Shown: piece after piece, positions 1 to 64,000 of the stretch
Numbering within the stretch: the stretch's first letter is position 1
Layout: every line of letters begins with the position of its first letter
Origin: Sphingomonas ginkgonis
Lineage (GTDB): Bacteria > Pseudomonadota > Alphaproteobacteria > Sphingomonadales > Sphingomonadaceae
NCBI RefSeq assembly: GCF_003970925.1
Contig: NZ_RWJF01000001.1
Span: 986,501 to 1,050,500 of the forward strand
DNA length: 64,000 bases
Reading direction: 5' to 3'
Made by a program: the position numbers and the translations under genes
Notes under the pieces: generated by a model
The model's input: the letters and a program-made list of their open reading frames with translations, nothing else
Databases searched by the model: none
What the model was told of the DNA's origin: nothing

Positions 1-90
1 ATCCGCGACGTCGACACGCTGCTCGACCGCGCGGGGACGAAGGCGCTTGCCGGCTGGTGCCAGGCGAAGCAGGCCCTGCCCGACGCCTGA
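1..90 (+). CDS. C-terminal fragment of an unidentified protein (29 residues visible)
   Basis: An open frame runs from the window edge to a TGA at 88-90. The visible residues begin IRDVDTLLDRAGTKALAGWC and end ALPDA. The codon use (GCG, CTC, GAC, third-position GC) matches real genes nearby, so this is probably the 3' end of a gene whose start lies outside the window. Too little is present to name a family. The following 122 bases, to the next gene, hold a perfect 10-bp palindrome (gttgcgcaac, 127-136) and an AT-rich stretch around 137-167 that could carry the promoter of the next gene. Confidence 0.55.
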   Translation: MRDVDTLLDRAGTKALAGWCQAKQALPDA

Positions 91-212
91 CGTCCCGAAC
101 TGAGACGAACCGCACAAGAAGTTACGGTTGCGCAACTATTAAATCTTCGTAGTAAAATCCTCATTAACCGCGCGATTCGGGGGGCCGAGCGCGCGTTGCG
201 AGGGGCATTGCA

Positions 213-3200
213 ATGGGCGCGGCGAAGGGTCTTTCGAAGACGTTCACCGTGGCGACGGAATTCGTCGGCACCAACTACAATGATCTGCTGCTCGGCTCCG
301 CCTACGTCGACAAGCTCGCGGGCGGCAACGGGGACGACCAGATCCGTGGCGGCGGTGGCGACGACATTATTTGGGGCGACAGCTTCTCCAACTCCGACGC
401 CAACGACAATGGCTCCGACCTCCTCTACGGCGACGCCGGCAACGACCAGCTCCATGGCGGCAACGGCAAGGACTATCTCGACGGCGGGTCCGACAGCGAC
501 ACGCTGTGGGGCGACAACGGTACCGACGTGCTGTTCGGGAACGCCGGCAACGACCTGCTGATCGGCGGGCAGGCCGGGGATTTCCTGCGCGGCGGGCTCG
601 GCGCCGACACCTTCCGGATCACCACCAACACGCTCGGCTCGGTCGCCGATTCCACCTATGTCGCGGGGAGCGCCGGCGCCGTCAGCTGGACCGGTGAGAC
701 GACCGCCTGGAGCAAGAGCTGGGACGTCATCGCCGATTTCAGCGGGGCAGGCGGCGAGAGCGACAAGATCGACCTGTCGCAGCTCGGCAGCTTCGTCGGC
801 CATGCGCTGGTCTATCGCTCGCCGATCGGCACCGACGCGACCGCCGGCACCGCGAACGCGGCGCTGGCGTGGGGCGTGTGGAGCGATGCGGCGGGGCAGT
901 TCCTCTACGCCGACACCACCGGCGACGGCAAAGCCGACATGAAGATCCAGGTCAGCGGTGTGGGCAAGGACGACTTCATCGGAGTGACCCAGGACACCGC
1001 GCCGCCGAGCGTCGTCGTCAACATCGTCGACCCGACGCTCAGCGACCATGACAATTCGTCGATAGTCACCTTTACCTTCAGCGAATATGTGCTCGGCTTC
1101 AGCGAAGCCGACATCGTCGCCACCGGCGGCTCGATCGTCGCGGGCTCGCTCTCCACCAGCGACGGCGGCAAGACCTGGAGCGCGACCTTCGTCGCCGAGG
1201 ACGGCTACGAAGGGACGGGGTCGGTCGCAGTCAGCGCGAACAGCTATACCGACTATTCGTCCAATCTCGGGCTGGGTGGCAGCGACAGCGTCACCATCGA
1301 CACCAAGAACCCGACCGTCAGCAGCATTGTCTTTGCCGACCCGCTGCTGACCGACGCCACGCCGTCCACCACCGTCACCGTCACCTTCAGCGAGGCGGTG
1401 AGCGGGTTCAGCAACAGCGATGTGACGGCGACCGGCGGAGCGCTGTCGGCCTTCTCCAGCGCCGACGGCGGAAAGACCTGGACCGCCACCTTCACCGCGG
1501 CCGACGACTACGACAGCAACGACGGTCTCGGCGGCGACGGCGCCGGCATCAGCATCGGCAACGGCTTCACCGATCTGTTCGGCAACGACGGCGTGGGCGC
1601 CAGCCAGTCGGTCGAGATCGACCGCACCAACCCGACGGTGACGGTCGACATCGCCAACACGCTTCTCAACCTCGGCGACAACCAGTCGGCGGTCAGCTTC
1701 ACCTTCTCCGAAGCGGTCAGCGGGTTCGACGAAAGCGATCTCACCGTTGCCGGCGGAACGCTGAGCGGCTTCGAGATGGTCGATGCGACCCACTACAAGG
1801 CCGTCTTCACCGCCGATCCCGGCTTCGAGGGCAGCGGCAGCGTCAGCGTCGGGGCGGGCTACACCGACCTGGTCGGCAACGCCGGCGCCGGCGGCAGCGA
1901 CAGCGTCACCATCGACACGAAGCCGACCAGCGTCGCGGTCGAGCTGCTGGGCGATACGACCGGCGACGATGTGCTCAACATCGCCGAGGCGGGCAGCGCC
2001 GTCACGGTCAAGCTGACGTTCGACGGGGCCGTCGCCGCGTTCGGCGAGGATGATCTGGTGGTGACGGGCGGCACGCTCGTCGCCGGATCGCTGGTGCAGG
2101 ATGCCGTCGACCCGTCCATCTGGACCGCACAGGTCGTCCCGGCCGGCCCGGGCACGACCAGCCTGACGGTGGCGGTCGCCGACGGCAACTTCAGCGACGA
2201 TCATGGCAACGCCGGGGTTGGCGCAAGCGACTCGATCGGGCTGGACCTGGTCGCGCCGACGGTGGCCGTCGACATCATCGACGGCGCGCTCAATCTCGCC
2301 GACAACCAGTCGCTGGTGACCATCGCGTTCAGCGAGGGCGTGACCGGGTTCGATGTCGACGATCTTTCCGCGGATCACGGCACGCTGAGCGGCTTCACGA
2401 TGATCGACGCGAGCCATTACAGCGCGGTCTTCACCGCCGATGCCGGATACGAGGGCAACGGCGGCGTGAGCGCCGGCAGCGGCTACAGCGATCTCGCCGG
2501 CAATGGCGGCAGCGGCGGCTCGGACGGGGTCACGATCGACACCAAGGCGCCGGTCGTCAGCAGCATCGTCTTCGCCAACGGCTTGCTGACGGACGCCACG
2601 TCGTCGACGCTCGTCACCATCACCTTCAGCGAGGCGGTGAGCGGGTTCGGCAACGGCGATGTCACGCCGACGGGCGGGTCACTGTCCGCCTTCTCCAGCG
2701 CGGACGGCGGGACGACCTGGACCGCGACCTTCACCGCGACCGACGGCTACGACAGCAACGACGGCGTTGCGCCGGACGGGGCGGGGATCAGCGTCGCCGG
2801 CACCTATGTCGATGCGGCCGGCAACAGCGGGAGCGGCGGCAGCCAGGGCGTCGAGGTCGACCGGCTCAACCCGACCGTCCTGTCGATCGTCGCCTCGCCT
2901 ACCACGCTGACCGACGGCGTCCCCACCGCGACGGTGACCGTCACCTTCTCGGAAGCGATCGACACGGCAACCCTCTCGATGCTCGATTTCAGCTCCCTTC
3001 ACGGGACGTTCGGCGGCACGATCACCCATGTGTCGGGCAACAGCTATTCGATCCAGTACACGGCGGCCGACGGCTACGACGGCCCGGACACGCTCACGCT
3101 CGGCAATCTGTGGACCGACGCGAACGGCAATGCGGGCACCGGCAGCAGCACCTCGGTGACGATCGACCGGTTCGAGCCGCCGGTCGCGCCGACCGTCGCG

Positions 3201-3962
3201 CGGGTCGAATTCGTGCCGAGCGCAAGCGACTTCGCCTCGGATCCGGTGAACGGGGCCGTCGGCAGCTTCGTCGCCTACGACGCGGCCAACAACATCGTCA
3301 GCAATGCCTTCACCGACGGCAATTACGGCCTGAACGGTGCGCTGCACATCACGGCGGCGGGCGTGCTGTCGTTCAACGCCAACACCAACAACTACGACAC
3401 GACCTTCAGCCTGTTCGGCCAGTCGATCCACCTGCTGGTCGGTCAGGCCAACGCGGACAGCTACAGCGCGGGGGCGACCAGCACGATCCAGATCCTGATC
3501 GGGGTCAACGGCGGCGACACGCTAGGCGGCGGCCTCAACGAGGACACGATCTGGGGCGGCAACAACACCGCCAACGGCAGCTTCGACGTGCTGAACGGCG
3601 GCTCGGGCAACGACTATCTGTTCGGCGGCAACGGCAACGACAAGCTGACTGGCGGCGCCGGCGCCGACACGCTGAGCGGGGGTGCCGGGAACGACACGTT
3701 CATCTTCGGCGCGAACGACAGCCTGCCATCGCTGCGCGATCTCATTACCGACTTCACCGACGCGAGCGACAAGCTCGACCTCAGCGCGCTGAACCTCAGC
3801 GGCGGGCTGAGCAGCATCGCGCTCTTGTCGCACGGTGCCTGGGTCCACAACGACGGGGCCAACACCTACCTCGACGCGGGCGTGTCGGGGGACGGCGTGG
3901 CCGACTTCTCGATCATGCTGCAGGGCGTCCACACGCTGACCACGACCAACACGGTCCTGTAG
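213..3962 (+). CDS. Secreted RTX protein with seven Ig-like repeats
   Basis: This 1,249-aa protein has three parts. Residues about 20-145 carry glycine/aspartate nonapeptides (GGNGDDQIRGGGGDD, GNAGNDLLIGG), the Ca2+-binding beta-roll of RTX proteins. Residues about 265-1010 are seven tandem Ig-like units of 95-110 aa, each with an FSEAVSGF-type core and most ending in an SVTID(T/R)-like segment (bacterial Ig-like, Big_12-type). Units 2 and 6 resemble each other, as do 3 and 5. A second RTX block near residues 1110-1175 (GGSGNDYLFGGNGNDKLTGG) is followed by a typical RTX C-terminal region. There is no Sec signal, so export by a type I system through the C-terminus is expected from the family; no T1SS genes lie in the window. 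ATG at 213 is preceded by a purine-rich site (gagggg). Probable role: Ca2+-stabilised surface adhesin or matrix protein. Aspartate/asparagine-rich, acidic composition fits this. Confidence 0.85.
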   Translation: MGAAKGLSKTFTVATEFVGTNYNDLLLGSAYVDKLAGGNGDDQIRGGGGDDIIWGDSFSNSDANDNGSDLLYGDAGNDQLHGGNGKDYLDGGSDSDTLWGDNGTDVLFGNAGNDLLIGGQAGDFLRGGLGADTFRITTNTLGSVADSTYVAGSAGAVSWTGETTAWSKSWDVIADFSGAGGESDKIDLSQLGSFVGHALVYRSPIGTDATAGTANAALAWGVWSDAAGQFLYADTTGDGKADMKIQVSGVGKDDFIGVTQDTAPPSVVVNIVDPTLSDHDNSSIVTFTFSEYVLGFSEADIVATGGSIVAGSLSTSDGGKTWSATFVAEDGYEGTGSVAVSANSYTDYSSNLGLGGSDSVTIDTKNPTVSSIVFADPLLTDATPSTTVTVTFSEAVSGFSNSDVTATGGALSAFSSADGGKTWTATFTAADDYDSNDGLGGDGAGISIGNGFTDLFGNDGVGASQSVEIDRTNPTVTVDIANTLLNLGDNQSAVSFTFSEAVSGFDESDLTVAGGTLSGFEMVDATHYKAVFTADPGFEGSGSVSVGAGYTDLVGNAGAGGSDSVTIDTKPTSVAVELLGDTTGDDVLNIAEAGSAVTVKLTFDGAVAAFGEDDLVVTGGTLVAGSLVQDAVDPSIWTAQVVPAGPGTTSLTVAVADGNFSDDHGNAGVGASDSIGLDLVAPTVAVDIIDGALNLADNQSLVTIAFSEGVTGFDVDDLSADHGTLSGFTMIDASHYSAVFTADAGYEGNGGVSAGSGYSDLAGNGGSGGSDGVTIDTKAPVVSSIVFANGLLTDATSSTLVTITFSEAVSGFGNGDVTPTGGSLSAFSSADGGTTWTATFTATDGYDSNDGVAPDGAGISVAGTYVDAAGNSGSGGSQGVEVDRLNPTVLSIVASPTTLTDGVPTATVTVTFSEAIDTATLSMLDFSSLHGTFGGTITHVSGNSYSIQYTAADGYDGPDTLTLGNLWTDANGNAGTGSSTSVTIDRFEPPVAPTVARVEFVPSASDFASDPVNGAVGSFVAYDAANNIVSNAFTDGNYGLNGALHITAAGVLSFNANTNNYDTTFSLFGQSIHLLVGQANADSYSAGATSTIQILIGVNGGDTLGGGLNEDTIWGGNNTANGSFDVLNGGSGNDYLFGGNGNDKLTGGAGADTLSGGAGNDTFIFGANDSLPSLRDLITDFTDASDKLDLSALNLSGGLSSIALLSHGAWVHNDGANTYLDAGVSGDGVADFSIMLQGVHTLTTTNTVL

Positions 3963-3979
3963 GCGACGCCCGCTGCCCG

Positions 3980-4003
3980 GCGGCTTCCCCACGGGGAGGC
4001 CGC
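3980..4003 (+). terminator. Possible terminator hairpin after the RTX gene
   Basis: A stem of gcggcttccc (3980-3989) pairs with gggaggccgc (3994-4003) around a 4-nt loop, with one G-T pair. It lies 17 bases after the RTX stop codon. No T-run follows, so this is a hairpin rather than a clear intrinsic terminator. Confidence 0.35.
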
Positions 4004-4061
4004 CGCCGCGCTCGGCCACCAAGCGGCTGGACCGCGGGCGGCGGTCCGCTACTCTCGCCGG

Positions 4062-6301
4062 ATGCGCCCGTTCCTTGCTATCGCCGTCTCGCTGATCGCC
4101 GTGGCTTGCCCGGCCTCGGCTCCCGCCCTGCAACGGTCCGCGGCGGCGCGGCTCGATCCCGCCGCCCGGCCCGTCACCATTACGCGAGACGACTGGGGCA
4201 TCGCGCACATCCACGGCCGAACGGATGCCGATGCCGTGTTCGGGATGATCTACGCGGAAGCGGAGGACGATTATCAGCGGATCGAGGCCAATTACCTGAC
4301 CGCGCTCGGCCGCACCGCCGAGGCGGAGGGCGAGCAGGCGATCTGGAAGGACCTGCGCGCCCGCCTCTACGTCTCCGAGCCCGAGCTCAGGGCCGACTAT
4401 GCGCGCAGCCCGGCCTGGCTGCAGCGGCTGATGGACGGCTGGGCCGCGACGGGCTGAACGTCTATCTCGCCAAGCACCCGCTGCAGCGGCGGACGATCCA
4501 GCGCTGGGATCCCTGGATGGCGCTGAGCTTTACGGAAGGGAGCATCGGCGGCGACATCGAGCGAATCGACCTCAAGCAGCTCGCGGCCTTCTATTCCGGG
4601 GGCCAAGCCGAACTGGCTTCAGGACCCGCGAGCCAGCCTCGCCGGCGCGCTGCCGAATGGGTGCTGAACAAGGCTCAGCGGGACGCGGAGGGAGCTTGGC
4701 TCCGCCGCGAACCCACGGGCTCGAACGGCATCGCCATCGCGCCCGCGCTGACGGCCGGCGGCCGTGCGCTGCTGCTGATCAACCCGCACACCAGCCTGTT
4801 CTTTCGCTCCGAGCAGCAGGTGTCGAGCGACGAGGGGCTCAACGCCTATGGCGCGGCGACCTGGGGGCAGTTCTTCATCTACCAGGGCTTCAACCCGCAC
4901 GCGGGCTGGATGCACACGTCGAGCGGAGTCGACAGCGTCGACGAGTTCGCCGAGACGGTCGCGCGGCGCCAGGGTCGGCTCGAATATCGCTACGCCGGCC
5001 GCTGGTTCCCCGTCACGCGGCGGGAGATCAGCCTGCGCTTCCGCCTGCCGGGTGGCGGCATGAGCGAGCGCCGCTTCGTCACGCTCGCCACGCGTCACGG
5101 GCCGCTGGTCCGGATGGACGGTGGCCGGCCGATCGCCTTCGCGATGATGAACCGGCCGGTCGAGGCGCTCCAGCAGAGCTTCCTGCGCACCAAGGCGACC
5201 GACCTCGCCTCCTTCCTGAAGGTCGCCGAGCTGCGCGCCAACAGCAGCAACAACACCATCTTCGCCGACGACCGCGGCGAGATCGCCTATCTCCACCCGC
5301 AGTTCGTGCCGCGTCGCGACAACCGGTTCGATTACACCCGGCCGGTCGACGGCAGCCGGGTCGAGACCGACTGGCACGGGCTCCACCCGCTCGCCGAACT
5401 GCCCAGCGCAATCACGCCGCCCAACGGCTGGGTGGTCAACACCAACACCGCGCCGTGGCGCACGGCCGGGCCGTTCAGCCCGCAGGCGGCGCGCTTCCCG
5501 CGCTACATGGACCAGGTCGGGACCAATTACCGCGAGGCGCACGCCATCGGACTGCTGCAGGGCAGCCGCGGGTGGACCCTCGACACGCTTCAGCGCGCGG
5601 CGTTCGATCCCTTCCAGCCGGGCTTCGCGGCGATCCTTCCCTCGCTGCTCCAGGCTTGGGACGCCCTCCCGGCGGGGGATCCGCGGCGCTCCGCACTCGC
5701 CGGGCCGGTGCGGCTCCTGCGCGGCTGGGACTATCGCTGGAGCGCGAAGAGCGAAGCGGAGAGCCTGGCCAACTTCTGGGCGGCGGCGATGCTCGGGGCG
5801 ATGCCGAAGACCAACGAGCCGCGGGCGCGGACGATCGAGCGGATCCCCGCGGGAACCAGTGCCGACGCCAAGCTCGCCGCCCTGCAGGCCGCGGTGACGA
5901 AGCTGATCGCGGACTTCGGCGGCTGGCGCGTGCCGTGGGGTGAGATCAACCGCTACCAGCGCCCGCCGGCCCTCGGCCGTCCCTTCGACGACAGGCTGCC
6001 GAGCCTGCCGCTGCCGTTCGCGAGCGGCAATTTTGGTTCGCTCGCCAGCATCGGCGCGTCCGGCCCACAGGGGACGAAGCGCTGGTACGGCGAGGCGGGC
6101 AACAGCTTCGTCGCGGTGGTCGAGTTCGGTCCGCGGGTGCGGGCGCGCGCGGCCAAGGCCGGCGGCGAGAGCGGCGATTTCACCTCGCCGCACTTCGACG
6201 ACCAGGCGCAACGCTATGCGGACGGCAATCTCAGACCCGTCTATTACTGGCCGGACGAGCTTCGCGGCCATGTCGAGCGAATGTACCGGCCGGGAGAGTA
6301 G
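4062..6301 (+). pseudogene. Penicillin acylase-family (Ntn) hydrolase, frameshifted
   Basis: Two adjoining frames together encode one protein of about 746 aa. The first (4062-4457) starts with a signal peptide (MRPFLAIAVSLIAVACPASA) and the alpha-chain motif DDWGIAHIHGRTDADAVFG, and stops at TGA 4455-4457. The second continues in the frame one base back, from about 4445 (DGLNVYLAKHP) to TAG at 6301. A single missing base near 4441-4447 (W-A-A-D-G-L-N expected) would join them; a sequencing error gives the same picture. The second part holds the maturation site TGSNGIAIAP, where the Ser becomes the N-terminal nucleophile of the beta chain, and LLINPHTSLFFRSE, both typical of the acylase subfamily that hydrolyses amide-linked acyl groups (beta-lactams, acyl-homoserine lactones, peptides). 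The substrate cannot be told. All downstream sequence remains open and conserved-looking, so either the break is very recent or the gene is intact and misread. Confidence 0.8.
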
Positions 6302-6315
6302 CTTTCCACCATCAC

Positions 6316-6349
6316 GCTGAACTCGGTTCAGCCCCCGGTCGCCCGGGGG
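6316..6349. repeat. Two adjacent hairpins between convergent genes
   Basis: gctgaa/ttcagc (6316-6321 and 6327-6332, loop ctcgg) is followed at once by cccccgg/ccggggg (6332-6338 and 6343-6349, loop tcgc). They lie between the ends of the acylase gene and the oppositely oriented pip gene and may act as terminators, although neither has a T-run. Confidence 0.45.
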
Positions 6350-6368
6350 AAGAAGGTCGCGGGATGCG

Positions 6369-6387
6369 TCCTGAAACAAGTTCAGGA
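6369..6387. repeat. Short intergenic palindrome (tcctgaa-acaag-ttcagga)
   Basis: Seven-base arms tcctgaa (6369-6375) and ttcagga (6381-6387) flank acaag. From memory, this motif (followed by tgacg) is a common intergenic repeat in sphingomonad genomes; I cannot verify copy number here and saw only one copy in the window. It is the last element before the end of the pip operon. Confidence 0.5.
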
Positions 6388-6419
6388 TGACGGTCGACAG
6401 GGGACGACGCCCGCTGAGC

Positions 6420-7376
6420 TCAGCCCGCGAACCTGTCCGTCGCGCGGATGAGGCCGTCCAGCACGCCCGGCTCGCTGTAGAGGTGCCCGCCGTCGGGGAT
6501 GATGTTGAGCTCGACCTCCGGCCACGCCTTTTTGAGCGCCCAGGCCGCGGCCGGCGGAGTGCAGCAGTCGTGCCGTCCCTGCACGATCACCCCGGGGATG
6601 CCGCGCAGCTTCGACGCGCCCCATAGCAGCTGGCCTTCCTTGAGCCAGCCGCCGTTCGCCATGTAGTGGTTCTCGATCCGGGCGACCGCCACCGCGACAT
6701 CGTCGCCGGTGAAATGATCCTCGGTGTCCGGGCTGGGAAGGAGGGTGACCGTCACCGCCTCCCACTTGCTCCACGCCTTGGCCGCCTCGAGCTGGACCGC
6801 GCGGTCGTCGCCGGTCAGGCGGCGCCGGTAGGCGGTGACCAGATCGCCATGCTCCTCGTCCGGGATGGGGGCGACGAACTCGTCCCAGCCGTCCGGATAT
6901 TGCTGCGACGCGCCGCCGCGGCGGTACAGCCAGTCGACCTCAGATTCGTCAAACAGGAAGATGCCGCGGAGCACCAACTCGGTGACCCGCTCGGGATATT
7001 TCTGCGCATAGGCGAGGCTCAGCGTCGAGCCCCAGCTGCCGCCGAACACCATCCACCTGTCGACCTCGGCGACCTTCTCGCGCAAGGTCTCGATGTCGTC
7101 GACCAGGTGCCAGGTGGTGTTCGCCTCGAGGCTGGCGTGCGGAGTCGAGCGGCCGCAGCCGCGCTGGTCGAAGACCAGGATCTTGTACTTGTCGGGGTTG
7201 AACTGCCGGCGGTGCGAGGGACTCGACCCGCCGCCGGGGCCGCCGTGAAGGAAGACCACCGGCTTGCCCTCGGGGTTGCCGCTCAGCTCCCAGTAGAGCG
7301 AGTGGCCGTCGCCGACCTCGAGCATGCCGGTGCGATAGGGCTCGAACTCGGGGTAGAGGGTGCGGCGCTCGTCCAT
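6420..7376 (-). CDS. pip: Proline iminopeptidase (prolyl aminopeptidase)
   Basis: Alpha/beta-hydrolase of 318 aa, peptidase family S33, which removes N-terminal proline from peptides in the cytoplasm. Visible marks are the oxyanion motif HGGPGGG, the FDQRGCGRS segment, the nucleophile elbow GGSWGS, and a C-terminal GRHDCCTPP (Asp) and PDGGHLYSEPG (His) completing the triad. Length matches the family. The start chosen is ATG at 7376 (MDERRTLYPEFEPY); it overlaps the TGA of gshA by one base (TGATG), which indicates translational coupling. It is the last gene of the minus-strand run SGNH hydrolase, rsmE, gshA, pip. A longer frame upstream has no family support. Confidence 0.95.
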   Translation of the reverse strand: MDERRTLYPEFEPYRTGMLEVGDGHSLYWELSGNPEGKPVVFLHGGPGGGSSPSHRRQFNPDKYKILVFDQRGCGRSTPHASLEANTTWHLVDDIETLREKVAEVDRWMVFGGSWGSTLSLAYAQKYPERVTELVLRGIFLFDESEVDWLYRRGGASQQYPDGWDEFVAPIPDEEHGDLVTAYRRRLTGDDRAVQLEAAKAWSKWEAVTVTLLPSPDTEDHFTGDDVAVAVARIENHYMANGGWLKEGQLLWGASKLRGIPGVIVQGRHDCCTPPAAAWALKKAWPEVELNIIPDGGHLYSEPGVLDGLIRATDRFAG

Positions 7377-8746
7377 CAGAAACTCAGCTCCTCGTAGACG
7401 TGGGACACGTCCCCGTTCCACTCGCCCTTGAACCAGTTCAACAAGCGATCGGCCGGGGTGATGCCGGTCGCGACGACATCGCGCAAGGGATCGAGGAAGC
7501 CGCCCTCATTGTCGCCGGCGCCGTTGAGCGCGGCGCGCGCCGTCAGCCCGGACGCGGCGATGTCGACGACCTTGGCCGCCAGGTCGCGGACCGTTCCGCC
7601 GCCCGGCACCGGCGCGTCCAGCGCCATCCGCGGCACGTCATGGCGAAGCTGCTCGCGTTCCTCGATCGACCAGTGCCGGCACAGGTCCCAAGCGGCGTCG
7701 AGCGCGCCATGGTCGTACAGCAGCCCGACCCACAGCGCCGGAAGCGCGCAGATTCGTCCCCACCGGCCGCCGTCGGCTCCGCGCATCTCGAGGAAGCTCT
7801 TCAGGCGAACCTCGGGAAAGGCGGTCGAGAGATGGTCGGTGAAGTCGCTGACGGTCGGGCGCTCGCCGGGCAGCTGCGGAAGCTTGCCGTCGAGGAAGGC
7901 CCGAAAGCTCTCGCCCGCGCAGTCGATATACTTGCCGTCGCGGAACACGAAGTACATCGGCACGTCAAGCGCATAGTCGCAGTAGCGCTCGTAACCGAAG
8001 CCCTCGTCGAACACGAAGGGGAGCATGCCGGTCCGGTGCGGGTCGGTATCCTCCCAGATGTGGCTGCGGAAGCTCTTGTAGCCGTTGGGCCGGCCTTCCG
8101 TCAGCGGGGAGTTGGCGAACAGCGCGGTGGCGACCGGCTGCAGGGCGAGGCCGACGCGGAACTTCTTCACCATGTCGGCTTCCGACGCATAGTCGAGGTT
8201 GACCTGGATGGTGCAGGTGCGAAGCATCATGTCGAGCCCGAGCGAGCCGACCCGCGGCATGTGGTTCAGCATGATCGCGTAGCGGCCCTTGGGCATGATC
8301 GGCAGCTCGGCGCGGGTCTTGTCGGGCCACATGCCGAGTCCGAGGAAGCCGAGCCCGAGCCGGTCGCCGACCGCCTTGACCTGCTCAAGATGCCGCCCGG
8401 CCTCGGCGCAGGTCTCGTGCAGCGTGGCCAGCGGCGCGCCGCTGAGCTCGAGCTGTCCGGCGGGCTCGAGGCTGATCGTCCCGTCCTTGCCCGACAGGGC
8501 GATGATCTTGCCCTGCTCCTCGACCGGTTGCCAGCCATATTCGGTGAGACCGGTCAGCAGGTCGCGGATGCCGCCGGGCTCGTCCCACGACGGCGCGCGG
8601 TGATCGGCCGTGCGGTAGACGAACTTTTCGTGCTCGGTGCCGATGCGCCAGCTTTCCCGCGGCTTCTCGCCGCCCGAAAAGACGGCCAGCAGGTCCTCGC
8701 GGCTGTCGATGGGCGGGCTGGCGGAAAGGTCGGTGCGCGTCGTCAT
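7376..8746 (-). CDS. gshA: Glutamate--cysteine ligase, plant/alphaproteobacterial type
   Basis: This 456-aa enzyme makes gamma-glutamylcysteine from glutamate and cysteine using ATP, the first step of glutathione synthesis. It belongs to the type found in plants and alphaproteobacteria rather than the E. coli type: it begins with a short leader and then WRIGTEHEKF, followed by the DGTISLEPAGQLELSGAP block and later FLEMRGADGG, all characteristic of this carboxylate-amine ligase family. It lies 10 bases downstream of rsmE and overlaps pip by one base, so the three are likely cotranscribed. gshB is not in the window. Confidence 0.96.
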   Translation of the reverse strand: MTTRTDLSASPPIDSREDLLAVFSGGEKPRESWRIGTEHEKFVYRTADHRAPSWDEPGGIRDLLTGLTEYGWQPVEEQGKIIALSGKDGTISLEPAGQLELSGAPLATLHETCAEAGRHLEQVKAVGDRLGLGFLGLGMWPDKTRAELPIMPKGRYAIMLNHMPRVGSLGLDMMLRTCTIQVNLDYASEADMVKKFRVGLALQPVATALFANSPLTEGRPNGYKSFRSHIWEDTDPHRTGMLPFVFDEGFGYERYCDYALDVPMYFVFRDGKYIDCAGESFRAFLDGKLPQLPGERPTVSDFTDHLSTAFPEVRLKSFLEMRGADGGRWGRICALPALWVGLLYDHGALDAAWDLCRHWSIEEREQLRHDVPRMALDAPVPGGGTVRDLAAKVVDIAASGLTARAALNGAGDNEGGFLDPLRDVVATGITPADRLLNWFKGEWNGDVSHVYEELSF

Positions 8747-8756
8747 GCCGCGCGCG

Positions 8757-9491
8757 TTAGCGCCAGTCCCCGGCCAGCGCCATATAGGCCGTCAGCGCGG
8801 CGAGCGCCGCCGTCTCCGCCCGCAGGATCCGCGGTCCCAGGCTGATCGGCACGGCCCCGGCGCTGGCCCGGACCATCGTCCGCTCGTCGTCGGTGAAGCC
8901 GCCCTCGGGCCCGACCAGGATCGTCGCCGGACCCTCCTTCATCGCGATGGCCGCCGGCTCACCGCCGTTTTCGTCCGCGAAATAGAGCGGGCGCTCGTTC
9001 GCCTGCAGGAAGGCCTTGAGGCCGACCGGTTCGGCCAGCGACGGAAGCAGGGTCCGGCCGCACTGTTCCGCCGCCTCGACGGCGATGCTCTCGAGCCGCT
9101 CGCGCTTGATCCGCTCGGCGACCGTCCGCTGCGTCATGACCGGCTGGAGGTGGCGGACGCCGAGCTCGGTGGCCTTCTCGACCAGCCAGTCGGTCTGCGC
9201 CCGCTTGACGGGTGCGAAGGCGAGCGTGACGTCGGGCACGCTCTCCTGCTCGCGGGTCTGCTGCTCGACGCGGAGGGTCATCCGCTTGCGTCCCACGTCC
9301 GCGATCCGCGCCAGCCATTCGCCCGTGGCACCGTCGAAGACCAGCAACTCGGCTCCCGGGCCAAGACGCATGACATTGCCGAGGTAATTGGCCGGCCCGG
9401 CGTCGAGTTCCACCGCCGAGCCGCCGGCAAGCGGCGTCCGCACAAACAGGCGGGGCAGGCTCCGCGGCGGCCAGGCGGGGGTCGCCGGCAT
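8757..9491 (-). CDS. rsmE: 16S rRNA (uracil-1498-N3)-methyltransferase
   Basis: A 244-aa SPOUT-class methyltransferase that methylates U1498 of 16S rRNA using SAM. Diagnostic segments are LPRLFVRTPL at the N-terminus (PUA-like part), VLAFAPVKRAQTDWLVEKATELG-like text in the middle (here beginning LAFAPVKRAQTDWL) and the knot motifs ILVGPEGGFTDDE and LGPRILRAETAALAAL. The start ATG at 9491 was chosen because it gives the usual N-terminus (MPATPAWPPRS); the open frame extends upstream into sequence that is only the antisense of the neighbour. It begins 2 bases after the stop of the SGNH hydrolase and is followed by gshA after 10 bases. Confidence 0.95.
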   Translation of the reverse strand: MPATPAWPPRSLPRLFVRTPLAGGSAVELDAGPANYLGNVMRLGPGAELLVFDGATGEWLARIADVGRKRMTLRVEQQTREQESVPDVTLAFAPVKRAQTDWLVEKATELGVRHLQPVMTQRTVAERIKRERLESIAVEAAEQCGRTLLPSLAEPVGLKAFLQANERPLYFADENGGEPAAIAMKEGPATILVGPEGGFTDDERTMVRASAGAVPISLGPRILRAETAALAALTAYMALAGDWR

Positions 9492-9493
9492 GG

Positions 9494-10330
9494 TCAGCAG
9501 CGCTTCCTGACGACCATGTCCTCCGCGACCTTCTGCAGCGCGGCGGCGAGCGGGGGAGCGAGGCCGTGGTCCCGCGCGGCACGCTCCTGCGGGCCGAGCG
9601 TCGTCGGCCTTGCCCCGGTGACGCCGGCAAACACCACCAGCGCCTCGAGGTAATAGCCGGCGGTGGAGGCGTGGTAATGGTCGCTCGCCCACAGGTCGAC
9701 CTGCCCGGGCGTGATCCCATCGTAGGGGTTCGGGTCTGCGATCCCGCGCGCGATGGCGCAATTGAACGCCTCCCCGGCCGGGTTCACCCGCTCGACCGCC
9801 CGATTGGCCGCGCGGGCACGATCATAGGCGGCGCGAAGGTCGAGCGCCATGCGCTGGATTGGCTGGCCCGCCCAGTGGCCGGCGGCGACATAGGTCTGGT
9901 CGGGGCGGCTCCAGGTCGCGGTGAGGCTGAGGCGCACGGCAGGCGAATGGGCGCGGAACAGCCGGGCGAAGCGGCCGGCGTAATCGCTGAGCTCGCTGCC
10001 GTCGCCCGGGTGATCGGCGCTGAGCGTCGAATAGTCCTGCATCACCACGGCGCTCCAGCGGCGGTCGAGCAGGGCCCGGCGATTCTCCCAGTGCCAGCGG
10101 AGGTCCTTGCCCGGCGAGGTCTCGAGCGAGACCCGCCACGGCTGGCCGCTTTCCTCGGCAAAGGTCGCGAACAGCGCCGGCACGCCGCCGATCCCTTCGC
10201 CGTTGAGGTCGGTCACCGCGTCCGCGCGATAATGCTCGACCGGGCTCAGCGCGCCGAAGGTGAAGCTGTTGCCGACGAACAGGATGGACGGGATCGTCGC
10301 GGCGGCGGCGAACAGGGGCGCAAGGGGCAT
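9494..10330 (-). CDS. SGNH/GDSL-type hydrolase (DUF4886-like)
   Basis: Predicted protein of 278 aa with a hydrophobic N-terminus (MPLAPLFAAAATIPS) that may be a weak signal peptide. The block-I motif is ILFVGNSFTFG, in which the Ser follows GN, and the block-V DxxH pair is seen in SDHYHASTAGYYL; together they place it in the SGNH hydrolase superfamily, which includes esterases and carbohydrate deacetylases. The substrate is unknown. It is the first gene of the run with rsmE, gshA and pip and is divergent from ubiA with 76 bases between them, so a promoter pair is expected there. Start ATG at 10330 was chosen by the family-like N-terminus; no good ribosome binding site is visible. Confidence 0.8.
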   Translation of the reverse strand: MPLAPLFAAAATIPSILFVGNSFTFGALSPVEHYRADAVTDLNGEGIGGVPALFATFAEESGQPWRVSLETSPGKDLRWHWENRRALLDRRWSAVVMQDYSTLSADHPGDGSELSDYAGRFARLFRAHSPAVRLSLTATWSRPDQTYVAAGHWAGQPIQRMALDLRAAYDRARAANRAVERVNPAGEAFNCAIARGIADPNPYDGITPGQVDLWASDHYHASTAGYYLEALVVFAGVTGARPTTLGPQERAARDHGLAPPLAAALQKVAEDMVVRKRC

Positions 10331-10406
10331 GGCGGCTGTCTGGCCGCTGCGCCGCGTCCCGGCAAGGGCGAGACAGGGGCGAGCGGATCGGCTAGTCGCC
10401 GCGGCG

Positions 10407-11324
10407 ATGATCAGCGGCATCGACCTTGTCCCCGACAGCGAGCGGCACGGCCTGATCGGCGCGCTGCCCGAGCCCGCCCGGCCGTTCGCCAGCCTAATGC
10501 GGCTCGACCGGCCGATCGGCAGCTGGCTGCTCTACTGGCCGTGCGCCTGGAGCGTCGCGCTGGCCGGGGTCGGGGGGCGCTGGGACTTGTTCCTGTGGCT
10601 CGGACTCGGCGCGTTCGCGATGCGCTCGGCGGGCTGCGTCTACAACGACATCGTCGACCGCGACCTCGACAGGGCGGTCGAGCGGACCCGCCTCCGCCCG
10701 CTCGCCAGCGGCCGGGTGAGGACCCGCGCTGCCTGGGCCCTCCTGGTCGCGCTCAGCCTCGTCGGGCTTATCGTCCTGCTCCAGCTCGGACGGACGGCGC
10801 AGGGGATCGCGCTCGGCAGCCTCGCCCCGGTCGCCGCCTACCCGTTCATGAAGCGGATCACCTGGTGGCCGCAGGCGTGGCTCGGGCTGGTGTTCAGCTG
10901 GGGTGCGCTGGTCGGCTGGCCGGCGGTGACCGGCCGCTTCGACCTTGCTCCGCTGCTGCTCTGGCTGGGCAGCATCTTCTGGGTGATCGGCTACGACACC
11001 CTCTATGCCATCCAGGACATCGAGGACGATGCGCTGGTCGGGGTGAAGAGCTCGGCCCGCCGCCTCGGCGCCCATGCCGCGCTGGGCGTCGGCATCTGCT
11101 ACGCGGCGGCACTGGCGCTGTGGGCCGCGACGCTCTGGCGCGTTCGTCCCGAGTGGCTGTCGATCGTTGCCCTGCTGCCTGCCGCGCTCCACCTGCTGAG
11201 CCAGGTCGCCCGCGCCGACCCCGGTGACGGCGCCGGGGCGCTCCGCCTGTTCCGTTCGAACCGCTTCACCGGCCTCCTCGTCTTCCTCGCCATGCTGGTG
11301 GTCGGCTTGTCCTCGCCCGCCTAG
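10407..11324 (+). CDS. ubiA: 4-hydroxybenzoate octaprenyltransferase
   Basis: Membrane prenyltransferase (305 aa) that attaches the polyprenyl chain to 4-hydroxybenzoate in ubiquinone synthesis. The two Mg2+-diphosphate binding motifs are visible: CVYNDIVDRDLDRAVERTR (NDxxDxxxD) and the second Asp-rich segment YDTLYAIQDIEDDALVG. About eight hydrophobic helices are spread through the protein (SWLLYWPCAWSVALAG, WALLVALSLVGLIVLL, LLLWLGSIFWVIGY and others). Start ATG at 10407 (MISGIDLVPDSERHG) fits family length. pmbA follows after 18 bases on the same strand. Confidence 0.95.
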   Translation: MISGIDLVPDSERHGLIGALPEPARPFASLMRLDRPIGSWLLYWPCAWSVALAGVGGRWDLFLWLGLGAFAMRSAGCVYNDIVDRDLDRAVERTRLRPLASGRVRTRAAWALLVALSLVGLIVLLQLGRTAQGIALGSLAPVAAYPFMKRITWWPQAWLGLVFSWGALVGWPAVTGRFDLAPLLLWLGSIFWVIGYDTLYAIQDIEDDALVGVKSSARRLGAHAALGVGICYAAALALWAATLWRVRPEWLSIVALLPAALHLLSQVARADPGDGAGALRLFRSNRFTGLLVFLAMLVVGLSSPA

Positions 11325-11342
11325 CCGCCTAGGCGCGGGCGC

Positions 11343-12689
11343 ATGCTCAGCCCCGCCGATGCCCGCACCATTGTCGAACGCCTCGTCGAGCAGGCGAGAA
11401 GCGCCGGGGCCACCGCCGCCGACGCGCTGCTGATCGGCGGTCGGTCGAGCAGCGTCTCGGTGCGGATGGGTGAACTCGAGGACGTGCACCGGTCCGAAGC
11501 GGACGACATCGCGCTGCGGGTGTTCGTCGGCCAGCGGAGCGCGAGCGTCTCCTCGTCGGATCGCGGCGACGACGCGCTGGCGGAGCTGGTCGGACGGGCG
11601 ATCGCCATGGCGCGGGAAGCGCCCGAGGATCCCTTTGCCGGGCTGGCGCCCCCCGAACTGCTGCTCCGGGGCGAGCCGCCCGCCATGGACGGGTTCGACC
11701 CGGTCGAGCCCGACCCCGCCGCGCTCCGTGCCCGAGCGCTGGCCGCGGAAGGGTCCGCGCTAGGGCAGGCGCGGGTGACCAATTCGAGCGGCGCGTCCGC
11801 CAGCGCGTCCGCCAACACGGTGGCGCTGGCGACGTCGGGCGGTTTCTCGGGCGCCTATCGCTCCACCGGCCACAGCTGCTCGGTCACCGTCATCGCCGGC
11901 GAGGGCGGAGCGATGCAGCGCGACTACGGCTGGCACAGCGCGCGCTTCCTCGACGACCTCGAGGATCCCGAGGCGATCGGCGCCCGCGCCGGCCAGCGCG
12001 CCGCCGCCCGGCTCGATCCGGTGAAGCTCAAGCCGGGCCGCATGCCGGTCTTCTTCGAGCCCCGCGTCGCCGGGTCGCTGCTCGGCCATTTTGCCGCGGC
12101 GATCACCGGCAGCGCGATCGCCCGCCAGTCGAGCTTCCTCATCGGCAAGCTTGGGCAGCGGATCTTCGCGCCGGGCGTCCGGATCCACGACGACCCGCTC
12201 CGCCCGCGCGGGCTGCGCAGCCGCAGCTTCGACGGGGAAGGACTTCCGGTCCACGCGATGGACCTCGTTGCCGACGGGGTGCTGACGACCTGGCTCGCCG
12301 ACAGTGCCGCCGCGCGCCAACTCGGGATCGCGCCGACCGGCCATGCCGTCCGCTCCGGCGGCGGTTCGCCGGGCGCGGGGCCGTCCAACCTGTGGCTGGC
12401 GGCCGGCGCGAAGAGCCGTGAGGAGCTGCTCGCGAGCGTTCCCCGCGCGATCCTCGTCACCGAGCTGATCGGGCAGGGGGTGAACGGCGTCACCGGCGAC
12501 TATTCGCGCGGTGCCTCGGGCTTCCTGGTCGAGGGCGGCGAGATCGGGGCGGCGGTGAGCGAGATCACCATTGCCTCCAACCTGCTCGACATGTTCGCCT
12601 CGCTCGAGCCCGCGAGCGACCTCCAGCACCGCCGAGGCATCGACTCCCCGACGCTGCTGGTGCCCGACATGACCGTCGCCAGCGCCTGA
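11343..12689 (+). CDS. pmbA: TldE/PmbA-family metalloprotease subunit
   Basis: A 448-aa member of the TldD/PmbA (modulator of DNA gyrase) family. In known systems TldE pairs with TldD to form a Zn protease that degrades unfolded peptides and trims modified peptides such as microcin B17. The protein has the usual N-terminal (residues 1-150), central and C-terminal parts, including GRMPVFFEPRVAGSLLGHF, GVRIHDDPLRPRGLRSRSFDGEG and the C-terminal GVNGVTGDYSRGASGFLVEGGE. TldE lacks the HExxxH of TldD, and none is seen here, so it is the PmbA member; tldD is not in the window. It converges on the metalloprotease-like gene, the two stop codons being one base apart. Confidence 0.93.
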   Translation: MLSPADARTIVERLVEQARSAGATAADALLIGGRSSSVSVRMGELEDVHRSEADDIALRVFVGQRSASVSSSDRGDDALAELVGRAIAMAREAPEDPFAGLAPPELLLRGEPPAMDGFDPVEPDPAALRARALAAEGSALGQARVTNSSGASASASANTVALATSGGFSGAYRSTGHSCSVTVIAGEGGAMQRDYGWHSARFLDDLEDPEAIGARAGQRAAARLDPVKLKPGRMPVFFEPRVAGSLLGHFAAAITGSAIARQSSFLIGKLGQRIFAPGVRIHDDPLRPRGLRSRSFDGEGLPVHAMDLVADGVLTTWLADSAAARQLGIAPTGHAVRSGGGSPGAGPSNLWLAAGAKSREELLASVPRAILVTELIGQGVNGVTGDYSRGASGFLVEGGEIGAAVSEITIASNLLDMFASLEPASDLQHRRGIDSPTLLVPDMTVASA

Positions 12690-12690
12690 C

Positions 12691-13557
12691 CTACTGCGCC
12701 TCGGTGCCCTTGGCGTCCGGGGCCCAGAAGACGTGGGTGATCACCTGCCGCCCATCGGCGAGCACCTTCACGAAGAGGTCGGGCCTTCCCTTGCCGTCCT
12801 CGTGGATTCCGCGGCCCCACTCGGCCATCGTGTCGCCGACGCCCGGGTCCTCCGGCCGCCCGGCCGCTGCCGGCTTGCCGACCTCGCGCAGCCCGAAGTT
12901 GGTCGCCGCCGGCGCGCTGCTTGCCGTGTTCACGCTGTCGAGATGGGCGTAGATCGTCGCCAGCTGGTCATAGTCGTGCTGGTTGGGCGCGACGTTGGCC
13001 TTCGTCCCGTTGGTGCCCTTCGTCCCCGTGGGGTCGTTGGTATAGTCCATGCACGAGCCGGTATTCGGGTCGGTGAAGGTCTCGTTGACATGGCCGAGCC
13101 CGAAGTCGTGGCCGATCTCCTGGCACGCGACCATCGCCCGCCACGCCGGCGTGTTGTAGGTGCTGCCAGACCCGTAATAGCTGTCGTTGAGCTTCGTCGT
13201 GGCCTGGGTGATATGGTCGCCGTTGGCCCATACCGAGGCGATCCCGAGCCAGCCGCGCTGCCCGTAGGCGGCGTTGCAGACGAGGAGCTGCCCGGCGACC
13301 GGGTCGCAGCGCTTGGCGCTGAACCCGCTGCCCGCGCCGCTGCTCAGCGCCAGGACGTTGGACTGGTCCCATTGCCCCTGCGCGGCGGAGACATAGCTAC
13401 TCCAGGCGCTGGTGACCGCCGCGTTGATCCGGAGCTGGACCGGGTTGGCGGTACGCGCCCAGTGGTAGTTGCCCCAGCTGTGGTTGGCCGAGGCCGGCGT
13501 CACGGCGAGCGCGGCCGCAACGGTGCCCAGTCCCGCGATGCGGGTCCAGTTCTTCAT
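12691..13557 (-). CDS. Secreted zincin-like protein with QExxH in place of HExxH
   Basis: A 288-aa protein with a signal peptide (MKNWTRIAGLGTVAAALAVTPASA, cut before NHSW). The central segment ACQEIGHDFGLGHVNE has the spacing of the metzincin signature HExxHxxGxxH, but the first zinc-binding His is Gln. A Met-turn-like GSCMDYTND follows about 20 residues later, as in metzincins. Cys residues (KRCDPV, LLVCNAAYG, VACQE, GSCMD) suggest disulfides and a periplasmic or extracellular location. I recall related bacterial secreted proteins with the same CQExxH variant, so this may be a real subfamily and not decay; whether it is an active protease is open. Start ATG at 13557 was chosen for the signal peptide. 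It converges with pmbA and has 91 bases upstream for a promoter. Confidence 0.75.
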   Translation of the reverse strand: MKNWTRIAGLGTVAAALAVTPASANHSWGNYHWARTANPVQLRINAAVTSAWSSYVSAAQGQWDQSNVLALSSGAGSGFSAKRCDPVAGQLLVCNAAYGQRGWLGIASVWANGDHITQATTKLNDSYYGSGSTYNTPAWRAMVACQEIGHDFGLGHVNETFTDPNTGSCMDYTNDPTGTKGTNGTKANVAPNQHDYDQLATIYAHLDSVNTASSAPAATNFGLREVGKPAAAGRPEDPGVGDTMAEWGRGIHEDGKGRPDLFVKVLADGRQVITHVFWAPDAKGTEAQ

Positions 13558-13648
13558 GCCGATGTTCCTTCGTGCGTGTTCCCCATCACGCAACAGACGC
13601 GGCCGCGTCGGGCCGGCGGCGGAAGGCTGCGGCGCGCCGCGGGCCGAG

Positions 13649-14077
13649 TCAAGCGGGGCCGGCGATCCCCAGTCGGGCGACTTCGATCTTCGGACAATGG
13701 TCCATCACGACCTTGAGCCCCGCCGCCTCGGCGCGGGCGGCGGCCGCGTCGTTCACGACGCCGAGCTGCATCCAGATCGCCCCGGCTCCGGCGGCGATCG
13801 CCTCGTCGACCACCGGGCCGACCTCTTCCGAGCGCCGGAACACATCGACGAGGTCGATTGGCTCGCCAACGTCCGCCAGGCGCGCCACGACCGTCTCGCC
13901 GAGCAGCTCCTGCCCGGCGAGCCGCGGATTGACCGGGATCACCCGCCAGCCGCGCTGCTGGAGGAAGCGCATCACGCCATAGGAGGCGCGGCCCGGATTG
14001 TCGGACGCGCCGACCATCGCGATGGTGCGGCTGCTCTCGAGCAGGCTGGCGATCTCGTCGGGGCTGGTCAGCGGCAT
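13649..14077 (-). CDS. CoA-binding protein (YccU type)
   Basis: Small Rossmann-fold protein of 142 aa. The dinucleotide/CoA-binding loop is IAMVGASDNPGRASYGVMRFL near the N-terminus, and VIPVNPRLAGQELLG and the C-terminal VMDHCPKIE are typical of the CoA-binding domain family (PF13380) related to the succinyl-CoA synthetase alpha subunit. Function in the cell is not established. Start ATG at 14077 (MPLTSPDEIAS) lies one base beyond the stop of the Mrp/ApbC gene, so the two are probably one transcript. Confidence 0.88.
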   Translation of the reverse strand: MPLTSPDEIASLLESSRTIAMVGASDNPGRASYGVMRFLQQRGWRVIPVNPRLAGQELLGETVVARLADVGEPIDLVDVFRRSEEVGPVVDEAIAAGAGAIWMQLGVVNDAAAARAEAAGLKVVMDHCPKIEVARLGIAGPA

Positions 14078-14078
14078 G

Positions 14079-15014
14079 TCAGGGCTCCAGGGCGGCGAGC
14101 AGTTTCTCGGCGAGATCCCGGAACGCGCGGCCGGCCGGTCCGTCTCCAGCAGCCGGCGGGCGGCCCGCGTCCGACGCCTCGCGCAGGCTCGCCGACAGGG
14201 GCAGGCGGCCGAGGAACGGGATGCCGAGCTCGTGCGCCGCAGCTTCCGCCCCTCCGCTGCCGAACGGGTCTGACGGCTGTCCGCAATGGGGGCAGTCGTA
14301 ACCCGCCATGTTCTCGATGATGCCGAGCACCGGAACACTGGTCTTCCTGAACAGGTCGATCGCCCGGGTGGCGTCGATCAGCGCGAGGTCCTGCGGCGTC
14401 GACACGACGACCGCGCCGGCCGGCCGGGCCTTCTGGATCAGCGACAGCTGGACGTCCCCCGTGCCGGGCGGCAGGTCGACGATGATCAGCTCGGTGTCGC
14501 CCCATTGGCCCTCGACCAGCTGGTTGAGCGCGCCCGCCGCCATCGGGCCGCGCCATGCGAGCGCCTGGCCCTCGGGTACCAGCTGGCCGACCGAGAGCAG
14601 CCTGACGCCCTGCGCCGCGACCGGGATGAGGGTCTTGTCCTCGGCCTCCGGCCGCTCGCTTGTTCCGAGCAGCCGCGGTTGGGAAGGCCCGTAGATGTCG
14701 GCATCGATGATCCCGACCTTGCGGCCGAGCCGGGCGAGCGCGACCGCGAGGTTGGCGGCGAGCGTCGACTTGCCGACCCCGCCCTTGCCGCTGCCGACCG
14801 CGATCAGCTTGCGTCCGCTGCGGGCGGCGGTGAGGGCGACGCGCACCTCGCCGGCGCCGTGGCGCTCGGCGACGGTCCGCAGCCTCGCCTCGAGCTGCGG
14901 GCGTTCCGCATCGGCCAGCCCGGACGCGTCGGCGACGATGCTCGCGACCGTGCCGGTCAGGCGAAAGGAGCGGACCCGGGAAGCGTCGGGGCCGAAGTCG
15001 GGTGTGTCGGTCAT
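14079..15014 (-). CDS. apbC: Mrp/ApbC-type P-loop iron-sulfur cluster carrier
   Basis: A 311-aa ATPase that carries and transfers 4Fe-4S clusters to apoproteins. Features are a DUF59-like N-terminal remnant (residues 1-85), the deviant Walker A GSGKGGVGKSTLAANLA, DADIYGPSQP, the Walker B segment LIIVDLPPGTGD, and the cluster-binding CPHC of the C-terminal half (NMAGYDCPHCGQ). Start ATG at 15014 (MTDTPDFG) was chosen over an upstream extension with no family match. It is divergent from hflK with 78 bases between. Confidence 0.94.
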   Translation of the reverse strand: MTDTPDFGPDASRVRSFRLTGTVASIVADASGLADAERPQLEARLRTVAERHGAGEVRVALTAARSGRKLIAVGSGKGGVGKSTLAANLAVALARLGRKVGIIDADIYGPSQPRLLGTSERPEAEDKTLIPVAAQGVRLLSVGQLVPEGQALAWRGPMAAGALNQLVEGQWGDTELIIVDLPPGTGDVQLSLIQKARPAGAVVVSTPQDLALIDATRAIDLFRKTSVPVLGIIENMAGYDCPHCGQPSDPFGSGGAEAAAHELGIPFLGRLPLSASLREASDAGRPPAAGDGPAGRAFRDLAEKLLAALEP

Positions 15015-15092
15015 GAGCGGGCACCTAGGCGCGGCGCGAAGTCCGAACAACCGCCCCTGTTCATCGCACACTTCGTCTCTATATCTGCACCC

Positions 15093-16217
15093 ATGAACTT
15101 AATGCCGGGGTGGGCCGCGCTCGGCCGCGCGCTTTTCAACGACAACAAGGGCCCCTGGGGTTCGCGCCCGCCGGGCGGCGACAAGGGTGCCGGAGGGAGC
15201 GGCGGCGAGGAGCCGCCTTCCGTCCCGCCGAGCGGCGGCCATGGCTCCGGGCCGTGGGGCGGTTCGCCGCAGCGTCGCTCGACCGGGCCCGGGCTCGGCG
15301 GGGTCCCGCTCGAGGAACTGCTGCGCCGCCGCCTCGGCCGCCTCGGCGGTGGTGGCGGAGGCGGCCCGTTCCCGACGACCGATCGCTCGATCTTCGCCTG
15401 GGCGGCACTGGCGGTCGTCCTGCTCTGGCTGCTGGTCACCTCGGTCCACTCGATCGATCCGCAGGAGCGCGGCGTCGTAACCCGCTTCGGGCGCTACGAT
15501 CATACGCTCGGGCCGGGCATTGGGCTGACCCTGCCGTTCCCGATCGACCGCGTCCGCAAGGTCGACGTCGGGCAGATCCGCAACGTCGACCTGGGCTCGG
15601 CCAACAGCGACAATCTGATGCTGACCGGCGACCAGAACATCCTCGACATCGCCTACACGGTCCGCTGGACGGTGCGCGATCCCGAGCTGTTCCTGTTCGA
15701 GATGAAGAGCCCGGAGGAGACCGTCCGCGAGGTCGCCGAGAGCGCGATGCGCGCGGTCATCTCCAACGTCAGTCTCAACGACGCGATGGGCGAGCGCCGC
15801 GGGCAGATCGAGGGCTCGGTCGTCGAGGAGATGCAGCACATCCTCGACCGCTATCATTCGGGCGTGCTGATCCAGGGCGTGGCGATCAAGCAGGCCGACC
15901 CGCCCGGGCAGGTGATCGACGCCTTCAAGCAGGTCACCGCCGCGCAGCAGGACGCCCAGTCCTACGTCAACCAGGCGACCGGTTACGCGCAGCAGCTGAC
16001 CGCCAAGGCGCAGGGCGAGGCGACCGCCTTCGACAAGGTGTACGAGCAGTATCGCCTGTCGCCCGACGTGACCCGCCGTCGCATGTACTACGAGACGATG
16101 GAGCAGGTGCTGGCCAATACCGATAAGACGATCGTGGAGGCGCCGGGGATCACCCCCTACCTCCCGCTGCCGGAGGTCCGGAAATCGTCGCCCGCCGCGC
16201 AGGAGCCGCAGCAGTGA
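15093..16217 (+). CDS. hflK: FtsH protease regulator HflK
   Basis: Membrane-anchored SPFH/prohibitin protein of 374 aa that forms, with HflC, the large periplasmic cage around the FtsH protease. Residues 1-90 are Gly/Pro-rich (GGSGGEEPPSVPPSGG), residues about 93-112 form the single membrane span (IFAWAALAVVLLWLLVTSV), and the SPFH domain begins at IDPQERGVVTRFGRYD and includes LTGDQNILDIAYTVRW. The coiled C-terminal part (AYAQQLTAKAQGEA-type residues) ends in a Pro/Ala/Gln tail. Start ATG at 15093 is the first in a plausible position. hflC overlaps its stop. Confidence 0.95.
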   Translation: MNLMPGWAALGRALFNDNKGPWGSRPPGGDKGAGGSGGEEPPSVPPSGGHGSGPWGGSPQRRSTGPGLGGVPLEELLRRRLGRLGGGGGGGPFPTTDRSIFAWAALAVVLLWLLVTSVHSIDPQERGVVTRFGRYDHTLGPGIGLTLPFPIDRVRKVDVGQIRNVDLGSANSDNLMLTGDQNILDIAYTVRWTVRDPELFLFEMKSPEETVREVAESAMRAVISNVSLNDAMGERRGQIEGSVVEEMQHILDRYHSGVLIQGVAIKQADPPGQVIDAFKQVTAAQQDAQSYVNQATGYAQQLTAKAQGEATAFDKVYEQYRLSPDVTRRRMYYETMEQVLANTDKTIVEAPGITPYLPLPEVRKSSPAAQEPQQ

Positions 16218-17083
16218 ACGCCGTCCGCCGCCACCCCTTCGCCGCGCTCGCCGGAGCGCTGTTGCTCCTGTTCCTCGTCCTCAACGCAATCGTCATCGTG
16301 CCCGAGACGAGCCAGGCGATCGTCGTCCGCTTCGGCAAGCCCGAGCGCATCCTCAACCGCTTCAACGCCAACTGGCGGGTCGGCTCGCCCGGCGCGGGGC
16401 TCGCCTACCGGCTGCCGTTCGCCGACAGCGTGGTGTGGATCGACAAGCGGGTGCAGAGCGTCGAGATGGAGCGCCAGCAGGTGCTCTCGACCGACCAGCG
16501 CCGACTCGAGGTGAGCGCCTTCGCGCGCTACCGGATCGTCGATCCGCTCCGCATGTATGTCGGCGCGCGCTCGCCCGACCGGGTCAGCCAGGCGCTCCAG
16601 CCGATCCTCGTTTCCGAGGTACGCAACGAACTCGGCAAGCGCAGCTTCGCCTCGCTGCTCAGCCCGGAGCGCGAGGGCGTGATGGAGAATGTCCGGGCCG
16701 GGCTCGACCGGGTCGCGCGGCAGTATGGCGCCCAGGTGGTCGACGTCCGGATCAAGAAGACCGACCTGCCCGACGGCACGCCGCTCGACAGCGCGTTCGA
16801 GCGGATGCGGACCGCTCGCCTGCAGGAAGCCCGCTCGATCCGGGCGCAGGGCAGCAAGCAGGCGCAGATCATCCAGGCCGAGGCGGAGGCCGAAGCCGCG
16901 CGGATCTACGCGGGCAGCTTCGGCAAGGACCCGGGCTTCTACGACTTCTACCGGGCGATGCAGAGCTATCGCTCGACCTTCATCGGCGATGCCGGGGGCA
17001 AGAAGAGCGCGCCGACCACGATTATCCTTTCGCCGCAGAACGAATATCTGCGGCAATTCGAAGGCAGGGGCGGCGGAAAATGA
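16214..17083 (+). CDS. hflC: FtsH protease regulator HflC
   Basis: Partner of HflK, 289 aa. An N-terminal membrane anchor (AALAGALLLLFLVLNAIVIV) is followed by the SPFH domain (SQAIVVRFGKPERI, YRLPFADSVVWIDKRV, LEVSAFARYRIVDPL) and a long Ala/Glu/Arg-rich helix (IRAQGSKQAQIIQAEAEAEA). The start is GTG at 16214, overlapping the hflK stop as GTGA, so the two are translated together. The next gene on this strand, 90 bases on, is a Do-type periplasmic protease, the usual alphaproteobacterial arrangement. Confidence 0.94.
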   Translation: MNAVRRHPFAALAGALLLLFLVLNAIVIVPETSQAIVVRFGKPERILNRFNANWRVGSPGAGLAYRLPFADSVVWIDKRVQSVEMERQQVLSTDQRRLEVSAFARYRIVDPLRMYVGARSPDRVSQALQPILVSEVRNELGKRSFASLLSPEREGVMENVRAGLDRVARQYGAQVVDVRIKKTDLPDGTPLDSAFERMRTARLQEARSIRAQGSKQAQIIQAEAEAEAARIYAGSFGKDPGFYDFYRAMQSYRSTFIGDAGGKKSAPTTIILSPQNEYLRQFEGRGGGK

Positions 17084-17173
17084 CTGACGCCGGTCGGACA
17101 CAGTCATGTTCAATGAGCGTTCAGCCGCTTGACCTAGCGTCCTGCCCGAACGACCAATCCAAGAAGGATCACT

Positions 17174-18745
17174 ATGACGTCGCCTAAGGAGCTTCCGATC
17201 GTGCGCTATGCCTACGGTGTCGCGGCCGCCGTCCTGCTGGGTGGAACGGCCTTCTCGATCGCCGCCGGCCCGGTCGGGGCGCAGGTTGCCCAGAACTCTC
17301 CGTCCACCATGGCCCCGCGGCCCGGCGCGCCCATGTCCTTCGCCGACTTGGCCGCCCGGCTCCAGCCCGCGGTGGTCAACATCTCGACCAAGCAGCGGGT
17401 GGCGGTCCAGAACCAGGCGGATCCGCTGCAGGAATTCTTCCGCCGCTTCGGCGTCCAGCCGGACGACCAGGGCGGAAGCTCCGGCGGTTCGGGCGGCGGC
17501 AGCGGCTCCCGGACCCGCGAGACCGGCTCGCTTGGCTCGGGCTTCATCATCTCGCCCGACGGCTATGTCGTCACCAACAACCACCTGATCCAGGGGGCGA
17601 ACGGCACCGGGACGGTGGACACGGTCACGGTCATCACCACCGACCGCCGCGAGTTCCCGGCACGGATCGTCGGTCGCGACCAGGCCTCGGACCTCGCGCT
17701 GCTCAAGATTCAGGGCACCTTCCCGTTCGTGAACTGGGGCGACTCGACCCGCTCCCGGGTTGGCGACTGGGTGGTCGCGATCGGCAATCCCTATGGGCTC
17801 GGGGGCACCGTCACCGCGGGGATCATCTCCGCGCTGCACCGCGGGATCACCGGCTCGGGCGCCTACGATCGCTACATCCAGACGGACGCCGCGATCAACA
17901 TGGGCAACTCGGGCGGCCCGATGTTCGACTTGAACGGCAACGTCATCGGGATCAACTCGGCGCTGATCTCGCCCAACGGGGCCAGCGTCGGGATCGGCCT
18001 CGCCATTCCGGCCGAACTCGCCAAGCCGGTCATCGACAGCCTCCGTCGCGGCCAGGCGCCGCAGCGCGGCTATCTCGGGATCGGCCTCCAGCCGCTCGAC
18101 GAGAACATCGCCTCCAGCCTCGGCGTCGCCAAGGACCGGGGCGAGATCGTCCGCTCGCTCGTGCCGAACGGCGCGGCGTCGCGCGCCGGGCTGCAGCAGG
18201 GCGACGTGATCGTCGGGGTCGGCGGTCGGTCGGTGACCCCGGACGAGACCGTCTCCTACCTGATCGCCAACAGCCAGGTCGGGTCGCGCGTGCCGATCGA
18301 CATCGTTCGCGGCGGTCGCCGCCAGACCGTCACCGCGGTCGTGGCGCAGCGTCCGAGCGAGGACGAGGTGACCAAGCAGGCGGGCGGCCCGGGCAACGAC
18401 AGCGGCACGGACGACAGCACGACCACCCCGCCGGCAACCACGCCGCGGACGCTCGGGCTCTCGCTCCAGCCGGTCACCCCGGTCATCGCCCGCACGCTTA
18501 ACCTCCCGGCGGGCGCCCGCGGGGTGGTGATCGTGGCGGTGGATCCGAACAGCGATGCGTCCGACAAGGGCATCCAGCGCGGCGACGTCATCCTCTCGGT
18601 CCAGCAGCAGCCGGTAACCACGCCGGCGCAGGTCGCCGCGGCGGTCGATGCGGCGCGGCGGGCGGGGCGCACCAGCGTCCTGATGCTGATCAAGCGCGGC
18701 TCGTCGCCCGAGGCGTTCGTCGGCATCGACATCCGTCCGCGCTAA
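17174..18745 (+). CDS. Periplasmic Do-like serine protease (DegP/HtrA family)
   Basis: A 523-aa trypsin-like protease and chaperone of envelope quality control. It has an N-terminal signal segment (VRYAYGVAAAVLLGGTAFSIAAGPVGAQ), the catalytic triad in TNNHLI (His), ASDLALLKI (Asp) and NMGNSGGPMF (Ser), and two PDZ domains, the first starting near RGYLGIGLQPLDE and the second near TLGLSLQPVTPVIA. A flexible Gly/Ser linker (GGSSGGSGGGSGS) stands in the LA-loop region and a Thr/Pro-rich linker between the PDZ domains. ATG at 17174 has a good site aagaagga upstream. The 90-base gap after hflC may contain its own promoter; I could not define one. Confidence 0.95.
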   Translation: MTSPKELPIVRYAYGVAAAVLLGGTAFSIAAGPVGAQVAQNSPSTMAPRPGAPMSFADLAARLQPAVVNISTKQRVAVQNQADPLQEFFRRFGVQPDDQGGSSGGSGGGSGSRTRETGSLGSGFIISPDGYVVTNNHLIQGANGTGTVDTVTVITTDRREFPARIVGRDQASDLALLKIQGTFPFVNWGDSTRSRVGDWVVAIGNPYGLGGTVTAGIISALHRGITGSGAYDRYIQTDAAINMGNSGGPMFDLNGNVIGINSALISPNGASVGIGLAIPAELAKPVIDSLRRGQAPQRGYLGIGLQPLDENIASSLGVAKDRGEIVRSLVPNGAASRAGLQQGDVIVGVGGRSVTPDETVSYLIANSQVGSRVPIDIVRGGRRQTVTAVVAQRPSEDEVTKQAGGPGNDSGTDDSTTTPPATTPRTLGLSLQPVTPVIARTLNLPAGARGVVIVAVDPNSDASDKGIQRGDVILSVQQQPVTTPAQVAAAVDAARRAGRTSVLMLIKRGSSPEAFVGIDIRPR

Positions 18746-18783
18746 GGTCTAGGCTCGCTTCGCATCTCACCGCGGAGCGAGCC

Positions 18784-20400
18784 TTGGCCACCCAGCAGAA
18801 CAGCATTTTCATCGGCGCCGAGTCGGGCGGCGGCAACCCGCAGGGGCTCGAGCTTCGGCGCGCCAATCGCCACGGGCTGATCGCCGGCGCGACCGGCACC
18901 GGCAAGACCGTCACCCTGCAGGGCATCGTCGAGGGTTTCTCCGGGGTCGGCGTCCCCTGCTTCGTCGCCGACGTGAAGGGCGATCTCTCCGGGCTGGCGA
19001 TGGCCGGCTCCGCCCAGTCCAAGACCCACGAGATCTTCGCCCAGCGCGCGCAGGACCTCGGGATCACCGACTGGCAGTACCACGATGTCCCGGTGCAGTT
19101 CTGGGACCTGTTCGGCGAACAGGGCCATCCCATCCGCACCACCGTCAGCGAGATGGGGCCGCTGCTGCTCGCCCGGCTGATGAACCTCAACGACGTCCAG
19201 GAGGGCGTGCTCAACATCGCCTTCAACGTCGCCGACAAGGAGGGGCTGCTGCTCCTCGATCTCGACGACCTCCAGTCGATGCTGGTCCACTGCGGTGAAG
19301 AAGCGGACCAGCTGACGATCCAGTACGGCAATGTCACCAAGCAGTCGGTCGGCTCGATCCAGCGCTCCCTCCTCCAGCTGAGGAGCCAGGGCGGCGACCA
19401 TTTCTTCGGCGAGCCGGCGCTCGAGCTGTCCGACTTCATCGCGCTCGACGACCAAGGCCGCGGGATCGTCAACGTCCTCGCCGCCGACAAGCTGATGGCC
19501 AGCCCGCGGCTCTACGCGACCTTCCTCCTCTGGCTCCTGTCCGAGCTGTTCGAGCAGCTTCCCGAGGTCGGCGACCCGGACAAGCCCAAGCTCTGCTTCT
19601 TCTTCGACGAGGCGCACCTCCTGTTCGACAACGCCCCGCCGGCGCTGCTCGAGAAGGTCGAGCAGGTTGTCCGCCTGATCCGCTCCAAGGGCGTCGGCGT
19701 CTACTTCATCACGCAGAACCCGATCGATATCCCCGACAAGGTGGCGGCGCAGCTCAACAACCGGGTGCAGCACAAGCTCAACGCCTTCACGCCCCGCGAC
19801 CAGCAGGCGGTGCAGGCGGCCGCGAACACCTTCCGCACCAATCCCGCGATCGACGTCGCCTCGGCCATCACCGAGCTCAAGATCGGCGAGGCGCTGGTTT
19901 CGCTGCTCCAGCCCGATGGCTCGCCGGAGCCGGTCCAGCGCGTCCTGATCAGGCCGCCCTCGACCCGGGTCGGCCCGCTCACCCCGCAGGAGCGGCAGGT
20001 GATCGTCACCACCGACGCCGTCGGCGCCAAGTACGACACGCTAATCGATCGCGAGAGCGCGGAGGAGCTGCTCAAGGCCAAGTCGGACGAGGCGGTCGCC
20101 GCGGCCCAGGCGGCGCAGGCGCAGGACGCGGCGGAGAAGACCGCGGCCGAACAGGCCAAGCGTGACGCGCAGGCCGCCAAGGAGCAGGCGCGCGCCCAGA
20201 TCCAGCAGCAGAAGCTCGACCTCCAGCGCCAGAAGATGGAGCAGCAGGAGGCGGTCCGCCAGGCGCGCGAGGCGGCCAAGCCCAGCATGGCCGACAAGGT
20301 GATCCAGTCGGCCGTCCGGGCCGCCTCGAGCTCGGTCGGCCGCCAGCTCGGCAACCAGCTGCTGCGCGGTCTTCTCGGCGGGCTGATGCGCGGGCGGTGA
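18784..20400 (+). CDS. HerA-like ATPase (DUF853 family)
   Basis: A 538-aa P-loop ATPase of the HerA/FtsK-like group annotated as helicase HerA-like C-terminal domain. Walker A is AGATGTGKTVTLQG, Walker B is LCFFFDEAHLLFDN, and VYFITQNPIDIPDKV holds a sensor-like Gln. Residues about 425-510 are an Ala/Gln/Lys/Glu-rich predicted coiled coil, and the end is Gly/Arg/Leu-rich (LGNQLLRGLLGGLMRGR). Its cellular role is not known; related proteins are annotated as DNA translocases, and membrane or DNA association is possible. The start is TTG at 18784 with ggag 7 bases ahead; the N-terminus MATQQNSIFIG fits the family. The small gene at 20397 overlaps its stop by GTGA. Confidence 0.9.
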   Translation: MATQQNSIFIGAESGGGNPQGLELRRANRHGLIAGATGTGKTVTLQGIVEGFSGVGVPCFVADVKGDLSGLAMAGSAQSKTHEIFAQRAQDLGITDWQYHDVPVQFWDLFGEQGHPIRTTVSEMGPLLLARLMNLNDVQEGVLNIAFNVADKEGLLLLDLDDLQSMLVHCGEEADQLTIQYGNVTKQSVGSIQRSLLQLRSQGGDHFFGEPALELSDFIALDDQGRGIVNVLAADKLMASPRLYATFLLWLLSELFEQLPEVGDPDKPKLCFFFDEAHLLFDNAPPALLEKVEQVVRLIRSKGVGVYFITQNPIDIPDKVAAQLNNRVQHKLNAFTPRDQQAVQAAANTFRTNPAIDVASAITELKIGEALVSLLQPDGSPEPVQRVLIRPPSTRVGPLTPQERQVIVTTDAVGAKYDTLIDRESAEELLKAKSDEAVAAAQAAQAQDAAEKTAAEQAKRDAQAAKEQARAQIQQQKLDLQRQKMEQQEAVRQAREAAKPSMADKVIQSAVRAASSSVGRQLGNQLLRGLLGGLMRGR

Positions 20401-20753
20401 TCCGCGCACTCGCCGCGCTGGCGCTCATGGCCGCGGTGCCGGGCGACCGGTCCGGTCTCGTCGGTCGCTACCGGCTTTCGCAGATGGAGATGGGCGGCGC
20501 GCTCGAGCTGCGCGGCGACGGCGAGTTCCGCTACGAGCTGGATTATGGCGCGGTGTCGGAGGCGGCGACGGGCCGCTGGCGCCCCGCGCCCGGCGGCGTC
20601 TTCCTGTTCAGCCGACCGATGCCGCGAGCATTGCTCGAGCAGATCGAGCGCAGCGACGCGGGCTTTCACGACCAGTGGCTGGCGCGCGACGGCCGTGACC
20701 TGCTGCTCGATCGCTGGGACGCGCGCATGCGGTTCCGCCCGTCCGACGATTGA
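20397..20753 (+). CDS. Small exported hypothetical protein coupled to the HerA-like ATPase
   Basis: 118 aa, unrecognised. The N-terminus MIRALAALALMAAVPG resembles a short signal peptide. The remainder (LVGRYRLSQMEMGGALELRGDGEFRYELDYGAVSE) looks like a small beta-rich fold with an LxGDGxFRYELDYGA pattern. Start GTG at 20397 overlaps the stop of the preceding gene (GTGA), which supports it as a real coupled gene. The stop is TGA at 20751-20753. Function unknown; periplasmic location is an inference. Confidence 0.65.
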   Translation: MIRALAALALMAAVPGDRSGLVGRYRLSQMEMGGALELRGDGEFRYELDYGAVSEAATGRWRPAPGGVFLFSRPMPRALLEQIERSDAGFHDQWLARDGRDLLLDRWDARMRFRPSDD

Positions 20754-20855
20754 GCGCGCTTGTTTCGCTTCAGAACGGTCGCTTCACGGGGCTTTCACTT
20801 TGCCAAGTGGGGCGTAAGGGGCCAATGAAGGCTCCGCGTTGAGGCTCGTTCCGGG

Positions 20856-22391
20856 TTGAAGACACTCCTTTCCAGCCAGTCGGTCCTGTTCCGCACCGCC
20901 GCGGACAGCTCGCCCGCGATGATGTGGGTGTCGGACGCCAGCGGCGAGATCCTGTTCGTCAACGAGCGGTTCGCCGGCTTCTACGGAGTCGAGCTCGCGG
21001 ACCTGCTCGGCGACGGCTGGCGACCCTTCCTGCACGAGGCCGACCGCGAGCTGTTCGTTGGCCTGTTCCGCGACGCGCTCGAGCGGCGGGTCGGGCTTCA
21101 CCAGCTCGTCCGGGTGGTGGCTCGCGGCGAGCCGCGCTGGCTCAGGGTCGATGCCAATCCGGTGTTCGCTGAGGACGGCGAGTTCAAGGGACTGGTCGGC
21201 GTCAACATCGACGTGACGGCGCAGGTCCTCGCCGAGCAGCAGCTGGAGGAGCGGGTGGCCGAGCGCACCCGCGAGCTGGAGCAGGCCAATGCAGCCCTCC
21301 GCCAGGCGCAGAAGATGGAAGCCATCGGCCAGCTCACCGGCGGCATCGCGCACGACTTCAACAATCTGCTGACTGTGATCCGCGGCTCAACCGACCTGCT
21401 GCGGCGGCCCGACCTCCCCGACGCCAAGCGGCAGCGCTATGTCGAGGCGATCGCCGAGACCGCCGACCGCGCTGCCAAGCTCACCGGCCAGCTGCTGGCC
21501 TTCGCCCGTCGGCAGACGCTCAAACCCGAGGTGTTCGATGCCGCCGAGCGGATTCACGGGGTGGCCGACATGCTCCGCTCGGTGCTCGGCTCGCGTATCC
21601 GGCTCGAGCTGGAGCTCGACTGCGGAACCTGCTTCGTCGAGGCGGACGTGGCCCAGTTCGAGGCCGCGCTGGTCAACCTCGCGGTCAACGCGCGCGACGC
21701 CATGGATGGGGAGGGCCGCATCGCCATCCGCCTCAGCGGCGGCGATGCCGGCGAGGAGCCGTCGCTCGTCGCGGTGAGCGTCGCGGACAGCGGTTGCGGA
21801 ATCCCGAGCGACGATCTCGAGCGGATCTTCGAACCCTTCTTCACCACCAAGGAAGTCGGCCGCGGAACCGGCCTCGGGCTGAGCCAGGTCTACGGCTTCG
21901 CCAAGCAGTCGGACGGCGAGATCAGCGTCACCTCGGCGGCGGGGGAGGGCGCCACCTTCACCCTCTCGCTGCCACGCGCGAGCAGCGACCGGATCGACGA
22001 GGAGCAGGGGGACGCGGAGCCGGCGCCCCGGGCGCACGGCTGCGTGCTGATTGTCGAGGACAATGACGATGTCCGCAGCTTCGCCACCCAGCTGCTCCAG
22101 GACGTCGGCTACGAGACCTGCGTCGCCAGCAACGCCGACGAGGCGCTCGGCATTCTCGAGGATGCCTCGACCCCGGTGCAGCTGGTCTTCAGCGACGTCG
22201 TGATGCCGGGCATGAACGGAGTCGAGCTGGGCCGCGAGGTGCGGCGCCGCTGGCCGGAACTCCGGGTCGTGCTCACCAGCGGCTATTCGAACACGCTGGT
22301 GGAGGAGGGGCGGGTCGATTTCCCGCTCGTCCTCAAGCCTTATTCGGCCGACCAGCTGCTGCAGTCGCTGGAGCAGGCGAGCGGGCGCTGA
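20856..22391 (+). CDS. Soluble hybrid sensor histidine kinase (PAS-HisKA-HATPase-REC)
   Basis: A 511-aa protein with no membrane span. Residues about 12-122 form a PAS domain ([21 protein letters not shown]), 128-152 a coiled coil, and HisKA follows with the phosphoacceptor His166 in [11 protein letters not shown]. The HATPase part has VNARDAM (N box), [11 protein letters not shown] (G1) and [13 protein letters not shown] (G2). A C-terminal receiver domain begins [12 protein letters not shown] with its phospho-Asp in [11 protein letters not shown] and Lys in LVLKPY. Start TTG at 20856 is the only usable start: an in-frame TGA lies at 20826. No cognate DNA-binding regulator is adjacent. The stimulus is unknown; PAS kinases of this HDFNN class are cytoplasmic sensors. 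Confidence 0.92.
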
Positions 22392-22503
22392 CCCCTGTCG
22401 CGGCGTCCGCTTTGCTGTAAGGACGAGGTTCATGCCGGCTGCGCAACAGCGGCCGCGACTGCACCGCTACGGCGACGAACGATGACCGGGAAGGACCGAC
22501 CTC

Positions 22504-24543
22504 ATGGCTACCGCAACCGCTGACCGGGCCACGGACGCGTCGCCCATCAAGGAGCTGACGCTCCGCGGAATCCTGCTCGGCGCCGTCCTCACCCTCTTGT
22601 TCACCGCCGCCAACGTCTATCTCGGCCTCAAGCTCGGGATCACCTTCGCCACCTCGATCCCGGCCGCGGTCATCTCGATGGCGGTGCTCAAGATCTTCGC
22701 GGATTCGACGATCCAGGAGAACAACATCGTCCAGACGATCGCCTCGGCGGCGGGCACGCTGTCGGCGATCATCTTCGTCCTGCCCGGCCTCATCATGATC
22801 GGCTGGTGGACCCACTTCCCTTACTTTCTCAGCGTCGCGGTGATCGGGCTCGGCGGCGTTCTCGGGGTCATGTATTCGGTGCCGCTCCGCCGGGCGCTGG
22901 TGACCGGCAGCGACCTGCCCTACCCGGAAGGGGTCGCCGCGGCCGAGGTGCTCAAGGTCGGCGCGGGCGTCGGCGGGGCGGAGGAGAACCGGCGCGGCCT
23001 GCTCGCCATCATCTGGGCGTCGCTGGTCTCGGCGGGCTTCTTCATTCTCGCCAAGACCAAGCTCCTGACCGACACGGCTGCCAGGACGTTCCGCGTCGGC
23101 GCCGGCGCCAGCGGCGTAGCCACCAGCCTGTCGATGGCGCTGATCGGCGTCGGCCACCTCGTCGGGATGGCGGTCGGCATCGCGATGCTCGTCGGCATCC
23201 TGATCAGCTGGGTCGGGCTGATCCCCTGGCTGACCGCCCAGGCGGGCGTTCCCGCGGGCACCGATGTCGAGGCGCTGGTCGGCACCGTCTTCCGCACCAA
23301 GGTCCGCTACATCGGCGCGGGCACCATGCTGGTCGCCGCGCTCTGGACCCTGCTCAAGGTGATCGGCCCGGTGATCGGCGGCATCCGCCAGGCGCTTGCC
23401 GCCAACCGCGCGCGCAGCGAGGGCGAGCAGCTCGAGCTCACCGAGCGCGATCTGCCGATCACGATCGTCGGCGGCGCGATCCTCCTCTCGATGGTGCCGA
23501 TCGGGCTGCTGCTGGCCAATTTCGCGGCCGCTGGCCCGCTCGCCGCGCATGCGACGACGCTGGTGCTGGTGTCGATTGCCTATGTGCTGATCGCCGGCCT
23601 GATCATCGCTTCCATCACCGGCTACATGGCCGGACTGATCGGCGCCTCGAACAGCCCGGTCAGCGGGGTCGGGATCCTGACCGCGCTGGGCATTTCGCTG
23701 ATCCTCCTCGCGCTGTTCCGCGGCGCGCCGCCCGAGGCCACCAACAGCCTCGTCGCGTTCGGCCTGCTGGTCACCGGCGTGATCTTCGGCGTCGCGACGA
23801 TCGCCAACGACAATCTCCAGGACCTGAAGACCGGGCAGCTGGTCGGCGCCACCCCGTGGCGGCAGCAGGTCGCGCTGGTGATCGGGGTGGTGTTCGGCGC
23901 GCTCGTCATCCCGCCGATTCTGGACCTCCTCAACAGCGCCTTCGGCTTCCAGGGCGCGCCCGGCGCCGGGCCCAACGCGCTCGCCGCTCCGCAGGCCTTG
24001 CTGATCAGCGGAATCACCAAGGGCGTGCTCGGCGGTACGCTGGACTGGAAGATGATCGAGATCGGGCTCGGCATCGGGGTCGTGGTGGTGATCGCCGACG
24101 AACTGCTGAAGCGCGGCTCGGCCGGCCGCTTCGCGCTCCCGCCGCTCGCGGTCGGCATGGGCATGTACCTGCCGATGGAGGTCGACCTCCTGATCCCGGT
24201 CGGCGCGTTCCTCGGCTGGTCCTACGACCGCTGGGCGCGGACCACCGCCAACCCCGCCTTCGCCGAGCGGCTGGGGACGCTGATGGCGACCGGCCTGATC
24301 GTCGGCGAGAGCCTGATGGGGGTCGTCTATGCCGGGCTGGTCGCGGCGGCCGAGAAGGCGGGCTCGAAGAACAGCGCCGACGTGCTCGCGCTGATCGATT
24401 CGAACCCCTTCGCCATGCCGATCGCGATCGTCGTCTTCGCGGCCGCCATCGCCGCGCTCTATGGGCTGACCCGCCGCTCGGCCGCGTCGGCGCCGGCGAT
24501 CGATCCATCCTCCGCCGCGCCGCCGCTCGAGTCCTACCGGTGA
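22504..24543 (+). CDS. OPT-family oligopeptide transporter
   Basis: A 679-aa polytopic protein with about 14-16 hydrophobic helices, of the oligopeptide transporter family. Recognisable segments are [28 protein letters not shown] at the N-terminus, [31 protein letters not shown] and [17 protein letters not shown]. Bacterial members are proposed to import peptides or metal chelates, but substrates are seldom proven. ATG at 22504 follows a gaaggac site. Its stop overlaps the GTG start of queF as GTGA. Confidence 0.93.
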
Positions 24544-24989
24544 GCGAGCCGCAGTTCCTCGGCAAGGCGACGCCGCTGCCCTCCTCGCCGGAGGAGGCCC
24601 GGCTCGACTATGTGCCTAACCCGCGTGCCGGGAGCCTCTACCTCGTCCGCTTTGCCGCGCCCGAGTTCACCTCGCTCTGCCCGGTGACCGGCCAGCCCGA
24701 CTTCGCGCACCTCGTCATCGACTATGCGCCGGGCGAGACGATCGTTGAATCCAAGAGCCTCAAGCTGTTCCTCGGCTCGTTCCGCAACCATTGCGGCTTC
24801 CACGAGGACGTGACGGTCGGCATCGGCCAACGCCTGTTTGACGAGATGCGGCCGCGCTGGCTTCGAATCGGCGGATACTGGTATCCTCGCGGCGGCATCC
24901 CGATCGACGTCTTCTGGCAATCGGACGCGCCGCCTCAGGGCCTGTGGGTTCCCGACCAGGGCGTCGCCTCCTATCGCGGAAGGGGTTGA
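24540..24989 (+). CDS. queF: NADPH-dependent 7-cyano-7-deazaguanine reductase
   Basis: A 149-aa unimodular QueF, which reduces preQ0 to preQ1 in the queuosine pathway. The catalytic Cys is in [13 protein letters not shown], with the Asp of the same motif, and the substrate-binding QueF motif is [15 protein letters not shown], followed by HEDVTVG. Start GTG at 24540 overlaps the OPT stop by GTGA. The later pathway enzymes tgt and queA are also in the window (31.8 and 36.4 kb) but queC, queD and queE are not. Confidence 0.96.
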
Positions 24990-25008
24990 TTCGACGAGGA
25001 GAGAGAGC

Positions 25009-25845
25009 GTGGACGATCTGGTCTCGACCGCATGGCTGGCCTCCGAGCTGGGCGCCCCCGACCTCACCATCCTCGACGCGACCTACTTCCTGCCCGACGC
25101 CGGCCGCAGCGCCCGCGATGAATATGATCGCCGGCACATCCCGGGCGCGCGCTTCTTCGACATCGAGGCGATCGTCGACCACGACCAGATCTACCCGCAC
25201 ATGCTGCCCGACGCCCCCTGTTTCGGCCAGGCCATGCGCGACCTCGGGGTCGGCCAGGACGATCGCATCATCGTCTACGACAACAGCCCGCTGAGGACGG
25301 CGGTGCGCGCCTGGTTCATGCTCCGCCACTTCGGCGCGCCGCATGTCGCCCTGCTCGACGGCGGCCTCGCCAAGTGGGTCGCGGAAGGCCGCCCGACCGA
25401 CGGCGGCGAACCGGCTGGCCGTGAGGCGCTGTTCGACGCCGAGGCGCGCCAGGGCGACACCGTGACCAAGGAGGAAGTCGCGCACGGCCTCGGGCTTCCC
25501 CTGGTCGACGCTCGGAGCCAGCCCCGCTTCGAGGGCAGCGAGAAGGATCCGCGGCCGGGCGTCGCGGCGGGGCATATCCCCGGCGCCCGTAACCTTCCCT
25601 ACGCCGCCTGCTACCGGCCGGACGGGACCTTCAAGCGCGATTCCGAGCTGGAGGAGGTGTTCGCCGCCGCGGGCGTCGACCCGCGCCAGCCGTTCATCGC
25701 CAGCTGCGGTTCGGGCGTCACCGCCAACAGCCTCGTCTTCGCCGCGCACCTGCTCGGCAATGACCGGGTCCGACTCTACGACGGCAGCTGGAGCGAGTGG
25801 GGCGCGGACCCGCGTTCGGAGAAGGAGCTCGGGCCTGCCCGCTGA
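25009..25845 (+). CDS. sseA: 3-mercaptopyruvate sulfurtransferase (tandem rhodanese)
   Basis: A 278-aa enzyme with two rhodanese domains. The N-terminal one is inactive (ILDATYFLPDAGRSARDEYDRRHIPGARFFDIE); the C-terminal one carries the active Cys in ASCGSGVTANSL, the loop sequence CGSGVTA typical of mercaptopyruvate sulfurtransferase rather than thiosulfate sulfurtransferase. It transfers sulfur from 3-mercaptopyruvate to thiols or cyanide in the cytoplasm. Start GTG at 25009 is chosen because of the strong site gaggagagagagc just ahead. It follows queF by 19 bases and ends beside the oppositely oriented DUF4112 gene. Confidence 0.93.
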   Translation: MDDLVSTAWLASELGAPDLTILDATYFLPDAGRSARDEYDRRHIPGARFFDIEAIVDHDQIYPHMLPDAPCFGQAMRDLGVGQDDRIIVYDNSPLRTAVRAWFMLRHFGAPHVALLDGGLAKWVAEGRPTDGGEPAGREALFDAEARQGDTVTKEEVAHGLGLPLVDARSQPRFEGSEKDPRPGVAAGHIPGARNLPYAACYRPDGTFKRDSELEEVFAAAGVDPRQPFIASCGSGVTANSLVFAAHLLGNDRVRLYDGSWSEWGADPRSEKELGPAR

Positions 25846-25854
25846 CCCGGCGGG

Positions 25855-26274
25855 CTAGTCGATCCGCCGGCCCTCGACGATCGCCGTCGCCGGATGGTGC
25901 TTGTCGAGATGGCGCTTGATCATCTTGAGGTTGCGGCTGTTCGAGCGGAAGAAGAAGTCCGGCACCGCGCCGACCCAGGGGATCAGCCCCAGCAGGAAGT
26001 CGGTCCCGACGTTGCCCATCATCCGGCTCATCTGCCACTTGGACATGCCGAGATTGCGCGCTTCCCACACCATCCAGGTGCCGAGCGCCGCCGCGACTGT
26101 GTCGCCGACCACGGGGACGAGGTCGAGGATCACGTCCAGCCCGACCTTGTGGTTGGTGCCCGGCACCGTGAACAGGCCCTCGAGCAGATGCTCCATCGCC
26201 TCGACGCGCTGGCGCACCGACGCCGCGTCGCGTCCCAGCGGCAGCTGTGCCTTCATCCTGTCCGTCGTCGCCAT
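25855..26274 (-). CDS. DUF4112 membrane-associated protein
   Basis: A 139-aa protein of the DUF4112 family, of unknown function. Typical features are GTNHKVGLDVILDLVPVVGDTVAAALGTWMVWEARNLG and LLGLIPWVGAVPDFFFRSNSRNL, two hydrophobic segments around Pro/Val turns. The start ATG at 26274 overlaps the TGA of the peptide-binding lipoprotein gene by one base (TGATG); a GTG one codon upstream is an alternative. The two genes are probably coupled. Confidence 0.85.
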   Translation of the reverse strand: MATTDRMKAQLPLGRDAASVRQRVEAMEHLLEGLFTVPGTNHKVGLDVILDLVPVVGDTVAAALGTWMVWEARNLGMSKWQMSRMMGNVGTDFLLGLIPWVGAVPDFFFRSNSRNLKMIKRHLDKHHPATAIVEGRRID

Positions 26275-27734
26275 CACTCGTTCCCGTTACGGTTCGTCAT
26301 CCCGCTCAACGGATGACGCGCGAAGCGGTTCTCCTGGAAGCCGGGAAGGTCGCGCGAGACCAGGCTCCAGCGCACCGGCGCGGCGATCGGCAGGAACAAA
26401 GTCTGCGCCTCCATCAACGCCGCGGCCTGCCCGAACAGCGCGCCGCGCTGCGCCGCCACCGGCGTGTCGCGCGCCGCGTCCAGCAGCGTGTCGGCCAGCG
26501 GGTTGCAGACGGCGGTGAACTCGCAGCGGAAGGTGCGCAGGAACCAGGCCGGGGAGGTCGATGGCGCGACCCGGTCGACCAGCCGCAGGTCGGGCGTCGC
26601 ATCGGGACCAGCGGCGAGCACCCGGATGCCGAGCGGCCGCCAGCTCGCCCGCAGCGCGTCGATGACGATCCTTCCACCTGGGGAGACGGGGATGTCGAGC
26701 AGCAGCACGGGGCGCGGCTTGCCCTTGCCGAACAGCTGGTCGGCCACGTTCAGCAGCTCGGCGCGGCGGCGCGCCGGATCCTCGGCGAGCCACGGCGGGA
26801 CGGGGGGATCGCCAAGCCCGTCGAGCCCGAACTGGAGGATGGTCGCGCGCCCGGCGAGGTCGGGAACGTCGAGCGCGGCGACCAGAGCTGTCCGGTCGAT
26901 CGCGCGGTTGAGCAGGTCGCGCAGGCGCGGATCGGCGATTGGGCCGTCGCGCCGCGCCGGGACCAGTCCGAACAGCCCCGCGGCGGGATCGTAGCGCAGC
27001 GTGTTGCGGGGCAGTCGCGCCGCCTGTGCCAGCGGCAGGTCGGCGAAGGTGCCGCCGAGCACCAAATCGTTGGTGCCGCTGGCGAAGCGCGCGATCGCCA
27101 AGGACGCCGGCTGGGCAGCGAGCACCGCCCGCTCGCGCTGCGCCGGCTCGCCGTCCGGGCCGGGCGTCTCGCGGCCGAGCTCGACCCGCCCGTCGTTGCT
27201 CCGCCCGCGGATCCGGAAGGGGCCGGTCCCGCCCTGGTCGCGCAACAGCGCGAACTCCGGCTGGGCGAGCAGCTGCAGCAGATTGGGGCGCGGCCCGCGC
27301 AGCTCGATGTCGACGACCCGGTCGGTCATCGCCTGGATCTCGTCGATCGCGCCGGCGGTGTCCTTGAGCGGGTTGCGGCTGGCGGCGCGGAGCTGCCGCT
27401 TGAGCAGCCGGACCACGTCCTCGGCGCTGACCTTGCGCCCGTCCGGCCAGCTCGTCTGGGCGATCCGGAAAATGTAGCTGAGCCCGTCGGAGGAGACGTT
27501 CCAGCGTTCGGCCAGGCCCGGGACGATGTTGCCCGCTGGGTCGAACTGCACCAGCCCCTGCGCGGTGGCGCCGAGCAGAACCGCGTCGGCCGTAGTCAGT
27601 TGCCCGCGATCCGGCTCGACCAGCTGCGGCGGGCCGCCGATCAGCGCCACGTCCAGCCGGTCGTCGGCCTTCTGCCGGCAGCCACCGACCAGCAGCAGCG
27701 CTCCCAGCAGTCCCGCGATCCCCAAGCGCCTCAT
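26274..27734 (-). CDS. Peptide-binding lipoprotein (ABC substrate-binding, SBP_bac_5)
   Basis: A 486-aa extracytoplasmic binding protein of the dipeptide/oligopeptide family 5. A lipobox LVGGC (Cys19) closes the signal peptide, and LVQFDPAGNIVPGLAERWNVSSDGLSYIFRI is the family motif near the N-terminus. No ABC permease or ATPase genes lie nearby, so it is an orphan, and its partner transporter cannot be named. It is coupled to the DUF4112 gene and divergent from the PBP1A gene, with 112 bases between the two starts. The middle of the protein is somewhat shortened relative to typical 530-aa members. Confidence 0.88.
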   Translation of the reverse strand: MRRLGIAGLLGALLLVGGCRQKADDRLDVALIGGPPQLVEPDRGQLTTADAVLLGATAQGLVQFDPAGNIVPGLAERWNVSSDGLSYIFRIAQTSWPDGRKVSAEDVVRLLKRQLRAASRNPLKDTAGAIDEIQAMTDRVVDIELRGPRPNLLQLLAQPEFALLRDQGGTGPFRIRGRSNDGRVELGRETPGPDGEPAQRERAVLAAQPASLAIARFASGTNDLVLGGTFADLPLAQAARLPRNTLRYDPAAGLFGLVPARRDGPIADPRLRDLLNRAIDRTALVAALDVPDLAGRATILQFGLDGLGDPPVPPWLAEDPARRRAELLNVADQLFGKGKPRPVLLLDIPVSPGGRIVIDALRASWRPLGIRVLAAGPDATPDLRLVDRVAPSTSPAWFLRTFRCEFTAVCNPLADTLLDAARDTPVAAQRGALFGQAAALMEAQTLFLPIAAPVRWSLVSRDLPGFQENRFARHPLSGMTNRNGNE

Positions 27735-27846
27735 CGCAGCAGGGCTTAGCCCCGTCGCAAGGTCCCGCCAAGTTGTGGCGCCCCCGTTCAGGCTGTGTTA
27801 GTGGAGCAAGTCACTTAGAGCCGTGGGCGGCGTGTAAAGGATAGGG

Positions 27847-29847
27847 ATGACCGACGGCGACTCGATCTGGCAGCGTGGCGGCGTCAACGTCGAAAACCTG
27901 CCCGATCCGTTCGACGGGGTTCGCCCCGCGGCTCTCGGCCCGGCTCCTGAACCGCCCCGCCGGCGCCGGCGCTGGGGACCGGTGCTCCGCTACGGCTTTC
28001 TCGGTTTCGGGATCCTCTTCCTCGTCACGGTCATCTGGCTGGTGTTCACCGCCCCGTTGTCGCGCGCGCTGCAGCCGCTCAACGACCCGGCGATGCTCCT
28101 GCTCAGCGCCGACGGGCGGCCCATCGCCCGCCGCGGCGCGGTCAAGGAGGCGCCGGTCGACGTCACCCGCCTTAACCGGCTCACCCCGCAGGCCTTCGTC
28201 TCGATCGAGGACCGGCGCTTCTACAGCCACTGGGGCATCGACCCGCGCGGGATCGCCCGCGCCTTCATCGCCAACCTCCATGCCGGCGGCGTGCGCGAGG
28301 GCGGCAGCACGATCACCCAGCAGCTCGCCAAGACCAGCTTCCTGAACGGCGACCGCAGCCTCAAGCGCAAGGCGCAGGAAGTCATCATCGCCTTCTGGCT
28401 CGAAGCCTGGCTGACGAAGGATGAGATCCTCTCGCGCTATCTCTCGTCGGTCTATTTCGGCGACGGCGTCTACGGGCTCCGCGCCGCCGCCCATCATTAT
28501 TTCGCGCGCGAGCCGCAGAACCTCAGCCTCGCCCAGTCCGCGATGCTGGCCGGGCTGGTCCAGGCGCCGTCACGGCTGGCCCCGACGCAGCATCTCGCCG
28601 CGGCGCAGAAGCGCAGCCGGATGGTGCTGGCGGCGATGGCGGACACCGGGGTCATCAGCCCGGCCCGCGCCCGCTCGGCGATCCCGGCGCGGCCGGTCGG
28701 AGGTGCCAACCGCGTGCCCACCGGCACCTATTTCGCGGACTGGGTCGCGCCTGCCGCGGCCAAGGCGTTCGAGAGCGACTTCGGCGAGGTGAAGGTCCGG
28801 ACGACGCTCGACTCGCGGCTGCAGAAGATCGCCTCGCGGGCAATCGGCAACGCCCGCATCGGGGAGGCGCAGGCCGCCCTGGTCGCGATGCGCCCGGACG
28901 GTCGGGTCGTCGCGATGGTCGGCGGGCGCAACTACAAGGCTTCGCCGTTCAACCGCGCGGTCCAGGCCCGCCGCCAGCCCGGCTCGGCCTTCAAGCTGTT
29001 CGTCTATCTCGCCGCGATGCGCGGCGGATGGACGCCCGATTCGATGATCGAGGACTCGCCGATCACGATTGACGGCTGGACCCCGGCCAACAGCGACCGG
29101 GTCTACCGCGGCCGGATCACGCTGCGCGAGGCGTTCGCCCGCTCGAGCAACGCCGCGACGGTTCGCCTGTCGGAGGCCGTGGGGCGCGGCAACGTGCTTC
29201 GCGCCGCCCGCGAGATGGGGATCGCCAGCCCGCTGCCCGACCGGCCCAGCGTCGCGCTCGGCGCGGCCGGGGTCTCGCTGCTCGAGCTCACCTCGGCCTA
29301 CGCGGCGGTCGCCGGCGGCCGCTACCCGGTCGCCGCCGTCGGCCTCCCGCCGCGCCAGCAGACCGAGAGCGGCGAGCTCACCAACCTGATCTTCGGGCGG
29401 GGCGGGGCGCTCGACGACCGCCGCGACCGCGCGCCGATGCTCGACCTGCTGTGGGCCGCCGCGAACGAGGGCACCGGCCGCCGCGCCGCGCTCGCGGTGC
29501 CGACCTTCGGCAAGACCGGCACCAGCCAGGACAATCGCGACGCGCTGTTCGTTGGCTTCGCCGGCAATCTGGTGGTCGGCGTGTGGGTCGGGCGGGACGA
29601 CAACAAGTCGCTCGGCAATGTCAGCGGCGGCACCGCCCCGGCGGAGATCTGGCGCTCCTTCATGGTGCCCGCCTTGGCGATCGACGGCACCGCCAGCCCG
29701 GCGCTCCCCGATTTCTACCGACCGCCCGTGCTGCTCCCGCCGCCGCCGCGCGACCGCCAGAGCCCGCTTCCCGAGGACTGGACCGACGGCCTCGGAGTCG
29801 TCGACCGGCTCGGCCGCCAGCTCGACGATTTCTTCCGTCAATTCTGA
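27847..29847 (+). CDS. Penicillin-binding protein 1A-type transglycosylase/transpeptidase
   Basis: A 666-aa bifunctional class A penicillin-binding protein that polymerises and crosslinks peptidoglycan in the periplasm. A proline/arginine-rich cytoplasmic tail precedes one membrane span (LRYGFLGFGILFLVTVIWLVF, about residues 48-70). The GT51 domain has EDRRFYSHWGID, EGGSTITQQLAKTSFL and RKAQEVIIAFWLE. The transpeptidase has the active SxxK in QPGSAFKLFVYLAAM, SxN in RSSNAATVRL and KTG in FGKTGTSQDNRDALF. It is shorter than E. coli PBP1A and lacks the extra OB-type domain. ATG at 27847 follows aaggatag. A short inverted repeat and then the flp gene lie downstream. Confidence 0.94.
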   Translation: MTDGDSIWQRGGVNVENLPDPFDGVRPAALGPAPEPPRRRRRWGPVLRYGFLGFGILFLVTVIWLVFTAPLSRALQPLNDPAMLLLSADGRPIARRGAVKEAPVDVTRLNRLTPQAFVSIEDRRFYSHWGIDPRGIARAFIANLHAGGVREGGSTITQQLAKTSFLNGDRSLKRKAQEVIIAFWLEAWLTKDEILSRYLSSVYFGDGVYGLRAAAHHYFAREPQNLSLAQSAMLAGLVQAPSRLAPTQHLAAAQKRSRMVLAAMADTGVISPARARSAIPARPVGGANRVPTGTYFADWVAPAAAKAFESDFGEVKVRTTLDSRLQKIASRAIGNARIGEAQAALVAMRPDGRVVAMVGGRNYKASPFNRAVQARRQPGSAFKLFVYLAAMRGGWTPDSMIEDSPITIDGWTPANSDRVYRGRITLREAFARSSNAATVRLSEAVGRGNVLRAAREMGIASPLPDRPSVALGAAGVSLLELTSAYAAVAGGRYPVAAVGLPPRQQTESGELTNLIFGRGGALDDRRDRAPMLDLLWAAANEGTGRRAALAVPTFGKTGTSQDNRDALFVGFAGNLVVGVWVGRDDNKSLGNVSGGTAPAEIWRSFMVPALAIDGTASPALPDFYRPPVLLPPPPRDRQSPLPEDWTDGLGVVDRLGRQLDDFFRQF

Positions 29848-29856
29848 GGAAATGAT

Positions 29857-29885
29857 GGTTAAGCCCGCTTAACCTACCGCCTTAA
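29857..29885 (+). promoter_or_regulatory. Inverted repeat and TTAA cluster upstream of flp (possible CtrA site)
   Basis: ggttaag (29857-29863) and cttaacc (29868-29874) form a perfect 7-bp stem around cccg. The same stretch contains three TTAA tetramers at 29859, 29869 and 29882 (spacers of 6 and 9 bases). CtrA of alphaproteobacteria binds TTAA-N7-TTAA and activates pilA in Caulobacter; the spacing here is not exact, so the assignment is a guess. It may also be a terminator of the PBP1A gene, but no T-run follows. Confidence 0.35.
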
Positions 29886-29992
29886 GACATCTTCAACGGC
29901 TTCGGTTCTATTCCAAGGGCAACCGGGACGGATTTCCTCCAGACCGGTCGGGGAAAGTGGATCCCCTGGATTGTGGAACTAGGAGACCGGAC

Positions 29993-30154
29993 ATGGCGAA
30001 GTTTCTGAAGCTCATCAAGAACAACAAGGGTGCGACCGCGATCGAGTACGGCCTGATTGCGGCCCTCATCGCCGTTGCGGCGATCGGCGCGATGCAGAGC
30101 ATCGGCGGCAAGCTGAGCACCACGTTCAACAACGTGTCGAACAACCTGAAGTAA
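29993..30154 (+). CDS. flp: Flp family type IVb pilin
   Basis: A 53-aa prepilin. A short basic leader (MAKFLKLIKNNKG) is followed by the processing site G/ATAIEYGLIAALIAVAAIGAM, with Glu at +5 and the hydrophobic spine typical of Flp/Fap pilins, cut by a TadV/CpaA peptidase. Mature pilin would be about 40 aa. ATG at 29993 was chosen for the leader and the taggagaccggac site. None of the tad/cpa secretion genes are in the window, so this is either a solitary pilin locus or far from its assembly genes. A strong terminator follows. Confidence 0.92.
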   Translation: MAKFLKLIKNNKGATAIEYGLIAALIAVAAIGAMQSIGGKLSTTFNNVSNNLK

Positions 30155-30207
30155 GCTTGATGGGTTCGCGGCAGCGCTCTCGAGAGCGCCGCCGCTACCT
30201 GACACGA

Positions 30208-30239
30208 ACGGCGCTCCCGACCAGCGGGGGCGCCGTTTT
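30208..30239 (+). terminator. Rho-independent terminator of flp
   Basis: A 12-bp stem, acggcgctcccg (30208-30219) with cgggggcgccgt (30225-30236), has one G-T pair, a 5-nt loop accag, and runs into TTTT at 30236-30239. It also precedes the 3' end of the convergent amylase gene. An additional 16-bp perfect palindrome (gcgctctcgagagcgc) lies at 30174-30189. Confidence 0.85.
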
Positions 30240-30253
30240 CGTTGTGGCCGATG

Positions 30254-31561
30254 TCAGCGCGACGCCATCCGCCACTGCCACGGGGCGATCCGCCCGGCGG
30301 CCAGCCCCGGAATCGCCTTCTGCGCGACCGGCCGGTCGGACAGGTTGACCGCGACGGTCAGCCAGTGCCCGCCCTGCTGGCGGCGGAACGCGAAGATGTC
30401 GCGGTTTCCTGCATCGAGCAGCTCGGCGGGAGCGCCCATATCCCCGTTGCGAAGCGCGGGATTGCCGGCCTTGAGGCGGACCAGCGTGCGGTAGAGCGGC
30501 GCATTGGCATAGCTCTTCCAGGCGATCGGATCGCGCTTGAAGAACTCCAGCTTCTTGTCGAGCCCGCTCTCCTGCCCCGAGTAGATCAGCGGCATCCCCG
30601 GCAGGGTCGCGGCCAGCACGGCGAAGGCGGGGAAGCGCGGCCCATATTCCGCCTTGTCGGCGAAGCGCCACGAGTTGATGTCGTGGTTCGAGGTGAAGGT
30701 CATGCGGTAGGCGTCGCGCGGCAGGCCCGCCATCCGCGTCGAGACATAGTCGCGCAGGTTCTGGGCGGTTTCCTTGCCCTCCGCGATGGCGGCGAAACGG
30801 TCGAGCAGCTTCCAGTCGTAGCTCATGTCGAACGCCTGGTGGAGGAACGGCTTGTCGCCCTCGGCGAGGAAGAACAGCGGCTTGCTCTTCTCCAGCTCCG
30901 CCCGCGCCGAGACCCAGAAGTCGATCGGCACCAGCTCGGCGACGTCGCAGCGGAAGCCGTCGATGTCGGCGTTCCGGACCCAGAAACGCATCGCGTCGAG
31001 CATGGCCGCGCGCAGCTCCGGCTTGGAATAGTCGAGCGCGACGACGTCGGTCCAATATTCATAGTTGGGCGCCTCGCCGAAGCGCACCGAGATGATCTTG
31101 CCCTTCTCGTCCTTCTTGTACCAGTCGGGGTGCTGGCTGACCCAGGCGTTGTCCCAGGCGCTGTGATTGGCGACCCAGTCGATGATCACCTTCATGCCCA
31201 GCGCGTGCGCCTTGCGGACCAGCCGCTGGAAGTCGGCCAGCGAGCCATATTCCGGGTTCACCGCCTTGTAGTCGCGCACCGCATAATAGCTGCCGAGCTC
31301 GCCCTTGCGCTCCTTCACGCCGATCGGATGGATCGGCATGATCCACAGGATCTTGACCCCGAGCTTCTGCAGCCGCGGCAGCTGCGCCTCGACCCCGGCG
31401 AAATTGCCGGCGGGGCTGAACTGGCGGACGTTCACCTCGTAGATGGACGCGTTGCGGGTCCAGGCGGCATGCGGGTGCTGGACGAGTGGGGCAGCCGCCG
31501 GCTGGGCGGCGGCGGGAGCGGCGAGGGCCAGCGCGAGCGCGGCGGAAAGGAGGCTCTTCAT
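30254..31561 (-). CDS. Periplasmic alpha-amylase-family glycoside hydrolase (GH13)
   Basis: A 435-aa protein with a signal peptide (MKSLLSAALALALAAPAAA). The GH13 barrel shows region I (VIIDWVANHSAWDN), region II with the nucleophile Asp (DGFRCDVAELVP), region III with the acid Glu (FFLAEGDKP) and region IV (FTSNHDINSW). The C-terminal beta domain is short. Substrate is probably an alpha-1,4-glucan or a related oligosaccharide. Start ATG at 31561 gives the signal peptide; the longer frame does not. It converges on flp and is divergent from the tRNA-Ala gene. Confidence 0.92.
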   Translation of the reverse strand: MKSLLSAALALALAAPAAAQPAAAPLVQHPHAAWTRNASIYEVNVRQFSPAGNFAGVEAQLPRLQKLGVKILWIMPIHPIGVKERKGELGSYYAVRDYKAVNPEYGSLADFQRLVRKAHALGMKVIIDWVANHSAWDNAWVSQHPDWYKKDEKGKIISVRFGEAPNYEYWTDVVALDYSKPELRAAMLDAMRFWVRNADIDGFRCDVAELVPIDFWVSARAELEKSKPLFFLAEGDKPFLHQAFDMSYDWKLLDRFAAIAEGKETAQNLRDYVSTRMAGLPRDAYRMTFTSNHDINSWRFADKAEYGPRFPAFAVLAATLPGMPLIYSGQESGLDKKLEFFKRDPIAWKSYANAPLYRTLVRLKAGNPALRNGDMGAPAELLDAGNRDIFAFRRQQGGHWLTVAVNLSDRPVAQKAIPGLAAGRIAPWQWRMASR

Positions 31562-31698
31562 GGCCGGCAATGGAGCCCGACACCGCGCCCCGCGCAAGCG
31601 GCTGCCTACGTATTCATGGGCGCAAGGAACCGAAGTGGTCGGCCGATGCACAAAGGGGTTTGCACTCGGCGCGAGTTCGCCTAAAGGCGCGGGCGGAC

Positions 31699-31774
31699 GG
31701 GGCCGTAGCTCAGCTGGGAGAGCGTCGCAATGGCATTGCGAAGGTCAGGGGTTCGATCCCCCTCGGCTCCACCA
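31699..31774 (+). tRNA. tRNA-Ala (GGC)
   Basis: 76 nt including an encoded CCA. Acceptor stem ggggccg/cggctcc, D arm gctc-agctggga-gagc, anticodon stem tcgca/tgcga with loop atggcat giving anticodon GGC, variable agguc, T arm agggg-ttcgatc-cccct. All stems pair, with one G-U in the acceptor. It lies 34 bases before the end of the convergent tgt gene. Confidence 0.97.
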
Positions 31775-31808
31775 TTCCGTCCATCGCCGGTCTGATCGCC
31801 TCCTCGCG

Positions 31809-33745
<1,937 letters not shown>

Positions 33746-33764
33746 CCCGCCATAGGCCGCGCCT

Positions 33765-34679
33765 GTGACCGATCTCGCGATTCTTTACGAGCATCCGCAG
33801 TGGTTTGCGCCGCTCTTCTCGGCGCTGGATCAACGCGGAATCGCCTACGAGAAGATCCATCTTTCCGACCACCGTTTCGACCCGCTCCGCTCGCCGCCGC
33901 CGGCGCGCGTCATCCTCAGCCGGGTCGCCATGTCGGGCTTCCTGCGCGAGAGCGAGCACGGGATCTTCTACGCCGAGGCGCTGCTCGACCATTGGGCGCG
34001 CGCCGGCGCCCGGGTCGTCAACGGCGCCGAGGTGCTGGCGATCGACACCAGCAAGGCGCGCCAGCTCTCGCTGATCGCCGGGCTCGGGCTGGCCATTCCC
34101 GAGACCCGCATCGTCCACCGCGCCGCCGACCTTCCCGCCGCGACCGAGGGCATGGGCTGGCCGCTGCTGGTCAAGGCCAACATCGGCGGTTCGGGGGCGG
34201 GGATCACCCGCTACGCCAGCCGCGAGGAGCTGGAACGCTCGATCGCGCAAGGCAGCGTTCCGCGCTCGATCGACCAGGTGCTGATGGTCCAGGACTATGT
34301 CCCGCCGCGCGGCGGGACGATTATCCGGATGGAGACGCTCGCCGGCAGGTTCCTCTACGCGATCACGGTCGAGAGCGGCGGCGACAGCTTCGATCTCTGC
34401 CCCGCCGACGCCTGCGTCGCCGCCCCGGGGCGCAAGGTGCTGGCGATGGCCGCGGTTGACCCGGGTCCGGAACTGGTCGCGGCCGCCGAGCGGATCGCGG
34501 TGGCGGCCAAGCTCGACGTCGGCGGGGTTGAGGTGGTCATCGACGACCGCGACGGGGTCCCCCGTTTCTACGACATTAACGGCCTGTCCAACTTCGTCGC
34601 CAAGCCGGTCGAGGTGCTCGGCTGGGACCCGCACGACCGGCTGGTCGACTGGCTCGAAACGCTCATCAGGGAAGCTTGA
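33765..34679 (+). CDS. RimK-like ATP-grasp ligase
   Basis: A 304-aa ATP-grasp protein, the family of enzymes that join a carboxylate (as acyl phosphate) to an amine or thiol. Markers are the N-terminal Rossmann-like part, LPAATEGMGWPLLVKANIGGSGAGITRY (ATP-binding Lys and Gly loop), VLMVQDYVPPRGGTIIRME and the Mg2+-binding VVIDDRDGVPRFYDINGLSNF (Asp/Asn). GTG at 33765. It sits between the TSUP transporter and an LLM monooxygenase, with only a 3-base gap to the latter. RimK-type enzymes add glutamate or other amino acids to proteins or small acids; the substrate here is unknown. Confidence 0.88.
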   Translation: MTDLAILYEHPQWFAPLFSALDQRGIAYEKIHLSDHRFDPLRSPPPARVILSRVAMSGFLRESEHGIFYAEALLDHWARAGARVVNGAEVLAIDTSKARQLSLIAGLGLAIPETRIVHRAADLPAATEGMGWPLLVKANIGGSGAGITRYASREELERSIAQGSVPRSIDQVLMVQDYVPPRGGTIIRMETLAGRFLYAITVESGGDSFDLCPADACVAAPGRKVLAMAAVDPGPELVAAAERIAVAAKLDVGGVEVVIDDRDGVPRFYDINGLSNFVAKPVEVLGWDPHDRLVDWLETLIREA

Positions 34680-34682
34680 GGC

Positions 34683-35714
34683 ATGAGGTTCGGTTACTGG
34701 ATGCCGGTGTTCGGCGGCTGGCTGCGCAACGTGCCCGACGAGGGCATGGAAGCGAGCTGGGACTATGTGAAGCGGCTGACCCAGCGGTCGGAGCGGACCG
34801 GCTGGGACCTCACCCTCATCGCCGAACTGAACCTCAACGACATCAAGGGCGTCGAGGCGCCCGCGCTCGACGCCTGGTCGACCGCCGCCGCGCTCGCCGC
34901 GGTGACCGACAGCATCGAGCTGATGGTCGCGGTCCGCCCCAACTTCCACCAGCCCGCGCTGTTCGCCAAGCAGGCCGCCAACATCGACCGAATCTCGAAC
35001 GGCCGCCTCGCGCTCAACGTCGTGTCGAGCTGGTGGGCGCAGGAAGCCAAGAGCTACGGTCTCCAGTTCGACGAGCATGACGACCGCTACGGCCGCACCT
35101 CGGAATGGCTCCAGGTGGTCGACGGGCTGTGGACCGAGAAGCGGTTCAACTTCGCGGGCGAGCGCTACACGCTGACCGACGCGATCGCCGAGCCCAAGCC
35201 GGCCAAGCGTCCGACCGTCTATGCGGGCGGTGAGAGCGATGCCGCCAAGACGATGATTGCCACCCAGTGCGACGCCTATGTCATGCACGGCGATCCGGTC
35301 GAGGCGATCGCCCTCAAGATCGCCGACATGAGCGCCCGCCGCGAGCAGGCCGGCGGCGCGCCGATGCAGTTCGGCATGGCGGCCTACGCGATCGTCCGCG
35401 ACAGCGAGGCGGAGGCGAAGCGCGAACTCGACCGGATCACCCAGCTCCCCCCCGAGCCGCCCGCCGGCTTCGCCAACTTCGACCAGTGGCTCTCGGGCAC
35501 CCAGCTCGAGCGCGAGCTCAAGCTGCAGGAATATAGCGTGTCCAACCGCGGGCTGCGGCCGAACCTGGTCGGCACCCCCGAGCAGGTGCAGGAGCGGATC
35601 GCCGCTTACGAGGACGCCGGGCTGGACCTGCTGCTGCTGCAGATGAGCCCGCAGGCGGAGGAGATGGACCGCTTCGCCGAGCAGGTCATCGCGCCGATGA
35701 AGGCGCGCGCCTAG
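34683..35714 (+). CDS. LLM-class flavin-dependent monooxygenase (SsuD/SfnG-like)
   Basis: A 343-aa F420/FMN-type TIM-barrel oxidoreductase of the bacterial luciferase-like family. It begins MRFGYWMPVFGGWLRN and has ISNGRLALNVVSSWW, YGRTSEWLQVVDGLW and LVGTPEQVQERI. The closest general theme is the alkanesulfonate/dimethylsulfone monooxygenases, which need FMNH2 from a partner reductase; none is adjacent. Position behind a TSUP transporter and an ATP-grasp ligase, with a 3-base gap, argues for a shared pathway. Its TAG stop (35712-35714) overlaps that of the convergent PilZ gene in the palindrome CTAG. Confidence 0.88.
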   Translation: MRFGYWMPVFGGWLRNVPDEGMEASWDYVKRLTQRSERTGWDLTLIAELNLNDIKGVEAPALDAWSTAAALAAVTDSIELMVAVRPNFHQPALFAKQAANIDRISNGRLALNVVSSWWAQEAKSYGLQFDEHDDRYGRTSEWLQVVDGLWTEKRFNFAGERYTLTDAIAEPKPAKRPTVYAGGESDAAKTMIATQCDAYVMHGDPVEAIALKIADMSARREQAGGAPMQFGMAAYAIVRDSEAEAKRELDRITQLPPEPPAGFANFDQWLSGTQLERELKLQEYSVSNRGLRPNLVGTPEQVQERIAAYEDAGLDLLLLQMSPQAEEMDRFAEQVIAPMKARA

Positions 35715-36301
35715 CGCAGCCCGAGCCGCGCCAGCAGGAGCTCGTAGACGACCGGGTAGATGTGGCGGTTGAACTCGATCCCGCCATAGAAGCCGTCGAG
35801 CCAGCGGACGGTGCCCTCCAGCGAATCCAGGCCGTCGAACCGGATCCACAGCGATTCGCCGAGGCTCGGCCGCTCGACGAACTCGACCCGGCAGCCGGAC
35901 GGCGACAGGTCGAAGATCCGGGCCTGGTAGTTGTGCTTTCCCGACCGGCGCAACGATACGCTTCCCGCCAGATCGATGCGCGGGTGGGACCGGGGCGTCT
36001 CGACCGGTAGCGCGCTGGGCTCGGCGGCAGCGAAGCGAAGCCCGGCGATCCGGTCCCGGCACCAGCGGACCTCGGCATCGAGCGCGCCAAGCCGAAGCAC
36101 CGACAGCTTGAACCTGAGTCCGGGCAGCAGCGCCAGCGGCGACTCCACCTTGGCCCCGTCGTACGACAGGTCGACAAGGGTCATCGCGATCGATGCGCCA
36201 TTCTCGAAGACGGCGGTGGCCGGCAGGTTGACGGGCTGCCGCGCCTGCCGCTCGGTGGTTGCGAGCCCCGCCGGCTCGCGTACCGGGTCCGGAGCGGTCA
36301 C
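35711..36301 (-). CDS. Protein with two PilZ domains
   Basis: A 196-aa protein made of two PilZ-like domains, the cyclic di-GMP-binding fold. The first has RQARQPVNL and DLSYDGAKVES, the second HPRIDLAGSV and DLSPSGCRVEF, each with the [D/N]xSxxG motif; the RxxxR part is only partly kept. No membrane span or output domain is seen, so it could be a small c-di-GMP adaptor. The frame continues far upstream without a start, and GTG at 36301 is chosen as the first acceptable start after the intergenic region (MTAPDPVREPAG). It ends against the LLM gene. Confidence 0.78.
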   Translation of the reverse strand: MTAPDPVREPAGLATTERQARQPVNLPATAVFENGASIAMTLVDLSYDGAKVESPLALLPGLRFKLSVLRLGALDAEVRWCRDRIAGLRFAAAEPSALPVETPRSHPRIDLAGSVSLRRSGKHNYQARIFDLSPSGCRVEFVERPSLGESLWIRFDGLDSLEGTVRWLDGFYGGIEFNRHIYPVVYELLLARLGLR

Positions 36302-36414
36302 GCGCGCCCGGACGGGACGGTCGGTTGAAGAACAGGTAAGTACGCCACAACCGCCGCAATAAACTGGCTTGCTAAACAAATTGTTGAACCCAGCGGGCAA
36401 AATCGTCCTGCGCC

Positions 36415-37440
36415 TCAGGGCAGCAGCAGGCTGGAATCGCCATAGCTGTAGAAACGGTAGTGCTCGCCGATCGCATGGGCGTAGGCCGCCTTCATCCGCT
36501 CGAGCCCCATCAGGGCGCTGACCAGCATGAACAGGGTCGATTTGGGCAGATGGAAGTTGGTCATCAGCCCGCCGACCGCCCGGAAGCGATAGCCAGGGGT
36601 GATGAAGATGGCCGTGTCGCCCGCGAAGGCGTGCAGCGTGCCGTCCGCGTCCGCCGCGCTCTCCAGCAGGCGCAGCGCGGTGGTGCCGACCGCGATCAGC
36701 CGGCCCCCGTTTGCGCGGACCCGGTTCAGCCGCTCGGCCGTGGCGGCGTCGATCCGCCCCCATTCGGCGTGCATCCGGTGCTCGGCGACCGTCTCCGCCT
36801 TGACCGGCAGGAAGGTGCCGGCACCGACATGCAGGGTCAGCGTCTCGCGACCGATCCCGCGCTCGTCGAGCGCCGCGAGCAGCCGCTCGGTGAAGTGGAG
36901 CGAGGCGGTCGGCGCGGCGACGGCACCGGCCTCCCGCGCGAACATGGTCTGGTAGTCGCTGCGGTCCTGCTCGTCGGTCGGCCGCTTGCTCGCGATGTAG
37001 GGGGGAAGCGGCATGGTTCCCGCGCGCTCCAGCAGCAGCTCGACCGGCTCCTCGCCATGGAACGACAGCAGCACCGAGCCGTCCGTTTCGCGCTCCACGA
37101 CGCTGGCGACGACCCCGGCGGCGAAGTCGATCCGGTCGCCGGGCCGGAGCCGCCGGGCATTGCGGACGAACGCCCACCAGCTGCGCGGACCTTCGCGCTT
37201 GTGCAGCGTGGCGCCGATCCGCGCCTCGCCGCGCCGGCCCTCCAGCTGCGCGGGGATGACCCTCGTGTCGTTGAACACCAGCACGTCGCCGGGCGCGAGC
37301 AGCATGGGCAGGTCGAGCACCGCCCGGTCTTCCATAGTCCCGCCGCGCACCAGCAGCAGCCTCGCGCTGTCGCGCGGACTGGCCGGACGGAGGGCTATCC
37401 GCTCGGGCGGGAGATCGAAATCAAACTGGTCGACGCGCAT
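36415..37440 (-). CDS. queA: S-adenosylmethionine:tRNA ribosyltransferase-isomerase
   Basis: A 341-aa QueA, which transfers and isomerises the ribosyl part of SAM onto preQ1-34 of tRNA, giving epoxyqueuosine. Family segments are [67 protein letters not shown] and [18 protein letters not shown]. It is the last gene of the minus-strand series xseB, ispA, coaD, ppi, queA, 43 bases after ppi. A palindrome-rich AT stretch with aacaaattgttg lies downstream. Confidence 0.97.
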
Positions 37441-37483
37441 CGCACCGGCCGCCTAGCGCGCGGCCGGCCGCAGCGATAGCCGC

Positions 37484-38158
37484 TTACCTTGGCGGCGCGG
37501 CCGGGGTCGGCGCCGGGGCGGGTGCCGGCGCAAGGGTCGGGGCCGGGGCCGGTGCCGGCGCAATGGCCGGAGCCGGAGCCGGAGCCGACGAGCCATCGGC
37601 AAGTCGCGCGGTGACGATCGTCGTCGGGTTCTCCGGCGGCTCGCCCGGCGCGATCTTGTCGACCGCGTCCATTCCCGACACTACCCGGCCGAACACCGTA
37701 TATTTGTGGTCGAGCGACACGGTCGGCGAGAACATGATGTAGAACTGGCTGTTGGCGCTGTTCGGGTCGTTCGCCCGGGCCGCCGCGATCGACCCGCGCA
37801 GATGCGGCAGGTCGCTGAACTCGGCGGGCACGTCGGGCAGGGGCGAGCCACCGGTGCCGTCGCCCTTGGGATCGCCGCCCTGCGCCATGAAGCCCGGGAT
37901 CACGCGATGGAAGCGAAGCCCGTCGTAGAAATGCTGGCGGGCCAGCATCTGCACCCGCTGCACCATGTGCGGGGCGACATCGGGCCGCAATTGGATGACG
38001 ACCGTGCCGCCGGTCGAAAGCTGCAGGACCAGCTTGTTCGCAGGATCGGCCGCGACTGCGGCCGGCGCGTTGAACGGCACCGGCGGCGCCACCGGCGCGG
38101 GCTTGGCCGCGATCAGCGTCAGCGCGGCAAAAGGCATTGCGAACAAGGCTTTGGACAT
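37484..38158 (-). CDS. Exported cyclophilin-type peptidylprolyl isomerase with a Pro/Ala tail
   Basis: A periplasmic prolyl isomerase of about 224 aa. An N-terminal signal (MSKALFAMPFAALTLIAA) precedes the cyclophilin domain, with FYDGLRFHRVIPGFMAQGGDP (catalytic Arg), NSANSQFYIMF and VFGRVVSGMDAVDKI. The last 36 residues are a low-complexity Ala/Pro repeat (PAPAPAIAPAPAPAPTLAPAP), whose DNA (37497-37592) is a run of GCC/CCG units. Three successive ATG codons lie at 38164, 38161 and 38158; the ggggag box just upstream touches the first, so the third, 6 bases further on, has the best spacing. Confidence 0.9.
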   Translation of the reverse strand: MSKALFAMPFAALTLIAAKPAPVAPPVPFNAPAAVAADPANKLVLQLSTGGTVVIQLRPDVAPHMVQRVQMLARQHFYDGLRFHRVIPGFMAQGGDPKGDGTGGSPLPDVPAEFSDLPHLRGSIAAARANDPNSANSQFYIMFSPTVSLDHKYTVFGRVVSGMDAVDKIAPGEPPENPTTIVTARLADGSSAPAPAPAIAPAPAPAPTLAPAPAPAPTPAAPPR

Positions 38159-38179
38159 CATCATCTCCCCACCCGACCG

Positions 38180-38683
38180 CTAGGCCAAGGGCGTCTGCCC
38201 GGCAAGCTTGTCGGCTACCGCGGCCGCCACGGCCGACGGCACGAACTTGTCGATCGCACCGCCATAGCGCGCGATTTCCTTGACCAGACGTGAAGCGATC
38301 GGCTGGAGCGAGACGTCGGCCATCAGGAAGACCGTCTCGATCCGGTCGTTGAGCTGCTGGTTCATGCCCGCCATCTGATACTCATATTCGAAGTCGGCGA
38401 CGGCGCGCAGCCCGCGCAGGATCATCGTCGCGCCTTCGCGCTCGGCGAAGTCCATCAGCAGCGAATCGAACTCGACCACGTCGATGCGGCCCCCGATCGC
38501 CGCGGTCTCGGACCTCACCAGCGCCATTCGCTCGGCGACGCTGAACATCGGCGATTTGGCCGGGTTCGTCGTCACCCCGATCACCAGCCGGTCGCACAGC
38601 CGGGCCCCGCGGCGGATGATGTCGAGGTGGCCGCGGGTGATCGGGTCGAAGGTCCCGGGATAGACGGCGACGCGCTCGGCCAT
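38180..38683 (-). CDS. coaD: Pantetheine-phosphate adenylyltransferase
   Basis: A 167-aa enzyme catalysing the fourth step of coenzyme A synthesis (4'-phosphopantetheine plus ATP to dephospho-CoA). The nucleotidyltransferase motif VYPGTFDPITRGHLDIIRR with T/HxGH is at the N-terminus, and LRGLRAVADFEYEYQMAGMN and the C-terminal SSxSKE-like VKEIARYGG are typical. ATG at 38683, three bases after the ispA stop; ppi follows after 15-21 bases. Confidence 0.97.
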   Translation of the reverse strand: MAERVAVYPGTFDPITRGHLDIIRRGARLCDRLVIGVTTNPAKSPMFSVAERMALVRSETAAIGGRIDVVEFDSLLMDFAEREGATMILRGLRAVADFEYEYQMAGMNQQLNDRIETVFLMADVSLQPIASRLVKEIARYGGAIDKFVPSAVAAAVADKLAGQTPLA

Positions 38684-38686
38684 GGC

Positions 38687-39598
38687 TCAGCGGTCCCGCT
38701 GGACGGCGAAGCGGGCGATGGCGCGGAGCAGATCCGCCTCCTCGCCATGGTGCTGGAGATGCTCGATCGCCTGGGCCACCAGCAGCTCCGCCTGGGCCCG
38801 CGCCCGCTCGGCACCGAGCAGCGAGACGAAGGTCGCCTTGCCCGCCGCCGCGTCCTTGCCGACCGCCTTGCCGGCGACCGCCTGGTCGCCCTCATGATCG
38901 ATGAGATCGTCGGCGATCTGGAACGCCAACCCGACGTTGCGCGCATAGCCGCGCAGGCTGGTCCGCGCGTCGGCGGGCTGGCGACCCATGATCGCCCCCG
39001 CTTCCACCGCATATTCGATCAGCGCGCCGGTCTTGAGCTGCTGCAGCCGGGTGATGGCGGTGAGGTCGAGCTGCTGCTCCTCGGCCGCCAGATCCATCAT
39101 CTGGCCGCCCGCCATGCCGTCCTGGCCCGAGGCGCGCGCCAGCTCGAGCACCAGCTCGGAGCGCACGAACGGGTCCTCGTGCGTGTCGGGGGAGGCGAGA
39201 ATCTCGAAGGCGAGGGCGTGGAACGCGTCACCCGCCAGGACCGCGGTCGCCTCGTCGAATTGCTTGTGGACGGTTGCCTTGCCGCGGCGGAGATCGTCGT
39301 CGTCCATGCACGGCAGGTCGTCATGGATCAGCGAATAGACGTGAATGGCCTCGATCGCGGTGCCGGCGCGGATCGCCCGCTGCTCGTCGATCGCGAACAG
39401 GCGCGAGCTGGCCAGGGTCAGCAGCGGGCGGAGCCGCTTGCCGCCGCCGATCGCCGCGTGGCGCATCGCCTCGAACAGCCGCTGGCGGCCATCGTCCGGA
39501 GCGGCGAGCCACTGGTCGAACAGCGCGTCGACGCGATCGCGGACCTGCTGTCCCTCGCGCTCGAGCAGGTCGTCGGCCACCAGCGGCTCAGCGGCCAT
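38687..39598 (-). CDS. ispA: Polyprenyl (farnesyl-type) diphosphate synthase
   Basis: A 303-aa trans-prenyltransferase. The first aspartate-rich motif is SLIHDDLPCMDDDDLRRG, the second is QIADDLIDHEG, with GGKRLRPLLTLAS ahead of them. The inserted DD in the first motif (bacterial type I/II FPPS) agrees with farnesyl diphosphate synthase, which supplies the precursor for quinone and undecaprenyl chains. Its start at 39598 overlaps the end of xseB by 11 bases, the usual xseB-ispA arrangement. Confidence 0.95.
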   Translation of the reverse strand: MAAEPLVADDLLEREGQQVRDRVDALFDQWLAAPDDGRQRLFEAMRHAAIGGGKRLRPLLTLASSRLFAIDEQRAIRAGTAIEAIHVYSLIHDDLPCMDDDDLRRGKATVHKQFDEATAVLAGDAFHALAFEILASPDTHEDPFVRSELVLELARASGQDGMAGGQMMDLAAEEQQLDLTAITRLQQLKTGALIEYAVEAGAIMGRQPADARTSLRGYARNVGLAFQIADDLIDHEGDQAVAGKAVGKDAAAGKATFVSLLGAERARAQAELLVAQAIEHLQHHGEEADLLRAIARFAVQRDR

Positions 39599-39830
39599 CG
39601 AACGGCGCCAGTCCCTTGGGCTGGCCGTCGGGCCCGAGCGCGATGGCGTCGATCCGCGCCTGCGCGGACTGGAGGCGCTGCTCGCACAGCCGCTTCAGCC
39701 GATCACCTTCCTGGTAGAGGTCGATGGACTGGTCGAGCGGCGCTTCGCCGCGTTCAAGAAGACGGACGATTTCCTCGAGGCGGGCGAGCGCCGCCTCGAA
39801 GCTCAGTTCCTGCTCGGTCTGGGTGGCCAT
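39588..39830 (-). CDS. xseB: Exodeoxyribonuclease VII small subunit
   Basis: An 80-aa protein with the conserved XseB core SFEAALARLEEIVRLLERGEAPLDQSIDLYQEGDRLKRLCEQRL, a helical hairpin which binds several-fold to the XseA nuclease subunit. xseA is not in the window. First gene of the series ending with queA; it overlaps ispA by 11 bases. Its start ATG at 39830 lies 40 bases beyond the stop of trcR, so trcR may share the transcript. Confidence 0.95.
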   Translation of the reverse strand: MATQTEQELSFEAALARLEEIVRLLERGEAPLDQSIDLYQEGDRLKRLCEQRLQSAQARIDAIALGPDGQPKGLAPFDGR

Positions 39831-39870
39831 GGATCAGTCTTGGCCGGAAACCGACAGGGCGGCAACCGTC

Positions 39871-40566
39871 TTAGCGGCGGAACGGATCGCGGATGCCGGG
39901 GACGATTTCGTCCGCGCCCAGCTCCTCGCCGCTGAGCGCCGCCTCGGCGTCGCGGGCATGCTGCTCGCGCTGCGCGCGCAGCTCGTTGATGAGGGCCTCG
40001 CGGTCGCCCTCGAGGCGAACGTCGGTCGGCGCCTCGGCCCCGGCCGCCTTGGCCGCCTTCGCCACCGCCGCATCCAGCTCGCGCTGGCTGGTCAGGCCGA
40101 GCGTCACCGGATCTTTAGGGGTGATATTGGCGATGTTCCAATGAGTACGATCACGGATAGCCGCAATCGTCGTCCTGGTCGTCCCGATCAGCTTGGAAAT
40201 GGCGCCGTCGGACACGTCGGGGTGGTTGCGGATGATCCAGGCGATGCCGTCCGGCTTGTCCTGCCGCTTGCTGACCGGCGTGTAGCGCGGGCCCTTGGTG
40301 CGGGTCACCGCGTCGGGCGCCTTCTGCATCTTCAGCCGATAGTCGGGATCGGCCTGTCCTCGCTCGATCTCCTCATGGCTTAGCTCGCCGGAGCGAAGCG
40401 GGTCACGGCCGGTCAGCTTGGTCGCGGCGGTGTCGTCGGCGATCGCCTGCACCTCGAGAATGTGGAGGCCGCAGAAATCAGCGATCTGCTCGAACGTCAG
40501 CGAGCTGTTGTCGACCAGCCAGGCGGCGGTCGCATGAGGCATGAGCGGCGGGGTGGTCTGGGCCAC
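39871..40566 (-). CDS. trcR: TrcR-type cell-cycle transcriptional regulator (DUF1013)
   Basis: A 231-aa protein of the DUF1013 family, confined to alphaproteobacteria, in Caulobacter called TrcR. Characteristic segments are LMPHATAAWLVDNSSLTFEQIADFCGLHILEVQAIAD (helix-turn-helix-like), PVSKRQDKPDGIAWIIRNHPDVSDGAISKLIGTTRTTI (second helix-turn-helix) and AIRDRTHWNIANITPKDPVTLGL. GTG at 40566 is preferred to the ATG at 40584 because ggagaa stands 7 bases before it, while the ATG has no site. A terminator of the upstream gene lies at 40588-40621. Confidence 0.9.
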   Translation of the reverse strand: MAQTTPPLMPHATAAWLVDNSSLTFEQIADFCGLHILEVQAIADDTAATKLTGRDPLRSGELSHEEIERGQADPDYRLKMQKAPDAVTRTKGPRYTPVSKRQDKPDGIAWIIRNHPDVSDGAISKLIGTTRTTIAAIRDRTHWNIANITPKDPVTLGLTSQRELDAAVAKAAKAAGAEAPTDVRLEGDREALINELRAQREQHARDAEAALSGEELGADEIVPGIRDPFRR

Positions 40567-40587
40567 GGGGCTTCTCCGAAGCATGTA

Positions 40588-40621
40588 GAAACAAATAGGG
40601 CCGCCCCTTCCCGGAGCGGCC
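40588..40621 (-). terminator. Rho-independent terminator after N-formylglutamate amidohydrolase
   Basis: On the minus strand a 9-bp stem ggccgctcc/ggggcggcc (one U-G) with loop gggaa (40599-40621) runs into ctatttgttt, a T-rich tail (down to 40588). It sits between the stop of the amidohydrolase gene and trcR. Confidence 0.75.
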
Positions 40622-40670
40622 GATCACCTTATCGCCTTAATCCGCGCTTCGCCCAAGGGCAAGGCTGCGC

Positions 40671-41513
40671 CTACTCCGCCGCCTGGGGGACCTGCTGGGC
40701 GAGAATGATCTCGCCGAGCTCCACCGTCAGCCGCTCGAGCAGCCTGGCGCAGCGATCGAAGCCGGGCCCCGGCCGCCGCAGCGTTCGATCGAGGTAGCAG
40801 CTGCGGTCGATCTCCACCTGCAGCGCGTGGATCCCGCTGGAGGGGTTGCCGTGCCGTTCGCTGATCCAGCCACCGGCATAGGGATCATTGAAGCCGACCG
40901 CGAAGCCGGCGCTCTCGGCGATCCGGCGGGCGGGATCGGTGACCCAGCGGTCCGCGGATCGACCGTAGCGGTCGCCGAACACGATCTGCGGCTTGCCCCG
41001 GCGCGGCGGCGGCATGGAGTGGAGGTCGAGCAGCAGCGCCGCGCCATAACGACTGCGCAGTCGCGCAAGCTCGGCGGCGAGGGCGGCATGGTAGGGCGCG
41101 TGGGCGTGGGCGACGCGACGCGCGAAATCATCGGCGTCGACCAGCCCGCGCCACAAGGGTCCGGCAAGGACGCTCCGGCCGGGAACCACGCCCAGTCCGT
41201 GGCGCGCGCGATGGCTCGGTTCGGGGCAGGGAAGGGCCACCACGCTGGTGTCGATGTCCGCCGCGTCGCGGTTGCAGTCGATCCCGGCGCGCCCGGCGTT
41301 GGCGATCACCGCGGCCGGTCCGGCCCCGAGCGCGCGCCAGGCGAGCCGGTCGACCAGCGGGTCCTCGAGGCTTTCCAGCGCGGCGCGCCCGCTGGCCGCC
41401 CGGCGCAGCAGCCAGTCGGGATATTCGCGTCCGCTGTGCGGAACCGACAGGAGGACAGGCAGCCCGCCGGACGCGGCTATAATGGTGGGAGAAGGGAGCG
41501 TATCGGCAGCCAA
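40671..41513 (-). CDS. N-formylglutamate amidohydrolase family protein
   Basis: A 280-aa protein of the N-formylglutamate deformylase (HutG-like) family, which hydrolyses formylglutamate and related amides. Marks are VPHSGREYPDWLLRR, RAGIDCNRDAADID, the central LLLDLHSMPPPRRGKPQIVFGDRYGRS and ALQVEIDRSCYLD. No other hut genes are nearby, so the natural substrate is uncertain. It is divergent from cpdR, with 90 bases between starts. A terminator follows on the minus strand. Confidence 0.9.
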   Translation of the reverse strand: MAADTLPSPTIIAASGGLPVLLSVPHSGREYPDWLLRRAASGRAALESLEDPLVDRLAWRALGAGPAAVIANAGRAGIDCNRDAADIDTSVVALPCPEPSHRARHGLGVVPGRSVLAGPLWRGLVDADDFARRVAHAHAPYHAALAAELARLRSRYGAALLLDLHSMPPPRRGKPQIVFGDRYGRSADRWVTDPARRIAESAGFAVGFNDPYAGGWISERHGNPSSGIHALQVEIDRSCYLDRTLRRPGPGFDRCARLLERLTVELGEIILAQQVPQAAE

Positions 41514-41603
41514 GAAGTTCTAGCTAGTCGTGCCACCTTGGGGCGGCAAGCGGTACGGCGCAGCGAGGCGCTGGAAAATCTTAAAGGTTGGGCGCATAGT
41601 CCC

Positions 41604-41987
41604 ATGACGATGATCAAGATCCTGCTGGCCGAGGACGACACGTCCATGCGCGAGTATCTGCAGCGCGCCCTGCAGCGTGTCGGCTATGAAGTGCAGGCCG
41701 TCGGCTGCGGGACCGAGGCGATACCACTGCTCGAGACGGAGCATTTCGACCTCCTGCTGACCGACATCGTCATGCCCGAGATGGACGGGATCGAGCTGGC
41801 GCAGAAGGCGAGCGGGATCGACCCCGCGATCCGCGTGATGTTCATCACTGGTTTCGCCGCCGTGGCGCTGCAGAGTGGCCGCACCGCGCCGGAGGCCAAG
41901 CTCCTCTCGAAGCCGTTCCACCTCAAGGACCTGGTCGCCGAAGTCGACCGGCTGTTCCAGACCGAGGACCAGCACGGCCGGCTATAG
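41604..41987 (+). CDS. cpdR: Single-domain response regulator, CpdR type
   Basis: A 127-aa stand-alone receiver domain. ILLAEDDTSMREYLQRALQ holds the acidic pocket, LLLTDIVMPEMDGIELA the phospho-Asp and LLSKPFHLKDLV the Lys. In Caulobacter CpdR, unphosphorylated, localises ClpXP to the cell pole to degrade CtrA and other proteins. ATG at 41604 or the ATG two codons later are both possible. Upstream is divergent to the amidohydrolase gene. The DUF486 gene follows after 71 bases. Confidence 0.88.
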   Translation: MTMIKILLAEDDTSMREYLQRALQRVGYEVQAVGCGTEAIPLLETEHFDLLLTDIVMPEMDGIELAQKASGIDPAIRVMFITGFAAVALQSGRTAPEAKLLSKPFHLKDLVAEVDRLFQTEDQHGRL

Positions 41988-42058
41988 GCCTGGGCGAGCG
42001 TCCAGTTGACCGGCAGTTCACTGGCGCGAGCAGCGCAGCAGCCTTAGACGTGCCGCGC

Positions 42059-42394
42059 ATGCCGACCGTCCTCCTGCTGCTCGTCTCCAACCTGTTCATG
42101 ACCACCGCCTGGTACTGGCATCTCAAGGGCGGGATGACCAAGCCGCTGGCGGTCGTCGTGCTGATCAGCTGGGGCTTGGCGTTCGTCGAATATTGCTTCG
42201 CCGTCCCCGCCAACCGGATCGGCTATGCGAGCGGCTGGAGCGCGGCCCAGCTCAAGATCGTGCAGGAGGTGATCGCCTTGCTGGTGTTCGCCGGCTTCAT
42301 GGTGACGGTACTCGGCGAGCCGCTCCACTGGCGCCACCTGGGCGCCTTCCTGTGCCTCGTCGGAGCGCTGCTGTTTCTCTTCGCCGGCAAATAG
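42059..42394 (+). CDS. DMT-family small membrane protein (DUF486)
   Basis: A 111-aa protein with four hydrophobic segments (PTVLLLLVSNLFMTTAWYW, LAVVVLISWGLAFVEYCF, VIALLVFAGFMVTVLGE, LGAFLCLVGALLFLF), of the DUF486 family (drug/metabolite transporter superfamily). FAVPANRIGYASGWSAAQLKI is typical. Function unproven. ATG at 42059 is chosen over the GTG at 42050. Followed by tRNA-Val. Confidence 0.85.
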   Translation: MPTVLLLLVSNLFMTTAWYWHLKGGMTKPLAVVVLISWGLAFVEYCFAVPANRIGYASGWSAAQLKIVQEVIALLVFAGFMVTVLGEPLHWRHLGAFLCLVGALLFLFAGK

Positions 42395-42455
42395 CGAAGA
42401 GGGTTGCGCGGTCCGTCGAGCCCGACTAGAGGGCTGGTCCGGCCACGGCCTCGGT

Positions 42456-42530
42456 GGGCGTGTAGCTCAGTGGTAGAGCACTGTGTTGACATCGCAGGGG
42501 TCGCAAGTTCAATCCTTGCCACGCCCACCA
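42456..42530 (+). tRNA. tRNA-Val (GAC)
   Basis: 75 nt with encoded CCA. Acceptor gggcgtg/cacgccc, D arm gctc-agtggta-gagc, anticodon stem ctgtg/cgcag with loop ttgacat giving anticodon GAC, T arm gcaag-ttcaatc-cttgc. It marks the boundary of the less GC-rich accessory segment that follows. I saw no second copy of its 3' end in the window. Confidence 0.97.
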
Positions 42531-42839
42531 TACTTCTCAATCGTTTAGCACTAGACCGCGTGCTTGGAACACAGGGATAGGCTGGTTCAAGTGCACCAGC
42601 GTTCCTCTTTTTGAGCCCATGGTCATCTGCGACGATGATTGGAACGCCTGTCTTGCGCCCAGCACGGCCATTCCGCCGGCGGCCAAGGGCAACCGTAAGC
42701 ATACGTTCGTTCAGCATCGCCTCGCGTCTGCTTCTGGTGGGTAGCGGACGGTCCGCTACCCTCACCAAGTCGGCGAAGGCGGCCGTTCATTCAGGACGAC
42801 AAGGTTTCAGCCCCGATCCTTTCTCTACAGTAACGTCGA
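42531..42839. other. 309-base non-coding stretch after tRNA-Val with a 21-bp palindrome
   Basis: No convincing gene. The open frames here are antisense or GC shadows. It contains the perfect inverted repeat ggtagcggac-g-gtccgctacc at 42740-42760. The composition is less GC-rich than the flanking chromosome and may be a mobile-element scar between the tRNA and the accessory genes. Confidence 0.5.
42740..42760. repeat. Perfect 10-bp inverted repeat (1-base centre)
   Basis: ggtagcggac (42740-42749) and gtccgctacc (42751-42760) are exact reverse complements around one G. A related string (gatagcggaccggctgc) occurs at 46832-46848 on the other side of the accessory genes. Its function, whether a terminator, protein site or repeat family remnant, is unknown. 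Confidence 0.6.
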
Positions 42840-45073
<2,234 letters not shown>

Positions 45074-45124
45074 TGCCTGGTTCTCCTTGCTGGTTCTCCA
45101 TGTAGTGAGGCAGAGCAATGCCGA

Positions 45125-45143
45125 TTAGGCTAATTAATCCGAA
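45125..45143. promoter_or_regulatory. Putative LysR operator between divergent genes
   Basis: ttagg-(9 bases)-ccgaa, a near-dyad (arms ttagg and ccgaa; only one position in each arm breaks symmetry) centred 34 bases before the lysR start. The surrounding ctaattaat is AT-rich. This position and shape (T-N11-A within an interrupted dyad) match LysR boxes, but the exact motif is unproven. Confidence 0.4.
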
Positions 45144-45167
45144 TGACACTGTGAGCTGGATTCACTA

Positions 45168-46061
45168 ATGCCGCGACATACGATCGATGACCTGTTGACC
45201 TTTCGCGCCGTCGCTCGCGAGCGGAGCTTCACGCGTGCGGCCGCGCAGATGGGCCTTTCCCCATCGGCGATCAGCCATGCCATCCGAGGCCTCGAGGAAC
45301 GTCTGGGCATCAGGCTTTTGACCAGGACAACGCGCAGCGTCGCACCCACCGAAGTGGGGGAGCGACTACTGGGCGCAATCGGTCCGCGCTTCGACGAAAT
45401 TGAAGCGGAGATTTCCGCTCTGAGCGAGCTTCGCGACAAGCCGGCCGGCACCATCCGCATTACGACCGGCATGGATGCCGCCAGATCGATCCTCTGGCCC
45501 GCCGCCGTGCACATTTTGCGCGATTACCCCGACATAAAGCTTGAAATCAGCGTCAATCCCGGATTCGTCGACATCGTCGCCGAACGCTTCGATGCCGGCA
45601 TCCGGCTCGGCGAGACGATTGCGCACGATATGGTCGCGGTGCGTATCGGGCCCGACCTGAGCATGGCCGCCGTCGCTTCGCCGGCTTACTTCGCAAGCCA
45701 CAAGCCACCTCGCACTCCGCACGATCTCAGCAACCACAATTGCATCAATCTACGTTTCCCGACGCTGGGCGGGCTCTACGCGTGGGAGTTCGAAAAACGC
45801 GGGCGGCCGCTTATCGTCAGAGTCGATGGTCAGCTGATCGTCAACGAAACCTCGATTGCCCGGCAGGCAGCGATGGATGGAAACGGGATCGCCTTTCTTC
45901 CTGACAACGCAGTGGCAGCCGAATTGGAGAGTGGGCGACTGGTGAAGGTGCTCAAGGATTGGACACCGCCCTTTCCCGGATATCACTTGTATTATCCCAG
46001 CAGACGCCAGCAGACCCCCGCGTTCGCGCTGCTTGTGGAGGCGTTGCGGCACCGAGGATAA
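45168..46061 (+). CDS. LysR-family transcriptional regulator
   Basis: A 297-aa regulator with the winged helix-turn-helix at the N-terminus (FTRAAAQMGLSPSAISHAIRGLEERLGIRLLTRTTRSVAPTEVG) and a type 2 periplasmic-binding-like effector domain after residue 90. It is transcribed away from the CMD/AKR operon across 94 bases, so it probably regulates that operon. The effector is unknown. A terminator follows at 46104. Its codon use shows the lower GC of the accessory segment. Confidence 0.93.
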   Translation: MPRHTIDDLLTFRAVARERSFTRAAAQMGLSPSAISHAIRGLEERLGIRLLTRTTRSVAPTEVGERLLGAIGPRFDEIEAEISALSELRDKPAGTIRITTGMDAARSILWPAAVHILRDYPDIKLEISVNPGFVDIVAERFDAGIRLGETIAHDMVAVRIGPDLSMAAVASPAYFASHKPPRTPHDLSNHNCINLRFPTLGGLYAWEFEKRGRPLIVRVDGQLIVNETSIARQAAMDGNGIAFLPDNAVAAELESGRLVKVLKDWTPPFPGYHLYYPSRRQQTPAFALLVEALRHRG

Positions 46062-46103
46062 CAGCAGATTTCACAGATTGATGCCGCTCAAACCCAAGTT
46101 CGT

Positions 46104-46131
46104 GGTGGGCCAGCGGACCAGCCCACCTTTT
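46104..46131 (+). terminator. Rho-independent terminator after lysR
   Basis: ggtgggc (46104-46110) pairs with gcccacc (46121-46127), loop cagcggacca, followed by TTTT at 46128-46131. It lies between the convergent lysR and integrase genes. Confidence 0.75.
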
Positions 46132-46134
46132 GAA

Positions 46135-46767
46135 TTACAACTCCGTGGCCTCGGCCAACGCCAATGCGTCTTCAACCTCGATCCCTAGGTAACGGACTGT
46201 TGTCTCGATCTTGGTATGGCCGAGCAGGATTTGAACGGCGCGCAGATTGCCAGTCTGCTTATAGATCAAGGCTGCCTTGGTGCGTCGGAGAGAGTGGGTA
46301 CCATATTCGTCCGGGCGCAACCCGATCGCAGTCACCGAGTCGTCGACTAGGCGGGCGTATTGTCGAGTACTTAGGTGCGCGAGCCTGTCCGTTCGGCTGG
46401 GGAAAACATACTCCTCAAGGGAGCCTCCGCGCCTCTCAAGCCACTGAAGCAAGCTGGTGCGGGCTGGCTCCAGAAGCTCGAACTGTACCGGCCGGCCGGT
46501 CTTCTGCTGAATGACGATTGCCCGTTGACGAATGCGCGCTCCGCTGACGAGCTCTTCGATCTTGATCTTCACAAGATCGCAACCGCGCAGCTTGCTGTCG
46601 ATCGCGAGGTCAAAGAGCGCTCGGTCACGGAGGCGATGCTCCTGCTCCAGAAAGAAGCGCACGGCCCAAACCTGCTTGGGTAGGAGCGGCCGCTTGGCGC
46701 CGAGCTTCCGGCCAACATTCCACGCAGGACGGTCTTCCCAACCGGGATCGTAGATTGCATGTCCCAT
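46135..46767 (-). CDS. Short tyrosine-type recombinase/integrase
   Basis: A 210-aa protein containing only the catalytic domain of a tyrosine recombinase. The six catalytic residues can be read: Arg in SKLRGCDL, Lys in QQKTGRP, HxxR in HSLRRTKA, His in LLGHTKIETT and Tyr in VRYLG. The N-terminal SAM-like DNA-binding domain is missing or reduced, but short integrases of this size are known in alphaproteobacteria. Its position at the end of the tRNA-Val-bounded segment suggests it took part in the transfer of these genes; no att repeat was found. ATG at 46767. Confidence 0.88.
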   Translation of the reverse strand: MGHAIYDPGWEDRPAWNVGRKLGAKRPLLPKQVWAVRFFLEQEHRLRDRALFDLAIDSKLRGCDLVKIKIEELVSGARIRQRAIVIQQKTGRPVQFELLEPARTSLLQWLERRGGSLEEYVFPSRTDRLAHLSTRQYARLVDDSVTAIGLRPDEYGTHSLRRTKAALIYKQTGNLRAVQILLGHTKIETTVRYLGIEVEDALALAEATEL

Positions 46768-47393
46768 GCTTCATCTCCTCAGGCCAACAGCGGCCGAAAA
46801 GGAAACGCGTCCAGGGGCTAGGCTTGGTGGATAGCGGACCGGCTGCTTTCGGGTGCGCATTCCCTTGTACCCGCCGTTAGTTCATCTGCCGGGGGTCAGC
46901 TTAAACACCTTTCTCGGACATAGCCGAACGGCCATTTTCCTTCAGCGGCCAACTGTATTCGCGCTCTGCACAAGGCAGTGCTCGCACGCTTGCCCACCCG
47001 TCAGCGTTCACGGTTGGGGTCGAATCATTATTGCGGCGTGCTACTTGGAAGTGGGGCTGTCTTTAGAGGCCAACTACCAAATCTAGCATTGGCGGCAAAC
47101 ACCTGAAGGTAAGTTGCGACCATTGCTCGAAATTCATTTTGAAACTGTTGCGGTAAATAAAAGCTAAATATAACGTTGGCTTACGACTGGACCAATGTCG
47201 AGTCGCGGGGCGGGGGCCCTAGTATTGTGCGTTCTTGTAAAGCTTTCCCAAGCTTGCACCCTGCTGCACCGGCGTTCGTCGGGCCGACGGCAATCGCGGT
47301 CGCTGATGCTGCTCCCACCATTGTCACCCCTGTCGGCGTAGTATCGACCAGCGGCGATCTGCGCCGGCGGTCCAGCGACGGAAAGAAGCCAGC
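46768..47393. other. 626-base non-coding stretch upstream of the giant autotransporter
   Basis: No recognised gene. It includes the tagcggaccg string at 46834-46843, a low-GC island around 47135-47175, and aagctt-tccc-aagctt at 47240-47255, a small hairpin. A 73-codon frame starting with TTG at 47176 ends in the ATGA overlapping the autotransporter start, but has no site or homology that I know. Probably holds the promoter and leader of the autotransporter gene. Confidence 0.5.
47148..47174 (+). promoter_or_regulatory. Possible promoter of the autotransporter gene
   Basis: ttgcgg (47148-47153) and tataac (47169-47174) are separated by 15 AT-rich bases, 220 bases before the start. The spacing is short for sigma-70, and the assignment rests mainly on this being the only AT-rich island in the region. 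Confidence 0.25.
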
Positions 47394-50300
47394 ATGAGCG
47401 TTCATCACACTCTCGAGGTGGTCCTCGATCGCTTTTGCTCGCACGTTGATCTCAGCGCCATTTCATCTCGCCAGAAGGCGGAGGCGCTTCGCGAGATAGC
47501 CGACCTCCGTCCGCTGCTAAGCGCCCGGTATCCCGCCCTCGCCTCGCCGCTCGCACGTCTTGAGGCGGAACTGCGCCGGGCCTCGACCTCGCCGACCGGC
47601 AACCGTCGTGCGGTGCGGAAACTGAGGCGTATCCTCCGCCTGCTCGTTCCTCTGTCGCTCGGCGCGGCGTCGGCCGGACTGATCGGCGCAGTTCCGGCAT
47701 TTGCCAACTACACCCCCATCCCGGTGGGTGGGACCGTGTTCAACCCGGTAACCCGGGCCGACGAGAAAGTCGTTGAGATCATCGGGGCCGGCTATGCGGT
47801 TCGGACCGACCAGGATCACATCATCTTCCTCGCGACGGCGGTCGGCGATACCTATTCGGTGACCAGCAGCACCGGCGTGACCACCAGCTACAAGGTCACT
47901 GCGGTCAGCAAGACGACCTATGGCACCGGTCAGTCGGCCGTAACCTATGTGACGGGCGTCACCGTCGAGGACAGCAGCAAGACATCGTCGACGATCCCCG
48001 TCGTTTCGAGCATCTCCTACACCGTCCCGGCGGTCGGTGGCGCAGACGGGACCGGAGTCGTTTTCCCGGCCTTCCCGGTTCCGGCCGGCAACGAGCAGTT
48101 TTCCGACGTCCGCGCTGGGGCCAATGGTAGCAAGGGCAGCGACGGCGGCGGCATTCGGGTCTGCGTTCCTCTGACCGACATCTGCGGAATCATCGGCTAC
48201 GGTGGGAGCGCCGGAGGCAATGGGGCAACTGGGCCGACCTTCACCAGCACTGTTCCCGCAACCTATTCGGGCGGTCTGATCAGCAGCACGGCGGACAATC
48301 TGCCGGGCATCCAGATCGCCAGCATCGGCGGCACTGGCGGACAGGGCGGGGCGGCCTACGGCAATTTCGACGCCCAGCCCGGCGGCGCGGCCGGCAACGG
48401 CGGCAACGTCACCGGCATCAACTATGTCGACGTTTCGACCTCCGGCAAGAACAGCTACGGCATGTGGGTCTTCTCGCAGGCCGGTGCCGGCGGTGCGGGC
48501 GGCGGCGCCTTCATCCTGGGCAGTGGCGGCGGTGGCGGCGGGGCGGCGTCCGGCGGATCGGCGACCGGTCAGAACTACGGCTCGCTGACCACCCAAGGCG
48601 TGAATGCAACCGGTCTTCTGGTGCAGAGCCTTGGCGGCGCGGGCGGGTCCGGCGGCTCCAGCTACGGGATTGTCGGCTCAGCGGGGTCCGGCAGCGTCGG
48701 CGGCAATGGGGGCAATGTCACCGCCTATAACGCCGGGACGATCCTGACCCGCGGCACCTTTGCGAACGGAGTCGAGGCCCAGTCGATCGGGGGAAATGGC
48801 GGCAGCAGCGGAGATGCCGGCGGCATCGTCGCGTTCGGTGCGACCGCCGGCGGCGCCGGGACGGGCGGCAACGCGACCATCACGCTCGACTCGACCAGCG
48901 ACGTCACCACCGCGGGCAATTACGCTCACGGCGCGTTTGCGCAGAGCGTCGGCGGCGGCGGCGGATCGACCGGCTTTATCGGCGGCGCGGTCAGCTTCGG
49001 CGGCTCGGCGGGCATCGGCGGCACGGGCGGTCAGGTCAACGTCAACACCATTGCCGGTTCTTCGATCACCACCTTCGGCATCGGATCCTACGGCATCTTC
49101 GCGGAGTCCGTCGGCGGAAATGGGGGCACGGCGGCCGGCACGGGCGGCGTCTTCACCATGGGCGGGAGTGGCGGCTCCGGGAATACAGGTGGCAATGTCA
49201 CTGTCGCCAGCAATGGCGCGATCACGACCTACGGCACCGATTCCCGGGGCATCTTCGTGCAGTCGGTTGGCGGTGGTGGCGGCAACGCCAACACCTCCGG
49301 CGGCGTCGTGTCGCTGGGAGGCACCGGTGGCAGCGGTGCGAACGGCGGCACCGTCAAGGTAACGCTCGGAAGCAGCAGCGATGTTTCCACCGCAACCAAG
49401 GGGAGCGACGGCGTGTTCGCGCAGTCGGTCGGCGGCGGCGGCGGCGCGGGTGGGACCTCCGGTGGCCTTGTGGCGCTCGGCGGCAGCGGCTCGGTTGGCG
49501 GCCAGGGAGGGCAGGTCAGTGTCAGCAATGCGGGTGTGATCACGACCGGCGGCGCCTATTCGCGCGGCATTTTTGCCGAGTCGGTTGGCGGTGGCGGCGG
49601 CAGCGGCGGTGACGGCTATGGCCTCGCGGCAATCGGCGGCAGCGGCAGCGCGGCCGGAGCCGGCGGCAACGTCAGCGTCGACAACAGCGGCTCGATCGCC
49701 ACGCAGAAGAACATGTCGGCCGCGATGCAGGCGCAATCGGTCGGCGGCGGCGGCGGCGACGGCGGGACGACCGGCGGCGTGCTGCTGACGATCGGCGGCT
49801 CGGGTGCGGGGGGCGGTGTCGGTGGCACGGTGATCTCGAACATGTCGGGCACGCTCGAGACCCATGGCAACGACTCCATGGGTCTGTTCGCGCAGTCGGT
49901 TGGCGGCGGCGGCGGCAATGGCGGTTCGTCGACTTCGGTCAGCCTGTTCGCCGGCCTCGCGCTCGGTGGCAGTGGCGCGGGCGGCGGCGCGGGTGGCGTG
50001 GTCACCGCCAACTTCTTCGAGCGGTCGCTACTCGTAAACGGAAGTCCGCAGCTCGTGCTGCCCTCGATCGTCACCTCGGGCGACCGCTCGGGCGGCGTCC
50101 TTCTGCAGTCCATCGGCGGCGGCGGCGGGAACGGCGGCATGGCCGTCCAGGTCTCTGCCGGTCTGTTCGGCGCGGCGAGTTTCGCGCTCGGCGGAAGCGG
50201 GGGTGCTGGCGGTACCGGCGGGGTAGTCACCGCAAACGGCAAGGTCGCCATCAGCACGGCGGGCGACAATTCGTCCGGCTTCTTCGCGCAATCGGTCGGC

Positions 50301-53300
50301 GGCGGCGGCGGCAGCGGCGGCGCGTCGGTTGCGGTGGCGGCGTCCGTTGGAGTGGGCGCAAGCGCGTCCCTGGCGGTGTCGCTCGGCGGAAGTGGCGGGA
50401 GCGGCGGTGCTGGCGGCACGGTCAATGTGAACAGCGGCGGTTCGATCCTGACCACCGGCGCCTATTCGACCGGCTTCGTGGCCCAGTCGGTCGGCGGCGG
50501 CGGTGGCAAGGGCGGTTTCTCCGTCAGCGTCGCGGGGGCGGGAAGCAGTTCCATCGCCATTGCGGGCGGTCTGGGAATTGGCGGCAGCGGCGGCAAGGGC
50601 GGCGTGGGCGGCAACGTCACCGCGTCCTTCGACGGCGATATCGACACGGGCGGCATGGACGGCCAAGGTCATGATTCCGGCGGCGCGCTGATCCAGTCGG
50701 TCGGCGGCGGCGGCGGCGGCGGCGGGTTCAACGTGACGGCGGCGGTCTCGCTTTCCGGCGCGGCGGCGGGTGCCGCCGCGGTCGGTCTCGGTGGCACTGG
50801 CGGCGATGGCGGCGTCGGCGGGACCGTGATCGGCAGCGTTGGCGGGAACGTCGTTACGCACGGCGTCAAGTCGACCGGTGTCCTCATCCAGTCGGCCGGC
50901 GGTGGCGGCGGCAGTGGCGGCTTCAACGTCAGCGGCACGGTCAGCTTGGGTGGAGCGGTCAGCGGCGGGATTCAGGTTGGGCTTGGCGGCGCGGGCGGCG
51001 GCGGCGGCAATGGCGGGACCGTGACCGGTTCGGCGCTCGGAACGGTTCAGACCTTCCAGGCGCAGTCCGACGGCGTGGTGATCCAGTCGGTCGGTGGCGG
51101 CGGCGGCAGCGGCGGATTCAACGTCAGTGGTGGGATCGCCCTTGGCGGCACCGGAGCGCTGGCGATCGGCGTTGGCCTTGGTGGCAACGGCGGCGGAGCC
51201 GGCAGCGGCGGGATCGTCACCGGTACTGTGGACGACGTGGTGACGACGAGTGACGACCAGTCGCGCGGAATCGTCATCCAGTCGGTCGGTGGCGGCGGCG
51301 GTGCCGGTGCCTTCAACGTCACTGGCGGCCTCGCCGTTGGCGGAACCGCGGGCGGCGCCATCGGAGTCGGGTTGGGGGGCAACGCCGGCGGCGGCGGAAG
51401 TGCGGATATCGTCACTGCGACGGTTCGATCCGTGCACACCATGGGTGACGACTCCACCGCCTTCGTCGCGCAGTCGGTCGGCGGCGGCGGCGGCATTGGC
51501 GGGTTTAACGTAACCGGCACGCTCGGCATCGGCGGCACGGGCGGCGGGACCGCGTCCATCGGCCTTGGTGGCAGCGGCGGCAGCGGTGGCTCGGCCAAGA
51601 AGGTCACCGCCAGCCTGACCGGCGTGGCATCGAGCGGGGGCGATCGCTCGGGGGCCATCCTCGCCCAGTCGATCGGTGGCGGCGGCGGCGCCGGAAGCTT
51701 CAACATCAGCGCTGGGATCGCGGCCGGGGGAACGGGCGCGGGAACGCTCAACATCGGTCTTGGCGGCTCCGGCGGAACCGCGGGAGTTGGCGGCGATATC
51801 GATCTGACCGTCGCGGGCTACGCGATCACGGACGGCATGGAGTCGGACGGCATTGTCGCGCAGTCGGTCGGCGGTGGCGGCGGCAACGGCGGATTCACCA
51901 TTTCCGGCGGGATCGCGGCGGCCGGTACTGGTGCCGGTCAGGTCGGCTTCGGGCTTGGTGGTCGCGGCGGTGGCGGTGGCCATTCGGGCGACGTCAGCCT
52001 GACCCTCAACGGAGGGGCGACCACGAACGATCTCGATCGTGCCGCGGCGATCACGACCCACGCCTTCAGCAACGGCATTATCGTCCAGTCGCTCGGCGGG
52101 GGCGGCGGCAACGGCGGCTTCAACGTCACCGGCGGAGCGAGCTTCGCGGGCACGGGCGCCGGCGGGGTCAATATCGGGATCGGCGGCTCCGGCGGGGCCG
52201 GTGGCTACGCGATGGCTGCCAAGGCCGACATCAGCGGCTACACGCGGACGAGTGGTGACGAGAGCGTCGCCATCCTCACCCAGTCAATCGGCGGGGGCGG
52301 TGGCAATGGCGGCTTCTCGGTGACCGGCGGGCTGACGGTCGCGGGGACCGGCTCGGGCACGCTCAACATCGGGATCGGCGGAGCCGGCGGAACCGGCGGC
52401 AAGGCCGGCGACGCGACCCTCAAGGTCAATGCCGGCATCGTGGATCCGGCGCAGCAGCTCATCGCGGCGGTCACGGGCGGTGATCACTCCGACGCGGTGG
52501 TGGTGCAGTCGCTCGGCGGCGGCGGCGGCAACGGCGGGTTCAACGTCACCGGCGGGATCAACATCGCCGGAAGCGGTTCCGGCGGCGGCAACATCGGCAT
52601 CGGCGGCATGGGCGGCGACGGCGGCATGGCTGGAAACGCCACCGCCGATATCACCGGCGGCATCGCCACGAGCGGGTTCGATTCCGACGGCGTGATTGTC
52701 CAGTCGATCGGCGGTGGTGGCGGCAACGGCGGCTTCGACGTCAGCGGCACGCTCTCGGTCGCGCGCAACAGCGGAGCGCTGAGCGTCGGTGTCGGCGGGT
52801 TCGGCGGCAATGGCGGTCAGGCGGGCGATGCTCGCCTCGATTTGAACCAGCGCACCAGCGACCCGCTCAACACGCTTGCCGCGGTGTCGACCGTTGAGGC
52901 GGAGGCCTCCGGTATCATCGTCCAGTCGCTCGGCGGCGGCGGCGGCAACGGCGGCTTTAACGTGACCGGCAGCATGAGCTTCGCTCAGGGCGGCGCCGGT
53001 AACCTCGGGATCGGTGTCGGCGGCTTCGGCGGAGACGGTGGCTTGGCCGGACAGGCAACCGCGAACGTGCGCGGTGACCTCGTCACTATCGGCGCCAGTT
53101 CAGGCGCCCTGCTTGTCCAGTCGATTGGCGGTGGTGGCGGCAATGGCGGCTTCAATGTCACTGCTGGCCTCACCGGATCGAAGGGCGCCAACGGAAACAT
53201 CGGGATCGGCGTCGGCGGTTTCGGCGGCACCGGTGGCGACGGCCAGGCCGTTCACGCCAAGGTCGAAAGCGATATTCAGACCTCTGGCGCGGAGAGCTTC

Positions 53301-56300
53301 GGCGCGACGATGCAGTCGCTCGGCGGCGGCGGCGGCAACGGCGGGTTCAACGTCACCGGCGGGGTGGCGCTGACCATCGGCCAGGGAGCCAACGGCAACT
53401 TCGGCTTCGGGATCGGCGGCTTCGGCGGCGATGGCGGCGACGGCGGGACCGTCACTATCGACCTGACCGGCAACATCCAGACCGTCGGCAAGAAGAGCTA
53501 CGGCATCCTCGTCCAGTCGCAGGGCGGCGGCGGCGGCGGCGGCGGGTTCAACGTCACCGGTAGCCTGTCTGCGAGCAAGGGCTCAAACGGCTCGATGGGC
53601 GTCGGTATCGGCGGCTTTGGCGGGCTTGGCGGCGACGGCAAGCTGGTCACCGCGTCGATGACCGGAAACATCCTGACCCAGGGTAACGAAGCATACGGCG
53701 CCACCTTCCAGTCGCTCGGCGGCGGCGGCGGCGACGGGGCGTTCAACGTCACCGCGGGCATCAGCCTTGCCCTCGGCTCTGGCACGGCCGGCAACCTCAA
53801 CATCGGCATCGGCGGCTTCGGCGGCGGCGGCGGCACGGCCGGCGACGTGATCGGCAGCCTCTTCGGCAACGTCCAGACGCACGGCGCCGACGCCCACGGC
53901 ATCCTCATTCAATCGCTCGGCGGCGGCGGCGGCAACGGAGGCTTCAACGTCAGCGGCGGAATCGCGCTGGCGAAGGGGACGACGGGTTCGGTCGGCTTCG
54001 GTCTCGGCGGTTTCGGCGGCGACGGCGGTGACGGGGGGATCGTTACCGGAACGCTCGCCGGCAACGTCAACACCAGCGGCCCGGGAAGCTACGGCGCGAT
54101 GATCGAGAGCGTCGGCGGTGCCGGCGGCAATGGCGCGCTGAACGTCACCGGCGGGCTGACCATCTCGAAAGGCGACTCTACGTCCGGCGCGGTGTCGATC
54201 GGCATCGGCGGATTCGGCGGTGGCGGCGGAAATGCGAAGGCGGTGACGGCGGACGTTCGCGGGACGTATGTGGCCGAGGGTCCGCTGTCGCCGGGTGTCG
54301 TCGCGCTCAGCCTCGGCGGCGGCGGCGGTGCCGGCGGGCTCAACGTCTCGGGCTCGATTGCGGTATCGACTGCCGGGACCGGCGCCGGAGTTGCGCTCGG
54401 GCTTGGCGGTTTCGGCGGCGACGGCGGAAATGCCGGCGATGTCACGCTCGTCCGCGTCGGCGAGACCGTCACCCGGCAGAGCAATTCCGATGGTGTCGTC
54501 GCTGCGTCGATCGGCGGCGGCGGTGGGCGCGGCGGGCTCAACGTGTCGGGCGGAATCGCCGCGACCAACACCGGCAACGCGGGAACGGTCACGATCGGGA
54601 TCGGTGGCTTTGGCGGCGGCGGCGGAGACTCCGGGATCGTCAACGCGACGATCGTCGACAGCGTACGGGCATTGGGCAGCGACGGCCCGACCAGCTTCTT
54701 GCCGGAAAACAGCATCATTGCCGGTAACGACATTACGTTCGGTGCGAAGACCCATCTTCTCAACGGGTCGAACGGGATCGTGGTCGAATCGCTTGGCGGC
54801 GGTGGCGGCTCGGGCGGCATGAACATCAGCGGCGGCATTTCGCTCGCCAAGTCGGACGACCAGTCGACCGGAAGCGCGCTCGTCCTCGGGATGGGCGGAT
54901 TCGGCGGTGGCGGCGGCGACGCCGAGATGGTCAACGCGACGGTTGGCCAGCCCTCGGGCGAGCGCATCCGGGTCCAAGGTACCGGCGACACCAAGTCGGC
55001 CGTGCTCGTCGCCTCGGTTGGCGGGGGCGGCGGCGACGGCGCGATGAACATCTCCGGCGGGATCACCACCGACGGGTCGGTCGTCGCCGGCTTCGGCGGT
55101 GCTGGCGGCGGCGGCGGCCTCGGCCGCGCGGTGACGGCCAGCGTCAACGCCGATTTGTTTGCGAGCGGCTACAAGTCGAGCGGCCTGACCGTGCAGTCGG
55201 TCGGCGGCGGCGGCGGCACCGGCGGGATCAATATCTCGGGCGGCCTCAAGCCGCTCGCCCGGAGCGAGCCGGTCATCACCTTCGGCATGGGCGGTGACGG
55301 CGGCACCGGCAATTCGTCGGGCGACGTCACCGTCCAGCAGGATGGCGAGGTGCTGGTCGATGGCTTCAACTCGCACGGCGTGCTGGTCCAGTCGGTAGCC
55401 GGCGGCGGCGGCAGCGGCGGGATGGACATCGTTGCCGACGTCAACCGCTCCGAGGGCGACTCCAAGATCGACGGCTTCGCGGCCGGGATCGGCATCGGCG
55501 GGACCGGTGGCAGCGGCGGGTCCGCGGGCAATGTCAGCCTCCGCAGCACCGGCAACGTGCTCGTCAACACGATCGTCGGCGTGGCGGCCGACGGCTCGGC
55601 GACCCTCAGCGCGAGCAACGAAGCGGGCATCTCGACCGGCGTCGCCGCTCAGTCGATCGGCGGCGGGGGCGGCTCGGGCGGCTTCAACATTGTCGGCATC
55701 TTCGCCCCCAAGGGTAATCCGGTCAGCTTCTCGATGGGCGGCAGCGGCGGCGTCGGCGGCGACGCGGGAACCGTCACGGTCCGTCGTGGCTATGCCGAGA
55801 CCGGCGCAATCGATGCGTCGCTGATCAACACCTTCGGACCCGGTTCGGTCGGGTTGCTCGCCCAATCGATAGGCGGCGGCGGCGGCAATGCCGGGACCAA
55901 CTTCTCCTTTGCCAAGGGCAGCACGAAGGCCGACCAGACCGGCTTCGGCGGGCAGATCGTCATCGGCGGCGATGGAGCGACCTCGGGCGACGGCAAGGCC
56001 GTCGGGGTCGATCATGTTGGGTCGATCCAGACCAACGGGATTGGCAGCAGCGGGCTGGTCGCCCAGTCGATCGGCAAGGGCGGCGGTAACGCGGCGCTCA
56101 ACGTCGGCGTGATGCTGCTCGGCGAGGATACCAAGTTCCGGGGGGACTCGACCAAGACCTCGACCGTCAACGGTTTCTCGATGGCGATTGGCGGCGCGGC
56201 AGGCGACGCGGGCTCGGCAGGCGACGTGACCGTCAACCACAACGGCACGATCGTCACCCAGGTCGCGCTCTCCAACGGGCTGGTGGCGCAGTCGCTCGCA

Positions 56301-59300
56301 GGCGGCGGCGGCAATGTCGCGTTCAACGCCGGCGCCTTGCTTGGCGCGGACAACAACCTCAAGATCTCGATCGGCCGCGAAGGCGGCAAGGGCGGCACCG
56401 CCGGGAAGGTCATCGTCAACGCGAGCGGCCAGATTCTCGTCTCCGGGGACAAGAGCAATGGAATCGTGGCGCAATCCGTCGGCGGCGCCGGCGGGATGAG
56501 CGGCAGCATCTCGGTCAGCGGTCAGTTCCGCGACGGCTCCGGAACGTCCTCGACGAACAATGGCGCAGCGGTTTCGATCGGCCTTGATGGCGCGGCGGGC
56601 GGTCACAGCTCCACCGTGACCGTTACAAATGCGGCGCTCATCACCACCAATGGCGAGAGCGCCCGCGGGATCGTCGCCCAGTCGATCGGCGGGGACGGCG
56701 GAATCGCGGGATCCGCGCGCACGACTACCACCGACCAGACCGACAGCGTGGCCGTCGTGGTCGGCGGCGGCGGTGGCGCCGGCGCCCAGTCGGAAAAGGT
56801 GACCGTCTCGAACAACGGGACCATCATCACCAAGGGCGTGACGAGCGACGGTATCCTGGCGCAATCTGTCGGCGGGAGCGGCGGTGTCGGTGGTTCGGCG
56901 TCGACCATCAAGCCCTACACCAAAGGCCTTAGCGACAAGTCGGCAACGACCATTGCCGTGACCGTTGGCGGGAGCGGCGGCGACGGCTCGGTGGCCGGCG
57001 ATGTCGAGGTTCGCAACGACGGGATCATCTCGACCGAAGCCGATATTTCGTTCGGCATCCGCGCCCAGTCCATCGGCGGCGGCGGCGGGGTCGGAGGCGC
57101 GACCTACAACATCGAGACCCAGCTCGCGCGGGACATTAACACGATGAACCTGTTGATTGGCGGGGGCGGCGGCAACGGCCAGCTCGCCGGCCGGGTCGAC
57201 GTGTTCAACCATGGCCTGATCCAGACCACCGGTGCCGGCTCGATCGGGATCAGTGCCACGTCGGTTGGCGGCGGCGGTGGCGACGCGGGTTCGGTCTCAA
57301 ACTCGTCGACCTTGATCAACAGGAACGGCGGGCAGACCAACGCGCTTCAGATCCTGATCGGCGCTGGTGGCGGCTCGGGCGGGAAAAGCGGCATCGTCAA
57401 TGTCGTCAATTCACCGACCGGCGGGATAGACTCGGGAACCATCATCACCACCGGGAAGGCGGCGCATGGCATCTTTGCGCAGAGCCTCGGCGGCGGCGGC
57501 GGTAATGGGTCGTCAATCCTCGATGCCACCATCAGCAATGGCGCGAAGGGTAGCATTTCGGTCGGGGTAAGCCTCGGCGGGGGCGGCGGCGACGGCAACC
57601 CCGGCGGCGATGTCACCGTTGCGAACAGCGGGCTGATCCACACCAGTGGCGAAGGGAGCTTCGGCATTCTCGCGCAGTCGATCGGCGGCGGCGGCGGCAA
57701 CGGGGGACTGACGCTGTCCGCCAACCTCCTGCTCAGGTCGAGGGACAAGTCTCCGCTTATTTCGCTCGGCGGGATCGGCGGCAATGGCAATGATGGCGGG
57801 CATGTCACCGTTTCCAACAGCGGCGAGATCATTACCAAGGGCAAGAACGCCGATGGCATTGTCGCCCAGTCGATCGGCGGTGGCGGCGGAAGTGCCGGCT
57901 TCGCGGTCGCGCTGACGGGCGAGCTGAAGACCCTCGTCGCGTCAAACCTGCTCGGCATTCTGGTCGGGTCCGAAGGCGGCGGAAGCTCGGGGCTTGGCGG
58001 ACAGGTGGACGTTGTTCACAGCGGCGATATCACTGTGCTCGGCGAAGGCTCGCAGGCGATCGTCGCCGAAAGCATCAACGGCGGCGGCGGCCATGTCAGC
58101 TTCGAGATCACCGGAATCGCGGTGCCCTCGCTGTCTGGCGCGCTCCCGTCCGGGCTCGTGCTCCCCGACCTCTATTCGCTGAATGGCCTCCCCAACCTAG
58201 TCGCGGGCGAGCCGGTCAACAAGCCGGTCGACCCGGTCATCGTCGCCGCGCGCGTCGGCGCATCGGATGCGAGCAAGCTCAACGGCGGCAATGTCAACAT
58301 CACCGTCACCGGCACCTTGGGCGCGGCCGGTGACTTCGCCAAGGGTACGACCATCCGCTCGGTAGGCGGCGGCGGCGGCGCGCTGACGATCAGTGGATCG
58401 GTGGTCGATGCCGATGCGACGATCGCCGGTGATGTCAGCGCTCAGGCGATCTATGCGGTCGGCCTCGGCGCCAAGGACAGCAACGACAGCTCCGGCGCAG
58501 CGCTGGTCAGCAATCATAGCGGCGAGATCGTCACCACCGGCAAGGCTGCCGACGGCGTCCTCCTCCAGTCGATCGGCGGCGGTGGCGGAAGCGCTTTGGT
58601 CAATCTCACCACCGAGGACCCGGCGCTCATCGACAGCGTCCGGCTCGGCCTGGGCGCGGTCAACACTTCGGACTCGTCGGGCGGCGCGGTCACGCGGACC
58701 CAGACCGGCGCCGTGGTGACCACCAACGATCTTGCGCACGGCGCCGTGATCCAGTCGATCGGCGGGGGCGGCGGTGAGGCGATCGCGAGCGTGCGGCGCG
58801 CCGACCAGGCGTCCCCACCGGTCGACGCCTCGGCGGTCGCCACCGGCCAGCATGTGCAGGGCTGGAAGCAGACCCTGGCGGTCGACAACGGCGCTGGTAC
58901 AGCCGGGATCGTCTCGCTCGGCGCCACCGGCGGCAGCGGCAATGACGGGGCTGCGGTAACCCTCTCCTTCACGGGCGGGTTCGCGACGCTAGGCGACCAT
59001 GCGAACGGCCTTGTCGTCCAGTCGATCGGCGCGGGCGGCGGTGCCGTCACGCTCGACGGGATGGGGGCAAGTTCGATCCTGCTCGGCGGGCAGGCGAACG
59101 CAGCGGGCTCCGCGGGCGCGGTGACCGTCGTCAACAACGGGACGGTGATGACTGCCGGGCAGGGTGCCAACGGCATCCTCCTCCAGTCGATCGGCGGCGG
59201 CGGCGGCGCGGTGTTCAACCCCGGCGCGGGTTCGACCGTCACCCTATCGGCTTCGAACAGCGGCGATGGCGGCACGATCACCCTCAACCAGACGGGCGAC

Positions 59301-61307
59301 TTGCTGGTCACGGGCGCGAACGCCACCGGAATCCTAGCGCAGAGCCTTGGCGGCGGCGGCGGCTATGTCGAAGGCCTGTTCGCGGGCACGGCCGGCGGCT
59401 CCGGGCGAGCCAACGCGACCTCCCTCGGCGTGAATGGCGCGGTGCTGGCCACCGGCCTGAACTCGACCGCCATCGTGGCGCAGAGCGTCGGCAGCCTTGG
59501 TGGCGGCGACATCACTGTCTCGGCGGCGGGCGCGATCCGCGGCGGCAGCGGGACGGGAGCAGGCATCGCCCTCGCCGGGGGCGCGAACAATGTCGTCACC
59601 ATTCAGAACAGCCTTTCCTCAGTGTCTGGCCTGGCCCTGACGGGAACGTTCGGCAACGATCGGCTCGAGAACAACGGCCTGACCGTCGGGAACATCGATC
59701 TCGGCTCCGGCAACAACCTCGTGCACAACGCCGCCGGCGCGACCTTCCTGACCATCGATACGCTCAACCTGCGGAGCGGGGCGGGCAGCACCGGCGCCTT
59801 CCAGAACGACGGTAACCTGCTGCTCGGGTTGGGCGCCAGCCGCTACCCGCTGGACCTGCTGCATGGCGCCACCTTCGCGCCTCCGACGATCACGGATCCG
59901 CGCAACGACCTGCTTAATGGTACGTCGGTGATCAGCACCGTCGCGCTGAACGGCGACTTCCGTCAGTCGGCGACTGGGGTCATGAACTACGACGTGGCTT
60001 TCGGGCCCTATGCCAGCGACCGGATCAACGCGACCGGCACAGCGGTCGTCAATGGCACGGCGAACATCACGCTCACCTGGCTGGAGAACAACAATCCGTT
60101 GACGCTGATCGCAGCGGCGGGCGGCGGCACCGACCTCGGCCTGAAGCCGGTGGACACGCTGGCAATCGATTACGGGATCCTCGCCAACTCGACCGGTATC
60201 CAGCTGACCCTCACGCCGAACTTCGGTCTGCCTTGGCTGTCGGCCAACCAGCGGCAGATCGGGCACAATCTCGACTCCTCGGTCGAGGTCGGCGGCGCAG
60301 CGCAGATCGGGCGGCTGCTGACACTGCTCGGCAACCTCACCGCCGGGCAGGAGCAGGTTTACGCCGACATCTTCCGCGAACTGGGTCCCGAGGCCTTGCT
60401 GACGCCCGTGATCGAGCAGCTGGATGCCGCGCGTGACTTCAGCTCCAACGTCCTGGACTGCGATACTCGGCCCACTCGCGCGGGCCTGTGCCTGTTCGGA
60501 CAGGTGGAGACGCATCGCCTGAGCCGTTCGCGTGGGTCGATGGACGTGGCCGTGGATATGCCGGCGCGCCTGCGCTTCGGCGGGGCGGCGGCGATCGGTG
60601 GCGGCTGGCAGATCGGCGCCGCGGTCGGGGTTGCCCGTGAGGGCGAGCTTCACGCCGACGGGGGACGGTTCGTCGGCAAGGACGGGCGCAACTTCAACGC
60701 CGGTATCGGGGTGGAGAAGCATTTCGCGGGAGATGATGGCGTGTTCGGGCTGGCGCTGGCCGCCGGTAGCCAGCGCTTCCCGACGACCCGCTACCAAGAC
60801 ATCTTCGCGCCTGGCTTTGGCGATGCGACGATCCGAACCGAATACCGCGGCGCGGATGCGAAGCTCGGCTACCGCTTCTCGGCGGGGACCTTCTTTGCCC
60901 GGCCCGAGCTCGAGCTCCAGGGTATCCGCATGTCCTTCAAGAGCTTCTCGGAAGAGGGGCTCCAAGGCACCGGTGCGCGCAGCGTCGGGTCGAGCCGCTG
61001 GTATCTTTCGGCAACCCCGAAGGTCAGCGCCGGCCTGGACACTGGCCCGCTTAAGCTGTTCGGAACGGTTGGCTACCAGTTCGCTAACAAGGGCCAGATC
61101 GTCGCTCCGCTGCGGCTGGTCGGCGCGCCCGACGCGTCGGACCCGGCCCGCATCGCCACCGCGATCGACAAGCAGACGATGCTGCTTGGCCTGACCGCCG
61201 AGGCGAAGGCGGGCGACCGTGCGACGCTGCAGTTCGGCTTCACCGGGCTCTACGGCGACCATGTCACGAGCAAGAGCGCGAACATGAAGCTGATCTTCCG
61301 CTTCTAA
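47394..61307 (+). CDS. Giant Gly-rich type V autotransporter (4,637 aa)
   Basis: One uninterrupted 13.9-kb gene. Residues 1-74 are an unusual charged extension (MSVHHTLEVVLDRFCSHVDL), then a signal peptide (about 75-104, LRRILRLLVPLSLGAASAGL and ending PAFA). Residues about 105-350 are unique. From about 359 to 4030 the passenger consists of some 57 degenerate units, mostly 65 aa, each built on QS(V/I/L)GGGGGNGGFNVTGG, a run G(I/L)GG.GG.GG, and then a threonine/isoleucine-rich strand that ends with the next QS motif. This suggests a beta-helix (inference). Residues about 4050-4350 have beta-helix-like text with NNLVHNAAGATF, then two Cys (VLDCDTRPTRAGLCLFG) and a C-terminal autotransporter beta-barrel ending in KLIFRF, the aromatic-terminal assembly signal. 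Start ATG 47394 follows gaaagaag. The product is expected on the cell surface. Function unknown; adhesion or aggregation is plausible for the family. Confidence 0.9.
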   Translation: MSVHHTLEVVLDRFCSHVDLSAISSRQKAEALREIADLRPLLSARYPALASPLARLEAELRRASTSPTGNRRAVRKLRRILRLLVPLSLGAASAGLIGAVPAFANYTPIPVGGTVFNPVTRADEKVVEIIGAGYAVRTDQDHIIFLATAVGDTYSVTSSTGVTTSYKVTAVSKTTYGTGQSAVTYVTGVTVEDSSKTSSTIPVVSSISYTVPAVGGADGTGVVFPAFPVPAGNEQFSDVRAGANGSKGSDGGGIRVCVPLTDICGIIGYGGSAGGNGATGPTFTSTVPATYSGGLISSTADNLPGIQIASIGGTGGQGGAAYGNFDAQPGGAAGNGGNVTGINYVDVSTSGKNSYGMWVFSQAGAGGAGGGAFILGSGGGGGGAASGGSATGQNYGSLTTQGVNATGLLVQSLGGAGGSGGSSYGIVGSAGSGSVGGNGGNVTAYNAGTILTRGTFANGVEAQSIGGNGGSSGDAGGIVAFGATAGGAGTGGNATITLDSTSDVTTAGNYAHGAFAQSVGGGGGSTGFIGGAVSFGGSAGIGGTGGQVNVNTIAGSSITTFGIGSYGIFAESVGGNGGTAAGTGGVFTMGGSGGSGNTGGNVTVASNGAITTYGTDSRGIFVQSVGGGGGNANTSGGVVSLGGTGGSGANGGTVKVTLGSSSDVSTATKGSDGVFAQSVGGGGGAGGTSGGLVALGGSGSVGGQGGQVSVSNAGVITTGGAYSRGIFAESVGGGGGSGGDGYGLAAIGGSGSAAGAGGNVSVDNSGSIATQKNMSAAMQAQSVGGGGGDGGTTGGVLLTIGGSGAGGGVGGTVISNMSGTLETHGNDSMGLFAQSVGGGGGNGGSSTSVSLFAGLALGGSGAGGGAGGVVTANFFERSLLVNGSPQLVLPSIVTSGDRSGGVLLQSIGGGGGNGGMAVQVSAGLFGAASFALGGSGGAGGTGGVVTANGKVAISTAGDNSSGFFAQSVGGGGGSGGASVAVAASVGVGASASLAVSLGGSGGSGGAGGTVNVNSGGSILTTGAYSTGFVAQSVGGGGGKGGFSVSVAGAGSSSIAIAGGLGIGGSGGKGGVGGNVTASFDGDIDTGGMDGQGHDSGGALIQSVGGGGGGGGFNVTAAVSLSGAAAGAAAVGLGGTGGDGGVGGTVIGSVGGNVVTHGVKSTGVLIQSAGGGGGSGGFNVSGTVSLGGAVSGGIQVGLGGAGGGGGNGGTVTGSALGTVQTFQAQSDGVVIQSVGGGGGSGGFNVSGGIALGGTGALAIGVGLGGNGGGAGSGGIVTGTVDDVVTTSDDQSRGIVIQSVGGGGGAGAFNVTGGLAVGGTAGGAIGVGLGGNAGGGGSADIVTATVRSVHTMGDDSTAFVAQSVGGGGGIGGFNVTGTLGIGGTGGGTASIGLGGSGGSGGSAKKVTASLTGVASSGGDRSGAILAQSIGGGGGAGSFNISAGIAAGGTGAGTLNIGLGGSGGTAGVGGDIDLTVAGYAITDGMESDGIVAQSVGGGGGNGGFTISGGIAAAGTGAGQVGFGLGGRGGGGGHSGDVSLTLNGGATTNDLDRAAAITTHAFSNGIIVQSLGGGGGNGGFNVTGGASFAGTGAGGVNIGIGGSGGAGGYAMAAKADISGYTRTSGDESVAILTQSIGGGGGNGGFSVTGGLTVAGTGSGTLNIGIGGAGGTGGKAGDATLKVNAGIVDPAQQLIAAVTGGDHSDAVVVQSLGGGGGNGGFNVTGGINIAGSGSGGGNIGIGGMGGDGGMAGNATADITGGIATSGFDSDGVIVQSIGGGGGNGGFDVSGTLSVARNSGALSVGVGGFGGNGGQAGDARLDLNQRTSDPLNTLAAVSTVEAEASGIIVQSLGGGGGNGGFNVTGSMSFAQGGAGNLGIGVGGFGGDGGLAGQATANVRGDLVTIGASSGALLVQSIGGGGGNGGFNVTAGLTGSKGANGNIGIGVGGFGGTGGDGQAVHAKVESDIQTSGAESFGATMQSLGGGGGNGGFNVTGGVALTIGQGANGNFGFGIGGFGGDGGDGGTVTIDLTGNIQTVGKKSYGILVQSQGGGGGGGGFNVTGSLSASKGSNGSMGVGIGGFGGLGGDGKLVTASMTGNILTQGNEAYGATFQSLGGGGGDGAFNVTAGISLALGSGTAGNLNIGIGGFGGGGGTAGDVIGSLFGNVQTHGADAHGILIQSLGGGGGNGGFNVSGGIALAKGTTGSVGFGLGGFGGDGGDGGIVTGTLAGNVNTSGPGSYGAMIESVGGAGGNGALNVTGGLTISKGDSTSGAVSIGIGGFGGGGGNAKAVTADVRGTYVAEGPLSPGVVALSLGGGGGAGGLNVSGSIAVSTAGTGAGVALGLGGFGGDGGNAGDVTLVRVGETVTRQSNSDGVVAASIGGGGGRGGLNVSGGIAATNTGNAGTVTIGIGGFGGGGGDSGIVNATIVDSVRALGSDGPTSFLPENSIIAGNDITFGAKTHLLNGSNGIVVESLGGGGGSGGMNISGGISLAKSDDQSTGSALVLGMGGFGGGGGDAEMVNATVGQPSGERIRVQGTGDTKSAVLVASVGGGGGDGAMNISGGITTDGSVVAGFGGAGGGGGLGRAVTASVNADLFASGYKSSGLTVQSVGGGGGTGGINISGGLKPLARSEPVITFGMGGDGGTGNSSGDVTVQQDGEVLVDGFNSHGVLVQSVAGGGGSGGMDIVADVNRSEGDSKIDGFAAGIGIGGTGGSGGSAGNVSLRSTGNVLVNTIVGVAADGSATLSASNEAGISTGVAAQSIGGGGGSGGFNIVGIFAPKGNPVSFSMGGSGGVGGDAGTVTVRRGYAETGAIDASLINTFGPGSVGLLAQSIGGGGGNAGTNFSFAKGSTKADQTGFGGQIVIGGDGATSGDGKAVGVDHVGSIQTNGIGSSGLVAQSIGKGGGNAALNVGVMLLGEDTKFRGDSTKTSTVNGFSMAIGGAAGDAGSAGDVTVNHNGTIVTQVALSNGLVAQSLAGGGGNVAFNAGALLGADNNLKISIGREGGKGGTAGKVIVNASGQILVSGDKSNGIVAQSVGGAGGMSGSISVSGQFRDGSGTSSTNNGAAVSIGLDGAAGGHSSTVTVTNAALITTNGESARGIVAQSIGGDGGIAGSARTTTTDQTDSVAVVVGGGGGAGAQSEKVTVSNNGTIITKGVTSDGILAQSVGGSGGVGGSASTIKPYTKGLSDKSATTIAVTVGGSGGDGSVAGDVEVRNDGIISTEADISFGIRAQSIGGGGGVGGATYNIETQLARDINTMNLLIGGGGGNGQLAGRVDVFNHGLIQTTGAGSIGISATSVGGGGGDAGSVSNSSTLINRNGGQTNALQILIGAGGGSGGKSGIVNVVNSPTGGIDSGTIITTGKAAHGIFAQSLGGGGGNGSSILDATISNGAKGSISVGVSLGGGGGDGNPGGDVTVANSGLIHTSGEGSFGILAQSIGGGGGNGGLTLSANLLLRSRDKSPLISLGGIGGNGNDGGHVTVSNSGEIITKGKNADGIVAQSIGGGGGSAGFAVALTGELKTLVASNLLGILVGSEGGGSSGLGGQVDVVHSGDITVLGEGSQAIVAESINGGGGHVSFEITGIAVPSLSGALPSGLVLPDLYSLNGLPNLVAGEPVNKPVDPVIVAARVGASDASKLNGGNVNITVTGTLGAAGDFAKGTTIRSVGGGGGALTISGSVVDADATIAGDVSAQAIYAVGLGAKDSNDSSGAALVSNHSGEIVTTGKAADGVLLQSIGGGGGSALVNLTTEDPALIDSVRLGLGAVNTSDSSGGAVTRTQTGAVVTTNDLAHGAVIQSIGGGGGEAIASVRRADQASPPVDASAVATGQHVQGWKQTLAVDNGAGTAGIVSLGATGGSGNDGAAVTLSFTGGFATLGDHANGLVVQSIGAGGGAVTLDGMGASSILLGGQANAAGSAGAVTVVNNGTVMTAGQGANGILLQSIGGGGGAVFNPGAGSTVTLSASNSGDGGTITLNQTGDLLVTGANATGILAQSLGGGGGYVEGLFAGTAGGSGRANATSLGVNGAVLATGLNSTAIVAQSVGSLGGGDITVSAAGAIRGGSGTGAGIALAGGANNVVTIQNSLSSVSGLALTGTFGNDRLENNGLTVGNIDLGSGNNLVHNAAGATFLTIDTLNLRSGAGSTGAFQNDGNLLLGLGASRYPLDLLHGATFAPPTITDPRNDLLNGTSVISTVALNGDFRQSATGVMNYDVAFGPYASDRINATGTAVVNGTANITLTWLENNNPLTLIAAAGGGTDLGLKPVDTLAIDYGILANSTGIQLTLTPNFGLPWLSANQRQIGHNLDSSVEVGGAAQIGRLLTLLGNLTAGQEQVYADIFRELGPEALLTPVIEQLDAARDFSSNVLDCDTRPTRAGLCLFGQVETHRLSRSRGSMDVAVDMPARLRFGGAAAIGGGWQIGAAVGVAREGELHADGGRFVGKDGRNFNAGIGVEKHFAGDDGVFGLALAAGSQRFPTTRYQDIFAPGFGDATIRTEYRGADAKLGYRFSAGTFFARPELELQGIRMSFKSFSEEGLQGTGARSVGSSRWYLSATPKVSAGLDTGPLKLFGTVGYQFANKGQIVAPLRLVGAPDASDPARIATAIDKQTMLLGLTAEAKAGDRATLQFGFTGLYGDHVTSKSANMKLIFRF
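52086..53120 (+). repeat. Higher-order long/short unit repeat inside the autotransporter
   Basis: Measured from the cag/caa of each QS motif, spacings here are 195, 225, 195, 222 and 195 bases, i.e. 65, 75, 65, 74 and 65 residues. The longer units contain an insert with similar text (LTLNGGATTNDL, LKVNAGIVDPAQ, LDLNQRTSDPLN) and are followed by QSL, while the shorter ones are followed by QSI. A two-unit block of about 420 bases has thus been copied. From 53118 on, spacing settles to 195-201. Confidence 0.75.
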
Positions 61308-61833
61308 CGGCAAGCATCAGCTAGCCACGAAGAGACGAGCAGAGGCGGAGGAGCGGCTGAAATCCCTCCTCCTCACCTCGATGCGGGCCCTCTGCTCCTG
61401 GCAGACAGCCGGCGCTCGACTTGACGTCTTCGAACGACTGCTTGAGGGTTTTCACGATGTCACCGTGAACGTTGGCACGGGGTCTCTCCTACCTCAGCCA
61501 GCCTCGATGAACGATCGTCCGTTTACGGGCGACAGGAAGCCGAGCCTCAGCGTCCAAGAATGGGTCTTTTCAGACGCCAGAACTTGCAAACCAAGCGTCT
61601 TCTTCATGGCTTCAGTCACCCCGAGAAAGCTGAGCCATTTGCCGCTAGGATCGTACAACGTGCGGCGAGCGGAGCGAAGGCTGATCCTAAAATCATCATT
61701 ATGCTTTCAGCTGGCCAAGCGGCCCGTTTGCGATAAATTTAAATCCGTCTCCGTGCCTTCGCGTGACCGCTTAGCCATAGACGTAAGCAGGAGTATCAAA
61801 GCCGGGCGAGCCGGCGAAACAGGGGCGACGAGC
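61308..61833. other. 526-base non-coding stretch before the TonB receptor
   Basis: No gene recognised in any frame. It holds a hairpin at 61342-61379 that may end the autotransporter transcript, a small hairpin ttcacg/cgtgaa at 61451-61469, and two AT-rich spots (61687-61702, cctaaaatcatcatta, and 61730-61745) where the receptor promoter and an iron-responsive site might lie. No clear Fur box could be defined. Confidence 0.5.
61342..61379 (+). terminator. Possible terminator hairpin of the autotransporter gene
   Basis: gagg-c-ggaggag (61342-61353) pairs with ctcctcc-tca-cctc (61366-61379) with a bulge. It starts 35 bases after the stop codon. No T-run follows. Confidence 0.4.
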
Positions 61834-64000
61834 ATGGAATCGATGAGCCTTCGCCGGTCGGATCTGCGCTGGAGCTTACTAGCGGGGGTGGCGCTGCTGA
61901 TCCCTGCGGTAGCATCGGCACAATCAACTCCGTCAATTCGAGAGCAACCCACCACGACAACCGACGCCGACCAAGATACGGCAGGCACAATCAAGACTGC
62001 CCGTACCGCTGACGGCGCGATTATTGTTACCGCCCGCAACTATGTTCCGCAGGGCGCGCAAGCGGCAAACAAGACCAACATCCCGCTAATCGAGACGCCG
62101 CAGTCGGTGTCGGTCGTCACCCGTGACCAGATCGATCTCCTGAACTTCACCGATGCGCAGCAGGCCGTCCGCTATACTGCGGGCGTGTTCGGAGAGAATT
62201 ATGGGCCGGACCTGCGGTTCGACTTCTTCACCGTCCGCGGCTTCACGCCCAAGCAGTATATCGACGGGTTGGCGGCGCCCATCTCCACGACGATCTACTC
62301 GGTCGGGCTCGACCTCTACGCTTTCCAGAGCCTCGAGCTGCTTAAGGGACCGGCTTCCGTCCTCTACGGCAATGCGCCCCCAGGCGGCATCTACAACGAG
62401 ACCAGCCGCCGCGCCGCCGATGAGCTGGGCGGCGAGCTGAACCTGAAATATGGCAGCTACGGTTACAAGCAGGTCTCAGGCACGATCACTGGCCCGCTTG
62501 CGCACGGGTTCGACGCGCGGCTGACCGGCCTCTATCTCGACCGGCACGCCGAGGTGGAGCATGTCCGCGACCGCCGAGCGCTGATCGCGCCCACCGCGAC
62601 CTGGACGATCGGCAGCAACACCAAGCTGACCGGGCTGGCCTATTATCAGAACGATCACATCCGCGGTGGAGGGCCCGGCTTTCTCCCGGTGCAGGGCACG
62701 CTGCTGCCCAACCCCAACGGCAAATTGTCGCACCGCACCAACCTCGAAAGCCCGGACTATCTCTACCGGCGCAACCAGTGGGGGGTCGGCTACGACTTCT
62801 TGCACCGGTTCGGGGCCGCAACCTTCCGGTCGAACGCCAAGTGGAGCCGCTACAAGGAAGCGACGCCGTACGGCGCCTACGACAGCGGCGGGTTCGTCAA
62901 CACGACTAACCCCGCGCTGCCGAACTATTTCCGCGACGTGACGATCTCCAACTTCACCTATCGCGAGCGGGTCAACAGCTTCGCGATCGACAACCGCGTG
63001 GAAGGAACGTTCGACACCGGCGCGATCCGCAACAAGTTCCTGGTCGGCGTCGATTACCGGAACGTTCGGAACGCGGCGGACTTCGGGTTCGATTTCGGGA
63101 TCGCGACGGTCAACGCCTACGACCCGGTCTGGCCGGCGCGCGCGGCCTCGGACTTCGGCTACCCGACCCGCTACAATCACCAGCGGCTGAAGCAGACCGG
63201 AACTTACGCCCAAGATCAGCTGAAGATCGGCAACTTCTATCTCCTCGCCGGGGCGCGCTACGATTGGGTGCGCAGCCGCTACCTCGACCCGTTCACTGCC
63301 GTGACTGCACCAGCGGGAACGAACCGCACCAGGGCAGAGAAGTTCACCTACCGCGTCGGCGGCAGCTATGTGACCCGCAGCGGGCTGGCGCCCTACATCA
63401 GCTACTCCACCTCGTTCGAGCCGCAGATCGGCGTCGACGGGACGACGAGCAAGGCCTTCAAGCCATCGACCGGCAAGCAGGTCGAGGGTGGGGTCAAGTA
63501 TGACGGGCGCGCACTGTCGCCAAACGTACGGGTCTTCGCGACCGCGGCCCTGTTCGACATCAAGCAGACCAACGTCGTCAGCACGACCCCGTCGGTCTCC
63601 CCGGTGTTCGGCACGCAGAGCGGCAAGGTCGAAGTCTATGGCGGCGAGCTGGAGTTCGTGGCTCGCATCCGCAACCAGCTCTCGTTCAATGGCAGCTACA
63701 GCTACAATCACAGCAGGGTTCTCGAAAGCAACACGGCGGCGGAGATCGGCCAGCCGCTGCCGACCACGCCCAAGCACAAGGCTTCGCTGTTCGGCGACTA
63801 TTCCTTTCAGAACGGCGCGCTTGCTGGCTTCGGTCTCGGTGGCGGAGTCCGCTACACCAGCAAGAGCGCGGGCAGCCTGCCCGGGCCCTTCAATCCCGTC
63901 GTTTATTACGGCCAGGCGGCAACCCTGTTCGACGCGATCCTCCACTACGATGCGCCGCATTACCGGGTGTCGCTGAACGGCTCGAACATCTTCGACAAGC
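61834..64000 (+). CDS. TonB-dependent siderophore receptor (3' end outside window)
   Basis: The frame is open from ATG 61834 to the window edge (722 codons). A signal peptide (LLAGVALLIPAVASAQ) is followed by a TonB-box-like IIVTARNY, the plug domain (PLIETPQSVSVVTRDQI, VRYTAGVFGENYG, FTVRGFTPKQYIDG, LELLKGPASVLYGNAPPGG) and beta-barrel strands (YKQVSGTITGPL, SVTRSGLAPYISYSTSFEP-type). The plug motifs PQSVSVVT and LKGPASVLYG are those of ferric-siderophore receptors of the FhuA/TIGR01783 type. The sequence ends near SLNGSNIFDK, which is usually 30-50 residues from the end, so little is missing. It takes up Fe-siderophores or similar chelates across the outer membrane, probably under Fur control. 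Confidence 0.93.
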   Translation, partial: MESMSLRRSDLRWSLLAGVALLIPAVASAQSTPSIREQPTTTTDADQDTAGTIKTARTADGAIIVTARNYVPQGAQAANKTNIPLIETPQSVSVVTRDQIDLLNFTDAQQAVRYTAGVFGENYGPDLRFDFFTVRGFTPKQYIDGLAAPISTTIYSVGLDLYAFQSLELLKGPASVLYGNAPPGGIYNETSRRAADELGGELNLKYGSYGYKQVSGTITGPLAHGFDARLTGLYLDRHAEVEHVRDRRALIAPTATWTIGSNTKLTGLAYYQNDHIRGGGPGFLPVQGTLLPNPNGKLSHRTNLESPDYLYRRNQWGVGYDFLHRFGAATFRSNAKWSRYKEATPYGAYDSGGFVNTTNPALPNYFRDVTISNFTYRERVNSFAIDNRVEGTFDTGAIRNKFLVGVDYRNVRNAADFGFDFGIATVNAYDPVWPARAASDFGYPTRYNHQRLKQTGTYAQDQLKIGNFYLLAGARYDWVRSRYLDPFTAVTAPAGTNRTRAEKFTYRVGGSYVTRSGLAPYISYSTSFEPQIGVDGTTSKAFKPSTGKQVEGGVKYDGRALSPNVRVFATAALFDIKQTNVVSTTPSVSPVFGTQSGKVEVYGGELEFVARIRNQLSFNGSYSYNHSRVLESNTAAEIGQPLPTTPKHKASLFGDYSFQNGALAGFGLGGGVRYTSKSAGSLPGPFNPVVYYGQAATLFDAILHYDAPHYRVSLNGSNIFDK

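Follow-up and report, generated by a model that had tools for sequence, protein, structure and literature searches.

The window analysed here, a 64,000-nucleotide stretch of the Sphingomonas ginkgonis genome, carries on its forward strand a giant gene (47394–61307) that runs from an ATG to a stop codon without internal stops and encodes 4,637 residues, confirming the unbroken 13.9 kb frame described in a sequence-only reading of the same DNA. The gene lies on a 3.1 Mb contig of a two-contig genome. Antisense frames across it are also long, up to 1209 residues, so the openness of the frame alone is weak evidence. Its product comprises a leader with a signal-like segment, a tip domain, about 57 ordered units, a linker and a PF03797 barrel, and is very probably a type Va surface autotransporter. 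The features of the locus are:

46135–46767, reverse strand: tyrosine recombinase of 210 residues (PF00589), about 630 bases upstream of the giant gene
47394–47705, forward strand: leader and signal-like stretch, residues 1–104, assigned from sequence; a charged leader of about 80 residues, predicted to be cytoplasmic, then a hydrophobic segment
47706–48623, forward strand: N-terminal domain (putative distal tip), residues 105–410; conserved and non-repetitive, with a VGxxVFNPxT motif and Cys257/Cys264
48624–59483, forward strand: array of glycine-rich units (passenger body), residues 411–4030
48783–49895, forward strand, within the array: seven short units of 52–54 residues each, lacking a β-hairpin, residues 464–834
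49896–58070, forward strand, within the array: longer units of 61–94 residues, residues 835–3559, with a hairpin (FNVTGG...NIGIG) inserted in most
59484–60533, forward strand: linker, residues 4031–4380, which goes together with the barrel; the identity pattern switches near residue 4030
60534–61307, forward strand: C-terminal autotransporter β-barrel, residues 4381–4637 and the stop codon; the final residue is Phe
61381–64000 and beyond, forward strand: TonB-dependent receptor (PF00593, PF07715), the next frame after the giant gene
62476–63960, reverse strand: 494-residue open reading frame with no Pfam match, overlapping the receptor gene in antisense

A protein with PD40 and amidohydrolase assignments follows the TonB-dependent receptor. 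Across 10 flanking frames in five genomes (G000, G031, G598, G459 and G059) no shared partner gene was seen, except that G000 and G059 have TonB-dependent receptors, a common family, close to the gene; for these few flanks, the earlier description of the locus as a surface ‘system’ is too strong. A 92% identical copy of the upstream recombinase adjoins the giant gene in G031. No glycine-rich frame was seen in the sequence retrieved around the 93% identical copies in G010, G016 and G020, and the genus commonly carries related copies; an explanation of the gene as part of a mobile element was dropped on these grounds. Elsewhere in the window (39871–41513, reverse strand), a TrcR-like cell-cycle regulator (PF06242) adjoins an N-formylglutamate amidohydrolase (PF05013).

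Domain architecture of the giant protein

The hydrophobic core of the signal-like stretch starts at about residue 83, behind the 80-residue extension, with A-x-A-like sites beyond it, and the stretch terminates in P-A-F-A, the putative cleavage site. The leader can be aligned in sphingomonad relatives. Used as a lone query against 120 genomes, it gave strong matches in G000 and G031 only and six further matches at E values of 0.003–0.008, four of them with stops. A signal core at or beyond residue 55 was found in 33 of the 107 listed proteins in which a core was located, a rough figure because the crude hydrophobicity scan misplaces some cores (for example, in P0005 and P0007).

Columns of the tip domain are common to the N termini of 107 of the 120 listed proteins, and the Cys257/Cys264 pair is invariant in all six rows of one tip alignment. 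The giant protein has five cysteines: one in the leader, the two of the tip and two before the barrel (residues 4356 and 4366). Residues 1–330 match no Pfam family at E ≤ 1, and no PE domain was found.

The C-terminal barrel was recognized by PF03797 at 60576–61241 (family positions 30–254 of 255; 44.9 bits against a cut-off of 26), bearing out the predicted autotransporter barrel with an aromatic end. The match is seen in a scan of the C-terminal piece alone or in a genome search with PF03797, and is absent from the output of a Pfam scan of the full 4,637 residues. Apart from the barrel, no Pfam family exceeded its cut-off in residues 1–330, 518–834, 1910–2106, 2967–3492 and from 3560 on, and no NCBIfam family was found in the whole protein. 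In sequence searches of solved structures, the whole protein had no match at E ≤ 0.01, and a profile of 32 three-unit tiles had two (E values of 0.24 and 4). As no description of the glycine-rich unit class was recognized in the open-access literature searched either, the view that the class is not characterized holds.

The glycine-rich array

The passenger consists, as had been proposed, almost wholly of glycine-rich units, and glycine makes up 26.8% of the giant protein. The unit consensus is SvGGGGGxGGfnvxg..(hairpin)..glGGxGGxGGxgGxVtvxxxGxixTxGxxSxGixaQ, the hairpin of the longer units lying between the two glycine stretches. We cut 54 units from residues 464–4030; degenerate units lie N-terminal to those. 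The strict core QS[VIL]GGGGG occurs 34 times (200 residue shuffles: mean 0.005, maximum 1), the relaxed core S[VILQ][GAN]G[GAKDSN]GG 56 times, and GG.GG.GG strings 62 times (200 residue shuffles: mean 1.7, maximum 8). The earlier count of about 57 units is thus fair, and that of 57 exact cores is not; the spacing given with it, about 65 residues, applies to the longer units, which are mostly 61–75 and often 65 residues apart, whereas units in residues 464–834 are spaced at 52–54. The motif GGFNVTGG occurs in units at 50697–54506 and presumably resembles the speract peptide. One relative, P0046, is named ‘sperm-activating peptides family’ by one source, probably a misnomer.

Collapse of the array during assembly, named in the sequence-only reading as a possible refutation, is unlikely, because the most alike pair of units has 73% DNA identity and only four distinct 50-mers recur inside the gene. 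Relatives of nearly equal length are present on other contigs among the matches listed. Eight relatives of 4633–4674 residues, chosen from the top matches, are 63–68% identical to the giant protein over the whole length, and open frames of 4.7–5.1 thousand residues are found in G031, G059, G598 and G459. For the whole gene, dN is 0.278 and dS 0.74; in comparison with G031, the values are 0.234 and 0.69 for the repeats, and 0.80 and 0.89, close to each other, for the barrel. To judge from these comparisons, the giant gene is real and old. Units at the same position in orthologs are on average 70% identical, compared with 48% for neighbours within the protein and 38% for all pairs, which argues that the array is not a recent expansion and that every unit has an identity of its own.

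In the second glycine stretch, GGxGGxGGxGG, ortholog identity is 74–99% at the G columns and 40–76% at the x columns inside the stretch. Glycines of the array as a whole are 92% identical between orthologs (1067 positions) and its other residues 60% (2500 positions). The same excess appears outside the array (tip, 87 versus 59%; linker, 83 versus 52%; barrel, 65 versus 31%), so glycine conservation was dropped as proof of packing, and this control slightly lowers the probability of the hybrid fold considered below. Within the array, conservation is slightly higher for paired (GG) than for single glycines (94 versus 89%), and the x positions are a mixture of N, S, D, T and G. Gln65, found in 44 of the 54 units, possibly forms a ladder. 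Ser1 is present in all 54, which were cut at that serine, and two glycines of the first stretch are likewise fixed by the cutting pattern.

Structure models of the units

Three longer units (53121–53711; first model) were predicted with a pLDDT of 85.4, and four short units (49107–49736; second model) with a pLDDT of 94.0 and a pTM of 0.85, one of the five models of the latter set scoring only 76.8. Ten-residue blocks with glycine stretches average about 70–97 in the first model and 80–98 in the second; the hairpin blocks of the longer units are at 58–72. The input alignments of both models were overlapping tiles of one protein, not independent homologs; tile sets of five units, and some of four, were left out because MAFFT aligned their overlapping tiles out of register. 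AlphaFold2 may over-predict polyglycine bundles in glycine-rich sequence.

The best solved matches are springtail antifreeze proteins (2pne/3bog and 7jjv), at 1.4–1.8 Å over 81 of 81 and 113 of 125 residues. Glycine-bundle proteins matched both models best, and β-helix proteins matched too. The Z scores lie below the tool’s safe level for repeats, except that of 7jjv with the second model. Foldseek gave a probability of 0.08 for the top match of the first model, and of 0.85, with a query TM of 0.20, for the second model against 7jjv; a viral structure library yielded nothing useful. Runs of GGX triplets, a feature expected of a polyglycine-II/polyproline-II bundle, are present and in register over 54 units. 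The models suggest that each unit forms two polyglycine-II helices and about one β-coil, the latter deduced from the order and number of matched helices. The earlier expectation of about three β-helix rungs per unit is not supported.

Relatives and distribution

The sequence-only reading had proposed a profile search of all proteins with one unit. The giant protein does not stand alone: hundreds to thousands of relatives were found. Residues 1100–2100 gave 850 matches at E ≤ 1e-10 among 1587 scored candidates of 0.55–1.75 times the query length, and residues 3226–4125, used to search shorter proteins, gave 2300 matches among 7985 candidates scored. Both counts are lower bounds, as scoring was restricted to the candidates with the most words in common, and 120 matches are listed for each search. 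Taxa among the matches listed include Sphingomonas, Novosphingobium, Paracoccus, Ruegeria, Brevundimonas, Caulobacter and Steroidobacteraceae, and further Prosthecochloris, Rubritalea and Prochlorococcus. As far as seen in these searches, the protein class is uncharacterized yet common.

In genomes, the giant gene appears to be patchy in occurrence. With the N-terminal 310 residues as query, at least 3 of 61 relatives match, own genome included, and at least 2 of 37 in the genus. Counting the own genome in each case, a tip-domain profile matches at least 7 of 298 genomes in the family and at least 1 of 289 in the class (the own genome itself), and a four-unit profile at E ≤ 1e-20 matches at least 4 of 190 in the class. 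All of these are minimum counts, a first-look filter limiting the searches. In G533 (contig C1, about 2237996–2238528; L010 and L015), separate frames of 250 and 4889 residues divide the N-terminal domain between them, which would reflect either a break or a sequencing error.

A possible exchange of translocators behind a constant passenger

In a comparison of 20 top-match proteins, one of them the giant protein, identity in the repeats exceeds that in the last 285 residues for 186 of the 190 pairs. With P0005, the giant protein shares 73% identity across the repeats and 32% across the barrel, the corresponding values for P0021 being 58% and 54%; the pattern of kinship along the protein switches near residue 4030, at the array end. 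A C-terminal tree unites seven proteins, the giant protein among them, as one group (support 100), whereas a tree of the repeats (residues 411–1700) does not group those seven and places P0012 with P0003, P0007, P0011, P0015 and P0016 (support 99). Both trees are quick ones, and the repeat tree places P0006 on a long branch.

In AU tests, the seven as one group were rejected in the repeats (P = 0.0115), and the repeat group of P0012 was rejected when imposed on the C terminus (P ≈ 1e-49; 1e-60 without P0016). The repeats also rejected P0006 with P0016, which pair in the C terminus (P = 5e-5), and P0012 with P0020 and P0021 (P = 0.012). The groups were named after the identities or trees had been seen, so these P values are nominal. 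An eight-protein group tested on the C terminus was derived from identities, forms no clade in the repeat tree and is not relied on. Rapid divergence of the barrel would by itself account for its low identity, but not for the conflict between the trees.

A predicted hybrid solenoid and its alternatives

We consider it probable, from the models, that the passenger has a hybrid fold of polyglycine-II bundle and β-helix. Each unit would contribute about one coil of the solenoid, in which SxGGGGGxGG and GGxGGxGGxxG would each form one polyglycine-II helix, the glycine helices of adjoining units packing into a two-layer bundle. The other approximately 22 residues (VTVxxxGxIxTxGxxSxGIxAQ) would form one right-handed β-helix coil, as in other passengers, and in the longer units the β-hairpin would bridge the two glycine helices. 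The barrel would release the chain, which could fold coil by coil into a rigid ribbon. The rise per coil of a β-helix is about 4.8 Å, at which 57 units would span about 27 nm and hold the N-terminal domain off the cell. Attachment or cell–cell contact is the most likely role, an adhesive or scaffold function being a tentative assignment. On balance, a type Va autotransporter with a hybrid solenoid and such a contact role is our best overall explanation.

Other readings of the passenger’s structure are less probable. Were the glycine stretches flexible loops or springs between ordinary β-helix rungs, the passenger would be a floppy bristle. This is unlikely: glycine-rich stretches are often disordered, the hairpins of the longer units have low pLDDT, and glycine is better kept in every region of the protein, so that its retention in the array does not by itself establish packing; but the glycine-stretch blocks score well in both models, the GGxGGxGGxGG register is constant over 54 units while x varies, and glycine pairs are slightly better kept than single glycines. 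It is quite improbable that the passenger is an ordinary right-handed β-helix about 80 nm long, with about three rungs per unit and glycines only in tight turns. A 65-residue unit would equal about three rungs of 21–22 residues and the models do match β-helix proteins, yet glycine bundles are the best match of both, and units of 52 residues would hardly fit three rungs.

As to function, a surface coat or decoy, in which numerous copies would cover the outer membrane protectively without binding a target, has a low but appreciable probability. The array is long, regular and more conserved than the barrel, and the autotransporter Hsr makes a ring array in Helicobacter mustelae, according to the available part of PMC2846917; the protein’s own conserved N-terminal domain, however, suggests an active tip. 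An ice-binding adhesin acting like springtail antifreeze proteins is highly improbable. Although those proteins are the best solved matches, a common fold shows no function, and the polyglycine-II bundle known from them occurs equally in Obg, acetophenone carboxylase and a phage tail tip (PMC8409303, as available in part); moreover, the mixed x positions do not make a flat regular face, and no cold theme is evident in the names among the matches listed. That the gene is dead or artefactual and held open by GC-rich composition is scarcely credible: the antisense frames are long too and the barrel’s dN is near its dS, but eight relatives align end to end, whole-gene dN is well under dS, and giant frames are open in four other genomes.

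Of the new claims, the best is that of a predicted hybrid fold combined with an exchangeable translocator. Stated in full, the claim is nearly evenly poised: a new solenoid would join a polyglycine-II bilayer and a parallel β-helix in register in one chain, with about 57 repeats and over 100 glycine helices stacked in a single molecule; it would also occur widely among proteobacteria and in some other phyla, and its passenger would stay constant while the translocator (linker and barrel) is swapped among lineages, contrary to the usual pattern. If so, a large group of proteins annotated simply as ‘autotransporter’ would share a fold uniting two known architectures, and simple type V export would yield a rigid glycine ribbon, a material-like protein with testable mechanics. 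The fold would offer a reason for the retention of so much glycine, and the natural exchange of translocators behind a fixed passenger would inform how freely barrels can be swapped.

Comparison with known systems

GGxGxD strings occur 20 times in the glycine-rich giant protein. RTX proteins combine arrays of the GGxGxDxUx nonapeptide with type I secretion, whereas the period here is 52–75 residues, not 9, and the C terminus is a type V barrel; the giant protein of PMC5156944 is, in the part of that source available, type I secreted. Entries named ‘autotransporter outer membrane beta-barrel domain-containing protein’ from Sphingomonas, Novosphingobium, Ruegeria, Brevundimonas, Paracoccus and others have the same units, 23–30% glycine and similar length among the 120 listed. 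The giant protein appears to be a member of this uncharacterized database set, with no known difference from it.

In the open-access literature searched, no paper was found that links autotransporters with polyglycine-II helices or contains the unit strings; the word ‘autotransporter’ is absent from the main texts of PMC13243192 and PMC8409303, as far as these were available. Autotransporters of H. mustelae are called glycine-rich, one having 4094 residues (PMC2846917, in part), and are likened here by description. Bartonellaceae of Dolichoderus ants have autotransporters of 326–1066 residues with tandem 50-residue repeats, a similar organization whose function was not studied, and the type has relatives in alpha- and gammaproteobacteria (PMC6044324, in the part available); the likeness is again one of description, and kinship only a lead.

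Classical type Va autotransporters, of which Vag8 and Fap2 are solved β-helix examples, share the barrel type. The giant protein differs from them in its predicted polyglycine-II bundle in each unit, its 4,637 residues, its leader of about 80 residues and a passenger more conserved than its barrel. Mycobacterial PE_PGRS proteins are predicted to have polyglycine-II structure (PMC9436101 and PMC13243192, each in part), and in the sandwich model of the former their glycine-rich triplets likewise form a large predicted assembly on a bacterial surface. They use type VII secretion and have a PGRS sail without a β-helix, according to the same portion of PMC9436101, whereas the giant protein is of type V. 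Springtail antifreeze proteins (snow flea, 2pne/3bog; Granisotoma, 7jjv) have the glycine-rich polyproline/polyglycine-II bundle that is predicted here. They are small arthropod proteins, with solved chains of 81 and 125 residues, and kinship is not claimed; in the giant protein, unlike in these, the predicted bundle would be joined to a β-helix and repeated about 57 times.
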